Positions 1 through 64,000 of a DNA stretch of 64,000 nt are shown piece by piece. How positions within the stretch are numbered: position 1 is the stretch's first letter; the number at the start of each line of letters is the position of its first letter. Below the pieces are notes generated by a model. The model was not told the origin of the DNA and did no database searches. It saw only the letters and a list, made by a program, of their open reading frames with translations. The translations under genes and the position numbers were made by a program. Source of the DNA: Ganoderma boninense (lineage: Eukaryota; Basidiomycota; Agaricomycetes; Polyporales; Polyporaceae); the NCBI GenBank assembly GCA_002900995.3, contig CM035310.1, forward strand, positions 3,620,096-3,684,095. The letters run 5' to 3'.

Positions 1-1022
1 TCGACGTGGTATACAAGACGTTCGACGAGGAGTACTTCCTCTTCATGTCGGTCCGCGGCGTGCAGTTCTACCTCTTCATGGCACAGACCATGGTCGCCAA
101 CATGCTCATGGTGACATCCCGATACACTGACCTGGACCACATCATATCGCATGCAATAGTACTGACCTGGGCTGTTCTGCTTTGGCCAGATCTACACGCT
201 AAACGCGAAGTCCGGCGAGGGCCACCCGAAGGCCGGTGCGCATGCCATCATGTATTCCATCCTTGGAAACAGTGAGTGTCAATAGTCATGGATGGTATAA
301 ACCATTAGTAATAATTTGCTTCGTCCTGAACGCGCCGCGCGCCCGTTTCTGCGTTCTGTGCTCTAGTATTCGGCCTTTGCGCCTTTGCGAGCAACGTGTG
401 GGCCTTCGAGTTCCTCTTCCTCTCTGCTGCAACCAACCTCCTGACTTCAAGTGAGTTGCGCAAGCACCATGCTATTCATTCTATGCACCCCTGCGTAGTA
501 TGCACTGGTCTGCGCGAAGCTGTGTTCTGACGATCGATTCCTTTGCATCCGCTACGGTCTACGCAGTACCGCTGATGCGGGCTTCCCTGCGGCGCAACTC
601 CAACTCCGACACTGCTGCTGCACAGTGGGGACCGCGCGCGGCGCTCAACTTCCTCTGGTCCCGCAGATTCTGCGACGCCGTGCTCCAGTCGGCCGCGGTG
701 TACAGGGTGGCGTCCTTCTCGCTGCTCGTGACCTTTGTCGCGGACCCGAACGTCCTGTTCTACCCGAACATCAGCATCCTCTCCCCCTTGATGGTGCGTT
801 TGGGTTCTCAGGCTTCAGATACGCGTGGAACTCGCTGTGGACGGTTCGCTGATGGCGGCCTCGCCACGCTGGCAGGGCATCGCCTTCTCCCTCGCCGCTG
901 CGAGCAAATATCGTAGTTCGTCCGACTGGGACTCGGATGGAGGTATCCAGTTGCAGGAGGACCAGCTGGTGGAAATGGAGGCAGCTCTGGTCAAGAAAGA
1001 CGAGGACACTGAGGCCCAGTAA
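1..1022 (+). CDS. Seven-helix membrane protein A, 3' part (gene starts before the window)
   Basis: This is the C-terminal part of a basidiomycete-type polytopic membrane protein of unknown function. The first exon in view ends with a helix of the form YLFMAQTMVANMLMV before a GTGACA donor. Later exons encode IYTLNAKSG, a helix-rich FEFLFLSAATNLL, then RFCDAVLQSAAVY and NVLFYPNISILSPLM. The last exon begins near 876 (GIAFSL) and stops at 1020-1022 after a hydrophilic acidic tail. The same landmarks in the same order occur in seven other loci of this window, most closely in gene D. Splice sites follow GT...AG with short introns. The N-terminal helices lie outside the window. No enzymatic motif is visible, and a receptor-like or transport role would be guesswork. 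Confidence 0.75.
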
Positions 1023-1179
1023 TGCGGGCTGTGACCGAGTGTTGTTCGGAGCGACGCGACTCGATCACAGCCTTCCCGAGCCAGCACAATGTACGGCCAG
1101 TCCATGTCCTTTGCAGAGCTCTGGCCAACTAGTGGATACCAAAGCATGTAGCAGCGCATCTGCCACGGTACCGACGTAT

Positions 1180-2038
1180 TTACAGTCCTTGACAGCCACC
1201 TCGAACACATCCGGCAGCATCATCCCACACCCACCTTCTCTCCACCACATCCCGCTGCCGCATATATGCCGTGCGCGCCTTGCACAGCCCGAAGTCCGCC
1301 GCCGCCATCCCCTCGATGCGCCCCGCGTCGTACTCCTGGAAGACATCGCAGTCGCCCAGCGCGAGGCCCGCGACATAGACATCTTCGCGGATGCAATCGC
1401 GTGCCCGCGCGCACTCCGCCGCCTGCTCGCACCTGCGCCATCATGTGCATGATGGTTCGCCCCAGATCCGGATCCATTTGAAGACGTCCCTGAGTTAGAA
1501 CGCAGTCCAGTGCGTCGCGAGCTGGCCGCGCGCGCCGACTGGGAGACAGAGCTTGAGGCTGGCAGGCGGCAGCGAGGTGCTCGATGGCACAGTCAGGCCA
1601 CGTTTAGCCGTCCACCAAGCGCGGTGCTCGAGTGTGCATATCTTGTACCAAGATACGGGGGGAGTTAAGGGTGTCGCCGTGAGGCGGAGGATGTTGACGA
1701 CGTCGATGGCGGTGTCTTGCGGAGGGCGCGTGAGGCCGCGCTGCCACTGAGATCCGTCGAAGTGGTTGTACTTAGTCGAGAGAGTGTCGGGTGTAGAATC
1801 GCTTGAGAACTGAGAGTGCATGTGGTCAAGAGACCCTTGAAAATGCGGGAGCGATGTCTCCTGCGAGGAGAGTGAGGTTGCCGGCATCAAGCCAGAAGTC
1901 GGCCCAGGTATACCAGCGAGCGAATTTTACATGGCCATCGGCGGGGTCGAGCGACAGACACTGCGGGGGCGACGAGAATGAGGGGTTTGCACTGTCAGGT
2001 CTGTGACGGTGTTGAAAAGAGCCAGAATCGAGAGTCAT
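1180..2038 (-). pseudogene. Decayed BTB/POZ-domain gene (BTB-1)
   Basis: The ATG at 2036-2038 opens a reading frame ending in WADFWLDAGNLTLLAGD, which matches the start of the BTB domain in the intact paralog at 6140-7346 (PDFWLDDGSLILIAGR). About 80 codons of BTB core are then missing and the frame closes. Sequence matching the middle of the paralogs (YNHFDG..., DTAIDVVNILRLT, then a CAIEHLA segment) and the C-terminal piece FGLCKARTAYMRQRDVVERR follows in different frames down to a TAA at 1180-1182. The deletion plus at least one frameshift make a functional product unlikely. It lies tail to tail with membrane protein A. Confidence 0.6.
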
Positions 2039-2348
2039 AGTGCCACGTCGCGAAAAGGGAGCAATAAGGAATCAGGAAGGGCCGCCGTCTGACGCAGGCC
2101 CATCGAGCACTCACGCGCACGTTTCTGCAGTCGCGGTCGTAGTCAGGCACGTGCTGCGACACTACGCGATTTTCGTGGCCAGGAGTGACCCGGATGGGTC
2201 GACGATCTTGTGAACCTTTCGCTCAGCTAGCTAGGCCGCGACGACAATGTCCGACCTAGACACTCGTCCTTTGAAGCTCACCAGGCGTCTGCATAACTGT
2301 AATGTATGTAGGAGCGAGTGTATCCCATGATAGAAATTGGAGGTTGTA

Positions 2349-2825
2349 TGGTGCAAGGCGCTTAGTCACCGCTACTTTTGTACTCCTCCTCCTCCTCCCC
2401 CATATTTGCCGAAAAGTCCAATGTTTTTTGACCAATCGACTCCGTTTGAGGAGAGGAACAAAACTGTCAAGGCGATTTTCGAAATTCGAAAAACTGACGG
2501 AGTTACAAATTTGGCAGGTCGCCAAATTGGCCAGTGATGGGAAATAACTTCCAAATATGGTAAGAGAACCCTAAACGAGCACCTTAGACGCCCTCCTCCA
2601 GTTGCCTGAGTATATGGTCATTGTCAGAAACCACAGGAAAAGCGGTCAGTTGCCCTCCCAGTGAGTGTAAGCTGCTCCTCATGTATTATTCCTTGACCTA
2701 CAGGTCAGGCATATGTGACATCGGACCTATCTGGCGGGCGCCTTCCAAAGGCGCTTAAGTCAGGTCGACCTCCGGGCCAAATTGGCCACTGTCCAAAAGT
2801 AGCGGTGACTAAGCGCCTTGCACCA
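2349..2825. mobile_element. Small non-autonomous inverted-repeat element (MITE-like, TA-flanked)
   Basis: A perfect 32-bp inverted repeat bounds this 477-bp segment (2349-2380 against 2794-2825). Each end is flanked by TA (2347-2348 and 2826-2827), the target duplication expected of Tc1/mariner-type transposition. The interior holds no coding potential. It has a purine/pyrimidine-skewed (CTC)n stretch near 2383-2400 and two short related motifs built around CCAAATTGGCC near 2523 and 2776. It sits just downstream of the truncated carboxylesterase. No transposase is present, so mobility would have needed one supplied in trans. Confidence 0.75.
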
Positions 2826-2916
2826 TAGGGCTGATAACGTACGTACGGGCACACTCGGCCACAGATTCTGTACCGATATGTTTGCCACTGATCCGAGTCT
2901 GCAACAGTCGGCTCCG

Positions 2917-3894
2917 TCATTGGTTGAAATCGGCAGCCACAGAATTGAGCAGCGAGATCTGCGCGGCGCGGTAGTCGTCCGGGATGATAGCGAACGTCGC
3001 GTTGAAAGATTCGGAGGTGAGGTTCGTCGTGGCGAACTGGATGAGCACCTGCAGAGCCACATTGCCCAGGTTCCACGGTCATCAGCGGAAATTCGCAACC
3101 TTTGGTACGTGGAGTCGGAACGCACCTGGTTGTCGGATTCATACTCCGGCCAGACAGTTCCTGATGACAAGTAAAAGCACATCGCGCCTCCGTTAGCAAC
3201 GCCGCACGAGGACACGAGTCGCCAGTCCCGGAACGCGACACGTACTGGCGAGGCCCTTGCCGTCGTTCGGCGTCCCGCTCACCGCGAACGACACCCAGTA
3301 GTCCACCATCGCCCGTGCCAGCAGCCCGCTCTTCGCATTCGCAGCTCCGACGGACGAGAACCCATACACGTACGGAACCTCAACGCCATGGTACACTGCG
3401 CGACGCACGCGAACGACAAACGTCGTCAGCCTTCCCTGCGCACTCAACTCAGACATGCCAAAAATCATACGCACCTCCGAGCGAGGGGTCCGCCGCAGCC
3501 GTGTTCTGGTCCGCGAAGAGGTAGCCGTACACGCGCACGCCCGCGGCGGCGGCGGCCTGCATCCACGCGCGGCGCGGCGCGTGGATGATCATGTCCCCGA
3601 AGAGCGCCGCGGTGCGCTTGTACAGGGCGCCCGCCCCGAACGTCTCGTTGCCCGTCCCGAACGGCGAGCCGTCCCGATCCGCGTCCCCGGAATACAGCGC
3701 CCGCAGCGCGTCGACCTCGTCCTGAACAGCGGGGGTGAGCGCCTGCGGGGATGGGCTGAACGCGTCGAGGACGAAGGCGACGAGGTCCGCGGTCGAGGAG
3801 AGGGTCTGCGGCACGAACCCCGTGCCCTCGTCCAGCACCGCGCCTGCGATGAACGGGATCGCGGTATGCCTCTGAGTCCCTGAACGTCTTCAAA
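2917..3894 (-). pseudogene. Type-B carboxylesterase/lipase, 3' half only
   Basis: The fragment encodes the C-terminal half of a fungal secreted type-B carboxylesterase. It begins at an exon (HTAIPFIAGAVLDEGTGF) whose DEGT carries the family's catalytic Glu. It continues through GDMIIHAPRRAW, an AVYHGVEVPYVYGF segment with the catalytic His, VDYWVSFAVSGTPNDG, TVWPEYESDNQ, and the terminal FAIIPDDYRAAQ...FNQ. The stop is at 2917-2919. Introns with GTGCGT or GTACGT donors join these exons in correct phase. The half with the oxyanion hole and the GxSxG nucleophile is absent: upstream of 3894 the sequence no longer resembles the family and the divergent F-box gene starts at 4012. The remaining exons look undamaged, so the truncation may be fairly recent. 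Confidence 0.7.
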
Positions 3895-4011
3895 CTGATC
3901 CCCACTCCCTCCATTAGCCACGGCAGTCTTGCGTCTACTCATATTTTAAAGGTGAGAAAGGTGAGAGTACTCTGTATCGAATGTAGATCTGTGTTGAATA
4001 TCCTCCAGGAA

Positions 4012-5877
4012 ATGTCAGACATTCAGTCAGGCGTGCCCTCAAAGGCGGCAGTAGGCGTTGCGCTAACGAACCACGACATCTTGTGCCACATCTTCGAAAC
4101 CGACAGCGGAGCAGCAAAAGGGGCGAGGCTTTCACGGAACGACCTTTTACAGTGTGCCCTCGTGTCTCGCGCGTTCTGCGAACCCGCCTTACGCACTCTA
4201 TGGGGCAACATGTCGTCGCCCACACCGCTTTGGCGACTCTTGGTGGGCACTCTCTCAAGGCCAGAGTACATGTTCGAATACTTCGACACCGTAAGTTCTT
4301 CCCCGTTCTCTCGATTTCGAATGCCATTATTTGATAACCAGACTCAGTTCTATCCCGAGATCCTCTCCGAAAAGTTGTACATGGATCCTGCTCGGTGGGC
4401 CCGCTTCCAGTGGTACGCGCGGTTGGTCAAGAAGCTCAACATTACGAACCTGCGCTGGGAGTACCAGCACAAGGAGCTCATTCAGGTTCTCATCGCCCAC
4501 AACGGCGGGGAGACCATCTTCCCGTCCCTGCGGACTCTCTGGTGGCCGCCCTCCTCGTACTCGGAGTCCTCGTACTTCCCTCTGTTCACTTCGCGCCTCC
4601 GCTCTGCTATCCTTGACTTCGATCGCTGTACTGCAGGAGATCTTCTACTTCTACGTCCTCCAGCCGAAAACCCTGAGAGCTATGGGTTCCTCTCCCGGCT
4701 GCTCGCGTCCTCGCCAAGGTTGGACCATCTTACGCTCTGCACGCCGTTTCACCGCATCGGGACGAACTTCTCAGGTCTCATCGCCTCGTTCGAATACCTG
4801 AAGGTCTTGCATCTCACAGCCCGGATTTCACTCACATCGTTCTGCGAGCTAGTCGCTCTCCCCCGCATGGAATACCTAGACGTGTTCCACGTCAGTCTGG
4901 ATGACCTAGTCCACCCGCCATCGCGAGCCCCATCCCGGATCCGCGCCCCGCACCTGGAGTTTCTCCACGTCGGCGGAACCTGCCTCTCGCTAACCCAGCT
5001 CTTCCTCGCGCTCAACGCCGCCGCTCTCGTATCCGCGTCAGTCCGCGCCATGTGGGACTCAGACGCTCCCCCGCGCACAATGGCGACCGCAGACGGGTCC
5101 TCGTTCGTCGACTACGACTACGCGACGTGCATCGCAGCACTCGCCACCGTCTCCTCGCCTGCCGCGCTCGCAGACTTGCACATCAAGCTCGACGACTCCG
5201 ACGACGGCGGGCCGCGCATCCGCGCGCACCTGCTCGCCCTCCTCCGCCCGCTCCTCGCCTTCCCCAACATCGCGCGCTTCGTCCTCGCGTGCCCGGCGCT
5301 CGGCCTCGTCGCGGCCGACGACGACTTCTGGGCTCTCAGCGGCGCGTGGCGCAACCTGCGCCACTTCGCGCTCGTGTGCGCGCACTGGGACCCCTGCGTC
5401 GACGTCGACGCGGAGGGCCTGATTCCGACCCCGACCCCGATACCGACGCCGCAGGTGCTCGAGTGCTTCCGCGAGGACTGCCCGGACCTGCGGGAGCTCT
5501 GCTTACCCCACCTCGACCTCCATGAGGACGTGCCGCCGCTGTTCACGCGTGTCCCGAAGGGACGTCCGGGTCGTGGACGTGGGCATGGACTGGTGCGCCT
5601 GTCGCTCGGGGCGCAGGGTGTGGAGGAGGACGAGGAGGACCGCGTTCGGGAGCTGGCGCGCCTCGGCGACGACGCGGACAATGACAAGGTCGGCGAGTGG
5701 GCGGCGTACATCCTCCGCCTGTTTCCCGGCGTGAACGGGGAGGAGAGCCTCCAGCATTGCAGGTGGAACGGGGCGTCGGCTGGCTGGATGAAGGTGTTTG
5801 AGCGCGTTCGCGATCTCGGCAAGGCTCTCCAGGGGTCTGTGGCGACCGACGTGGTCGGGAAGTTGATGAGGCGCTGA
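4012..5877 (+). CDS. F-box-like protein
   Basis: A predicted protein of about 604 residues. The region after the ATG at 4012 (residues about 8-60) has the pattern of a divergent basidiomycete F-box: LTNHDILCHIFE, then LLQCALVSRAFCEPALRTLW. This would recruit SKP1 in an SCF ubiquitin ligase. The rest is a long leucine-rich but irregular region, the usual substrate-recognition part in these fungi. The frame is open upstream to 3952, but that codon is GTG, so the ATG at 4012 is preferred. A likely 51-bp intron at 4291-4341 (GTAAGT...CAG, branch-like TGATAAC) keeps frame and would be missed by an ORF caller. The stop is TGA at 5875-5877. Substrate unknown. Confidence 0.75.
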   Translation: MSDIQSGVPSKAAVGVALTNHDILCHIFETDSGAAKGARLSRNDLLQCALVSRAFCEPALRTLWGNMSSPTPLWRLLVGTLSRPEYMFEYFDTVSSSPFSRFRMPLFDNQTQFYPEILSEKLYMDPARWARFQWYARLVKKLNITNLRWEYQHKELIQVLIAHNGGETIFPSLRTLWWPPSSYSESSYFPLFTSRLRSAILDFDRCTAGDLLLLRPPAENPESYGFLSRLLASSPRLDHLTLCTPFHRIGTNFSGLIASFEYLKVLHLTARISLTSFCELVALPRMEYLDVFHVSLDDLVHPPSRAPSRIRAPHLEFLHVGGTCLSLTQLFLALNAAALVSASVRAMWDSDAPPRTMATADGSSFVDYDYATCIAALATVSSPAALADLHIKLDDSDDGGPRIRAHLLALLRPLLAFPNIARFVLACPALGLVAADDDFWALSGAWRNLRHFALVCAHWDPCVDVDAEGLIPTPTPIPTPQVLECFREDCPDLRELCLPHLDLHEDVPPLFTRVPKGRPGRGRGHGLVRLSLGAQGVEEDEEDRVRELARLGDDADNDKVGEWAAYILRLFPGVNGEESLQHCRWNGASAGWMKVFERVRDLGKALQGSVATDVVGKLMRR

Positions 5878-6139
5878 GTGGTCCTGTTGTTGCGTGCGGT
5901 CGAGTCGAGTTTACATATTTTAGCGTACATAATGATAATCGCAGAGTTCGGCGCGGAGGGTGCCTCTCCCGGTCCGACGCAGTGGCGCGTAGCGCGGTTC
6001 GTACTCCTCCACGGCTACGTCCTTTCGTCATTTTCTTTCAGAATATCTGGTTGTCCTCAAATAGGATGTGTATCGATGCTAGAATTGGTATGCAGACGTA
6101 GAGGGCGAATACCCCCATAAAATATAGCGCACAGTGCAC

Positions 6140-7346
6140 TCAATCGCTAGAACTGTACGCGTCCCAGTCAATACCACCAGTACTCTTGTCCGCGTCCAAG
6201 TCGCGGCCGCGGCCGTCCGTAAACCCACACTCATCGACGCCCAACCCGAATATCACCGGGAGCAGCATCCAGATCCTCCTGCGCTCCTCGACGTCGCGCC
6301 TTAGCATCTCCCCCGTGCACACCTTGCACAGCCGAAACGCGAGCGCGTTGACCTCGATGAACTCGCGATGCAGCGCGAGCGCATTGCACTCGCCCCGCGC
6401 ACCCGGCAGCGCGAGGTCGCGGAACCGCGCCCGCGCCGCCGTGCACGTCCTGCTCGTCCTGCAGGGCACATCCGCGCTGCCGGTGCCGGTGTATGCCGCA
6501 GGCGAGAACACGCGCTCGACGCGGCGCACGAGCTCCCACGCGAGCGTGTTGCGCGCGGCGATGCACAGCTGCAGGTCGCCCGTGGAGAGGTGCTCGACGG
6601 ACCCGTCGCGCCGCGCGTACCCCTCCACCATCGGCGCGCCGAGGTCGCACAGGAGGTAGAGGGCGTAGGGCAGCAGCGAGGGCGCGTCCATCTGGCGCGC
6701 GATGTTGACGACGGCGATGGCTGCGCGGGCGGGGGGGAACAGCGTGGAGAGGTCGGAGTAGTGCCAGTCGTACTCGGCGAAGTGGCTGGTGTAGCGCTTC
6801 TGGAGGACGCACAGCGCGCGCACTTCGACTTCGGGGCATTTGTACTTGTGGGCGAGGTGGATGGCGGCGTGGACCTCTGGGAACTCGTGGACGGGCGACA
6901 GGTCGGAATCGCGTATCCTGCAATTTGGGCAGGTGAGGATGGGGCACGATGTAAGCACGAGACACGGGCAGGGGCCTGGCAAACACGCACATAAGTGGTG
7001 AACATGGTATCAGGTATTGGAGGAAGTCGCGCAGGTCCTCCGGATGATCGGGCAGGCGAACGACGGGACAGCCGTCGAACATCTCGGTCGCGTCGGTGGA
7101 TCCAGTGGCGAACATGTCGGCGAATACGACTGACTTCTTCACGAGAATACTGCGGAAGACGCGGAAGGCGGTGCGGCCAGCGATGAGGATGAGACTGCCG
7201 TCATCGAGCCAGAAGTCGGGATGGCGAGTAAATACCTCCTGGCCTTCTGAGGTAGGTTCGGCAGGGTCTCCGTGGGCGACGATGAGGAGTGTTTGAGTCG
7301 TGCTGGATGTTCTACGGCGTTTGTTGGAGCGAGTATTGTGTGCCAT
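6140..7346 (-). CDS. BTB/POZ-domain protein (BTB-2), intact
   Basis: Two exons, 7346-6991 and 6917-6140, joined by an intron with GTGCGT donor and CAG acceptor in matching phase. They encode about 377 residues. A basic start (AHNTRSNKRRR) is followed by the BTB domain: HPDFWLDDGSLILIAGR, FRVFRSILVKKSVVFADMF, then GCPVVRLPDHPEDLRDFL. A helical C-terminal region has the IHLAHKYKCPEVE and VEHLSTGDLQLCIAARN landmarks shared by all BTB copies here. A Cys-containing motif near the end (FRLCKVCTGEMLRRDVEERR) also recurs. BTB domains dimerise and often act as Cullin-3 adaptors, but the target is unknown. An alternative ATG lies in frame at 7371-7373. This is the best intact single-unit reference for the five other BTB loci. 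Confidence 0.8.
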
Positions 7347-7373
7347 CGCGTTGGGGTCGCACTTGGGTAGCAT

Positions 7374-9682
7374 CAACAGCAGTGAACGCAACAACCAATG
7401 GCGCAGTGTCCATCGATTGGCAAGGTCCGCGTGACATATCAGTCATGTGCCGTGACACCACGCGTCCGCCACCACGAGTTCGAGCGCAAGAACTACACTT
7501 CCATCAAAAGCATCGAATTCCTCAATAGGGCAAAGCAATACCTTGCGTTCACTACACGGTAATTTTCGACTTTATGTAAAGTCGATCCCGATAGCCCGTA
7601 CCACCATTAATCACCACCATGCTCGAGGACGTCGTGGGCTGTTCAGACTCGCCGTCTGGTATTCTCCCGGAGATCTCATATTCGCGGCGCGGGACATGCA
7701 ACGGGACGTTCAGCGCAGGTCCCAGTAGGCCAGCCGCCCGACGAGCCACTACAAATTGACGTCGAAGAACCCAAGTCAGGCCCTGCGCACCAGAACTAAG
7801 CGACTCCAGAGAGAGGTGACGCGGCGATTTTAGAGACTCGGATAATCCGTCACTCCTGCGCCCGGCGTCCCTGTCGGGGAGTATGGCGGCGAGATGTGGA
7901 GTAGCGTGGCAACTCGAATGCCCTTCGCGCGAAAGCACTCACCAACGTCTTCCCCAGCAGAGCCGTGTATCTAAATCCGTTCTAACACGCGGCCCAAGAG
8001 TAAGCGCGCATTCCCCTTCAAGTGCGGGGCGAGTAAGACAGGAAGCTTGAGGCCACGAGCGTTACAAGGCCAATCGCATAGACGGCAGGGTAGAGGGTAG
8101 AAGAACATTGCCAGACCTCGCCCGTCCATGGTACTCACATCTGAGATGATCAGTGAACCGCTCGAGGATAGTAGCGAGGTCATGAGCGACAAGAGGGGGG
8201 CCGGTTTTTCTCCGAGCCGGGTGGACGCCTGTATCCTGTAGAAAGACAGTTCCCGGGAAGGTTTGACGGGACTGGGGCGCTGGGCGTCGGACATGGCGCA
8301 ACGGAAATACATTTGGATACACACCTTGGCACAGCGCCGTAAGACATGGAGTCCATAACGTGGACCAAGGGGCGCGGGTCTGACTCTTTACACCTGGATC
8401 AGAGTCCGGGAGGGAGACATGGCCTTGAAAAGGGGAGAATACTTAGCTGCAAAGCACAGCCATTTAGCACCAGTATTCTGCGTCAGTATGTCTCTACCGA
8501 AATACTGTTTATGCATGTCCTCGCACCAGAGTGTCCTTCGAAAACACCAACACCTCGTCTTCCATGGGTTCCTGCCGAACGGTCCTCCAGCATTGTTATC
8601 GTCTCCATCTCGTTTCCTTGTGATTCGTGCCGATATATGAACATGAAATAGATACGATTTGATCGAGCAGGCGGGCTGGTGAGCATCCAGAACGAAGAGA
8701 CGTAGGTGGATGTGGGGGTGGGTGGTGGTGTAGTCGAAGGTGGGCTGGGCGTCTCCGAGTGCACTCTCTGCCTCCACCCACCATCCACAGTACGCGTCAT
8801 GACCTGGATATTCGTATATTCGTGGCAAGTGAGCAGAGCAGCAGACTGGCAATGACTGATTTGGGACTATCCTGACTTGAACTATGCAGGGGCGCCCTTG
8901 TCTCCCGAGGCAGACGATAAATGACCTTGTTGCCGTGGAGGCAGGACCGTCATAAGCCCCTTATCAGGCCAGCCTCGCGGAAATCATGCTTCAGAATCAC
9001 GTACACCGCGATGCAGTTGGAAGCTCCGCCGTCCTGTCAATAAGACGACGTCGATGGGTTCAAAGGACGTAAAAGTGAGTTCTCTCTCAACACTGTTATT
9101 TTTCGCATTACATTTGGATCGTACAGGTGTGGTTGCTGTATGCGCACTCGGACTAATCACTAGGACCCGAGAAGTGGACTGCAGGTCTGGCTGGATGCTG
9201 AGCGGTGAACGTTGAACGTTGGACGTAGAACTGCCCGGGCCCCCCACTCCACCCCCGCATAGCAAGGAGTGCTAGTGAATAGCGATCTAGCCATATCAGA
9301 CTTCCGCGGTTCATATGCCACACTCTGCGCGACGCGTTGTATTGAGGTTGCCTGCTGCGGACCAATCTCCGACTGATCAGGAGATTGGCAATTTACGGCG
9401 ACCCCACGGCTCCGACGTTCACGCTGCCAGATCCCTTCAAATTCACCGCACATGCCCTGTGCTCCCCGTCCTTTCGCACCGCATTCAGATCCACGCAACA
9501 AGCAGGTCTTGGGTTGGTCTGCTGTTGTTCAGGCCGATACGCATCGGCTGTCGTTGGGGTGGACATTGTTAGTGTTTTCTATGCACCGCTTGTGGCTTAT
9601 CACGTAAGATGTCAAATATGTTAATCCCCGTGCACTGTCACTGACTTTCCATTTCGACAGGAAATCAAATCGATCTGCGCAG
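7374..9682. other. No confident gene
   Basis: About 2.3 kb between the BTB-2 start and a small candidate gene. I see only short overlapping open frames on both strands, with no family motif and no convincing chain of splice-compatible exons. Near 9661-9783 a stretch between CAG and GTCAGT could be an exon and is considered with the next feature. It may hold promoters of the flanking genes or a lineage-specific gene I cannot resolve. Confidence 0.4.
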
Positions 9683-10058
9683 ATGTCGCGGTCTACAGGA
9701 ACCACGACGGGCATATATACGCATCCTGTCCTGATTGCAAATGTCTGCTCCCCAATATTCATCCCACCACACCCACCACGCAGGTCAGTAGACCCCTTCC
9801 GGACACTGCCTCATCCTCACACGCCTCGACCACCGCGTCACTGTCAGCAACGAGGCTGTCTTCTTCATTGCCTGCGCGGGGTTCGAGTTCGAGTCGGATC
9901 CTTTGTTTGACCGCACTCTAAAGCACACGCAGTCCGGATTCTCACCGCCTCGCCTCACGTTCCAACGCATGCACCTCCAGCAATCGTCCTCAAAAGAACT
10001 CCAGTACACCTCTTCGAGGCCCCAGCACTTCTTTCAAACCCCACCCAAAGTACAGTAG
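9683..10058 (+). CDS. Candidate small gene, product unknown
   Basis: Two exons can be joined in phase: 9683-9783 (ATG start, GTCAGT donor) and 9848-10058 (after CAG, TAG stop). They give about 103 residues. The second exon reads like coding sequence (NEAVFFIACAGFEFESDPLF, then LTFQRMHLQQSSS). It ends 115 bp before the HET gene on the same strand, so it could instead be part of an alternative 5' region of that gene. I recognise no domain. An alternative frame through 9661-9783 (EIKSICADVAVYRNHDG, CPDCKC) is also coding-like but does not splice in phase to the second exon. Confidence 0.3.
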
Positions 10059-10173
10059 TCTACGCCTACACCATCCGGTACGTCACTCGCTCCCCTAGTG
10101 CAGCTCGAGTCTTGGACAGCGTGTGCAGTGATAGCATACCTATTGATTTATTCTCCACGGCGTCACAGACGAC

Positions 10174-12516
10174 ATGTGGCTGCTCAGCACCGACCGTGCC
10201 GAATTACGGTACTTCTCCCGGAACTTCGACGCAGACGGCGGCTACGCCATCCTCTCACACACCTGGGAGCGAGACGAGCAGACGTTCCAGGAAGTGGAGG
10301 CGATCGGCGAGCGGTGCCGGCGCGACGGCACGAACCCGCGGGACTTCGTGCACGCCAAGATCCGCAACTGCTGCCTCCTCGCCGAGAAGGAGGGCTACCG
10401 CTGGGTGTGGATCGACTCGTGCTGCATCGACAAGACGAGCAGCAGCGAGCTCTCCGAGGCCATCAACTCCATGTACCAGTGGTACACCGAGGCCGAGGTG
10501 TGCTACGCGTACCTCGCCGACGTCCCGGGCGACTGCGTCCTGGACGCGCCGGACTCCGCGTTCCGCAAGAGCCGGTGGCACACGCGCGGGTGGACGCTAC
10601 AGGAGCTCATCGCGCCCGACTTCGTCATCTTCCTCTCGGGGGACTGGCGCGAGCTCGGGAACAAGGCCGCGCTCGCGAAGCTGCTGCAGGAGGTCACGCG
10701 CGTCGACTCGCGCGTGCTCACGCGGGAGCTGAAGCCCGCGCACTGGTCGATCGCGGTGCGCATGTCCTGGGCGTCCAGCCGCAAGACGACGCGGGTCGAG
10801 GACGAGGCGTACTGCATGATGGGCCTGTTCGGGGTCAGCATGCCGACCAACTACGGCGAAGGCAGGCGGGCGTTCATCCGGCTCCAGTACGAGATCATGC
10901 AGCACGACTCGGACATGAGCCTCTTCGCGTTCGGCTACCGCGTCACACAGGACGACACCACTCTCACCTTCCATGCGGAGGACCAGGTCAACCACCCCTG
11001 GCAGTACCTCATGGCGGACTCGCCGCGCGAGCTCGACTACGGCTTCGGGTACATCCCGGACCTCGGAACAAACGCGAAGCAGCAGTATCCTCCTCCCCTC
11101 GTTAGTTCACGACGTGTTGTGCCTTTTCCGACTCCTTTGAGCTAACTAGCTTCGACAGGATTCAAAGGCGACGGGCCCCTTCGACGGTGTCGAGCTCCCA
11201 AGCGCCACTGTAACAAGCTACGGGATCCAGTTTCGGCTCCCCGTCCACGAGGCGGACGGTATCACGGTTGCGGTTACATTGTGTCAGGGCAGCGGTCACC
11301 ACTACGGTATTTTCCTAACGCGGGATAACAAGGGAAAAGACCCGAAGCGGCCGCGCTACTTCACCGGATGTGTCTACCAGCGCCCCTCGACGACAGGCTC
11401 TGCGACGTACGTCGCTCGCCTAGCGGACCTGGGGGAAGACCTGTACAACCTTACCTTCAATGGGAAGCCGATCAAAGCCTCTTGGCGCACAATCTACGTC
11501 GTGCCCACCGCCTCCGACTTGGACTCGAGCAGCGCTACCGCGCCGAACCTCATCCTCAACTGTGGCCCTGCCTCCCGCTTCCGCGTCCCCCGCTGGCTCA
11601 TCGCGCGGTTCACCACGCTCCAGTTCGAGGTGGACCAGGTCAGGAACACCGACACGCTCCAGGTCGTGCGGGTCCTCCACCGCTCCAAAGCACGCATCTT
11701 CGTCTCTCTCGGCTCCTGCACAGGCCAAAACTCCGGCGACGGCGACTCCGCGTCCGAGATCCCCGACTCCAACGCCGAGGCGCCGAACGGCGACGTCGCC
11801 AAGCCGCCGCAGCTCTGGGCGAAGGTGGACGTCGTGTCGCTGATCGACATGGACAGCTTCACGCACGACTGCGCGACGGACCACCTCGCGGGCGCGTCGT
11901 GGGCGGCCGGCTCGAAGACGTTTGGGGACGCGGAGCGGAAGGTGCGGCTGTCGTTCGTGCCGTCGACGCGCATGTCCGCGCCCGTGCTCGTCGTGCACGC
12001 GGAGCTCTTCGGGAGCACGTTCGAGGAGATGCTGCGCGACTCGAACATCGCGATCCCGACGTTTGACGACCTCAAGAGGGGCCGCCTCCCGCCCGTCGCC
12101 ATCCCCCTCTCCGCGCCGCACGTCGACCGCACCGAGTTCACGCCATCCCAGCGCGCCTCTCCCCTGGCGCTGGCGCAGGCCCCCCTCGAGCAGCAGCAGC
12201 AGCAGCAGGCGGAGGAGACGGTGGAGGACTCCGGTGAGACTGCCATTGCCCACGGCGCCCTGCGAGGTTACGACGCTGACGGCGCGGGTGCTGCGGCCTC
12301 CGGCTCCAAGGACGAGACCGTCGAGAGGAGCGAAAAGACAGGCACGATAAGCCGGTGGACGCGGAAAATGAAGGCGATGTCTTTGAGGGCGGACCGCAGC
12401 CCGGAACCTCCGACGCGGACGCAGTCGGTGAGTCTGCCAGTGCCAACTCTTCGTGCTCCTTATCGAGGGGGAACTAACTAACACCCACAACTGCTTCTTC
12501 CTTTCAGAAATCTTAG
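10174..12516 (+). CDS. HET-domain (heterokaryon incompatibility) protein
   Basis: Exons 10174-11100, 11159-12427 and 12508-12516 join in phase (GTTAGT/CAG and GTGAGT/CAG) to give about 734 residues. The protein opens MWLLSTDRAEL, the usual start of this basidiomycete family. The HET domain follows: YAILSHTW, WVWIDSCCID, SELSEAINSMYQWY, RGWTLQELIAP, then RMSWASSRKTTRVEDEAYCMMGLF and a GEGRRAFIRLQ segment. HET domains trigger cell death on non-self recognition in some fungi; most basidiomycete copies are uncharacterised. The C-terminal half (about residues 310-734) is poorly conserved, with a CAG-encoded glutamine run near 12192-12210. The last exon encodes only Lys-Ser before TAG. Confidence 0.88.
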
Positions 12517-13187
12517 ATGCGCGAGCCGGGGAGCAGGGTACGCAGGGAGGAACACGATTTCCGGTTAGTGAATGCCCTGTCGGTTTATATGGCTATACTG
12601 ATCGTTCGATGCAGACGTCCAACTCCTAGTGTACGTAAATACCAACCTGTTTGAGGGCCTGACACTTCCACTTCCTATACACCCATGGATTTCTCTTCAA
12701 CAGTCCCAATACATGGGGATATCACGGACATGTTCCACTTGGCGAAGAGCTTTTAAATATTCCAGGTGATCGGCCATACTAACAAGGACTTCCATCAACC
12801 CATTATTACCCTGAGCCAGGCGCATACACCTCCCATTCCTACAATTTCTTCTCCAACCATACCCGCAGCCTCGTGCACTGGCACTCTGTCTAAGGCCAGA
12901 CGGTGCGCGGAGGGAATGTTCCATATGTTTCCATGTCATAAATACGAACTGGTATGCCATACATTTATAATGCTACAGGAAGGACTCCAGCCGCTTCTGC
13001 GCCCCCCTTCACGTTATGTGTCCAAGAATACCGTACAGCCCCCGTCGAATCACAATCTATTCGCTTCAACGCTACGGAAGAAAGTTATACCCATCCGGCT
13101 CCCGTACGTCAGCAACGCAGGGATGCAGCGCCACAAGAAGACACACCGGCACTGCAACCTCTCCCTAGCGCTCAACCTCTCAAGATC
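12517..13187. other. No gene seen
   Basis: Intergenic stretch between the convergent HET gene and seven-helix gene B. Open frames at 12766-13380 on the plus strand show no motif and partly overlap the 3' exon of gene B in antisense. Probably 3' flanking sequence. Confidence 0.4.
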
Positions 13188-14811
13188 TCAAGCCTCGTCG
13201 CTTGCCGACATATCCTCCGAGAGCATCTTCTCCATGACGTCCAGCTTCTCGTCGCAATGGTCCGCCCACTCCGCGCTCGCAGTGTCGGACATCGTCGACA
13301 CAGACACGTGGATCGCGATAGGGCTCGCGAGGGGCGACGACAGGCGCCCTCGCCGCTCGACATCAACAGCGTGCATGTGAACCGCAGCCGTCGAAGTTGA
13401 CAAGCTCAGGCTTGGGTTCGGGATGATCTGGCACGAGCTTCCGTTCAGCTGGTGCATGGACCGCCGGCCGAGCTCCGCGGGCGACCCCGAGCAACAGCCA
13501 GAGCCGGAGCCCGAGGGCGCGCTGCGCGTTATCCGCACGACGATCAGCAGGAAGACGATGCCCTGTCGCGGGAGCAGTGGGTGCACCGCGTGTTAGCGTC
13601 CATTGCATTACGGCAGCCCGCTCAGATCAAGATGGGGGGACACGCACGATCACGGACGGGAAGACGCTGTGTAAGGCGGGGAACGCGATGGTGGGACTCG
13701 TGAACGAGGTCGCGGCGAGCGAGATCGACGCGACCGAGTAGATTGCGGCGGATTGGAGGATGGACTCGAAGACGCGCCACTTTGCGCCCCGGCACGAGGC
13801 GCGGGGGATGACGTCGTGGCTGCCCACGGAAGACGTGAGGATGCGCTTCATTATCAGGCCTGCCAAAAGTAGTTTGCAATGGAGGAGGAACGCAGTGAGC
13901 TACTCCGTATTGCGGCTGCTGTATGGGTGTCCACGAACGTACCGGTGGACAGCAGATTTGTCACAGCGGAGAGGATGAAGAACGCTTGGACAAGCGCATC
14001 GACGCACGAGGCGGCGTCCGTTTGCAGGGTCTTCATCACGATCGGTCCAGAGAACGAGATGTAGTATCCAATGACTGATGTTCCGTCGAATCAGGTTCTG
14101 AGAAACGAGGAAAAAGAGCCGACATACCGACTTCCCCGACAAGCAGAATGGCAGGCAGCACGATTACCCGTACTGACCGGTCCCACACAATATACGCTCG
14201 GTATGCCTGCGTGGCAGGATGAGGCAACGATTGTAGCAAGCAAAGAACGCGGCGCACCATGAAGCCGTCGCCAACCAACACTTGCGTGACGTATATCCCG
14301 AACTTCGCGGCGCCGAGAGTGTTGTTCAAGGCATTCCAGTCGTCAAACACTTTAGCCTCGCTTCGAAGGTCACCCCCCCTCGTGACGAAGGTGTCGAGGA
14401 GTATGTGCAGGTCGAGAGCCACGTGCTAAAGGCGAGATCGTCATTTCCTGCGTGAAACAATGTCGAAGAACTAAGCCACTCACCACGAGAGCCAGAACAA
14501 AGATGACGCTGCTCGCGGAAAACAGGACGACGTTACGCGTCGACCCGCCCCCGCTTCGCTTCCGTAACAGCAGGATCCACGTACAGATCCCATAAATCAC
14601 AGCGAACACGCCGAAGAGGAGCGCCTCGACGAAGAAAGCAGCGATGCCGGCGGAGAGCGTTGGTCGAACCATAGTGGCCTGCAGAAACAACATCGTCAGT
14701 AGCCTCCAGTGCCCGTGGAGAGGGACCCGACCCGCTCGGGTCGTCGTCTCTAAGGGACAGAGAGTAACGTTAACGCACCATGGGGTCGTTGGGCGCGCCG
14801 GAGTACGCCAT
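13188..14811 (-). CDS. Seven-helix membrane protein B, complete
   Basis: Seven exons give about 397 residues: 14811-14779, 14678-14484, 14425-14258, 14206-14128, 14074-13943, 13859-13648 and 13562-13188. All junctions are GT-AG and phases agree. The protein has an 11-codon first exon and a helix pair with FFVEALLFGVFAVIYGICTW. It continues with IYVTQVLVGDGFMV, AYRAYIVWDRSVRVIVLPAI, FFILSAVTNLL, and FESILQSAAIYSVASISL. The final helix GIVFLLIVVRI precedes a hydrophilic Ser-rich tail. About seven membrane segments are predicted by eye. The family is widespread in Agaricomycetes and, to my knowledge, has no assigned function. Gene B serves here as the reference for exon phases of the damaged copies. 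Confidence 0.82.
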
Positions 14812-15709
14812 GGCGACGCCCCGAAGTTCAGGCGGAGGGTCGACGTGCTTCGGGAGAGGCGAGCTCGGGGTCAGCCCGAGGCGCAAGCCACGGGATGGAT
14901 ATACGTATGCGTGCAGGCAAGAAGCCGCCGCCCATCACGATCACGAAATCGAAATCGAAGCGGATGGTATACTGCAAGATGGGAATAGCATGCACAAGGG
15001 GAAGCCGCCGCCAGAGTCATCGCCTTGGCGGCTTCGGGGGAGTAGGGGAGGGGGTTTAAGGTGCGTCGACGCGTGATCGCGCTGTCACTTTGGCTTCGGT
15101 CTGGGAGGTCCTGATCGAGAAGGGCGTGCGTGCGGGCTCGGAGCGGGTTCGCACGCCCCTGCTATCGTCTGTTTCAAAACCTTGGGCATGCAGTAGTGCT
15201 TCCATTCTCGCTGCATCTCGCCTCAGATGCCATCTGTCGAGGGGGAACGGAAGTTGAGCTGTGCGGAGGCGTGCACGGTCGACTGCACGATGAACGTCGC
15301 ACGAGTGGTTGGGAGAGGGACATAGATCGCAGTGGCGACGGTGACACACCGGCATGCGGCGGCTGCAGTGTATGTACGTACACTGCCAATGAATGAACGT
15401 GAGAACGGAAACGGAAGTGTACGGTGGTTGACCCGAGCTCACCGAGGGTCTCTCCGCGCCGCACTTCGACATTTAGTACTCAGCGTCGCGGGATAGATCG
15501 GGATACCAGGAAACGGTCCATGCGGCGCGCTGGTCATCTCGCACGGGAAGTCTAACGAGGCTTGATAAATACCGTCTGGTATAAATACTCGACGCTGACC
15601 ACAGCAAGGACACCAACACTGCATGAATGGGCACGCATCATCTCTCCCTCTTCGCGACTCTTGATACCTAACCCAGCGTCAGCTCCCCCAAAACCCAAAC
15701 TCAAACACA
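14812..15709. other. No gene seen
   Basis: About 0.9 kb between the start of gene B and the 3' end of gene C on the same strand. Several mid-size open frames overlap on both strands (15056-15472) but lack motifs and splice logic. It likely holds the promoter of gene B. Confidence 0.4.
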
Positions 15710-16257
15710 TCAGCACTCTCGCACCTCTAGTAGTGGCTCTGCGGGCCGCCCGCTCGCCTCCTTCTCAGTCTCAGCCCGAATCTGATCGTCTCCCCCCGCG
15801 CCCTTCGCAGGCGAGCCGCACGTCGAGTATTGGCCAGACGACAGCACGCTGTCGCGGTCGGACGTGTGCGTGACCGACACGTGGATGGCGATCGGGTGCG
15901 CCGAGCAGTCCAGGTCCTCCACGTCGTTGACCGTGATGCGCAGGCTCGGGCACGACATCGCCCTGGGGCCGCAGTCGTAGTTCAGGTTTCCCTCGAGCAT
16001 CGACGGGCCCGGGGGCGGGGCCTCCGGCACGGCGCTCAGGCATATCCGCGCGACGGTGATCGAGAAGACCATGCCCTGCATCGATGGCGCATACAGTCAG
16101 TCCGAGTCCGAGTCAGATGTGCAGGAACAACGTCATGACATGGAGCAGGGGGGGACGGAGGACGGGCGGGTGCAAAGGCGAAGGCGAAGATGAAGAAGCA
16201 TGAGCGACGTACGACGATGGGCGGGAAGACGTAGTGGCAGACGCTGAACCCCGCGGG
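15710..16257 (-). pseudogene. Seven-helix membrane protein C, 3' part, cut off by the LTR element
   Basis: The last exon (about 16076-15710) encodes GMVFSITVARICLSAV plus a hydrophilic tail ending at a stop at 15710. The end of the preceding exon (16257-16213, GFSVCHYVFPPIV before a GTACGT donor) is cut exactly at the 5' boundary of the retrotransposon. The remainder of the same exon resumes at 25559. Without the inserted element and one copy of the GCGGG duplication, the two parts make one family member. Confidence 0.75.
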
Positions 16258-16464
16258 TGTAACGGACTTGCAGACTAGATTAGATTAGATTACATTGTAT
16301 CTACGTGGCGGTGCAGCGCGCCTCATACAGAGGCGCGCTACGTGGCAAGAGTCCTTCAGCCTTTTACCACGATCACCGATACATTCGCACTTCTCCTATA
16401 GAGATTGGTGCAGCGTATTCTGGTCGTGTGTGAACCGGGCTCGATTCAACACATCAACGTAACA
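16258..16464 (+). repeat. 5' LTR
   Basis: 207 bp, TG...CA ends, identical by eye to the 3' LTR. It contains a triple AGATT repeat near its start. It also has a perfect 9-bp hairpin around position 16320 (GCGCGCCTC, 5-nt loop, GAGGCGCGC), which could form in the RNA. Confidence 0.95.
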
Positions 16465-16514
16465 CTTTTTTACGCTCCTCCACATCTTGTGGACTTCTAC
16501 AAGAGAAGTGCAAG

Positions 16515-17981
16515 ATGGTATCCGCCACCTCACATCAACCAACGCCCGGACGAGTATCTCGCTCGTCTCACCAGGGCACCGCGCGGCCAGAAGACGCGCC
16601 GCGCACTGCGTTCGAAGAAGAACGTCCCACACTAGAACACACTCCGATAAGGGACCCGGGCAACAATCTGTTCCTATTCCCGGCACTGGCAACCTCGACG
16701 CCGTACGGCGGCCGAGGCGAGGAAACTATACGTACAGCAACTAATATATCTAATTCACCTCAACTTCCGGGAGCTATGCCTCATACAGAGGCTGGCCCAT
16801 CGTCCGAGCAATTCAAGAACGTCACCACTCGGAAATCGTCAGGCAAGCGAGTGTCAGCAGACACCGGGNNNNNNNNNNNNNNNNNNNNNNNNNNNNNNNN
16901 NNNNNNNNNNNNNNNNNNNNNNNNNNNNNNNNNNNNNNNNNNNNNNNNNNNNNNNNNNNNNNNNNNNNGTCGAAGACTCAACATCACTGGCCCCGAGAAT
17001 GAAAGCGGCCGAGTCGATCTACTTAGTCAAGTGTTGAAAGAGAAAGCCGGCATATGGCTATATAACCACGTAGCCTCGCCAAATCGTCTTCGAGCTGTAT
17101 GGACGTTTGAAGAAGTCATCATAGCGTTATACCAACGCTTCGTGGTGACCGACTCCTTCCGTCAAGCGGAAGTCAACTTCAACAAAATCAAATGGGATAA
17201 TCAGACAGGATCTTTGGGGCTCATGGAAGAGCTAAATCATTGGGCAGGACAAATGATTCAACATCCTGATGAGAAGACCTTGAGGGATAAGTTCATATCA
17301 TGCATACCCGAACGACTGGAAACCGAGTTAATCAAGCAGCACGGACTTGACGTCGACTTCACGCTGTATGAAGAATGGTGCAACACGGCCATACGCATCC
17401 AGAAAGTGGAAGAAGATATGCGTATGAGACGCAAAATAACTAATCAATTGCACACGTCTAAGCAGCTACAAGTCGCGGCGGCATCAAACACGGTTCAAAG
17501 TCGGGCAGTAACGGCGAGGTCGCCAGCAGGCAAAAGCTCATCGTTTCGGCCAATACCCAAGGACAGTAATACACAGCCTGCAGCAGTGTATGTCAAGAAG
17601 ACGTCTTTCATCAGGAAGGACCAAAATCGACCGTCCGGGCCTTCAAGGCCACGAACAACTGCGCCAGCGCGACCATCATTGAAGATGGCGTCTGGCACGG
17701 ACATATCAAGGATCAATTGCTACAATTGCTGGGAGAAAGGACACATGAAGAAGGACTGCAAAAATCCTACAAGACCACCCCCAGCAGGAGTCAAGTTGTA
17801 CACCATGGAAATAAATGATCCTGATGAGCAAGAAGAAATTGAAGTGGATATAGAACCTCCAGACTCTGAAGATGAATCACTCAATGTATTTGAGGTACAA
17901 TCAGACAATGAATATGAACGGCCATCATTAGATGAGCCACCCGTTGGAAGCGGAATTGCGTACGATACATGTAAGTATTGA
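16515..17981 (+). CDS. gag: Retrotransposon gag polyprotein
   Basis: ATG at 16515, about 488 codons including an assembly gap of 100 N (residues about 119-151 unknown). The N-terminal 110 residues are Ser/Thr/Pro-rich. After the gap comes a Ty3-type capsid region: LLSQVLKEKAGIWLYNHV, FEEVIIALYQRFVV, then FISCIPERLETELIKQ. A single CCHC zinc knuckle lies near residue 403 (CYNCWEKGHMKKDC) and would bind the element's RNA. The C-terminus is acidic. The stop at 17979-17981 lies inside the start of the protease frame, with an overlap of about 50 bp, so pol expression would need a +1 shift or a separate start. Confidence 0.9.
   Translation: MVSATSHQPTPGRVSRSSHQGTARPEDAPRTAFEEERPTLEHTPIRDPGNNLFLFPALATSTPYGGRGEETIRTATNISNSPQLPGAMPHTEAGPSSEQFKNVTTRKSSGKRVSADTGXXXXXXXXXXXXXXXXXXXXXXXXXXXXXXXXXXRRLNITGPENESGRVDLLSQVLKEKAGIWLYNHVASPNRLRAVWTFEEVIIALYQRFVVTDSFRQAEVNFNKIKWDNQTGSLGLMEELNHWAGQMIQHPDEKTLRDKFISCIPERLETELIKQHGLDVDFTLYEEWCNTAIRIQKVEEDMRMRRKITNQLHTSKQLQVAAASNTVQSRAVTARSPAGKSSSFRPIPKDSNTQPAAVYVKKTSFIRKDQNRPSGPSRPRTTAPARPSLKMASGTDISRINCYNCWEKGHMKKDCKNPTRPPPAGVKLYTMEINDPDEQEEIEVDIEPPDSEDESLNVFEVQSDNEYERPSLDEPPVGSGIAYDTCKY
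16869..16968. other. Assembly gap (100 N)
   Basis: Exactly 100 undetermined bases, the conventional size for a gap of unknown length, inside gag. Apparent frame continuity across it has no meaning until it is sequenced. Confidence 0.99.
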
Positions 17982-18639
17982 CGAAGACGAGAAGAATGAA
18001 GAGTGGCTCGCGTTTGAACGAGAACATGCAGCAGAGTTCGAACAGATGAAGATGCTTCAATCTTTCCAATTGCAGACTGATGCGCCCAAGACTAGCCGCA
18101 ATTACTGGCTGTATGATCCAAGAGTCACAAGATTAACTGAAGACAAAGATCAGCCAGTCAGGGACATCAAAGCAATGCAACCTATCACCATTGAAGTGAA
18201 ACTCAATGGTGTTCCTTGCTATGTGCTGATAGACACGGGCTGCAACACAAATTCATTTGGGCCAATTACCGCACAAATAGTCAAGGCAGATCGTATTGAT
18301 CTGAAGGAACAAGTACAGCTACAATTAGGCATGAAAAGAAGCAGAACCAAGATCAACCACGGCACGAGGGTGAATGTGGAAGTGGGACCGGTCAAGGAAT
18401 TGGTGTATTTCGACATAGTGGACATCGACCGCTACGACGCGATCCTCGGAATGCCTTTCCTTACCAAGCACAAGGCCCATCTGGACCTAGGAAGACGGAC
18501 TTTCTCCATAGACGGAGTAAACATACCGGTTTACACGGCCATGGAGGAAGCAGAAGTTCGCAAAGACCGTGACCAGCGCCGTAGAACTACAGTGGCCAAG
18601 TACACGCTGGAAATTCAGAACACAACGGTACAAGAGTAG
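17932..18639 (+). CDS. Retrotransposon aspartic protease segment of pol
   Basis: This frame overlaps the end of gag in the +1 frame. It carries the retropepsin active site LIDTGCNTNSFG at about residue 100, followed by DRYDAILGMPFL, the second signature of Ty3-type proteases. It would dimerise and cleave Gag and Pol. The ATG at 17932 opens the frame. The TAG at 18637-18639 separates it from reverse transcriptase in the same frame. That stop could be a readthrough or loss-of-function change, and I cannot decide from one copy. Confidence 0.88.
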   Translation: MSHPLEAELRTIHVSIDEDEKNEEWLAFEREHAAEFEQMKMLQSFQLQTDAPKTSRNYWLYDPRVTRLTEDKDQPVRDIKAMQPITIEVKLNGVPCYVLIDTGCNTNSFGPITAQIVKADRIDLKEQVQLQLGMKRSRTKINHGTRVNVEVGPVKELVYFDIVDIDRYDAILGMPFLTKHKAHLDLGRRTFSIDGVNIPVYTAMEEAEVRKDRDQRRRTTVAKYTLEIQNTTVQE

Positions 18640-20394
18640 GATACCGTGGCGGGAAGCATCGCAGTAGAGCCTCCCCATTCCCGCTACGTGAAGAATAAAG
18701 TGTCGTCCGAGGGGGAGGAGGACAGTCAGAAGACAGTTTTTGCGGAAAGAAAGCAGGCCGAGGTATCATCAAAGATATCTCAGCCCTTCTTGAAAAGCGA
18801 ACGACACCAAGGAAGGAAGAGTGACATACAGTCACCAATCACAGCAGAACGGTTCATACCAACGATTCACTCATCAAATCCAAAACATGAACAGTTCATA
18901 TTCAACAGAGCTCAAGAATTACAGGAGATATTCCTGCAAGCAATGACTGAGTTAATTGATGAAGAAGAAATCCGCAAGTCTCACAGAGAGCCAGCGGAGC
19001 AAGGCAGTGAAGAAGAGAAGTTGCAAGAACTCCGGGATAAATGGTTCCAAGCTTACGAGGACATGCTACGTCCCCCGCCCCCGGAACTCCCGCCTTGGCG
19101 CGAGGTGAACCACAGAATTCCGCTCATGGATGAGCAGAAGCAATATCATTACCGAACACCAAGATGCCCAGAAAGTGTCAGGGAAGAACTGTCTGAGAAA
19201 ATCAGCAAGTATGTAGCAGCTAAGTGGTGGGAGCCAGCGACTGTACAACAAGCGGCACCATTACTCTGTGTAGCCAAGAAAAATGGCAAACTACGTACTG
19301 TAGTTGATGCCAGACAACACAATGACAACACGATCAAAGATGTAACTCCATTGCCAGACCAAGACCAGATCCGTATGGACGTAGCAAGAGCTAAATACCG
19401 GTCAAAAATTGACTTGTCGGACGCGTACGAGCAAGTTCGTATCGTTGCTCAAGATATATGGAAGACGGCATTTGCAACTCCCTACGGAACGTTCATCAGC
19501 AATGTCATGCAACAAGGCGATTGCAATGCACCAGCAACCTTCCAGCGACTCATGACCACTATCTTTAGAGACTACATTGGACGGTTTGTTCATGTATATC
19601 TGGATGACATATTTGTCTTCTCAGACTCTATTGAAGAACATGAGAAGCATCTCAAATTAGTCCTGGACAAGCTACGTGAAGTAAAGCTTTATCTGAGTAA
19701 AAGCAAGCTAGACCTGTATTCCAAGCGCATGGACTGTCTGGGTCATATCATTGATGATAATGGCCTACATGCTGATGCAGACAAGATGGCAAGAATAAGG
19801 GAATGGAGAGCTCCCCGCTCTTACCACGAAGTCCAACGATTCGTGGGACTCGTCAATTATTTGGCGCAATTCATGCCAGATGTATCAGCATTCACATCTC
19901 CGCTAACTGACATGGAGCACAATGACAGACCTTTCATCTGGCGTCCACTTCACCAAGAATGCCTCAATGCAATCAAGGTCATGGCCTGTAAGGCACCAAT
20001 ATTGAGGCCAATAGATCCCAAGAAAGAGGAAACTATATGGCTCATCTGTGATGCTTCAATTTATGGCCTAGGGGCACTGTATGGACAGGGCAAGGACTGG
20101 CAGACATGTCGTCCAGCTGGATTCTTGTCCAAGAAGTTCACCAGTGCCCAGCGGGCCTATCACACTTATGAACAAGAAGCACTAGCAATATTGGAAGGAC
20201 TGTTGAAATGGGAAGACAAGTTATTAGGGCGCAAATTTGTCATTGTAACAGACCACAAGGCTTTGGAATTCTTCAAGCAAACTACTGCTCCAAATAACCG
20301 CCAGATACGATGGTTGGAATACATGGCCAGGTTTGACTACACGTTGCGACACGTCCCTGGCAAGGACAACAAAGTAGCTGACTGTCTGTCATGA
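18640..20394 (+). CDS. pol: Retrotransposon reverse transcriptase and RNase H segment of pol
   Basis: The same frame as the protease continues after its TAG. Reverse transcriptase motifs appear in order: LLCVAKKNGKLRTVVDAR, SKIDLSDAYEQVRI, GDCNAPATFQRLM, FVHVYLDDIFVFS (YLDD active site near 19600), and LGHIIDDNGL. RNase H follows, with WLICDASIYGLGALYGQ, TYEQEALAIL, and FVIVTDHKALEFF. The segment ends at a TGA at 20392-20394, right after KVADCLS. Related fungal elements, as I recall them, have Arg at this position before a YYEN motif, and YYEN follows the stop here. A CGA-to-TGA change is therefore the simplest reading. No initiator is needed if translated as a fusion. Confidence 0.92.
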   Translation, partial: DTVAGSIAVEPPHSRYVKNKVSSEGEEDSQKTVFAERKQAEVSSKISQPFLKSERHQGRKSDIQSPITAERFIPTIHSSNPKHEQFIFNRAQELQEIFLQAMTELIDEEEIRKSHREPAEQGSEEEKLQELRDKWFQAYEDMLRPPPPELPPWREVNHRIPLMDEQKQYHYRTPRCPESVREELSEKISKYVAAKWWEPATVQQAAPLLCVAKKNGKLRTVVDARQHNDNTIKDVTPLPDQDQIRMDVARAKYRSKIDLSDAYEQVRIVAQDIWKTAFATPYGTFISNVMQQGDCNAPATFQRLMTTIFRDYIGRFVHVYLDDIFVFSDSIEEHEKHLKLVLDKLREVKLYLSKSKLDLYSKRMDCLGHIIDDNGLHADADKMARIREWRAPRSYHEVQRFVGLVNYLAQFMPDVSAFTSPLTDMEHNDRPFIWRPLHQECLNAIKVMACKAPILRPIDPKKEETIWLICDASIYGLGALYGQGKDWQTCRPAGFLSKKFTSAQRAYHTYEQEALAILEGLLKWEDKLLGRKFVIVTDHKALEFFKQTTAPNNRQIRWLEYMARFDYTLRHVPGKDNKVADCLS

Positions 20395-22272
20395 TACTAC
20401 GAGAATGACAGCGTGGATGATTTCCATCCACAGCAAGACTATGTTAACGCCGACGTCCGACTAGACCCCGACTGGGAAGACCTCAAGATCACCCGCATAA
20501 TGGAACTTAGTGCCGGTCGCATCACTCGATCCAATCCACAAGGGCTAGACCCTAAAGACAGGGATGCACAGCAAGAATTCAAAATGCGGGTAGAGCCTCG
20601 TACAACCGAAGCGGAAGAGATGGCTCAAGCAGCAGAGAAGATTAACCAAGTTGGATCTAACCCCTCAGGAGCACCTGCAGTGCCACCTGAGGGGGAGGAA
20701 GCTCAGGTAACTGTATGGGAAGCACTAACCACAGGCCCATCCTTGAAGACAACTATTAGACAAGATGAATCTTACATGAATTTCATCAAGAAGAACTACA
20801 TCAAGGATAAAGTCTTTAGCAAGATACTGGCCAATCCCAGCCACTACAAGAGTTTCCAAGTTCGCGACGGGTTCATTTACACTGTTAACCGCAACAATGA
20901 AGAAGTCCTGTGCATTCCAAGAATCACCTATGACAGAAAAACCACCACGCAGATCATGATAGATCATGCACATACCACACTGGGGCATTTCAGAGCCCAA
21001 AAGACTTCGGAATACCTCAGAAAGTGGGTATGGTGGCCAAGAATGGGGATAGAAGTGGACAAATTCTGCATATCTTGTGCGAAGTGTCAGGTATCCAAAC
21101 CACGCAACCAGCTCAAGGCAGGTCTCCTTCATTCGCTACCATTGGCAGATGGGCCATGGGTATCAGTCGCAATGGACTTCGTAGGCCCGTTTCCTCGCAC
21201 GGATGGACGCGATTACTTGTGGGTAATCGTGTGCAGGTGTACATCAATGGTACATCTCATTCCTATCCGTACGACCAACACGGCCGCGGACTTAGCAGCA
21301 ATATATTTCAAGGAAATATTCAGACTGCATGGGCTACCAGAATCAATAGTCTCAGACAGAGACCCCAAGTTTACATCAGCATTTTGGCGCGAACTTCACC
21401 GATTACTAGGCACCAAGCTCCTGATGTCAACCGCGTTCCACCCTCAAACGGACGGAATGTCTGAGCGAACAATTCGATCAATCAATCAAATTCTGCGGGC
21501 AATGGTTGAACCAGAGCAACTACACTGGCTAGAGAAAATACCTCTCGTAGAATTCGCACTGAATTCATCAGCAAGCACATCAACAGGGTTCGCACCATTT
21601 CAACTCAACTATGGGTACATACCTCGTACCATAGCAGGCCTTCGTACAGACACAGAATTCGAAGGAGTCAAGGAATTCGCTCAGCGGGCACGACAGTACT
21701 TAGAGTCAGCGCATGACGCGTTGATTGAAGCCCGAGTCAAGCAGACGTATTACGCCAATCAATTACGCAGGGAGGAACCCTTCTTTGAAGAAGGGGACAT
21801 GGTGTATTTATCTACCAAGAATTTATCAGTACCCAAGGGGCGAGCACGCAAGTTGGTGCCCAAGTTCATTGGGCCGTACAAAATTCTTGAAGCACACCGA
21901 GAAACCTCAACGTATACGTTGGAGTTACCCCCAGGGTTGAGCGTGCACCCAACATTTCATATTGAAGTGTTGAGAGCACACGAACCTAACGACGACAATA
22001 TATTCCCGCATCGTGATGGCCGAGCCTTTTACGATGTTGGCAATGATGAAGAACAAGAATGGATGATCGACGAGATCGTCGATCACCGCTGGGAAGGAAG
22101 CAAAGTACAATTTTTAATCAAATGGACCCATGGCCTTAAGACATGGGAACCGTACACCAAGTGTAGCGATCTCGCGGCACTTGACGAGTACTTCAGCCTG
22201 CAAGGCATCAAGCACTGGCGACAACTCCGCAAGACGTCATCAAGAGAGACGGCCGAGGCAACAGTCACGTGA
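20395..22272 (+). CDS. Retrotransposon integrase with chromodomain (end of pol)
   Basis: This continues the pol frame after the TGA. An N-terminal HHCC zinc module (HTTLGHFRAQKT, then CISCAKC) precedes the catalytic core. The three acidic residues lie in VAMDFVGPFP, ESIVSDRDPKF, and HPQTDGMSERTIRSIN. A GPF/Y-type segment (LVPKFIGPYKIL) follows, and the last 60 residues form a chromodomain (MIDEIVDHR, VQFLIKWTHG, TWEPYTKC). Chromodomains of this class steer insertion to marked heterochromatin, although this copy sits inside a host gene. The stop is TGA at 22270-22272. Confidence 0.93.
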   Translation, partial: YYENDSVDDFHPQQDYVNADVRLDPDWEDLKITRIMELSAGRITRSNPQGLDPKDRDAQQEFKMRVEPRTTEAEEMAQAAEKINQVGSNPSGAPAVPPEGEEAQVTVWEALTTGPSLKTTIRQDESYMNFIKKNYIKDKVFSKILANPSHYKSFQVRDGFIYTVNRNNEEVLCIPRITYDRKTTTQIMIDHAHTTLGHFRAQKTSEYLRKWVWWPRMGIEVDKFCISCAKCQVSKPRNQLKAGLLHSLPLADGPWVSVAMDFVGPFPRTDGRDYLWVIVCRCTSMVHLIPIRTTNTAADLAAIYFKEIFRLHGLPESIVSDRDPKFTSAFWRELHRLLGTKLLMSTAFHPQTDGMSERTIRSINQILRAMVEPEQLHWLEKIPLVEFALNSSASTSTGFAPFQLNYGYIPRTIAGLRTDTEFEGVKEFAQRARQYLESAHDALIEARVKQTYYANQLRREEPFFEEGDMVYLSTKNLSVPKGRARKLVPKFIGPYKILEAHRETSTYTLELPPGLSVHPTFHIEVLRAHEPNDDNIFPHRDGRAFYDVGNDEEQEWMIDEIVDHRWEGSKVQFLIKWTHGLKTWEPYTKCSDLAALDEYFSLQGIKHWRQLRKTSSRETAEATVT

Positions 22273-22327
22273 TAGCGAAGAGCACGTGTAGTGCCACGCG
22301 CCCACGTGCACGGGCGCCAAACACCAA

Positions 22328-25174
22328 ATGTCGCGGCCGGCAACGCCTCGCGTCCTCCAGCTGCTCTCCACCATGGCTACCCCCAACCCCACTGCTCCTG
22401 CTGCCTCTCAGCCTGCGACCGACGCCCAGCAAACGATCGCGCCGATGTCCTACGCACCGCAACAGCAGCAAGCGCAACAGCAACAACCACCCCCATCCAC
22501 CTACCAACAACAGTACCCCGGCCAGTCATCCTACCAGATGGCTGCGCCTATCCCCAACTCGGCGCCGCCGAACCAGGCTCCTCCTGCGATGCCCTACCAG
22601 TCATCGCAGCAGGCAGCCCCACAATATCAACAATACCAGCAGTACCCCCAGTATCAACAGCAAGCTCCGATGGCCCCGATGAATCAATTGGGACCATACA
22701 GCCAGACGGCTCAACAACCCGGCCCCATACAAGTCCCACAGGCCCCAGTCAGCACCCAGCCGGGCTATCCGCCGCTCATGCCGAGCGGCGGACAATTCGT
22801 GGGTCCATGGCAATGCGTCGGGGAACAAATATTGGCCATGAAGCACGTGTCGGGATGCACAACATGCGACAGCTACTGCGATCATTATCGATCCAGTAGC
22901 TCGGAGCTCCAGTTCGTTGAAGAACACTCGAAGGGTCAAGCTGCGTATCAAAAGAAGTTAATAGACTTCATGAGAGGGACTGGCTGGACGGTGATGACGC
23001 CGGGAGAGGGAGGGAAGGTTAGTGAGAAGGAACTCAAACTCAAGTCGGAAATTGTTCGATATCGGAACGAACGCGACGCGGCGAGGAGTCAAGTTGCAGA
23101 GTTCGAGAAGAAGATTCAATTGCTCGAACGGAAGAACGACGAGTACAAGATCGCGCTAACAAGGGCGCAGGAAGACAAAGATCGATACAGGAACGAACGT
23201 AATGATGCTCAACAGCGGTTGGACGAAGAGCGACGAAGGTCTCGCGAAGACCGCGACCGAGGTCGACAACGAGAACGATCGAGGTCGCCCCGCCAACGTG
23301 GCGGCGAACCATACCCGCACCGTCGGAGAACGCCCACGTACGGGGGAACGGGATATTTAGCTGCGAGACCCGCGCGGCAGCCGCGCGAGGAGTACATAGC
23401 ATCAGGACATCGCGCCGCGTCAACACCAGCACAGACGTATGGGCATCATGTCGATGCCCCAAGTCTGCAAACATCAGCAAGCATGGGGCCACCGTCATCA
23501 TCGACGGCGGTGCGACCAGGAGCATCGAACGTCGTTGTTCGCCTTCCAGCCGCGCCACCCCCAACGCCAACTCCCTACCAAGAGTGGAAGGCACCGGTCG
23601 GGGAACCACCTCAAACCAAGACGATGTTCGTCGAGCAGGACGACCCGATGGACGGGGGCGGATCGCCGATCCAGCATTACCCCCCTGGGTTCGTCCACCC
23701 GATGAACATCGCGTACGATTCCGGCGAGGAATCGGACGACCTGCCACCGGATGGGACGGGAGCGGCAGCTCTTCGGGCCAAACAAGGTGAAAGAGCGGCG
23801 CGTCGCGCAGCGAAGAGGGAACGAGAGGAATGGCTGAGACAGCCCGTGGTTCCGGGGCCGTCGTGGTACGACCTGAACGCCCGTTCACAAGAACCAGACG
23901 GGAGGCCAACATGGGGCGAGGTTCCGAACGCAGAACCCGGTCCTTCTGTGCAGCGTGATCATGCAGATCATCGCGCAGGGACGGCCGTGGTCCCGAACAG
24001 GTCGTCATTGACCGAAGTTCGAGAATTCACGACGCGAGACGGCACCAAGCTCCAGCACTACATGCCGAACGAATGGCCGGGAACGGTGAAGCGACCTGAA
24101 CCGTCGAGCATGAACAAATGCGACCGGTGGTTCTACTTCATACCGCGAACGGACACGGACACGTACGGCTTCATGAAGGAAGCCCGGGATCAAGGCGAGG
24201 GTGCCCAGGAACGTATCAAGGATCTCCTCAATCAGTACGGCAAGGACATGGCGTTGCAAACCATTCATTCGTTGAAGATCCTCAATTCGTCATGGAGGAA
24301 ACCCGCGAGGCAAGAGCCACGTCCTGTTCCAGGCACGTCGTCGCGACCGTCTCAAGTCAAAATGAAGCAACCATCGCACCACGACCCCCCAGAAGAGTGG
24401 GCCAAGTACTGGGCCTACTACCCCAGCGCGATGCCGGAACAGCTTCGAGGGTTTCGACGGCAAGACGGTACCCTTGATCATGATGTCATAAGGGGACACG
24501 CTGTCATCAAGGCCATGGTACCCGCTTTTCGGAAGAGAGACAAGATCGAGAACAGCGGCCAACGTCTAACGATGTTGGACACGGTGGTTCAACTCTTCTC
24601 GATTCCAGGCTTGTTCCACGCCATCGTCGAGCAGGATCGATTGGAACGCGTGCAGCAACAAGACTTGCAGAAGATTCAAGGCGATTTTCAAGCATTGTCA
24701 GAACGCGACTTTGCGCGATGGGCGGCCCAGTGCGGAATCACCGACGACTCGGTTCGCCACGCCGAACAAGTGGCCCGAGTCTGGAGAAATCATTCCTTGG
24801 GTCGCATACCGAGCGACCCCAGCCCATGGCCGAACTGGCCTGCGACGATCTCCGACGTCGTAAATATGCCGGCTCCGGAAGACTATCGACCGGCAAGTCC
24901 TGGGCCGTCCCGCAAGCGCTCGCGATCGACGTCGCGTCACTCATCGCGCGACAATGACCGCCGTCCATCTAAGCCAGTGTCGCGTACAGCGTCTTGTCCG
25001 CCCACGCGGTCTCCCGCCCGTCAATGCTCGCCAACGTCACCGTCGACCATAAACCCTCGTGAGATACGCGATAAGGGCAAGAGCAAGCAATCGCCTATCG
25101 TCGATGAAGATGCCGTGTCGCTGGGAGACAATCGATCCCCTCGTTCACTATCCCCCACGCCAAGCGTTGGCTAG
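22328..25174 (+). CDS. Extra ORF of the retrotransposon, function unknown
   Basis: An uninterrupted 948-codon sense-strand ORF between pol and the 3' LTR, starting at an ATG 55 bp after the pol stop. By eye: a Gln/Pro/Tyr-rich low-complexity N-terminus (residues about 15-150), a Cys cluster SGCTTCDSYCDHY near 174, and a coiled coil of charged heptads (about 230-320). A Arg/Ser-rich stretch follows (about 320-350), then a disordered middle. A more ordered C-terminal region (about 590-855) contains CDRWFYFIPR, EEWAKYWAYYPSAMPEQ and LSERDFARWAAQCGI. The tail is Ser/Arg/Pro-rich. It is not an envelope protein: no signal peptide or membrane segment is visible. The Q-rich plus coiled-coil plus basic layout suggests a nucleic-acid- or Gag-interacting accessory protein (inference). 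It is intact, unlike pol. Confidence 0.8.
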   Translation: MSRPATPRVLQLLSTMATPNPTAPAASQPATDAQQTIAPMSYAPQQQQAQQQQPPPSTYQQQYPGQSSYQMAAPIPNSAPPNQAPPAMPYQSSQQAAPQYQQYQQYPQYQQQAPMAPMNQLGPYSQTAQQPGPIQVPQAPVSTQPGYPPLMPSGGQFVGPWQCVGEQILAMKHVSGCTTCDSYCDHYRSSSSELQFVEEHSKGQAAYQKKLIDFMRGTGWTVMTPGEGGKVSEKELKLKSEIVRYRNERDAARSQVAEFEKKIQLLERKNDEYKIALTRAQEDKDRYRNERNDAQQRLDEERRRSREDRDRGRQRERSRSPRQRGGEPYPHRRRTPTYGGTGYLAARPARQPREEYIASGHRAASTPAQTYGHHVDAPSLQTSASMGPPSSSTAVRPGASNVVVRLPAAPPPTPTPYQEWKAPVGEPPQTKTMFVEQDDPMDGGGSPIQHYPPGFVHPMNIAYDSGEESDDLPPDGTGAAALRAKQGERAARRAAKREREEWLRQPVVPGPSWYDLNARSQEPDGRPTWGEVPNAEPGPSVQRDHADHRAGTAVVPNRSSLTEVREFTTRDGTKLQHYMPNEWPGTVKRPEPSSMNKCDRWFYFIPRTDTDTYGFMKEARDQGEGAQERIKDLLNQYGKDMALQTIHSLKILNSSWRKPARQEPRPVPGTSSRPSQVKMKQPSHHDPPEEWAKYWAYYPSAMPEQLRGFRRQDGTLDHDVIRGHAVIKAMVPAFRKRDKIENSGQRLTMLDTVVQLFSIPGLFHAIVEQDRLERVQQQDLQKIQGDFQALSERDFARWAAQCGITDDSVRHAEQVARVWRNHSLGRIPSDPSPWPNWPATISDVVNMPAPEDYRPASPGPSRKRSRSTSRHSSRDNDRRPSKPVSRTASCPPTRSPARQCSPTSPSTINPREIRDKGKSKQSPIVDEDAVSLGDNRSPRSLSPTPSVG

Positions 25175-25337
25175 TGCTGTTAATTCAGCCTAGTTAGTAG
25201 AGTGTTCGCGCACCTACTGTACGCCTAGACTGTCATCTCATGCAGAGCGCTGACATGTACTGATAACATCGTACAGATGTATCTAGTAAAAATTGGGACT
25301 GCCGATGAACATTAGGACTGTCAAATCATAGTGGATT

Positions 25338-25350
25338 CGAGAGGGGGAGG
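25338..25350 (+). promoter_or_regulatory. Polypurine tract
   Basis: An all-purine run (GAGAGGGGGAGGA) directly before the 3' LTR start, in the place and composition expected of the plus-strand primer for reverse transcription. Confidence 0.8.
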
Positions 25351-25351
25351 A

Positions 25352-25558
25352 TGTAACGGACTTGCAGACTAGATTAGATTAGATTACATTGTATCTACGT
25401 GGCGGTGCAGCGCGCCTCATACAGAGGCGCGCTACGTGGCAAGAGTCCTTCAGCCTTTTACCACGATCACCGATACATTCGCACTTCTCCTATAGAGATT
25501 GGTGCAGCGTATTCTGGTCGTGTGTGAACCGGGCTCGATTCAACACATCAACGTAACA
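25352..25558 (+). repeat. 3' LTR
   Basis: 207 bp, same ends and by-eye identical sequence to the 5' LTR. It is followed by GCGGG, the second copy of the 5-bp target duplication. Confidence 0.95.
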
Positions 25559-26567
25559 GCGGGGCTCACGAACGACGTGACCGCGAACGACACGGCGGAG
25601 ATGGTGAGCACCGCGGCGGACTGGATGATGGACTCGGCGACGCGCCACTTGACCGTCCGCAGCCGCGACCCCTCCGGGCGGTACTCGTGGACGCCGCGCC
25701 CGGGAGCTGAGGAGCGGCCGCATCACCAGCGCTGTGGGGCGGCCGTCAGGCGCGGACCCGGAAAGAGGGTTGTAGGTTATAGGATCGTGATGGGGGGGTG
25801 GGGGGGGGAATGGGGACGGACCTGTTACGAGGACGTTCGTGGTTACGGAGATGACGAAGTAGATCTGCATGAATGTGTGGAACTTCTGCCATGGGGCGAG
25901 CTCTCCCAGGGCGAGCGTCGCAAACCCGAGGGCTGGAGAAGGGAGTTGTTGTCAGTCGGACCATGAAGGTTACTGGGGGATGGCTTACGTACCAAGCTCT
26001 GCAGCAAGCAGAACCAAGGGCAAAGCAATCACCAACCATGAGCTATTCCAAATGATAAACGCTCGGTACGTCTAATACAGCCGTTGATGAATGTAAGGCG
26101 ATGAGGCTTCAAGAGCTGAGGTGAGCATACCATGAACGAATCCCCGATGAACGTCTGGCCAACGTAGATAAGAAACTTGGCGAACCCAAGTCTCTTCGGG
26201 CCGTTCCACATCGAAATGCCGCCAGCAAGCGTGGGTACATCGACGCCTCTCAACAGTCCGCTCGCGACCAGAATGTTGGTGTCGACCGCCAAGTGCTGAG
26301 TTTAGAATGCATGCGCGCCGCGTCCGGTCAGGGATACACGACTGCGCAACGAGGAGGTAAGACGCGGAACAAACAACACACCAAGATGGCCAGAAGAAAC
26401 ATGACCGCGCTCGCTCCGAGCAGGACCATGTCGCGCCTCGACCGCCCTTGCGGCAGCCGCTTCGAGAGGAGCTGCCACAGGATGACCGCGTAGAGCGCGA
26501 TGAGGCAGCCGCAGAGCAGGGTCTCCGCGAAGTAGCATCCGAGAGCAAGGTGGACGACCGAGCTCAT
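25559..26567 (-). pseudogene. Seven-helix membrane protein C, 5' part, cut off by the LTR element
   Basis: Exons: about 26567-26382 (VHLALGCYFAETLLCGCL), 26295-26131 (FLIYVGQTFIGDSFMV), 26071-25993 (AFIIWNSSWLVIALPLVLL), 25932-25822 (FHTFMQIYFVISVTTNVLV), and 25731-25559 (VAESIIQSAAVLTISAVSF). The last is interrupted by the retrotransposon and continues at 16257. Counting the exon without the element and one target copy gives 213 nt, where gene B has 212 in the same phase. This copy therefore also carries a one-base frameshift between ALVMRPLL and GVHEYRPEG, unless a second acceptor (CCTCAG) about 20 bp further in is used. The first coding exon is unclear; an ATG near 26630 is possible. Confidence 0.7.
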
Positions 26568-28483
26568 TCCTGCTATCTGAATGGCTATCAATCAGCGCAC
26601 GTCTGAAAACTCAAGAGACCGCGACAGAGCCATACCTAAAGTGTACGGACGGAGCGATGCCAGAGCTCCGATGAGGTTGAGGACACTCTTTATCCGACCA
26701 CCGCCAGAGGTAAAGGTGGGTGGAGGAGCCGAGGACGAGGGACACGTCCTCGCTCGCTGATATCCCTGGGCGCACTCTGCGCTGATATCTCCTTCTCATC
26801 GCGAGCTGTACGCCGTGCGCAGCCTCGGGACCAGGATCATCTTGGCGGGCGAAGAAGCAGCCCCTACCATCGAGATGACGAGCCAAAATGCCTCGGAGTG
26901 TGAGAGCCAGCTTCGAGGCCGTGGCAAGGGTGTGCTAAATACGCCGGGGCGGTGCGAAGTGTCAGTCGGGGTATGTCGCCGGTGGAGGGAAATGCGCACC
27001 GCGAAAGGAAACCGGCATACGGGACTTCTCCAGGACGAGCGCGCGGGGTGGCATTGAATGCGATGGGGTCGAGGGGATGCGTGCGATACAGTGCCCCCCT
27101 TTGATGTTTTTGAGTCGCTTCTGTGGCGAGCACTGGCAGGCCATCATGAAACTGGAACTTGACCGCGTGAGACCTGCTCGGAAACTTTGAGGTACCCGGT
27201 ATCCGTCATGCTTGCTTGAGTTTGAGGGTGGAACTATACCGAAGGAGTACGAAGGTGTTGAACAAACGTGTCTTCTATCTCCGTGAAGGAGCTAGGTATA
27301 TGCGAGGGCAAGTGCATACCCGCCGATTCTTTTTCGGGCCCACAGGTCGTCAACAACTTGATGGTAGAGCCGTAATAAGAATAAGATGAAGACTGAACTG
27401 TCTTTGGGCAATCTTTGAGGGTCGGAAGCTTAGTGTGTAGTCTCCTTCACAGAATCCTGCACCCCTGCCCCAGATCTGTGCAGCCAAGCACGAAGGCATA
27501 ACCTTTCTTGGCACATTGAGCACGAAAACGTCTGACAAGCTGCGTATACGATGATCCCAGACGAGCATGAGCCCTAGGAGCACGAAGGGTTTGTGACTGA
27601 GGTGTACAGACTCACTGGCTCCCCCTCAGCGGCACGTCGCCTGCCTCAATGAAGATTTGTCTTTCATGAAGCCATGATTCAAAAAGTGAAATACTCCGGT
27701 GTTCATCCTTGGCACCGGAGGCCTATGAGTCGAAGAGGAGTCAGCGCACGCCGCAAACGCTCTCTGGCGCCCGGGGGTGAGGCCTGAGGGATGGGGCACA
27801 AACCAAAAATGAATGCAACAGTGCCTTCCGAACGAGCCTATGTCTGCAAAGCATCTCCGATCCTAAGGCTGGCAGTGGGTGTCAGTGAAGGAGATACAAA
27901 AACTGGCCACGAGACGGATGCAGGTGCCGCGGACTTGAGGTCCCAGTCAGGTTGCCGGACGTTGCAGGTAGTCGGATCACAAGATGTCGGATAGAAGGCT
28001 TCAGAGTACTGCTGAGAGTTTGTGTAGGTACCACCATAGTAACTGAACTGCAGATGAGTATGCTGGTGCCAAGGCCCAGTGCCGTGGAGGTTTGTGAAAG
28101 AGCAGCCGACGACTCGGAGGACGCCTCATCCGGGGATCGAACACAGGTCCCTGCCACGTGGTTTCAATAAGCGCACATCCACCTTGGTTGAACTGCTCGT
28201 CGTTCCCCTCCAACCCAGCTTCTGCTTCGTCCGCTCATTGTGCAATCCTCGTCTTGGGATGTCGATACTCTAGCTGCCTTCCAGCTCAGCTTTTTAAAGC
28301 TAAACATGCCGCTCGAACTCGCTGAACGCTCAAGAAGGTTCCTCTCGCTCGCCCTTGATACTGGTGAATGCGCGTCGTAACCGACTGACTCAGTGCTCCC
28401 GGTGCCGTACCTATGACGACTTAAGGCTTGTAGCAGGAGCAGCCTCTTGCGACCCTCCTGCCCTCGTTCTCCCATCGACAACT
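26568..28483. other. No gene seen
   Basis: About 1.9 kb upstream of both gene C (minus) and the epoxide hydrolase gene (plus). It may contain the unresolved first exon of gene C near 26600-26640 and the promoters of both genes. I find no domain-bearing ORF or inverted repeat. Confidence 0.4.
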
Positions 28484-29760
28484 ATGGACAACAGCCTGTA
28501 CAAAGAGACCACAGTCCGCCGCGGCCACGCCTACCGCTACTACTTCTCTCCCCCGCAGTCTCAGCACCCAGTCCTCCTCTTCCTCCACGGCTTCCCCTCC
28601 ACCGCGTACGAGTGGCGCCACCAAGTCGCCTTCTTCCAGCCGCGCGGATACGGGATCGTCGCGCCCGACCTGCTCGGGGCTGGGGGCACCGCCAAGCCGC
28701 TCGACCCGCAGGAGTTCCGCCTGAACGCGCTTGCGGACGACGTGCTCGACATCCTCGGCGCGGAGGGCATCACGAAAGTCGTCCTTATCTCGCATGACTG
28801 GTGCGTCTCACAGTTCACCGTTCGACCTTCCCTGAGAGCTCATCTGCGTGGTGGTCGCCCAGGGGATCTGTGCTTGCCGCGCGCCTGTCTATGCTCCACC
28901 CCGAGGTCTGCGCTGGGTTCGTCTGGCTGGGGCTCGGCTTCATGGACCCCCCGACGGAGCCGTTCGACATGGAGGCCGCGATGGCCGCTGCGCGGGCGGC
29001 TGTGGGCTACGACGCCTATGCGTACTGGGAGTTCTTCACGCGGCCGGATGCGTATGTGGCCATCGAAAAGAACGTGAGTGCCGTTTCACGCAACACTGAG
29101 GGGGACTGTTGTATCTTACGCCTACACATGGGCGCACAGGTCGATGCGTTCCTCCAGCTGCTGTACCCCGAGCGGCCGGAGGAGTGGAAGACGTGGATCC
29201 TTACCCGCGGCAAGACCGCCGAGCTCGTCGACGGCGACATCCGGCTTGGGAAACCGTCGTACTTATCGGACGAGGTGAGTCTAGCAGTCTCTGGCCTGTG
29301 CTGCGTAATGAAGTTCAGTGCTGACATGAGGATCTGGGTAGGAATACGACGCGCTCCGCGAGAACATCGTCTCAAAAGGGATCCTCTCCGCGCTCAACTG
29401 GTACCACGCGCAAGTGCAGAACGTCCACCTCACGGACAATATCAGTAAGCTTTTTGTTTTCACTCCTCCCACCCTCACATTCGCCATGCGATGTGAGCTG
29501 ACGCAGGTGGCCCCACCCCCTCTCCTCTCCTCACAGACATCCCGGAGGAGCGCAAGAACGTCGTCTCGCCCTCCCTCGTCTTCCTCGCGCTGCGCGACAT
29601 GGTCGCGGTGCGCGCCATCACCGAAGCGTGCATGGCGAAGCGCGCGACGCAGGTCGACTACGTCGAGGTGGACGCCGGACACTGGCTCCAGGTGGAGCGC
29701 CCGGACGAGGTCAACGCCGCCATGCTGCGCTGGCTCGACACGCTCGCCTCGCGCCCATGA
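28484..29760 (+). CDS. Soluble epoxide hydrolase (alpha/beta-hydrolase fold)
   Basis: Five exons, 28484-28800, 28863-29073, 29140-29274, 29342-29444 and 29537-29760, join in phase to give about 329 residues. Diagnostic features in order: the oxyanion-hole motif FLHGFPSTAYEW, then VAPDLLGAGGTAKP. The nucleophile motif SHDWGS spans the first intron and its Asp attacks the epoxide. The cap region has YAYWEFF and NWYHAQV, whose Tyr residues could polarise the substrate. An acidic residue sits in FLALRDMVAVR and the catalytic His in DAGHWLQVERP. The enzyme converts epoxides to vicinal diols; in wood-decay fungi it could detoxify lipid or aromatic epoxides. Length is normal and no damage is visible. 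No signal peptide is evident, so it is probably intracellular. Confidence 0.92.
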
Positions 29761-31211
29761 CGCTGAAGGGTGCAGGAGTGCGGGCACTGAGCACGAGACC
29801 TGTGCTCGTCCAAACGTTCATTGGTCACCTCTCGAGCATGACGTCGTCGTGTTGTATACTGTACTTATGAAATGCCGCCCTGGTCCCAGGTTGAGAATAT
29901 CTCTATCTTGTACTACTGTAGTAAGTCACCACCCCAGCTGCCGCGATACGAAAGACGTTCTGCCACTCGCCCTGCCGTTAGTTCGGAGGGACGACCGCTC
30001 TGCGCAGGAAAGTAACACGCCCAACCCCGCTGCTCGACCCAGTATGTATGTACTTACTTACGCCACGTCGCACCCCGTCCGGCACGCGCTCGACTACACT
30101 TCCTGCAGACAGCAGCGCTACCCTCGACCCTCCCTCGTCCCGTGTATGCGAGCACAGGCTAAAAGCGCCCCCCCCGCGCCCGAGTTCGAGACTGAGTCTG
30201 AGTCACCACGCGGCACGCCGTCGATCGTAGTAGTCGTGGACCGCCCCCCCCCCCCCCCGCGAAGGACACGCATGCTGACTCGCGCCCCGTCATGCTCATC
30301 GGCCATCGACGAGACGGCCGCGCGCGGGTGCACGCGCGAGCGAGAGCAGCTCTCCCTCTACAGAATTTGGCATCGGGCTGCAGACCTGCTTCCGCGCGGG
30401 CGCCGCGCAGAGCGAGGCCACGCAGTCGCGAGGATCTGCGCCTGGAGGAGGCCCCCCCTGCCGTGCGCGCGCAAGATGATCGATCGATGTCGACGAGGGC
30501 GCGCGCTCTGGGGCCCCGTCGCGTGCCACCCAGAAGACGGGTGTGCGACGCGCTGCGCAGCGCGGTGGCAGACCTAGGCTAAGGGTACGCGCGTGTCAGC
30601 CGTGGGCGTACCAGTCATGTAGGGACGTGCGCGACTGGCGATGTGAGGAGCGCTGTGAGGAGCGCTGTGCTTGCGATGGTGCAGGACAGGGACCTCGCGG
30701 AGAGATGCGAGGCGCGGGACCACTTGCCAGAGCTACTTACATAGTACTGGGGACGGTCCGACGTCCAAGGGGGACGTTGGAGCGTTACTTGCGGAGACAT
30801 CAACTGCATGAGATGGATGTGGGCGCTGTGCGCCGTAGGAATGCGAGTGCTTTTACTAATACTTAGCAAGGTTTTCCATTCGCATGGTGGAGGGGATATG
30901 TGGGCCGAAGGAATCATGCTTTGTTGGCACCGTGGAGCAGCGCGAGGGACTCGGATACTTATAGAGGCAGCTCTGCCTGGTCTCCGGCTGGCGCGCCCCA
31001 CGCCTATTGTTGGCCACGGAGTTCCGCCTCCATCCTCCATCCCCTCGTTTATACTTTACTCGTGATTTGGTTGCGAGTACGGCCCGTTCACCTCGACATG
31101 CTAGTGGGGGATTCAAATATTCAAAGACGATGTGGGTGGTGCGTTCGTCCAGTGGAAGTACAAGTACAGCTTGATTCGATGGTAGCGATTCCGATATGCT
31201 TAGAGCTTAGC
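29761..31211. other. No gene seen; poly-C tract
   Basis: Convergent intergenic space between epoxide hydrolase (plus) and acireductone dioxygenase (minus). A long open frame runs through 29414-30577 but has no motifs and shifts composition. A C homopolymer run interrupted once lies near 30241-30258. Nothing else recognised. Confidence 0.4.
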
Positions 31212-31973
31212 CTAAGCCGCGAGCGAGGCAACATACTGCTGCCTGATGGGGTTCGTGTCCAGCGCGGGCTTACGAGGGAGTGCGATCCACTTCGGTGCTT
31301 CCTGCATCGAGCAACCCGCCGTTAGCGTCGAAATGTCGATGTCTCGCGATACGATAGGTTGGAACGCACCTTGAACAGCCTCATGGCCCGCACGGCGTTG
31401 TTGCTGTCGAGCGTGAAGCGGTGGTAGATCCCAGCGGGGACGATGATGAGGTCGTTCTGCTCGACCTGTGGGTGCCGAAGGAACGTCAGCTCTCCCAGTC
31501 ACCACCATCGAGAAGGCCCTATGCGAGGGGGGGAGAGACTCGCGTGAATGCGGATCCAACGCCGGTCGTCCTTGCTGCGGACGTCGAAGTACCCAGCGCC
31601 GTCACGGATGTAGCGGATCTCCTCGTCCTCGTGGAGGTGCTCCTCGTAGAACGCCTTCAGCCGCGCCTCATACGCGTCGCCCAGCCCCGCCTTCGTCACG
31701 TTGATCTAGTGGCACACGGGATAGAAAGAGAGGTAAGTTATCGCAATCCGAGTCGTTCTTGGGTGGGCCCCCATTTTTGTGCCGCGCAGGACGCACCTCG
31801 TCCCGGGATACATACCCCCGGTCCTTGGCGATGGCGTCGACGGTGTCCGGGTTCTGGTTGAGGAACGCGAGGACGCCGACCTGCTTGAGCGCTTCGACGT
31901 CGAGGTACTCTCCGGTCGAGTCGTGCGGGGCTGTCGGGTGCTCGTCGGACTCGTCGTGGTAGTATGCGCGCAT
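31212..31973 (-). CDS. ADI1: Acireductone dioxygenase
   Basis: Four exons, 31973-31797, 31705-31544, 31465-31370 and 31301-31212, encode about 174 residues, normal for the family. The cupin metal site is visible: [10 protein letters not shown] supplies two His and one Glu, and GIYHRFTLD the last His. It converts acireductone to the 2-oxo acid precursor of methionine (iron form) in the methionine salvage cycle, in cytosol or nucleus. The start AYYHDESDE and the segment [13 protein letters not shown] are typical. The second intron appears to use a GC donor (CAC/GCGAGT at 31543) with a CAG acceptor; phase and protein continuity support it. The gene symbol follows the yeast/human name. Confidence 0.93.
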
Positions 31974-31997
31974 GTTGCTTCCGCTTCTGGGCTCGCA

Positions 31998-32035
31998 GGT
32001 GGTGGTGGTGGTGGTGGTGGTGGTGGTGGTGGTGA
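31998..32035. repeat. (GGT)n microsatellite upstream of acireductone dioxygenase
   Basis: About a dozen uninterrupted GGT units on the plus strand (CAC on the gene's strand), directly in the presumed 5' leader of the dioxygenase gene. Length variation here is likely between strains. Confidence 0.9.
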
Positions 32036-32832
32036 AGTGGTGTGCTGCTTGCCAAACGAAGGAGACGTTCCTCAGGCCTCAGGCTTCTCGTAAGCAGGTC
32101 GGTGATCCCCGATCATAGCTACAGAGACCGTGTTCAGATATATATAAACCTGTGGGAGACGTTTACTTGTCCAGCAGATCCAGCCTTAGTATATCGTTTC
32201 AGAATATCGGCCATAGTGAATGGGGAGAGTGGTGGTTGGTGGCGGCTGGCGACCGTGACAAGTCGGTGTCGCTGTCATGGACCACTGGCAGCGGGGATCT
32301 CGATCCAGGCCCCAAGTCACGCTCAGGCTGATGGAATGTGTGACAAACCAGTCACACCACTCTCCGTCACTCGCCAGAAAATGTTAAGTAACGTTGGAGT
32401 GCATCCAGCGGCACTGCGGCAGTATCTCTCTTTCACAGTAGCTCTAGGACCCTCTGAAGTCTCTACTGCAGTGCTCATTGTATCTTTGGCAATATTTGAC
32501 TCGATCTATCTGGCTCGAAGTCAACTCGGAGGAGGCATTCTTCGACTCCGGTGGATCCCTCAAGAGCCCATCGGCGCACAGACTTACTACGTAGTATAGG
32601 TGCCACTTTAAGGCAAAATGACAAGGAAATTCTGTTACGATGATGGAAAAATCAATCCAATGCGGGAATATGTGTAATTCTGTCTATCCAAGGTCTGTTT
32701 GCCGTCCGCCCTTCCGTCAAGTTCCAGGGCGCGTTTTCTATCGATATCACTGAACAATACTGCGTCGCTTCAGATTTTCCCAACCTTCCACTTGGATAAA
32801 CCCCTATCACATCTTCGCTCCATCCCCCGCGC
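32036..32832. other. No gene seen
   Basis: Lower-GC sequence between the dioxygenase promoter and a candidate gene. Open frames (e.g. 32042-32599) lack motifs and repeats. Nothing supportable. Confidence 0.4.
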
Positions 32833-33380
32833 TTGTACCTATACCGAGTGCATAGTCAAGGTACGTTTTCATCTACTCACAGTGCGCATATACATATACC
32901 CATTGACATTTCGTCCGGTCCCTTTCTTCACCACTACCACCCATCCTTCGACGTGATAACCACTGTCACTTGCCTCGACCGCAATCGGAGTAACGCGACA
33001 CGACTCATACAGCGCGCCACCGGCTACCTCACGGAGCACTGTCGGGCCCTTGTGAACAGACGTAAAGGTGTGGACAGGCCTTACGGGTACGTCACTCCGG
33101 CCTGCATTGGTCTGTACTACTACTTCGAAGCGCGCAGCCCGACGGATCGTACGAGGTCGGGACGGTGCAGCGTGTATGCGCGCAGGATGCGTCGACCAAA
33201 GGCCTGAAGTTGGACCCCCCTGTGCGCTCTGCCATGCCCTTGCTCTGAGCGAACGCCGCTGTATGTCCTGCCTCTGTCGCTATTTCAGGGGCTCGGAGCG
33301 GGATCGAACGGCGGCACCCTCCGGAAGCACATGCGTTGGTGGTTCAGCGTCATCGTAGAAGGGGAATGCATTCCAGGTTC
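32833..33380 (+). CDS. Candidate gene, product unknown (5' and 3' ends unresolved)
   Basis: Three coding-like segments join in phase. An exon ends RKGVDRPY at a GTACGT donor near 33088. A second begins after GAAG near 33132 (AQPDGSYEVGTVQRVCAQDA, ending LKLDPP at a GTGCGC donor). A third follows ATTTCAG near 33287 (GLGAGSNGGTLRKHMRWWF, ending ECIPGSS at GTGAGC). Upstream, HYHPSFDVITTVTCLDRNR is in frame, but no ATG is evident in that exon. I do not recognise a family. The phase match of two introns is the main support. The gene may extend in either direction, or be a remnant. Confidence 0.3.
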
Positions 33381-34627
33381 GTCAGGTGAGCACAAGCATA
33401 CAGTATCTCCGAACGACGAACGACGGTCTCAATAAAGACTGTCTTCGGGGCCACCCGCGTTGTCCGCCTTCCCCATTTCATTTCGTCCATGGGATAGTAG
33501 TAACCTTCTTCCTGGCATTTCTGCTGCCTTTTCCGTCACCGTATCGTTTGCTTCCGCATGCTTGTTGCCGAAAACGGTGCGCCTGTCCACTCGCATGCGC
33601 CCACGGTGGAGCTTCATTTTGTGCAGCGGCTTCCGCGAATCCGGTCCCGATGACCACGATATCGATGCAGTCTCTTCCTCCGGGGGTGGCGCCGGGATCT
33701 CCGCTGGACTGCACGAACTTTCACTCTCGGTCACCGCGGGGCCCACCCTACGTGCGCATCTCCATCGTCTGCTGTACCTAGTGACCGGCCCCGCCTGTCC
33801 TTACCCGCCGCTTTGTGTTGCTTCTGTCCGGTGCATTTATCATTCTGTTCCATCTACAGCGCGTCTCCCCAACACGCCACCGCCGCGGTGGGTAGTACGT
33901 CCCTTTCAACGTTTGATACGAGCCGACCGTAGGCCTGCGTCCCCGGAAAGCAACGTACCCGGAAACATAAGTACCTCGCTCGCAATCTGTGAGCGATATC
34001 GCAAGGCCTCTCCTCCCCCCCGCAGCCCCCCTTCCCCCTCACATCTCTTCCCCGCCTCAGTCGTCTCTCTTGTGCCAGTGGCCATTCACCGCCAACCACA
34101 GCGAGCTTATAGGCATTCTGACAGCGTGGCCTGTCGTTAGCGGTGGCGTTGGCGATCTTACATGGTGTCGATCGCCTCAGAGAGCTCTGTGCTGTGCAGC
34201 GCTCTCCGAGGCGATCAACTCTATGCATGGCATCGCAGCGTTCAAGACGGCTCGACGAGCCCCGAGACCATGCTCGTAAGTAAGCACCTCCGCCTGCGAG
34301 CCGTATGCGTCTGTGTGGGTGACTGTGCATCGCGGTGATGGCCTCGGAGAGCTCTGCGCCGTTGCCGAGCTCTCTGAGGGCAACAACTCGATGGACCGTA
34401 CCGTGACTGCTGTGGTTCCCTCTCCTCTGAGTCTTCCTCAGGACATACATACGTATCCCACCCACCTTTCGACCACGACATCTGTCGGCTGGCTCTCATG
34501 GGCGGTTGTCGCATCGCGATTCGGTTTCGGGTTCGGGTTCAAGTATCCTATATCCTGTCTGCATACCTGTACATTCATGCATGCTCCACTACCCATATCA
34601 ATACCATCTCGTAAGGATGTAGATGTA
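33381..34627. other. No intact gene; HET-motif remnants in palindromes
   Basis: Open frames without motifs, except two short segments at about 34168-34225 and 34328-34400. Each contains an imperfect hairpin whose arms encode, on both strands, pieces resembling the LSEAINSM motif of the HET domain at 10174. Each hairpin pairs a GCCTC...GAGAGC type arm with its complement. No complete HET gene surrounds them. Confidence 0.4.
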
Positions 34628-36026
34628 CTAAACTTCTAGGGCGGGACTCCCTTCAAGCGGCGCTGTGAGCAGCGTATACCCTGTATTGGATGCCGGCGGA
34701 ATTCCCAGTTGCGACTGCCGCGTCCAAGGAACGTACGGTTCGTCCGCACTGTTGGGGCTACTCCAGCTGATGACGGCGTCGGAAAACACGATGCCCTACG
34801 ACGAAGCTGTCAACAATGCACTCCTCACGAATGGTAATAATTCCACGGGGGCATGTACGTACCATGAGAGGCGAGAGGACGCTCATGTTTGTGTAGAACA
34901 GGATGTTCATGTCGATCAGAAACGTTACGGGGAGCGAGAACGACGCCAGGGTGTACAGCGCGACGGACTGGACCGCGGCGTCTGCGAACTCCTGCGATCG
35001 GAGGAAGCTGACCACCGCGGCAGGACACCACTCCCACGATTTGAGGACGAGACTGGAGTCGCGGAGAGAGGCTTGCATCATGGGTCCTGGGTGGACGATG
35101 CAAGGATCAGCATGCAGTACGGCTTCAGTCGACGCACAGTGTGTGAGACGGAATGACTGGCCTGAAGACAGGAGGTTGACAGCGACGGTGGTGAAGCAGA
35201 GGAACTGGAAGGCCCACAGGCCGTCGGAAAATGCCAAATAGCCGAATACTGAACAGTGGGAGCACGATGAATATGTCTCTTATGATATTCTAGGCGTCGA
35301 GATGGGATCCGCTTACATGTTGCAAGGATGGAGCCTCCTACCGCGTGCGAGCAGGCCTTCGGATTGCCGTTCGACTTCGCGTAGAGAGTATAGATCTGCA
35401 TAGCGCACCTGCGGTCAGATCGTAGACGATGCATTCAATGGCGTGTTCGGAAGTCACCAGAAGTCCGTCCGCGACCATGGTCTGCGTCACGTAGAGGTAG
35501 AACTGGATGCCGTTGACGGACATGAACAGAGAATATTTGTCCGAAAACTTGTCGTATGGCGTGTCAGGGCCTAACTTCCCCTCATAGCCAGCGGCCGGCA
35601 GCATCGTTACCAGGAGCGACACAGAGAGATTCTAGTGTTCAGTTCGTCGTTAGATCACACGGTATACGGGATGCGTGAGGAGGGGAGTAGGAGATCGGAA
35701 TTCGAGTGCATACCGCGAGTGCGAGACCCAGCATCGCCGTCATCGCCCTGAGGTAGACCAGGTTCCGCTGTTCGACATATTTCAGTGGGCCCAACCCCTC
35801 GAGTAGGGCGGACCGCGCGATCCAATATTTCACAAGAAATGCTCCGATGAGGATCGATTGCAGGACGAGGGAAACGGTGCGCCATAAGACTATGTCGTGC
35901 TCTGTGAACGGCTGCGCAAACGGAGCAGTCAATACTCAGTACTCGAAACATCTCGTGATCGTGTAATGAAAGACGTACTTCATGTGCAGGAGATCCAACG
36001 GTCTCGCTGAGTGTGACGTTCTCCAT
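34628..36026 (-). CDS. Seven-helix membrane protein D, complete
   Basis: Six exons fit in phase: 36026-35979, 35911-35714, 35631-35458, 35395-35317, 35248-34863 and 34795-34628. They encode about 350 residues starting MENVTLSETVGSPAHE. Landmarks: LVLQSILIGAFLVKYW, RNLVYLRAMTAMLGLALA, FYLYVTQTMVADGLL, WAFQFLCFTTVAVNLL, and FADAAVQSVALYTLASFSL. MNILFYTNMSVLSPLM follows, then a short last exon GIVFSDAV. It belongs to the same subgroup as A, E and G. Exon 5 appears to include a segment (35175-35080) that is an intron in A: the donor position reads GGCCAGT rather than GT, and the frame stays open through it, so an intron may have become coding here. The final helix is weaker than in paralogs. Confidence 0.75.
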
Positions 36027-36417
36027 CCACAGGCTGGGTACTACGGGTCGGGATAGAAAGAGAATAGAGTACGGTCAGGCGGAGGGAAGAGGGAGCAGAG
36101 GGGGGCGCACTAGCAGGCCAGTAGTGGAGACCCCGAGACTATGTGCCATGACGCGGGCGCGTTGGTACTTTGACAGCCCGCAATGTTCCGGGACTAACAT
36201 CTGGACCACGAGCACGGAGGAATTGCTGCGGTGCTATCAGACGCCGCCTGTGACCGGAGCTCTCAGTCTCTTCCGAAAGTTTCGGACGACCAAGGGCTGT
36301 GCAAATTGTCATTGTCAAGCTTGTGAGCAGGAGGTTCGGAGCCGCGAGACAGGAAGTCGAGTACTTTTAAGATTATTCTAGGAAAACTAATGCCCGGACA
36401 AGACCTTAGACTGTCAA

Positions 36418-37923
36418 CTACACATCCGCCACCGAGCTTGCTGCGGATAAGTGTACGATTCTACTGGTATCGTCGTCGATCAGCGTCATGTCCGCACTAG
36501 AGGCCGCTCGCAGGCCCTTCGCGGTACGCTGGGGCAATGACATCTTTGATGTGTATGTTGGCGGCGGCCCAGGCGAGGAGTCTCGCTGGACGGCGCTGTA
36601 ACCTGACTCGCAGTCGGCCGTTCCTCCACTCGACAACGGGATGACAGATACCGATGTCCGTGAGTGGGCCGAGGCTGCAGAGTTGCGTCCAATCTGAATC
36701 ACGATAAGCGAGAACACCAGACCCTGAGGGAGCAGCGTAAGCCAGAGTACATATGGTTGGGCGACTCGAAGGAGTACGAGATTGAAGAGACATACGATGA
36801 GTGGCGGGAACACGCTTAGGCAGGCGTAAAATCAGATGTTGGGACTGACGAACATGGTGACGAGCAGCGATATAGATGCCGCCGAATATATGGCTGCGGA
36901 CTGGATGATGGCTTCGAATACACGGCGATACCTTACGAAATTGAAGATCGCGCGAGAGTGCCAGCCCCAGTGGTCTTGCGCCTCGGAGCTCTTCAAGCGC
37001 AGGACCCTCCACATGATGAGGCCTTGTCGAAGGCACTCTTGTCAGTTCTATTCGTTCTGAAGAACATACGTGAACTCACCCGATGAGAGCGCGTTGGTGA
37101 AAAAGGAGAATGCGAAGAATACGATTACCATGACGCCTGGTAGGGTAGCGAAGGAATATCCGCCAACTAAAATGAACTTGTCAGCATTTGGTCACATTCC
37201 AGGGCGATATTTGGCTCGGAGAAACGCCTATGCCGACGGGAGATAGCACCACGGGAGTCGCACCGCTGTGTTGTGTGTTGCAGTGCTGAAGCTAACTCGG
37301 GGCACTGGGCCTATCATAGCCTTCCCGTACTATACAAAGCGCATTCAGCCTCGAAGTAGAGCACAGACTCACCTAAGTCGATCATAAATAAGATAGCTGG
37401 GACTATCACTATACTAAGGCGATGGTTCCAGACTACAAAGAGCCGGTATATCTCCGTGGACGCCTCAGTATGACGCTCGGTGTCGACAACAGGAAGACAC
37501 ATACCATAAAACCATCCCCAATCATTGTCTGTGTGACGTAGAGGTAGAACTGCGCCTCGTTCACAGGAGAGATGAATATATTATCGTCGGACAGCGCGTT
37601 GTCCGCAGCCTCGCGAGTGTCACCGTTGACGACGAAACCGTAAATGGTCGTCTGGAGGGTGAGACAGAGGTGCTGAGAAACAAAGCACCAGTCAGTTCGT
37701 CAGCCACTGCACGTTCCGTTCAGGCACTGAGCCAACGCACCGCTACTGCCAATGCCAACATCAGAGTGTTCACTCCGAGAAGGATCTTGTTCCGTCTAGA
37801 CAGCGAAACGGGGTGATCTTGGCCTAGGAAGGACCAAGCACCGATGATATATGTGACCATGAATAGGCCACATACTAGGGACTCAAGGAAGAGCCCGACA
37901 ATTCGTGAGTTTAGGAGATCCAT
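36418..37923 (-). pseudogene. Seven-helix membrane protein E, with one in-frame stop
   Basis: Exons about 37923-37741, 37672-37505, 37451-37376, then roughly 37178-37080, 37022-36776 and a last exon ending at 36418. Landmarks: LFLESLVCGLFMVTYIIGAW, FYLYVTQTMIGDGFMV, IYRLFVVWNHRLSIVIVPAI, FFAFSFFTNALSS, FEAIIQSAAIYSAASISL, and GLVFSLIVIQIG. Translation is interrupted by TGA at 36832-36834 between SPNI and FYACLSVFPPLI, where paralogs have an uninterrupted helix. Everything else, including splice sites, looks sound, so either a recent nonsense change or a sequencing error is possible. The first Met (37921-37923) is inside what is the second exon in related genes. Confidence 0.72.
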
Positions 37924-39746
37924 TTCGGCACGTCTCTGTGGACAAGCCCAGGTAAGCGATCCAAAGCCTGTCAGGCTCCGGCGCCGAAGACTGTAAACGT
38001 ACCCCATAGTCGTCTAATTGAACATCATTCTGGTTTGGGGTAAACATGAGGACGGATGACAGAGGTAGTCCTCGGAGAGCTTCGTTTCGGAAGCGTACAG
38101 CCTGAGGGGTGTCGAGGCCTTGAGGACTTGTGCCGCTTGCAGTGGACGTTGGGCACCAGACGGCTGGGGGAGTTTCCAGGTTTCCTAAGCCGTCGACTAC
38201 GAGGGTTCTGTCTCCGCTTGACGAGGGCTAAGGAAGACGTCCACACATGGGGAGGTGCGTTGCAGAAAGAAGAGTCCAAGGTTCTTGATGGGCTTGACCT
38301 GTCATCCCGCAGCGTTCAGTAAGACGCCCGACAGGTCGTCATCAGCGTTCACTGATCCGACGCCATCTTTGCATAGCCCTGGGCTAGCGTCGCCGTTGCC
38401 GCGTCCACGGTCCAGCCTTCAACCTAGTACGATATAAATGGTGGCACACCAGTCCTGGAAGTTGCAGATCTGAGTGAGAGAAGGAGACGGCAATTGTATG
38501 TAGTCGATGGACGTCCAAAATGAATGTCAGCCTGAGTGAAGATGTTCACTGGTCACCGACCTCCACCGACCCACGCGTTACTTCAGTACGAGGACACGAA
38601 CGGCAATGAGGAGCACGCAACTACAGGTGATCGCAGTGAACTGCCACACGAGCGCCTGGACGAAACGCTGCTTGCACTCTGTACTTATGCCCCCCTTGCG
38701 AGGCGAGGAAGGATTGTGGCTGTACTGTACTGTAGAACAGGTCTTCGGTTGGGACGGCGACGAGTTGTAGTCGAGTTGTTCGGGTACATGCTGTTAAGTT
38801 TGGCGCTATGTACATCAATCCTCGAGGCTCCTAGAAGCAGTACAGATAGGTACCTGGACGCGTAGGGACACAAAACGTAATCACGGTTCGATGCCGCTGG
38901 CCAAGCCCTCCGTTGTGGGCGCCGCTCCCAGTAATTGCTTTATATATGATGTCAGTCAAACCTTCGGCTTCGCAAGAATACTGATATTAATATAGCTGTA
39001 CTCATTTGCAGCGTCAAGAACCACTCCCCGTCAGCGCGCAGAAGACATCGCCCTAGATAGTACCTCAACGCACCAAGGATATGGAGGAGCTCGGTCTCCT
39101 TCGAAACCTCGTCCTGGAAGCAATGTTTTGCGAGAATGAAGTGCTCGGGGCTCTCGGCCGTAAGCAGTCTCTGACAATCCATCGCGAGTGTGGCGGGAGC
39201 GTGTAGATGCCCTCGGGTCCGCGGCCTCCTGCGCACCGAGCTGCGCTCCCGAGTGCATAGAGCATTCAGTGTCACTTGTGACAGAACCAATGCTTGGACG
39301 TTGTTGCGTCTCCGGGGCGAACGGCCATGTCGTCGCGCACGTACCCGCCTGAAGTACATCCTGGGGAAAAACGCCGTTCGACGACCAATGGTACCTATAA
39401 AATGCCACTCACCGGACACAACACCGCAACGAACGTGCGCGAAGCAGAGAATGGAGACGTGTAAATGGCCATCCGCGCGATGGCATATGCAACGGCCTCC
39501 AAGACGAAATCCGATCCGTATACATACATACAACATATCCCACCTTCCCAGAACCAGAACCCGAACCCGGGGCTGACAGGGCACGAAGAGGACGGGATGA
39601 GGAACGGAAGGCACGCGCAATCGACAGGGAGTGGCCGTCACCATACACCGGCTCCCATCCTCACCCCCACCCTTGTCAGCCTAACAAGCAGCGAACCGGA
39701 GAAGAACCCGGTTAAAAGCCCCTCGACACCAACGCCGACGCCGACG
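37924..39746. other. No confident gene
   Basis: About 1.8 kb between gene E and the 3' end of gene F. On the minus strand an ATG at 39180-39182 opens 76 codons to 38952 that read like protein (HFILAKHCFQDEVSKETEL, then LGRCLLRADGEWFLTLQ), but no family or splice partners are evident. The rest has only short frames. Confidence 0.35.
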
Positions 39747-41320
39747 TCACACCGGCAGGGGCAGCACGAACTCGCCCCCGCCCTGGCCCTGGTCCTCGTC
39801 TCCCAGCCCGGGCGGCTTCGGGAGGACCTCGAGGTCGAAATCAAGGTCGTGCTGCACGATCGTCGTCGTCGAGATGTGTATGCGCGTCGGCGACGGGGTC
39901 GTCGTGAGCTCCCTCCGCAGCGACTCTGCGAGCGTCCCGCACGACGCCGTCCCCGCCGCGGTGGATCCCATGATTATCGCACGCTGGTCCGACGCGATGT
40001 GGGACAAGCCCGAGCCCGAATCTACGCTGGGGCGGCCGTCCGCAGCGCGGGCGTTGAGCGCGATCCGGAGGACCGTGAGCGAGAACACGAGGGCCTGTGG
40101 GGGAAGCGGGGGAGCGAGGGACGTCAGTTCCAGCAGATGGAGATGGAGGCGAAGACGGGAACAGAGCATAAAGAAGATGAGGAAGGGGCAGGGGAACGAG
40201 ACGGAGACGGAAAGGGGTGAGGGCGTTGCCTTCCGAATGAGGGACGTACGATGAGCGCGGGGAAGATGTTGAGGCAGGTGGGGTAGCCGAGGGACGCGCT
40301 GTTGACGAAGGTGACGACGAGCGACATGGACGCCGCGCAGGTGATCGCGGTGGACTGGACGAGCGCCTCGACGACGCGCCACACCTGCGTCTGGGTGCTT
40401 CGCCTTGCGAGCCCGTGGTTCCCCTCGGACTCGCGGCTGATGCGCAGGACCCGCGCGAGGATGCAGACTGCACGAACAGGGCATAGGTAAGCTTGTGACA
40501 GCAGCGCGGCGGGATGAGGAGACGATGAATACTCACTCGCGCAGACGATGTCGATGAGGAGTCCGAGGGAGTAAAATACCGCGGACATGTAGAAGCCCGC
40601 CAACCCCAGGAAGGTAGACGACACGCCGACAACTAGCAGAGAACGTTAGCTCAAATGTCTGATTGGCTTCCATGAATCTCCAGCGGTAAACCACATACGC
40701 ACCACCATCGGCAAGCAGCAGGATGGAGGGGACAATGATGACCTGCCACCGCCGGCTGTATACGCGGTACAGGCGGTAGATCTAGAACACAGCTGTGAGT
40801 GGAAACCCGGTCGACACATCGAGAGCGCACCATGAAGCAGCTTCCTATCAGGGTCTCCAGGACATAGATCACGAACTTGATCGCGTCGAACAGGGGCGAG
40901 CCCTCAGTGAATCCGTGCATGGCGCTGCGAGCGTCGAGTGCGACATGCTGAGTGGTGTGGAATGGGATAGCGCGTGTTGAGCAGCATGTACGGAATGGAG
41001 TAGCTGCATAAAGCGACGAGACTCACCGCGGTCGCAAGTAAGAACATGAGCGTGTTGCAGACGACGAGGCCGATGTTCAGTCCTCTCCGTGGGGCTTTAT
41101 GATGGTCACGGGACAAGATGCACCACGTCCCGTAGCCGTAGGACAGGAGGAAGACGGCATATAGCCCAATCTCCACGGAGAGCGTTGCGGCGTAGAAGGC
41201 CAGGGACGCGCGACCGGCGAAGCCCTAGGCGGTGTACGGCCTTGAACGGTACATTGCAATCGCTGACAGCAAGTGCAGTGGACTCACCCCGTACGCGTCT
41301 AGAGACAGAGCTACTGACAT
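39747..41320 (-). CDS. Seven-helix membrane protein F, complete
   Basis: Seven exons in consistent phase run from the ATG at 41318-41320 to the stop at 39747. The first exon is 11 codons (MSVALSLDAYG). Then come LSVEIGLYAVFLLSYGYGTW, FVIYVLETLIGSCFM, IYRLYRVYSRRWQVIIVPSI, FLGLAGFYMSAVFYSLGLLI, VVEALVQSTAITCAASMSL, and CLNIFPALI. ALVFSLTVLRI opens the last exon, which adds a hydrophilic tail of roughly 110 residues rich in Ser/Thr and acidic residues. It is the closest partner of gene H (shared VYSRRW/VYSRHW and AGFYMS motifs). Function unknown. Confidence 0.8.
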
Positions 41321-41957
41321 CGGTTGCAGCAGAATAGGGAGACCGCATGAGGGGGAGAGGGGCGGACACGAGACGGGCGGGGGGTCTTGCGCGGTTTAAA
41401 AGGAACGGACGCAATGCATCAGGAAGCCTGAATGACTGCCGTGAGCATGAACAGGTGCCAGAGGCAGGATCTTGACACACCAGAGTTCCGCTATCCTTCA
41501 GCCCATCTGCACTACTGCTTCGCAGGTCAATCGGAGAACGGTATAGAACTGTTGTGGACGGAATATGCCATGATTTCCCCGCTATGCTGCACGTATATAG
41601 TACAAACGACGTGAGATAGGGACAGTAAGCTTGATGCTTGCCACTCACGATGACTGGTGGACAGATGCCGCCGAAATGCGGCGAGGTGGATTCTCTTGCT
41701 TGTTTGCTGAGCGTGGAGTCCTGCAATGACGTCCATCGCGAGCCAAATTGACATAGGATGAGCTGCTTATATAGATAAAATGCGAGGAGGGATGGAGTGG
41801 TCTGGGAGAGAACGGGGATGAGACCCGGAGCGCCTGGTATACTAGCGCTTAACGATGGAAGCTTAAGCGCCTGAAGCCGTCTTGGCTCCGAGTCGCCTCC
41901 CTCCTCGTCGTCTTGCACTCGACTGGGATTTGCGCGCCCGCTCAACGTCCATCTGGG
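41321..41957. other. No gene seen
   Basis: About 0.64 kb shared upstream region of gene F (minus) and the double-BTB gene (plus); probably holds both promoters. Only motif-free short frames. Confidence 0.4.
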
Positions 41958-44137
41958 ATGTCGCGAACCCCGCCCCCTGCAAAGCGCGTTCGACTCGCAG
42001 ATGAAGCGGCCGCCACAGCTGCGTCCTCGCCAGCACGGACTGGCTTCGAACCCCATGCCGATTTCTGGTTTGACGACGGAAACCTCATCCTCGTCGCGAA
42101 ACGAAACATCGCATTCCGCGTATACCGCGGTCTCCTCGCCGCTCAGTCCACTTTTTTCGCTGATAAGATCGCATCTGCATCCTCAGACCCCACCCGAATG
42201 TCCGACGGCTGCCCAGTTGTGCAGGTCACCGACACCCCAGAGGAGGTTGCCCATTTCCTGGCTGTCGTGCTGCCCAAATCAAAACAATTGTACGTATGGG
42301 AGACTCTGATCTCTTGCTAAACGTATCCAGGACTCAGGGTGCAGTTCAGGTTTTATCGACGCAAAGATGACGCGCCGTTCACCTTTGATCAAGTCGCCGC
42401 CGCCATCCGCCTCTCCCACAAGTACAACGTCCAAGACGTTTTAGCACAAGCCATGGGTCTGTTGCAAGAGCGACACTTCTCCCCAGACTACCTCTCCTGG
42501 CTCGAGCGCACAGAACACACCACCATTCTCACTCAGGGCCCAGTCGCTATCGGCGTCGTCAACCTCGCCAGGTTGACCGGTGTGGCCACTCTCCTGCCTC
42601 CCGCGATATACGAATGTGTCCGGCTTGGGAGCGCCATTCTGGACGGCTGGGCGAGGGATGACGGCGTGGTCGAATACCTCTCGCCGCAGGACCTGAAGCT
42701 CTGTTTGGACGTGCGCGATGTGCTTGGCAGCGAAAGCATGGCCATTTTCCTGCGGTTGTTCGACGTAGGGCCGTGTCCAAAGTGCAGCGAGCCCGAGTTC
42801 TTCTGTGCTGAGCACCTGCGCGATGCCAGGCAGGAAACGTTCTCGGAGTACTTTCCGTTCCAGGCCCCCCTGGATCCGTGGAATCCTTCGATGGTGAACT
42901 TTCTGCGGTCGTATAACTTCTGCGACGAATGTCGCACTGCGCTTTTCTTACGAGAGCGTCAGGAGCGCCACGATCTTTGGGGCAGGCTACCTGGTCTGTT
43001 GGTGGAAATGTCTTCTCTCACACCTCCAAACCATTCCTCGTCTGCAGCTGATGCATCAACACCCCATGGACGGAGTCTTCCTTCCGGTCCCACCACGTCC
43101 TCGACCCAACCCTTGTGCGGACCCCTCGCTGGGATGAATCGCCATCCCGAGTTCTGGCTCGACGACGGCAATCTCATCCTCGTCGCCGGCCGAGAAACCG
43201 CATTCCGCATCTACACCGGCCTCTTGGCCTCCCAATCCGAAGTCTTCGCGAACATGTTCGCCGTCGCGAGCTTGAGCGCCGACGAGGCCTACGAGGGCTG
43301 CCCCGTCGTCCCCGTGTACGACACCCCTGTGGAGTTCGCGCACCTCCTGCGTGTCCTCATCCCGAAGGAGACTCGCACGTGAGTGAAGTCTGGACAACCT
43401 AATCCAACGCCCACTGTTTCTGTTCCTCTCACATCTGCGCTTCGCTCCACAGCTTCCACCGCACCTCGCAAGACGCCCCGCGCACCTTCGACCAAGCGGC
43501 GGCGATCGTCCGCCTCGCACACAAATACGGGCTCCTAGACGTCCGCGACCAAGCGCTCGCCCTCATCGAGGAACATGCCTTCCCCCGCACCGCGCCACGG
43601 CCCCCAGAGACAGCCCACCTCCAGCTCACCGTGCACGGCATCAACGCGATCGGCGCGGTCGCCCTCGCGCGCCTCGTCGACCGGCCCGCGCTGCTCCTCT
43701 CCGCGTTGTACCGCTGTGCGACGCTCGGGAGCGCGGTGCTGGACGGGTGGACGCACGACGACGGGCACGTCGAGCACCTCGCGCCCGAAGACCTGAGGCG
43801 CTGCATGGACGCGCATGGCGCGCTACAGGGCGCGCGCGCGATGCTCTTCCTCGAGTGCGCATACGACCACGGCGCGCACCCCGACTGCGCGACCGAGGCG
43901 CAGTGCAGCGACGCGCTGCGCGCGGTCGAAGACGCCATGCTCCGCGAGGAGTTCCGCGCGCCGCTAGCGGCACTCGACGCGTGGGAGGTGCCGCTCGCGG
44001 AGAGGGCGGACGCGTGCGGGCTGTGCGCGCGCTGTCGGGAGATGCTGGGCGTGCGCGACGCGGAGGCGCGCGCGTACGCGTGGGCGGACTTGCCGAAGGC
44101 GTTCGGGATCGAGGTCGCGGGCTGGGGCGCGAGGTAA
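41958..44137 (+). CDS. Double BTB/POZ protein (BTB-3), tandem fusion
   Basis: Exons 41958-42289, 42338-43378 and 43453-44137 join in phase to give about 685 residues. Two full BTB units follow one another in a single frame. Unit 1: ADFWFDDGNLILVAKR, CPVVQVTDTPEEVAHFL, IRLSHKYNVQDVLAQAMG, CDECRTALFLRERQERHDLW. Unit 2: PEFWLDDGNLILVAGR, CPVVPVYDTPVEFAHLL, VRLAHKYGLLDVRDQAL, CGLCARCREMLGVRDAEARA. A Ser/Pro-rich linker (about residues 320-370) joins them, with no stop and no usable splice site that would end unit 1. Each unit keeps the ancestral intron in the same place, showing fusion by tandem duplication and loss of the intervening stop. An in-frame Met in the linker could still start a separate second protein. 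Confidence 0.75.
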
Positions 44138-44547
44138 GGGTGGGGCAAGTTGGCGACGGTGGGCCGATGCTGCTGCGAGCGAGTGTGCGTGTTCCTGGCT
44201 TGTACGGTGGCGGGATGCGCGCAGATGCTGACTCTGACCTTCTCGGATTCCTGCCGTTTGTATTTATGGCGTTCGCTGGGCCCCTGGCACACTTTAAATC
44301 CAGACTCTGACGCGATGGTTCAGCTTTTGTGCGGGTATGTGACGATCTCCGGCTCTGCAAACTGTGGCGGTGTCTATGCTGGAACACTCGCGTCAACTTG
44401 ACCTTCCTCTCGACCTTCCTCTCGACCTTCAAAGCTGTACTTATTAAAGTTATTATTCTTTGGATACTTGCAAGTGATGACGTTATGCATTCGCATCGGT
44501 TCGCGGCGTCACCTTCCACACCACCACTTCGCGAATCACAGCCGACG

Positions 44548-45230
44548 ATGTACCACGAGTATCCTCCCACAAGGCATATTCGAATAGCAGACAACAGTCC
44601 AGCGCCCGAACAGCATAGCGAATTCTGGCTCGGTGATGGGAACTTCACCCTCGCCGCTCACCAGCAAAATTCCGAGTCTATCGTGGTCTCCTCACTGGAC
44701 AATCACAACTTTTCGAGGCTGTCTTCGCATCCGCAAGCGCCAGCGCAGATGAGGTCTTCCCCACCTACCTTGTCGTTCACCTCTCCGACTCACCGGGAAA
44801 CCAGATGCACCTCCTCTTCGTGTTCTCCCTCTCGCGTCTCGAAGGGGGCGATTTCGTGGCAATACGTCCGCCAGGTGCCGCTCGTTTGGCCGGCGGTCTA
44901 CCGCCTCCCCCCCCTCCCCACGCTGACAGGCATCCCCCCCCACACACACGGCTTCTATCTCACCGAAATACAGCCATTTTCGCAGCGGCACGTCCCCCCA
45001 ACAAGTACGTGATCCAAGACATCCAGGCCCAAGCGCACCGCTGGAAGCGCGCGGATGGGACAGTCGAACACTTCAGCTAGGACGACTGGAAGTGCTGCGT
45101 CAACGCGCGCGCGAGGCTCGCGGAGGAAGGGTAGCGCGTGTCTTTCTTCGTCTTCGCCGAGAGGCTGCGCATCTCGTGCACTCGGCCGGACGATTGCGCC
45201 GCGGGCTGCGCTGGAGCGCTGGAGCGTCCT
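44548..45230 (+). pseudogene. BTB/POZ pseudogene (BTB-4)
   Basis: Starts like its neighbours (ATG at 44548, then HSEFWLGDGNFTLAAHQQN), then shifts frame. Recognisable BTB pieces reappear (SASADEVF, VVHLSDSP, YVIQDIQAQA, ADGTVEHFS). Part of the middle is deleted, and TAG codons interrupt the C-terminal unit (DDWKCCVNARARLAEEG, then FFVFAERL). It follows the double-BTB gene in the same orientation, consistent with a third tandem copy that decayed. Confidence 0.65.
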
Positions 45231-45971
45231 GAACAGTGAGCAGTGAACAGTGAACGTGAACAGTCGAGAGAGAAGCCGGCATCGCGGGACTGCGGAAAGG
45301 AGTTCCTCCAAAAGAAGCTGGACCGTCGGTTTTGCTCGCTGTGCGAGAGGGCGCTGAAGTTCCAGGAAGACTCAGGTTGGATGGCGTTAAGATAGGGACG
45401 ACTAGATGGCGGTCTTTTCCCCTACGTGTCCTCGTTAGAGATTGTTGAGAGCCAGTGTGCTCTGCTGCCAATGTCCTGGTGCGCTCACCTTACGCAGTTA
45501 GAAGGATTATCCGACGCGGGGGACTCCAGTTACAGTCACGAGGTCATGACCCGTCTTCGAGCATCGTGCGTCGTACGCAGTAAAGCGCACAATCTTAGCA
45601 GGTGCGCAGCCGGGTAGAAATTGAGTTAGATTGGGGACAATGAGTGATAACCTGTTCAGCGAAGAGGAGAACGGGTGAAGGCCTCAGGAAGTCATTGGAT
45701 CGCCCCGACCCCCTTTCACCGTGAACTGGCGACAGTCCACAGAACCTGCCACTTTTATTGAATCCGACCAGGATCATTCAAGAAGGATCGGAAGCAAGCC
45801 GCTCCGACTGTGAGGCTGGCTCGACTCGCACATGATGGTTCCTTAACGCTCTGCAGGCGGCGATGTTGAACAACCAGATTATACGATCAGATATATAACC
45901 ATATAGATACATACGGAAGATTGAATACGCAAATGCCTCGAGACATTTTCCTCCCCAGCGAACGAACCGCG
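45231..45971. other. No gene seen; short imperfect GAACAGTG repeats
   Basis: Intergenic. Near 45228-45268 the unit GAACAGTGA recurs about four times imperfectly. Remaining frames are short and motif-free. Confidence 0.4.
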
Positions 45972-47339
45972 TCAGATCTCGGGCTTGTCCTTGACGCCGA
46001 GCAAATTAGCCGAGTCCAAACTGGTACGACGCGAGATGACCACGTCCGCATACTGAGCCTCGGAACCCTTCCGAGACGGCCTCCAAACCGTCTGCGCCGG
46101 CAGGGGTGCGTGCGTCGTGTCCGACCCACTCGATCCCCTCCCCGTCCGCAGCACGATCAGGGAGAACACGAGGCCCTGTGAGGCACGCTCGTCAGGACTC
46201 TGCCGTCTTCCAGAGAACGTAAGGGAGAGAGAAATGGAGACTTACCATGAGGGGCGAGAATATGCTGAGGGACGTGTAGTACGCGACGTTCGGGCTGGTG
46301 AGGAACGTGATGAAGAGGACGACCGAGGCGGCGGAGTACACGGCGGCGGACTGGAGGATCGCCTCGAAGACCGGGCGGTACCGCACAAGGTTGAGTTTCG
46401 CCCGGGTCCTCCAGTCCCAGTCGTCGCAGGCGTCGTCACGGTGATATGTGCGCAGGACGCGCCACATGATCAGCGCTGAACAGGACAAGATGGGGGTCAG
46501 CTGGACGGCATCATGGCTGCGGGGCGGACGTACCTGAGGACATTGCGTTGGTAAGGAAGGAGAAGATGAAGAACAGGAGCGGCATGACCGTGCGGCCAAC
46601 ACCGGACATGGAGCTGCCGTAACCGCCAACTGCGGTCATGTCATCCCGACGGTCAGCAGGCATTATGAACGGCGCGTTGGAGGAGGCTACGCACTGGCAT
46701 CGATGATGGAGAGGAGCGCCGGCCCGATTACTACGACCCACTGGCCTTCCCATACAATGAAGAGACGGTATATCTATTCTAGAAGGTCAGCAAGTGCGGA
46801 GACACGGTAGCTCGGGAGGGCGTGCGACGTACAATGAACGCGTTGCCGATTAAAGTCTGCGTAACATACAGGTAGAACCTCGCCGCGTCGACGGACGTCC
46901 CGAGAAAATTAGAATTGTAAAGCGTCGTGTAGATCGTGTCGCGAGATTGTCCGTTCGTGACGAAGCCGTGTGCTGTCGTCTGGACCGTCAAGCAAAGATG
47001 CTACGACTCGCCGCCAAGGTCAGCCCTCCGGCAGTGTGTTCGCGTGGAATGGCAAGCAATACTCACAATGAACGATAAGGCAGACATGAGAGAGCTCACG
47101 CTGAGCGCTATCAGGTTACGTCGAGTGAACGTACGCCGTGGATCCCCCCGCAAAAGCGACCAGGTGCCCGTGGAGTACGTGACGATGAGGATGCCGAAGA
47201 GCATAGCTTCGAGAAAGAGGGCTGCAATGCGGGAGTTGAGGACGTCCCGTTCCATGAGCGTCTACGAGGCGCAAAAATGTTCAATGAGCACATTGAGGAA
47301 GAATCGAAACGGATCGCGTACCGTGATTTCGTTAGACAT
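45972..47339 (-). CDS. Seven-helix membrane protein G, complete
   Basis: A chain of seven GT-AG exons runs from the ATG at 47337-47339 (MSNEIT, then a phase-0 intron) to a stop at 45972. Landmarks: ALFLEAMLFGILIVTYSTGTW, FYLYVTQTLIGNAFIV, IYRLFIVWEGQWVVVIGPAL, PLLFFIFSFLTNAMSS, FEAILQSAAVYSAASVVLFI, NVAYYTSLSIFSPLM, and GLVFSLIVLRTG, plus a short basic tail. No premature stops were found. It belongs with A, D and E and is the best intact member of that subgroup for comparison with E. Confidence 0.82.
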
Positions 47340-48123
47340 TATGGCGTGAGGGTTGCTGCTCCAATGGTGCGCTCCGAGGGAGAAGAAATAAATTACGGCA
47401 AGCAAGAGCGAAGGAAGACGATGGAGGGAAAGGCTTGAGCCTCTCCAGGACCAAGGTGAAAGAGTATTAGAAAGTAGAAAGGTCGGAAGGCGGAAGGCGA
47501 AAGGCGAACGTCTATACGCGACTGAGTCGCGATGCCAACGTATATTGGAGCAACAAGCGCCCATCGCAAATTGCAACAGCCCTCCTTACGAGCGGTGGTG
47601 GCGGTGAGCGACTGATGGCCCTCGCAGAAAACACCGCACTTGCCCCATTCGCAAAAGAGTTTGGAGTCGTCCTGCGCTGCGATCCATGAAGCGGGGAGAG
47701 GACGGCCGGTACCGGTGTAATGATGGGCTTGGTCGCAAGTTCAGGCAAACTCGCCGAGGCACGATGACGTCCAGCACTACTTACGATTAACGTCATGGAG
47801 AGCTCGTGGCACAAAAAATTCAGCACGCTGAAACGGCACCCAACGCGGCTATGCGACTTACCACTTGCCGGAATGCCAAACACCCGGATCAGCCGCGGGG
47901 TCCACTCGCTGACCCTCGGATTCGCGGGCGAGCTTCAGTCAACGACGGCATCATGATCTCGCGCCCCTGATCTTCCAGGACCAGGCGGTTCCCATAGGGC
48001 CTGCATTGGTTAAGAAATTGCAGTATCTTCAACGCACCGCCGAGTCTGCGACGAGGCTACATGGTCAGCGCATTCCATGATCCGACTCCAAGCACAGCAT
48101 TCACGCGGCGGAGGTGGACCGAC
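47340..48123. other. No gene seen; upstream of gene G and left flank of the large transposon
   Basis: Holds the presumed promoter of gene G. At its right end, CCGAC (48119-48123) is one copy of the 5-bp duplication made by the transposon. No coding motif. Confidence 0.45.
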
Positions 48124-48221
48124 TACGGTGTCCGAGCAGGATCAGGTTGAAAAATCAAAAACCGTCGGTCGACGAGTGGAAATCTCGCGGGCGCTGACCT
48201 TGTGACAGGCAGATGGTCGGG
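48124..48221 (+). repeat. Left terminal inverted repeat, 98 bp
   Basis: Identical by eye to the reverse complement of 54101-54198. The match stops abruptly at 48221, inside which the two subterminal regions differ. Confidence 0.92.
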
Positions 48222-48762
48222 CCGCCAGCCTGGTTCGAGGCTCGAGCGCAGGTGGCTGCGGAGCTTGCCGCCCGTCCCCTTCGCCCCGTCTGGCCTGGCG
48301 TTGGCGCCCAAGAGGTCGACCTTTCGCGACTGCTCTACAGGGCCCTAGTCAAAGGTGGGGATCATGATTTTTGGTAGGACAGGCAGTAAATAGGCATATT
48401 AACCAACATGTATACTCAGAACCCTTCCCCAAACTTCCGTGGGCAAGTTACAGGCGGTGAAAGCAACGACTCCGTCAGCGCTTTTGGGCTCGAGATCGGG
48501 TATTAAGCGCGCTCCGGAATGACGGACTCTCGCCAATGTTGACGGTCAGGCGTAGAATTAGCAAGAGATATTGACCTCCATAGCCACGATTTACTACAAG
48601 TTTGAGTGATTCAGGGTACAATTACCTTCTGTGGAGTGAAGTTCAGCGTGCTGCGGCACGGTTACACCTGCCGCGATGTAGACGCCCAAATCAGATAATC
48701 TCGCCATGAGACTCTAGCCCTTCCCTGCCTCCTGCCTCCTGCTTTCGAGTTCATCTCTCAAC

Positions 48763-50402
48763 ATGACAGGCTCTGGGATACGAATTCCGAATCCTAAAGG
48801 CAAAAATCAGCACAAGGACTGTCGTAAGTCCATCATTTGGCCCACAATCCTCATTCTTGGCACGAAAAAAGTAATTACTGACTTGCATATGTCTTAGCTC
48901 CCAAAGACGATCCTCGTGTAGAGTTGGCATTGAGAGACTATCAGAGGCGTAATATCTCGGATAAGGAGAAGATTCGCCGGCTTCTACTTGCTGAGCACAA
49001 CATTACGATGTCGTAAGATCTGTCCAATGTCGCGTGTATGCGGTACTGCACGTTGTATAAGCTGATGTTTTCTGGCACAGGACTGCTACCATTGTTCGTC
49101 AGCGCCGGGAACTAGGTATCAAAGCCAGCGGTGCAACAACGAGGGAAATGACAACCACAGAGAAGCGCCAGCTCGTCCTCGACCAGTTAGCCAAGCATCC
49201 GAGTCGTGGAATGGGACCACGTCGGATCCAGGAGGCGATCGCTGCAGACACAGGAGTGCAGCTCACACGGTAAGTGTGTCTTCCGCTGAACCATGCCGCA
49301 TTTATCTTTATTATATTGTGTGGTGGCAATATGCAGGGACTACATTACAGAGGAGATGCGCCTTCTCGACCCAGACGGTTTTGACCAGCGCCGCCCAACG
49401 AGCAAGAAGATCCACCGTGTTCCAATTGTCGTTCTCGGGCCTGACTATGAGGTCAGCCTAGATGGACACGACAAGCTCAGTGCAATCGGATTCCCCATCT
49501 ATGGTGCACGAGACGTCTGGAGCGGAAAGTGGCATGGAGCCTGGGTGGTTCCCAACAATCGTTACAAGGTGTCGATCGCATATGTCTTCCTCCGTCTTGT
49601 TAAGAAATTAAAGGGTACGTCTCAAGTTGTATGGCTGACAATCTTAGTCTATACACTTACGCATGCAACTAGGTATGCCGTTGCAGGTTACCACTGACCG
49701 CGGGAGCGAGACCGGTGGAATCTATGCATTCGCAAATGCACTACGGTATGTTTAACTTTCTCCCACCTATTAGATTGAGAGGCTCACAACCACACTTCAG
49801 GGAGGAGTTCGCTGCAGAGTATCCTGTTCACGAACTCCCTCCCCATGTGTTTCTCCCGAGTATTCACAACATCACCATTGAGCGTGGCTGGCTCCGGCTT
49901 CGACTCGAGTGGGGCGAAGACGTCAAGATTTTTTGGGAGGCTGGAAAGGACATATACGATGAGATGGACCCAGATCAATAGTAAGTTAGGCCTCATGACT
50001 TATAGTTACCCCTGTGGTCTCACAATATTGGATGGCAGCGAGTTAGTGCAGTGGCTTTGGCCCAAGCTCATTCAACAAGAGCTTGACAAGCTATGCGATG
50101 GTCTCAACAACCACAAGCCACGTCGTATCCGGGGAAAGCTTCTCCCCTCTGGTGAGGCCCCCAATATTCTTTACGCATTGCCTCACAGCTATGGAGGCGA
50201 GCCGGGTGGTCTTTTGCCTGTTGATCTTGACTTGATTGATGAGCTGATGGAGGATCTTGGTGGAGAGGACCTGATTCGATTTGTGTCACGCGAGTACGAG
50301 GCTCGTGCAGAGCAAGTTTTTGCATCCTTGGAGATTGGAGAGCTGAGCTTTCAAAATGTCTGGGATGTTTTTTCACGCATGCTTCCACTGATGAAACTCT
50401 AG
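48763..50402 (+). CDS. Integrase-core (DDE) transposase
   Basis: Seven exons, 48763-48823, 48898-49012, 49081-49269, 49337-49614, 49673-49745, 49801-49980 and 50039-50402, join in phase to give about 419 residues. The first 140 residues look like helix-turn-helix DNA binding (ISDKEKIRRLLLAEHNI, GMGPRRIQEAIAADTGVQL). The catalytic core has an RNase H-like fold pattern. The first Asp is in EVSLDGHDKL, followed by GFPIYGARDVWSGKW; the second Asp is in VTTDRGSETG; the Glu is in NITIERGWLRL. The GHDKL...IYGARD signature matches the integrase-core family common in basidiomycetes and some animals (I believe Pfam's rva_4 group). A C-terminal helical region follows. It would bind the 98-bp ends and cut and paste the element. 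Confidence 0.85.
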
Positions 50403-50468
50403 TATTGTAACATAGCTTGTTTGTACTCTCGAGTATTTCTATGGCATCAGCTCTAACTAGTTGTGAAC

Positions 50469-53400
50469 CTATTCAGTCGTATCAGGAACGTAAATGCTTG
50501 TGAAGCGCGTAGTACCATCTCCAGCAGTCGCCCTTCCCTTACCCTTGTTCTTTCCGCTCGTATCAACCTGGGCTAAATAATCAATTGCCATGACATTCCG
50601 AGCCTTTTGACTGAGGCTGCCAACTATGTCATCGTCATCGTCGTCGTTCCAGGTGAGTCCGAGTGCTTTGCAAACAGAGTTGCACTTGTGCTTCTTCTCG
50701 AAGTCCTTGATTTCAGGCTCGCCCTTGTCCCAGAATCCTGTTTTTGTTGTACCCCATGCACTTTGGACAGAATATTTAGATAAAGTAAGTGCGGTACTCA
50801 TGAATAATACAACGGTTAACTTACGTGTGTGCCTGTGGGTCAAACAAAATTACTTCTGAGTTGTCGTCCTTGACAAATCCTATAGCGGAGGCACATGTTA
50901 TAAGTTTATGCTATACTAGAGTGTCGCTGAAAATATAATAGAGTGCAATTACCTTGGAGGTCCACTAGAACACAAGTTCGGATTGAATCCATAACGACGT
51001 GATGCGCGAAGGCATCGATCGCCAAGCCTGCAATTGTGCGGTTTTCTCCAACCTGAAGTGCACCCGAAAACTTGATCTCCGTATATCCTGCTGACTTTCT
51101 GACGAGAGGCGAAGCAAGGAAGGTACGAAAGAGGACTGCACGCTTATCGATGTCTTCCGTAGCAGTAGTCGAGTACGTCTCTGCAGTGATCTCTCCAATA
51201 AATGCCCCTTCTGCATTGAAGCGGATCTCTGTAGATACCCAGCATTAGCGACTCAACAACATATAGTATGTGACCTCACATACTCGGAAGCGATACACCT
51301 GCCAGGTCCGCACGACGCTCAAATGAAGAAGCAAAGAACTGCGCCAAAGCTAACAGTTTGAGCTCATCCATAAGATATCCGGAGTTTTCCTGCTCGGTGG
51401 CGTGGTAGCTTCCCAGCGGGGCCATCTGGGAGAGCGCGACAGGCTTCTGGAGATATAAGCCCTAAAATCATGGTAAAATTGAATTATGATTGTAGCACCA
51501 AAGTACCAAGATTACGTACCTCAAATGTATACTTGGATGAACCAGCACCGAGCCAGCCACCCTTAGGCTCGTCAGACGACTTGAACTGCTGCCAATCTTT
51601 CGAAATCATAATGGTGTCCTCGACGCTGAGTGTTGCAAGCGATGGTATGCCTGCATCGTCAACCGTGCAAATCGTCTTCTTGAACTTGAACAGAATATAC
51701 TCCAGACCAGGGCGACGAAGTGCGTCTGCGAGCGGGGCAGGTCGAAAAGCACTGCGGTAACGGGTTTCCGAGGAAGTCGTAGTCGATGGTCCGGCAACAG
51801 TGGACGAAGGCTCTGAATAGCTGACATTAGCACGTAATTTCTACTGTACACCTGGACGTCCAGTTTCGAACAAGTTTGAGTGGTACTTACCTATTATTGA
51901 TTCTCCACGTTTTCGTTTGCCCCGAGGCCCTAAACTGCTAGAGAAGGGGGTGGCAGACGCTGTAGTTACTGCACTCCTGACATTGCCCTTCGCAGATGTT
52001 GCGACCGTCGCGACCGGCACACTGCTCTGACTCGAACGCGACCGCTGGGGAATGTAACGGGGTGGTGGCATGTCGTCCTCATCCTAAGTATATTCAAAAC
52101 ATTTACTATCAGCAATAAACGGACGGACCGGAGGGAACACACCTCGTCGTTCCTCCGCGAGGGATAGATATGGATGTTCAACAGGATAGACTTCTCCTTG
52201 TTGGCTGCAACCACCTTGCCGTCCTTCCCAGTCTTCGGCGGTGGCACATGAATGGTATGGTCAGCCACGAGCTGCTGGTAATAGTCGCCCAAGGTCTTCA
52301 TATGAAGGTTGTCGCCAAGGTTGATCGTATATGCTACCTTCGCCTTTCCGGGGGGCTTCGGACCGGCGATCAAAAACATGACATTACTCCTAGTATTGCA
52401 ATCATGTCAGACAGAAACACCAATGATCCCTCGTCAATGACCATCGATCGGTAATTGGTTGAGCACGTCAACTTACCGTTGGAAGTCATCATCTGTAATC
52501 GGAATGTTCATCTTCGCACCAGCTGGCAGCTGGTCCCACACGCTCTTCAGCGTGGCGAGGGCAGCGTCTAGAACAGCGGCAACGGCATCTTCTTTGCCAT
52601 CGAAGATCATCCGGGTTACCCCTTGCGTGCTGATCTAAATATGATACATTGCAAGTGAGCAGTTGATGACGAGCGAAGAGTAGAAAGTCCACGTGCCGCT
52701 GCTGGGACCATCGTCTTTCCCTTCGGTCCAGGCACGACATAGAAACCAAGAATGTCGACACATATGGGGTCTCCTCCTCGTATCTTTTTGAGTGCGACGA
52801 CCTTGTTCTTGACATTCTGAACCTTGTCAGTCGTCGTACCTGGCTTCGCAGGTTTGTGAAGGCGATGGTCGGTAGCCACCTTTTCGAACGCGCTGACACG
52901 AGTCTTGACTCGCTCGAATTGATCAGACGTGGAAACGCCTGTAGCTTTGTTAAGTACACTGGTCTCCAGTCTCCAAATCACTATACGCACTGGCATCACC
53001 TTGGGCGGTCTGTTTACGCTGGCTAGCTTTACTCGGACCTCCCGTGGCAGTGCCGCCCACTGACTGGGAAGAGGAGCACAGTGGAGCGCAGGCACCGCAG
53101 AAGCCGCTGGTGGGTAGGAAAAGAAATACGCAGCCACAGTTCTTGCACTGAGGAGTCTTCTGAAAAGCGGCGGTGCATTAATAGGATACAGGCACTCTAA
53201 CAACAACAGTGATGCATACTCACCAAGATCTCGCTGCAGTCTGTATCAGATGCTGCCTTCGCCAGCTTCAAGCACCGCCCGCACTTAGAAGCATCGAGCC
53301 CTGGAAATGCACCACCACATCCAGTGCATTGCCGCATGCCCTGAAAATAATGTATACCGACGTTAGAACTAGCGGGCAGTGGTCAGTATACACCATTAAT

Positions 53401-53526
53401 TTCTCTCACCAGCCAAGACTCTGATGTTTGCGATACATGTTCAGTATCTAGCCGTAGCTGGCAGATTGCGCAATACTGTCGATCGAGAAGCTCGAATCGC
53501 TGTCCACAGCCCTCGCACTGACGCAT
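50469..53526 (-). CDS. Alpha-type (MHCK/EF2K-like) protein kinase with zinc-ribbon-like repeats
   Basis: About twelve exons and roughly 780 residues. Exons 1-3 (53526-53410, 53340-53224, 53159-52991) each encode one Cys-pair unit: CEGCG...CAIC, CTGCG...CGRC, CKNCG...CGAC. The middle (52938-51900) is partly disordered. It includes MFLIAGPKPPGKAKVAYTIN and a basic GPRGKRKRGES that could be a nuclear signal. The C-terminal alpha-kinase domain spans about 51815-50469: GWLGAGSSKYTFEGLYLQ (nucleotide loop), AIDAFAHHVV, DLQGFVKDD, ILFDPQAHT. The family's zinc-site motif KKHKCNSVCKALGL follows. Catalytic Asp and Gln of DLQG and the HxCx3C ligands are present, so it should be active. Intron 4 seems to use a GC donor at 52696. 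Substrate unknown. Confidence 0.85.
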
Positions 53527-54100
53527 CGTGAATGGGAAGACGGGGCTATGATTGTTCTCGATATCTGGTACATAAATACTCGGAGTCTACGCTATCGGCA
53601 GGAGCACATACCACTCCACTCTCAATCTGCTTCCCAAATCGCAGAAAGACACTTACCTTGTGGTCTGAAAACGACTCGACCAATCCGCCCCAGACGATAC
53701 GAGGACTGTGCATAAAGCGCCGTTGCATGTTGAGTCGAAGCGACATGAGAGCGATCGACTCCACTCACCACACCGAATTTGGTGATCCGTACCTGAACAG
53801 AGCGCACCGTCCAAGAGATAAGTGCTCCTCCTCCGGCCTTGGTTGGCAAAGCTGAACTTGTGGTTGCTGAGGTGGCCGAGACGGACGAGTCCAACGGTGC
53901 ACCATCCGGACATGTGACAAAGGAGAGGGAGAGGGAGTGCAGGTATGGGGAGTAGCAGTGCGCCGTCAGCGAGGCGGGGGTGGGAGGAGATAGTAAGCGT
54001 ACCTGCCGCAGCAGGCTGCGCGGAGATGTGTCTATTTCATACTCCGACAGGCAGGATACAGTCTCCGCTGAGTGCCTGAGCTCCCCGGAGTCCCGGGCCA

Positions 54101-54198
54101 CCCGACCATCTGCCTGTCACAAGGTCAGCGCCCGCGAGATTTCCACTCGTCGACCGACGGTTTTTGATTTTTCAACCTGATCCTGCTCGGACACCGTA
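54101..54198 (-). repeat. Right terminal inverted repeat, 98 bp
   Basis: Perfect complement of 48124-48221; followed by CCGAC, the second copy of the target duplication. Confidence 0.92.
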
Positions 54199-54738
54199 CC
54201 GACCATAAAATTGATCTCGATTAGAGATAGCGCATCATACAGGTTGCTTCCGTCCTTCGACCCCCACAACGTTAACGCAAATTTTCAAGGACGGAGGGGG
54301 CGTCATGATTGGTAGTTGAATACCCTACGCCTGCGGGTCGGATATGCATACTGCACAGCGTCTCTTGCCGATGCTGAGGCCAATAGCGGATCCGATGGGC
54401 CTAAGACGTGAATTCTCCGATGATTCGCCCGATGATACGGAGCCTCGGGAGCGGGGGCCGGACCAGGTTGTAAGTATACCATGTGCAAGCGGAGCCTGAG
54501 TCGCACCTTGCGTATCCTGCGAGTCGTGCCGCGTCATACCGTATACGAAACTTCGGTGGCGCCGTAGCCCAGCGCAAGTACACTATGAAGCAGAATATTC
54601 TTGGTGTAGATGTCAGTACGCCGGTCAAAAGAGCCCAAGACCAACTTCACGCAGATCCGGGCTCCAGAGAGCCACGCTTCTCGTCTCCTCAACATTGAAG
54701 CAGTCCGCCGCTGGGTTCTCCGGGGCGGACGCGTTCCA

Positions 54739-55162
54739 GCTAGCTGCAAAAACATAGCTCGACCTGGCCCGCGCGAGCGGGCGTGGCATGTTTGGCTACC
54801 TTCCCGAAATGGTCGGCCCAGGCAGGGATCTCGTCGCAGGACCTCACCGTCCGAGGGCGTCTCGGGATGCCAACGCTCGAAATTTCGGCGCGTGGGGTCG
54901 AGTCTTCCGTAGCGCCTTAGGCGTTTGGCCAACAACTACCTCCACCGAGCTTGGAGGAGTTTGAGGAGGCGGTTTTTTTGAATCAAACTGATGGATGGAT
55001 AACGCATACCTCTTAGACTAAAAACTGTGATGCCCAGCTTCGCCCGAGGGTCAATACAAGCCTAAAGTTCGAGCGCCTCTCGCTACTATTTCGGGCAGGT
55101 AGCCAAATATGCCACGCCCGCTCGCGCGGGCCAGGTCGAGCTATGTTTTTGCAGTTAGCTGT
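54739..55162. mobile_element. Small inverted-repeat element (MITE-like)
   Basis: Arms of about 70 bp (54739-54810 and 55092-55162) are near-identical inverted copies beginning CAGCTAGCTGC / CAGCTAACTGC, with few mismatches. The GC-rich arm core itself contains a self-complementary CCCGCGCGAGCGGG-type stretch. The 280-bp interior has no coding motif. I could not see a clear target duplication, so the exact ends and superfamily are uncertain. Confidence 0.6.
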
Positions 55163-55436
55163 CAGTGTTACGTTATGATTCAGGGACCTACGCGGTAGAG
55201 CCTAGAGCATGTATCGCCATCAGCGGACTGGTCAAAACAGAGGACGCATCAGGGACGCACTGATTTCTTTCTGGGGTTTGTACTTGGCATCATCATCCAG
55301 GAGCCGACGGTCGAGGCTGCGACAAGCGATCCCGGCCCCTGTGTGCCGAGCAGAAGGTTGGGAGGATCAGGGCAGGCCACCGTGGCCTTGACTACAGCCG
55401 GCTACGTCTATGCAAGCCTGTGGAGCCTGATCCGGG

Positions 55437-55957
55437 TAAGGCTGAACGTAGGTCGACCTGTAGGTGATTGGGATCTGAACCTGTAGGTTTGGTCACTTTC
55501 AGAGGTCTGATTGGGATCTGTATGAATCAAATCAACTTTTGACCTACAACCTATAGGTTGTAAACCTGTAAATCACAGGTCAAATCATTGATTTGATTTA
55601 AATACCAAACATAGTAGTCTTAGAGCTTCTATTCAAGGTTATAGGTTGGTATTGAGTGTTATTAGCATTATCTATGCCTAACATATGCTTATAGATACAG
55701 AATTAAGCCATATAAAGACATATTACCTACCAAAACCCTCAATATATACTATTTTTAGCTATTGAAATGTGAATCAACCTGTAGGTGACCTAGATTTAAA
55801 CCTACAAATCCAAATCACTTTTTCCAAGATGGCTGATTCTGATTCATATCTGATTCATAGCACAGGTACCTACAACCTACAGGTCACAACCTACAGGTTT
55901 ATATACAGGTTCAAGCCAGGTCAACCTGTATAAATCATTGACCTACGTTCAGCCTTA
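55437..55957. mobile_element. AT-rich inverted-repeat element with 8-bp target duplication
   Basis: 521 bp. Terminal inverted repeats TAAGGCTGAACGTAGGTC (18 bp) at both ends. Flanked by GATCCGGG on each side (55429-55436 and 55958-55965), an 8-bp duplication. The interior is far more AT-rich than its surroundings and filled with variants of ACCTGTAGGT and its complement. Short TIRs and 8-bp duplications are characteristic of hAT-like non-autonomous elements; P-type and a few other superfamilies also make 8 bp. Confidence 0.82.
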
Positions 55958-56333
55958 GATCCGGGAGATAAAGCGTGAAGACCAGAGCCAAGTTCGAGTA
56001 AGAGTTGCACTGCTTTGACGCGCGAGGAGTCACCGCAGGTGGGTCGAGCGAGCTAATAGGGCTGCCAGTAGTACTTAGTACTCCACCACTCAGCCTAGCA
56101 TGCCGGGCTTAGAGAAAATGTGAACCATACCATTGGGGATCGCTATACACTGTACCAGAATCCGAGAGCGATCAAGGCCGTGAGAAACCTCATCATGATC
56201 GTAAGCTGCATTCGCCGACACTTATATCTGATATCTGAAAGGTCGAGAACAGAGATGACTTCATCGGTGGGATCCTGAGGACGAAGCGTACCGTACATGA
56301 AGAAACCAAGGACAAGGAGAGATCATCGTGGAG

Positions 56334-57447
56334 CTAATTTGCCGCACCGCTGCTCCCCCACCTCTCGACCGTAATCCCAAATACCTTCGGCAAGTCTGCC
56401 CAAAACTTGCGTTGTTCCCGCGCATTCCGCGCCAGCAGCTCCTTCTCGCATTCCGGACAGATAAAGCGCTCCTTGGAAGTCCCGTGACCCACCGCTCGAA
56501 TCCACTTGGCCCAGTTGATAATGAGATCGTGTTTAAAAATGGTTTTGTGGTGAACGAGGAAACTGCAGCTGGCGTGCAGACCGTAATTGCAACTCTCACG
56601 GTCCTGGCAGGTCTCACTGGGTATCGGGTCGAAGACGGCCGCCATGACTTGAGAGTTGCGTTCGAGGAGCGCGGACTGGGCCGCGAAGCACCTTCGGAGG
56701 TCGTCCGGGGACAGATGTTCGATGGTACCCTCTTCTCGCTTCTGGCCGTCAAGGACCGCTTCACGCAATGAGTTACGTTGTAGAAATGCGAGGGGGAGCA
56801 GAGACGGCGTGTTGGTCAGTCTTGCGAGGTTTATGGCAGCTATACCGTGCTTCCCAGAGGCGCTACTGGTTTTTCTGTGTTTCTCGTAGCGACCAAAGTC
56901 AGACGGGAAGTAGAAGTCGCGAAGAAAGAGTAGAGCTTGGTGTTGTATGTCCGCGACATGGTATTTGTGGGCAATGCGGATCACCGCTGCGACCTCGTCG
57001 AACGAGAGTTCGGTAGAACTTGAAGCATCATGAGAGTAGAAGCTGCAAATGGCGATAACATCAAGTCAGTATAAATGTTGCTTAGCTACGTACGATCACG
57101 TAGGCTTACCGCTTCCGAGACACTGGAAGGAGGACTCAGAGGAAGTGAGCAAGGTCTTGAGGGGAGTCAGACAAGTGCACGGTGGGGCAGCCGTCGTATG
57201 TCTCATCTGCGCTCGCGCACGACGAAAGAAGCATGTCGGAGAACACTGTAGACTGGGAGGCGATTAGCCCGCGGTATATCCTAAAAGTGGTGTCGCGTGC
57301 GATGAGGACGAGGTTTCCGTCGTCGAACCAAAGTTCATCGTGCCGCTTGAGGTCCTGGAGAGAGATAGCCAGAGAAGTTGAGAAGGACACGGAAGAGTCA
57401 TCGCCGTCAATATAAGTGCGTTTCAATGGACCTGCATCCACCGACAT
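56334..57447 (-). pseudogene. BTB/POZ gene with one in-frame TGA (BTB-5)
   Basis: Exons 57447-57110 and 57042-56334 (GTAAGC/CAG, phases agree) would give about 348 residues. BTB core: DELWFDDGNLVLIARD, FRIYRGLIASQSTVFSDML, CPTVHLSDSPQDLAHFL. The C-terminal unit has IRIAHKYHVADIQHQAL, IEHLSPDDLRRCF, CPECEKELLARNAREQR. The only lesion is TGA at 57136-57138 between AHFL and VLLPVSRKR. Paralogs have Arg there in LLRVLIP and LLRILLP, which suggests CGA to TGA. The intact second exon suggests recent loss, recoding in some strains, or a base-call error. It stands tail-to-head with BTB-6. Confidence 0.75.
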
Positions 57448-57810
57448 AACTGAAGTGGGACCGCTGCTGGAGACGAGGCAGTAGAGCTTGTCGCTGACGT
57501 GTTGATGATCGTTACATAATGCCACTACGAAGACCCCGAAGACCCCCCACGAGCGGTTCTGTTTCGTCCATCTCCGCAGGCCTCCCTTTCTCCGAATGTG
57601 TCTGATTTAACTTGTAGAGCACAATCAGTTTGAAGCAGTGTCAATCTAGGCTAGGCTAAAACCACTAAGTTCAGGTATATTGGAGGAAGGTAGTAGCGGA
57701 TAGTACGGGTCCAGGCGGGACTTCCGATTTGGATGTCTTTTCGATAGTTATAACATGCACAGTGGCCATGAGGGAGGGTACCTATATACTCAGAGAGATC
57801 CAACCTCTAA

Positions 57811-58893
57811 TTACGCAGCGACACTCCCACCCTTCTTTCCCCACCCTGGCACAGAGACCCCGAAGACGCCCGGGAGCTTATCCCACAGCTCTATCCTCGC
57901 CTTCCTGTCCCGTTCGAGGAGCTCCATCTTGCACCCATCGCAGATACCGTGGCTCGAAGCTCTTGTGGAGATGATGGATTTCCAGCTCCCCAAGGCACCG
58001 CATTCGACCACCAGCGACAGACAACATGTCACCAGTGACTGTCCCATCTCGCGGAGCGCTGTGCGGCACTTGTTGACGCTCGCACACTCCGTGCTTGGCT
58101 GGTCGTGGAATACCTTGAAGAACATTCACGCTCCTTCTCTGCAGAGTGTCTCCCGGGACGCGAAACATATCTTAAGATCATCGGTAGAGAGATGCTCGAT
58201 GCGGCCGTCTTCTCTCTTCCAGCCGTCCAGAACATCTGATCCGAGGTTGCAGCATATGTAGAGGGCAGTGGGCAGTATGGAGGTTGTGTTCGTCAGGCGC
58301 GCTATGTTCACCGCACCAATAGCGTGAACGGGGCTTGGGGCAATGGATTTGCAGCGCTTTCCAGAAATCCATCCGCCGAAGCTTTGCGGATATCGTTGCC
58401 GCAGCAGGTCTAACGCTTGTCCCTCGACGTCCTGGATATGATACTTGTGCGACAGACGCGCCTGCGCAGCCACTTCTTCGAACGAGTGTTTCTGCATTGC
58501 TCCGACAGAGTGCGGTCTAGACAAGCAGATTGTCAGCGAATTGCCTCTCCAATATTTGGATACGCCTCACCGTTGCCAAGCTGTTGGCAATAGGATGCGA
58601 AGCAGGTAGGCAAGCTCCTGCGGCGTGTCGGAGAGCCTCACAACAGGACATCCTTCGAAGCTTTCATTGTCATCCTCACTCGGACAGGAGAACATGTCGC
58701 TGAATACGGTCGACTGTGCGGCGAGGAGGCCCCGATAGACTCGGAAACCGACATTGCCAGCTACGAGGATGATGTTACCGTCCGGGAACCAGATTTCGCC
58801 GTGCGGGGTGATCTTCTTGCATGCGTCAGGACTGGGACTTGGGAGGGTGAGAGTGGATGCCGAAGCGAGACTGGCGGCTGAAGATGTCTCCAT
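57811..58893 (-). pseudogene. BTB/POZ gene with one in-frame TGA (BTB-6)
   Basis: Exons 58893-58571 and 58516-57811 (GTGAGG/TAG, phases agree) span about 342 codons. BTB core: GEIWFPDGNIILVAGNVG, FRVYRGLLAAQSTVFSDMF, CPVVRLSDTPQELAYLL. C-terminal unit: ARLSHKYHIQDVEGQAL, IEHLSTDDLKICFASRE, CDGCKMELLERDRKAR. Translation is interrupted once, by TGA at 58126-58128, between REGA and MFFKVF. Downstream the frame is clean to the normal stop at 57811. A truncated product keeping the whole BTB domain could still be made. Confidence 0.75.
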
Positions 58894-59029
58894 GAGCGAT
58901 GATGGGGGAGTGTTGGCGAGGTACAATACGTGCAGGAAGACACGAAGATTCCTGGGATATATGGGACTGCGGAGCAATGCCTCGCGGGAGACACGCTGCT
59001 TCCCCTCGGCCCTACCAGATTAATTTCAG

Positions 59030-61519
59030 CACCTGAGCGTCACCATTCCCCCAGCTAACTTAGCTACGTGGGAAGGTCGCCATAACGTAGCTAACTAGCT
59101 AGGCTTATCCCTAGATTTACCACCCAGCAGTTCACCCAGCACCCAGCAGTTACCTTGCGGGAGCCCCCAAGTACCCTCCCGAGCCCGACAGTCGCGGCGT
59201 TCCCGCCATCGTCTCGTACGATCGCGCGCCCGCGCTCCCACGCGTCCATCATCTCCTGACGTCGCTTCCCACCGCTTGCGGCCTTGTTGCCGCCGTCGCC
59301 TACCCATCTCTGCTCACTGTTGCCCACAGTGAGCACCCATATCTCCCCCTCCTGCCCACCCTTTGATGTTGTTCTTTTTGTATTCCCACTAATATATGTA
59401 TTTATAGTCTATTGGTAACAATAATACGACCCCTTTCCCGGCTACTTATGTGCTGAACTATGCAGATCAACGAAGCTATAGCGAGCTCAAATCCTGGATA
59501 AATGCCATGAAATAAAGTGCGCCTGGTGCGCATTACGAAGACCTTTCTAACGAGCCCTCAAGCACGAAAATCTGTCCAGTGGATGTGGCGGGGTGCACAA
59601 GCCTCTATGGGGGGCAAGTGGTCTATCTATCCTGACGAGTTTCTATCTGTTTCCCTTCGTTGTTTTTGTGTATAGTAGCCTTGCATAACTCAAACAAGAA
59701 TAAGGTATTTGCGCAACATGTGCATCCTATGCATTGGTACAGTGGTGCTATTGATGGCCAGCCACTGAAACTTTGCCCCCCTCATAGTGTATGCATACCT
59801 TACTGTATGTGCATTGAGTACCATTAGTTATAATGTGCTCAAATGTAAATTTCTAACGGTGTATTGATCATGATTTTGCACCCGCTGGAACCCTCGCACC
59901 AACCACCCTCTCCTCGTACCCCTAGTACCTACCAGTAAGCACCCAATATCTTTTTTAATTCGATGGCGCGTCAAGGCGGTCCTTCTGTTTCTTATTTGGA
60001 TGAAGAAGTGCTATCATATTATGCCATTGGTATTCTTATCGCTGCATATAATAGTGCGTAGGGTGGTTATCAGTCCACACCAGCTGTTTGCAGTATATCA
60101 ATACAATGTTAGCTGCGATAATAAACTGTATTCGAGAATATGGTAGAGATGAGTTGTAGCTTTCAAACGCACCTAGAATCATAGAGAACGGACAAGTTTG
60201 TGATGAGATATGCTTGAAATGGCATGATGGCTACCATTTGCACAGCTATGGCGTAAGATTGTAGTCGAAAATCCGACCAACTGGCTGCTCCGACCTAGTT
60301 GTCCATACTGTTCAGTCTATAACTTGGGATCACCTCCACGGATTTCCATGATTGTGGGCTTGTTGAAAAGCGATTTTTTGAGTGTACCATATCGCTCTGA
60401 GTATTCTGTTATTTAAAGCATCCAGGTGACACGGTAAGACTGAATGTAGTGAACATAGTGGCTGATAGATTGGGTTTGTCAATAAAGCTATCTTGTTGCA
60501 GGGTGCTCTCAGATGAGGTTCAAATAGGTATATTCATACTATACATATATACGGCACTATTATAAAATATGACCGCCTCGATGCGCCATCCGATTAAGAA
60601 AGATATTGGGCGCTCGCTGGTGGGTGGGGGTAGGAGGAGAGGGTAGTTGGTGCGAGGGTTCCAGTGGTCCTAAAATCATGATCTATACGCCATTAAAAAG
60701 CTCTGAGCAAGTACATTCCAACTATGTACATACGATGGTCATAAAATAAGGTATTCATGTGCTAAGAGGGGGGCGAGGTTCTAGTAGTTGGCCATCAATG
60801 GCTCACCCATACCAGTGCGCACAATTTCTGGATGGTGCAAATGCTCTACTCTTATCGCACTTAGTTGAGCCTATAAGACGCAAAAACAACGAAGGGAAAC
60901 AGATAGAAACTCGTCAGGATAGATAGACCACTTGCCCCCCATAGAGGCTTGTGCACCCCGCCACATCCACTGGACAGATTTTCGTGCTTGAGGGCTCGTT
61001 AGAAAGGTCTTCGTAATGCGCACCAGGCGCACTTTATTTCATGGCATTTATCCAGGATTTGAGCTCGCTATAGCTTCGTTGATCTGCATAGTTCAGCACA
61101 TAAGTAGCCGGGAAAGGGGTCGTATTATTGTTACCAATAGACTATAAATACATATATTAGTGGGAATACAAAAAGAACAACATCAAAGGGTGGGCAGGAG
61201 GGGGAGATATGGGTGCTCACTGTGGGCAACAGTGAGCAGAGATGGGTAGGCGACGGCGGCAACAAGGCCGCAAGCGGTGGGAAGCGACGTCAGGAGATGA
61301 TGGACGCGTGGGAGCGCGGGCGCGCGATCGTACGAGACGATGGCGGGAACGCCGCGACTGTCGGGCTCGGGAGGGTACTTGGGGGCTCCCGCAAGGTAAC
61401 TGCTGGGTGCTGGGTGAACTGCTGGGTGGTAAATCTAGGGATAAGCCTAGCTAGTTAGCTACGTTATGGCGACCTTCCCACGTAGCTAAGTTAGCTGGGG
61501 GAATGGTGACGCTCAGGTG
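59030..61519. mobile_element. Foldback element with long inverted arms and 8-bp target duplication
   Basis: 2,490 bp between exact copies of AATTTCAG (59022-59029 and 61520-61527). The two ends begin CACCTGAGCGTCACC and are nearly perfect inverted copies for about 645 bp (59030-59673 against 60876-61519). More diverged inverted homology continues for roughly another 300 bp toward the centre. The centre (about 59990-60560) is AT-rich and non-coding. The only sizeable frames are mirror copies of one 81-codon ORF in each arm (59091-59336 and 61213-61458), with no recognised domain. An 8-bp duplication suggests mobilisation by a hAT-type (or other 8-bp) transposase. It sits between BTB-6 and seven-helix gene H. 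Confidence 0.85.
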
Positions 61520-61840
61520 AATTTCAGCTTCGAGCTGCAGGGAGACCTGCCTTTAATGGACATCGTCGCAATCCAGTCGCAGCAGTGCCGTACCTGGAAA
61601 TAAAGAGTTCTGAACTGCCGCAGCAACGCTTTCGACCGGGTGCATGCGACACGAACGGCCACGCGTGCAGCGTAGCAAAGACGACGTCAATAATGCTGCA
61701 TACAGTAAGATAGCTATCGAGTTAGTTCACTTCATGTAATGGACACCGCCGAAAGTAAGTCCCTGAGCATAAACGAGACTGGGAAACAGAACAGTAAGGC
61801 CAGCTTCTTCCGAAAACAAGATCGCACCACCACGCACCTC
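61520..61840. other. No gene seen
   Basis: 321 bp between the right target duplication of the foldback element and the stop of gene H; presumably 3' flank of gene H. Confidence 0.5.
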
Positions 61841-63519
61841 TCACACCGCCTCCCCTGGCAGAACGCGCACCCCACGATCCAACTCCTCCAACCGATTCGG
61901 CGACAGGAGAACCGGAACCGGAACGAAAACGGGGACGGGAATTGGAACGGGAGCAAATACCAACGACTCCACGCTTGTCCTCGGGCTCGCACTCGCGCTC
62001 ACGCTCTTCGAGCCGTCCCTCGCAATGTCGAGCACGCCGCCCTCGAGCTTGTCCTCCCCGAGCTTGTCTTTGTCCAGGTACCCGAACCCATACGGTTTTG
62101 GCGAGCCGAGCGCCCGCAGGATCGACGGGTGCCCAGCGCCGTCGCGGTCCACGTATGTCGCGGACGACGCCGTCTGCCGCGAGCGCGAGTCCCCGCCGGT
62201 CTCGGTCAGCTGGAAGTTCGGGTCGGTGCGCGTCCCGTCGCGCGCGAGGTTCGCCGCGATGCGGATGGCGATGAACGAGAACGCGAGGCCCTGTATAGGA
62301 CGTCTGTCAGCTCCGGCCCAATCACGCTCCCCCGCACGCGAAAGCGAAAGCGACGCAGGAGAGGAGGGAGACACGAAAAGAATTCGAAGGGGAGGGGGGG
62401 GGAAGGGAGGGGGCACACGCACGATGAGGGCGGGAAGACGTTGAGGCACGTGGGGTAGCCGACGTCGGTGCTGTTGACGAAGGTGATGACGAGCGAGACG
62501 GCGGCGGCGGAGTAGATCGCGGTCGACTGCACGGTCGCCTCGAGCACCTTCCACAGTTTGAGTTTGTGGCCCTGGAGGTAGACGCCGTGGAAGTCGCGCG
62601 TGATGCGGAACACCTTGAGCATGATGCACACTGCACGCGCGGGGTTTCAGCAAGTACTAGTACGACTGAATGCGCCCTGGACCGGAGGGCGGCTGCGAGT
62701 AGCGGTGGCTCACCTGTGCAGATGACGTTCAGGATGAGCGAGAGGGCATAAAACACGACGGACATGTAGAAACCGGCGACGCCGAGGAAGGCGCACGCAA
62801 ACCCGACGACTTCCGGTGGTGCCACTCTGCGTGAGTTGTCGTCCTGAAAGGCGCGTGCCAGAGATATGCACGCACCTGCATCCCCAACAAGTAGGATCGA
62901 AGGTACAACGATCACAGGCCAATGCCTGCTGTAGACCCGGAACAAGCGGTAGATCTAGCGAAGCCCCCTGGGTCAAGGGAGTGCGCAGCAGGGAGGGCTA
63001 GCATTTGGCGCACCATGAATCCATCTCCGATCAACGTCTGCGTAACATACATCACGAACTTCGCCTCCTCCCAGGCCTTGGGAGCATGCGAGAACCCTCT
63101 TCGCGCGATGACAACATCAAAGGCGATATGCTGTGTCCAGGACGGCGTCGTGAGCTGGTACCAGCACCACCCTTCGCAGCCAGACGACGACGCCAGAGAG
63201 CAAAATAACGCACCAGAAGAGACAAGACGAACATAATCGTGTTGGCCGCGAACAGAACGATGGTCGAGGTCTGCCTCCGCGCCGACGGGTGTGCGCGGCC
63301 CAGGATGAGCCACGAGCCATAGGCGTACGTGCACACAAAGGCGCCGAACAGCACGACCTCGACCGCGAACGCGGCAACATAGAACCTCCTCGAGGCGGGG
63401 CCCACGAACGTCTGTCAGTGTCGGCCAAGACAATATCCATCAACGGTGATAGGCGCGTGGTTGCAGCAGCAGGATGCACTCACCGCGGCAGCGTTCAGGG
63501 AGGGCGTTCCATCCGACAT
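61841..63519 (-). CDS. Seven-helix membrane protein H (possible 1-base frameshift)
   Basis: Seven exons run from the ATG at 63517-63519 (MSDGTPSLNAAA, GTGAGT donor) to a stop at 61841. Landmarks: AVEVVLFGAFVCTYAYGSW, FVMYVTQTLIGDGFMV, FRVYSRHWPVIVVPSI, FLGVAGFYMSVVFYALSLIL, LEATVQSTAIYSAAAVSLVI, CLNVFPP, and GLAFSFIAIRI. The last exon is a long tail of about 130 residues with a Pro/Val-rich stretch. At the end of exon 6 one base is missing relative to F (TTCCCGCCCTCATC against a 15-base equivalent). The usual acceptor would then be out of frame, but an acceptor 14 bp upstream (CTGACAG) restores it, adding Arg-Pro-Ile-Gln. The gene may therefore still be functional. Confidence 0.75.
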
Positions 63520-64000
63520 GGAAGGTGGTCGAAAAGAAGACGAAGAAAAATCCGCGCGAGGCCAGGGTCCGAAGGGGCGGGATGGGGGAGTTGCGGGGAC
63601 GGCTGCGCAGGGGGAATATATGGCATTCATGCGGCATCTCTGGGACGAGGCGCGCGCGGCGAGGGACGACGCCAGCCGCAGAGTGGCAGCAGGCGCTGCA
63701 CCGGTCCTGCCGCATATCGAAGCTTCCGCTATACAGTCGTGGAGTTGGCGGTCGCTGGGTTCGTGCCGCATGACCCGTGAGTTTGATTGTGCGCCCACTG
63801 TGAGCTACTTATCCGGAACGCACGGGACGCTTTACAGCCCTGCGTGCTAGTGCGCGCCGACACGCCACCGAGCGGGAAGTGGGTTCGAGGTGCTTGAGGC
63901 GGTGGTTCTAACGGTCGGGGACATTCCTGCAGAGAAAGGAGAAGACATCGCAGTCGATGACGGTAAGCTGCACGACTCAATACGAAGCCCAAAACTGCGT
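63520..64000. other. No gene seen
   Basis: Upstream of gene H to the window edge. A plus-strand frame (63446-63850) overlaps exon 1 of gene H in antisense and shows no motif. Likely the promoter of gene H. Confidence 0.4.

Follow-up and report, generated by a model that had tools for sequence, protein, structure and literature searches.

An IS3EU-like transposon with a 5-bp target duplication and an alpha-kinase-family gene in Ganoderma boninense

The element and its two genes

The window is the stretch of 64,000 nucleotides of Ganoderma boninense DNA that was analysed. An intact DNA transposon of 6,075 bp occupies window positions 48124-54198, and its features are as follows.

48119..48123, no strand: left copy of the target site duplication (TSD), CCGAC, 5 bp
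48124..48221, + strand: left terminal inverted repeat (TIR), starting TACGG, 98 bp
48763..50402, + strand: transposase gene, 7 exons, 419 aa, no stop
48763-48823, 48898-49012, 49081-49269, 49337-49614, + strand: transposase exons 1-4, borders set by hand
49673-49745, 49801-49980, 50039-50402, + strand: transposase exons 5-7, borders set by hand
50469..53526, - strand: alpha-kinase-family gene, 12 exons, 775 aa, no stop, convergent to the transposase
52991..53526, - strand: kinase exons 1-3, one CxxC..CxxC zinc-ribbon motif per exon
52143..52938, - strand: kinase exons 4-6, which align with the ubiquitin-like (beta-grasp) domain predicted in homologue P0001
51891..52083, - strand: kinase exon 7, basic KRKR stretch, a possible nuclear signal
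50469..51812, - strand: kinase exons 8-12, alpha-kinase domain with DLQG, FDPQAHT and HxCx3C, and VALSQM in place of the expected VAK strand
54101..54198, - strand: right TIR, terminating CCGTA, 98 bp
54199..54203, no strand: right copy of the TSD, CCGAC, 5 bp

The two inverted ends are identical over 98 of 98 bp (48124-48221 compared with the reverse complement of 54101-54198), with 2 mismatches next, and CCGAC stands on both flanks, a duplication of 5 bp and not 6. The genes are convergent, with 66 bp between their stop codons; their exon borders were picked by hand using splice sites and reading frame, and all introns of both are GT..AG. The perfect inverted ends, the CCGAC duplication and the intact transposase with a convergent, intact multi-exon kinase that had been described in an earlier note on this DNA were all borne out, both frames being free of stops. 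Genome searches covered one assembly, in which the full-length 6-kb element is single-copy by a DNA-level search.

The transposase matches the Pfam rva_4 integrase core at 2.4e-4, under the curated cut-off of that profile, and rva_4 also matched, at E <= 0.01, every one of 28 homologues scanned from a list of 120. The structure predicted for homologue P0008 has the fold and geometry of a DDE integrase together with N-terminal helical units, and on this model the window transposase would be built in the same way. By predicted structure an RNase H-type D-D-E core would be common to it and to IstA (IS21), TnsB and the retroviral integrases; the fold alone is shared, whereas element structure and gene content differ.

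The three signatures by which the second gene had been recognised (DLQG, FDPQAHT and HxCx3C) are all found, covering the C-lobe motifs DxQG, DPQxHT and HxCx3C of Pfam PF02816, and the protein also scores above the cut-off of that family (1.1e-12; 48.9 bits, cut-off 21.3). MHCK A, eEF2K and TRPM7 (ChaK) likewise have PF02816 with a DLQG-like motif, DPQxHT and HxCx3C, and the predicted fold appears to match theirs in a kinase-homologue model that is itself poor (pLDDT 54 from 7 sequences, mostly <50 in the C-lobe). The window kinase differs from them in the zinc ribbons and predicted ubiquitin-like domain that precede its kinase domain, and its lineage differs in the replacement of the N-lobe Lys strand and hinge Glu. 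The presence in such a kinase of zinc-ribbon motifs and of a ubiquitin-like domain, the latter as predicted by modelling, is new here.

Our own spliced aligner, fed the same proteins, departed from the hand models at three places: it added an intron inside transposase exon 6, giving 405 aa, and in the kinase it set different 3' borders for exons 3 and 10, of which that of exon 10 introduced one stop and lost DLQG. All three departures are held to be aligner errors. The donor of kinase intron 4 is weak (GTGGAC).

Related elements and the relation to IS3EU

A diverged second copy, the C5 element (L054), holds both genes and both ends. Its inverted ends of ~226 bp are 92% identical, its transposase is identical to that of the window at 276 of 418 aligned positions, and its kinase also has 12 exons by the aligner, the FDPQAHT exon among them. 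The C3 (L058) and C8 (L059) elements, of ~5.55 and 5.6 kb respectively, again contain a convergent transposase and kinase, and the two genes are oppositely oriented in all four of the TIR-bounded two-gene elements. The earlier note had looked to further copies with like ends, each holding both genes, to establish a family; the C5, C3 and C8 elements are such copies. It is hardly credible that a transposon remnant merely happens to lie beside a host kinase gene between fortuitous inverted repeats: no point in support of such a coincidence was found, and the 98-bp perfect repeats, the TSD and three further elements of the same plan contradict it.

A short element on C5 (L055 3920-4601; C5:4379920-4380601) of 682 bp is MITE-like and has ends as in the window element; the genome searches with both proteins gave neither a transposase nor a kinase match within it. 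Whether such ends consistently lack the kinase, a point raised in the earlier note, was covered in part, and the lone case found is this short element, which has neither gene, as a MITE would.

The TSDs, read by eye from the flanks, are of 5 bp in three of three elements of one kind (CCGAC in the window, CTGAG at C5 and GTCTG at the short C5 element) and of 6 bp in both the C3 and C8 elements (GCGGAC and CTAGAG). TAYGG termini are also present at C5, the MITE-like element, C3 and C8, and the inner TIR stretch is similar between the 5-bp and 6-bp elements. The sublineage with 5-bp target duplications is new here, and it shows that duplication length can vary inside one transposase group.

The earlier note knew of no named superfamily with this pairing of genes, a statement that does not hold. 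In the part of Kojima 2025 available to us (PMC12730594), IS3EU families have TAYGG..CCRTA ends and transposase and alpha-kinase genes in opposite orientation, as stated for the TET+ families, which place a TET/JBP gene between the two; the same part of the paper records the transposase-kinase pairing in rust fungi and TET/JBP as element-borne cargo in fungi. The pairing is therefore already in print for IS3EU. Within the literature searched, IS3EU occurs in 35 papers and comes together with alpha-kinase only in this one, whose available part gives the kinase two sentences and proposes no role for it. Searches pairing alpha-kinase with transposons, fungi, ubiquitin-like domains or zinc ribbons gave nothing closer, and the main text of PMC10799480 mentions neither alpha-kinase nor IS3EU.

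Compared with published descriptions of ends and genes, as opposed to Repbase sequences, the window element agrees with IS3EU in its termini (TACGG..CCGTA, of the form TAYGG..CCRTA), in a TIR longer than 30 bp (98 bp), in its integrase-like DDE transposase and in its oppositely oriented alpha-kinase. It differs in the TSD, which is usually 6 bp in IS3EU and 5 bp in the window, C5 and MITE-like elements, in being modelled with two genes where the TET+ families have TET/JBP as a third, and in a kinase domain that appears to be without the usual Lys and hinge Glu. Because of the 5-bp TSD the element is here termed IS3EU-like, of a 5-bp sublineage. The part of PMC10045372 available to us gives TA..TA ends and a TSD that is "usually 6 bp", and treats GingerRoot alongside IS3EU; GingerRoot resembles the window element in its mostly TA..TA ends and integrase-like transposase but has a 6-bp TSD, and the word "kinase" is absent from the main text of PMC10045372.

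A transposase tree of 37 rows contains three groups. The first is window/C5 together with 28 homologues found in other Agaricomycetes, the second is C3/C8, and the third consists of L056, L060, L061, L063 and L064; the tree program warns of long branches and unsettled bootstrap values. The C5 transposase is identical to one from Ganoderma adspersum at 357 of 403 positions. The long branches that part the groups, the division between 5-bp (3/3) and 6-bp (C3/C8, 2/2) duplications and the position of the window transposase under the rva_4 cut-off could all be taken to mean that the 5-bp elements stand outside IS3EU as a related superfamily of their own. We consider this unlikely, as the end motif, the two genes and their orientation are the same in both and the inner TIR stretch is similar.

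Linkage of kinase and transposase across the genome

The transposase search gave 52 matches, which fall into 23 loci. Kinase loci number 19, of which 15 were found by PF02816, 2 (window and C5) by protein and 2 (C2:2903688 and C13:898795) by a kinase piece from C12. All 19 lie <=30 kb from a transposase locus of this kind, and 16 of them <=12 kb (17 distances were computed and the last two, 6.7 and 23.2 kb, obtained by subtraction). A kinase lies within 30 kb at 21 of the 23 transposase loci, those at C12:421103 and C20:60412 each sharing theirs with a neighbour; none was found within 30 kb of C1:4164153 or C13:475236. At 13 other rva_4 loci (hand-collapsed from 26 matches) no kinase is found nearer than 150 kb. 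The earlier suggestion of a captured host gene is unsupported, since every alpha-kinase found in this genome is accompanied by such a transposase; the related possibility of a kinase at a conserved locus without the ends was covered in part, through this linkage at every kinase locus found.

Locus numbers from these searches are minimum figures, and duplicated loci cannot be treated as independent observations. The kinase total is a lower bound because at least 4 of the 19 loci (window, C5, C2:2903688 and C13:898795) escaped the PF02816 search. A profile search for further kinases was likewise insensitive, since the 2 proteins that it brought back (1 of them new) did not include P0002-P0007.

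The linkage figure blends bounded elements with loci that may be of another kind. Kinase loci that do not belong to the four TIR-bounded elements number 15, most of them absent from the transposase tree; in 14 the kinase is on the same strand as the transposase and downstream of it, 4.5-28 kb off, and no inverted ends of note were found in C1:2509801-2523200, the single same-strand locus read across. The remaining kinase, at C12:932340, is on the opposite strand and upstream. Same-strand pairs occur on C1, C2, C4, C9, C10, C12, C13, C16, C17 and C20, and are possibly large elements or immobile pairs. L060 3113-9883 and L063 673-6609 resemble each other over ~6.8 kb, sharing a transposase, an ORF of BTB-like appearance and the stretches beside them; this is possibly a large duplicated or mobile unit, and the same-strand loci may be large cargo elements. 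Inverted transposase pairs 12-18 kb apart are present at C12:421846(+)/439749(-), where the two are 97.8% identical over 1 kb, and at C20:48245(-)/60412(+).

Selection, ATP-binding residues and the role of the kinase

Selection was measured on the C3-C8 pair, and its figures thus come from the 6-bp lineage and not from that of the window, because silent sites between the window and C5 are saturated and dN/dS for that comparison was dropped. The dN/dS of the transposase is 0.345 (dS 0.121, 405 codons) and that of the kinase 0.181 (11 hand-picked exon segments, 562 codons). Nine of the 11 kinase segments have a dN/dS of <=0.25, with two showing no amino-acid change, one of those being saturated at silent sites; the other two are higher, at 0.43 (26 codons) and 0.51 (68 codons, at the start of the kinase domain). 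In the three C-terminal segments dS is 1.2-1.9 and dN 0.11-0.23. The nucleotide difference between C3 and C8 is mostly 1-10% and up to 16%, and it reaches 18-53% over ~L058 4884-6270, which takes in the intergenic gap and the 3', catalytic part of the kinase; given the near-equal ends and transposase, the two elements look like mosaics in which this segment is as if exchanged.

The proposal that the kinase is a maintained second gene was upheld, in that the C5, C3 and C8 elements hold both genes and the kinase is under purifying selection in C3-C8; on this selection it looks like a kept part and not passing cargo. It is quite improbable that the kinase rides along as a passenger, or as a gene captured from the host, with no role in transposition, even though element-borne TET/JBP cargo is known in fungi (PMC12730594, in the part available) and catalytic residues are apparently lost in the window lineage: the same pairing is found in rust fungi according to that source, and to the purifying selection and the linkage of 19 out of 19 kinase loci must be added a zinc-ribbon motif that is shared by kinase-bearing loci of three transposase lineages.

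On an N-lobe alignment that is uncertain, the C3 and C8 kinases retain the Lys and the hinge Glu. On the same alignment, in the kinases of the window, C5, P0001-P0003, P0005, P0006 and P0128, V or Y takes the place of the Lys and the hinge reads FLATPL or similar. The Lys in question is the ATP-anchoring residue of strand 3, whose counterparts we take to be K645 of MHCK A and K170 of eEF2K. The window sublineage therefore appears, from sequence, to have lost the ATP-anchoring Lys and the hinge Glu while keeping the C-lobe motifs, an observation that is new here, and this apparent loss makes simple phosphorylation less certain. The roles suggested in the earlier note, that the kinase could regulate the transposase or modify chromatin or replication factors, are to be read with that reservation.

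Our preferred reading, to which we give a probability of about 70%, is that the window element, intact and with two genes, is a cut-and-paste transposon of IS3EU type from a sublineage with 5-bp TSDs, and that the kinase-family protein serves it as a nuclear helper. The N-terminal helical units of the transposase would bind the long inverted repeats, and its D-D-E site would excise the element and join it to a staggered target. The kinase is most likely an element-encoded nuclear helper or transposition regulator. Working in trans, it may target either the transposase complex or some nuclear protein of the host. Phosphorylation is its probable mode of action where the canonical residues are present, and in the window lineage it may rely more on binding or altered nucleotide use. 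A more specific proposal is that the second protein, obligatory for the element, has turned into a nuclear pseudokinase whose alpha-kinase fold no longer has the ATP-anchoring residues. Carrying tandem zinc ribbons and a ubiquitin-like domain, it would bind its partners rather than phosphorylate them, and would in this way steer the transposase complex or ubiquitin/SUMO-linked proteins of host chromatin or repair; we regard this proposal as rather doubtful.

Alternatively, the kinase may not touch the transposase but rather shield the element from host silencing by chromatin or DNA methylation. A chromatin target would fit the basic nuclear-type stretch, the zinc ribbons and the ubiquitin-like domain, and in the TET+ IS3EU families, in the available part of PMC12730594, TET/JBP lies between transposase and kinase. 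Such a trio is also present here, where a Tet_JBP match at C1:4968415 sits between the kinase at C1:4953420 and the transposase at C1:4981855, alike in gene order to those families but different in strands; however, it is the one match out of 29 to Tet_JBP that lies between such a pair, and we hold a shielding role to be possible while giving it less than even weight. The occurrence of canonical and non-canonical kinases in intact-looking elements of one genome makes the transposon's need for the kinase testable.

Elsewhere in the window, gag-pol type ORFs at 16515-22272 look like a Ty3/gypsy-like retrotransposon, behind which is an ORF of 948 aa (22328-25174), and the ORFs at 6231-7394, 42339-43382 and 10174-11145 are BTB/POZ- and HET-domain-like by eye.
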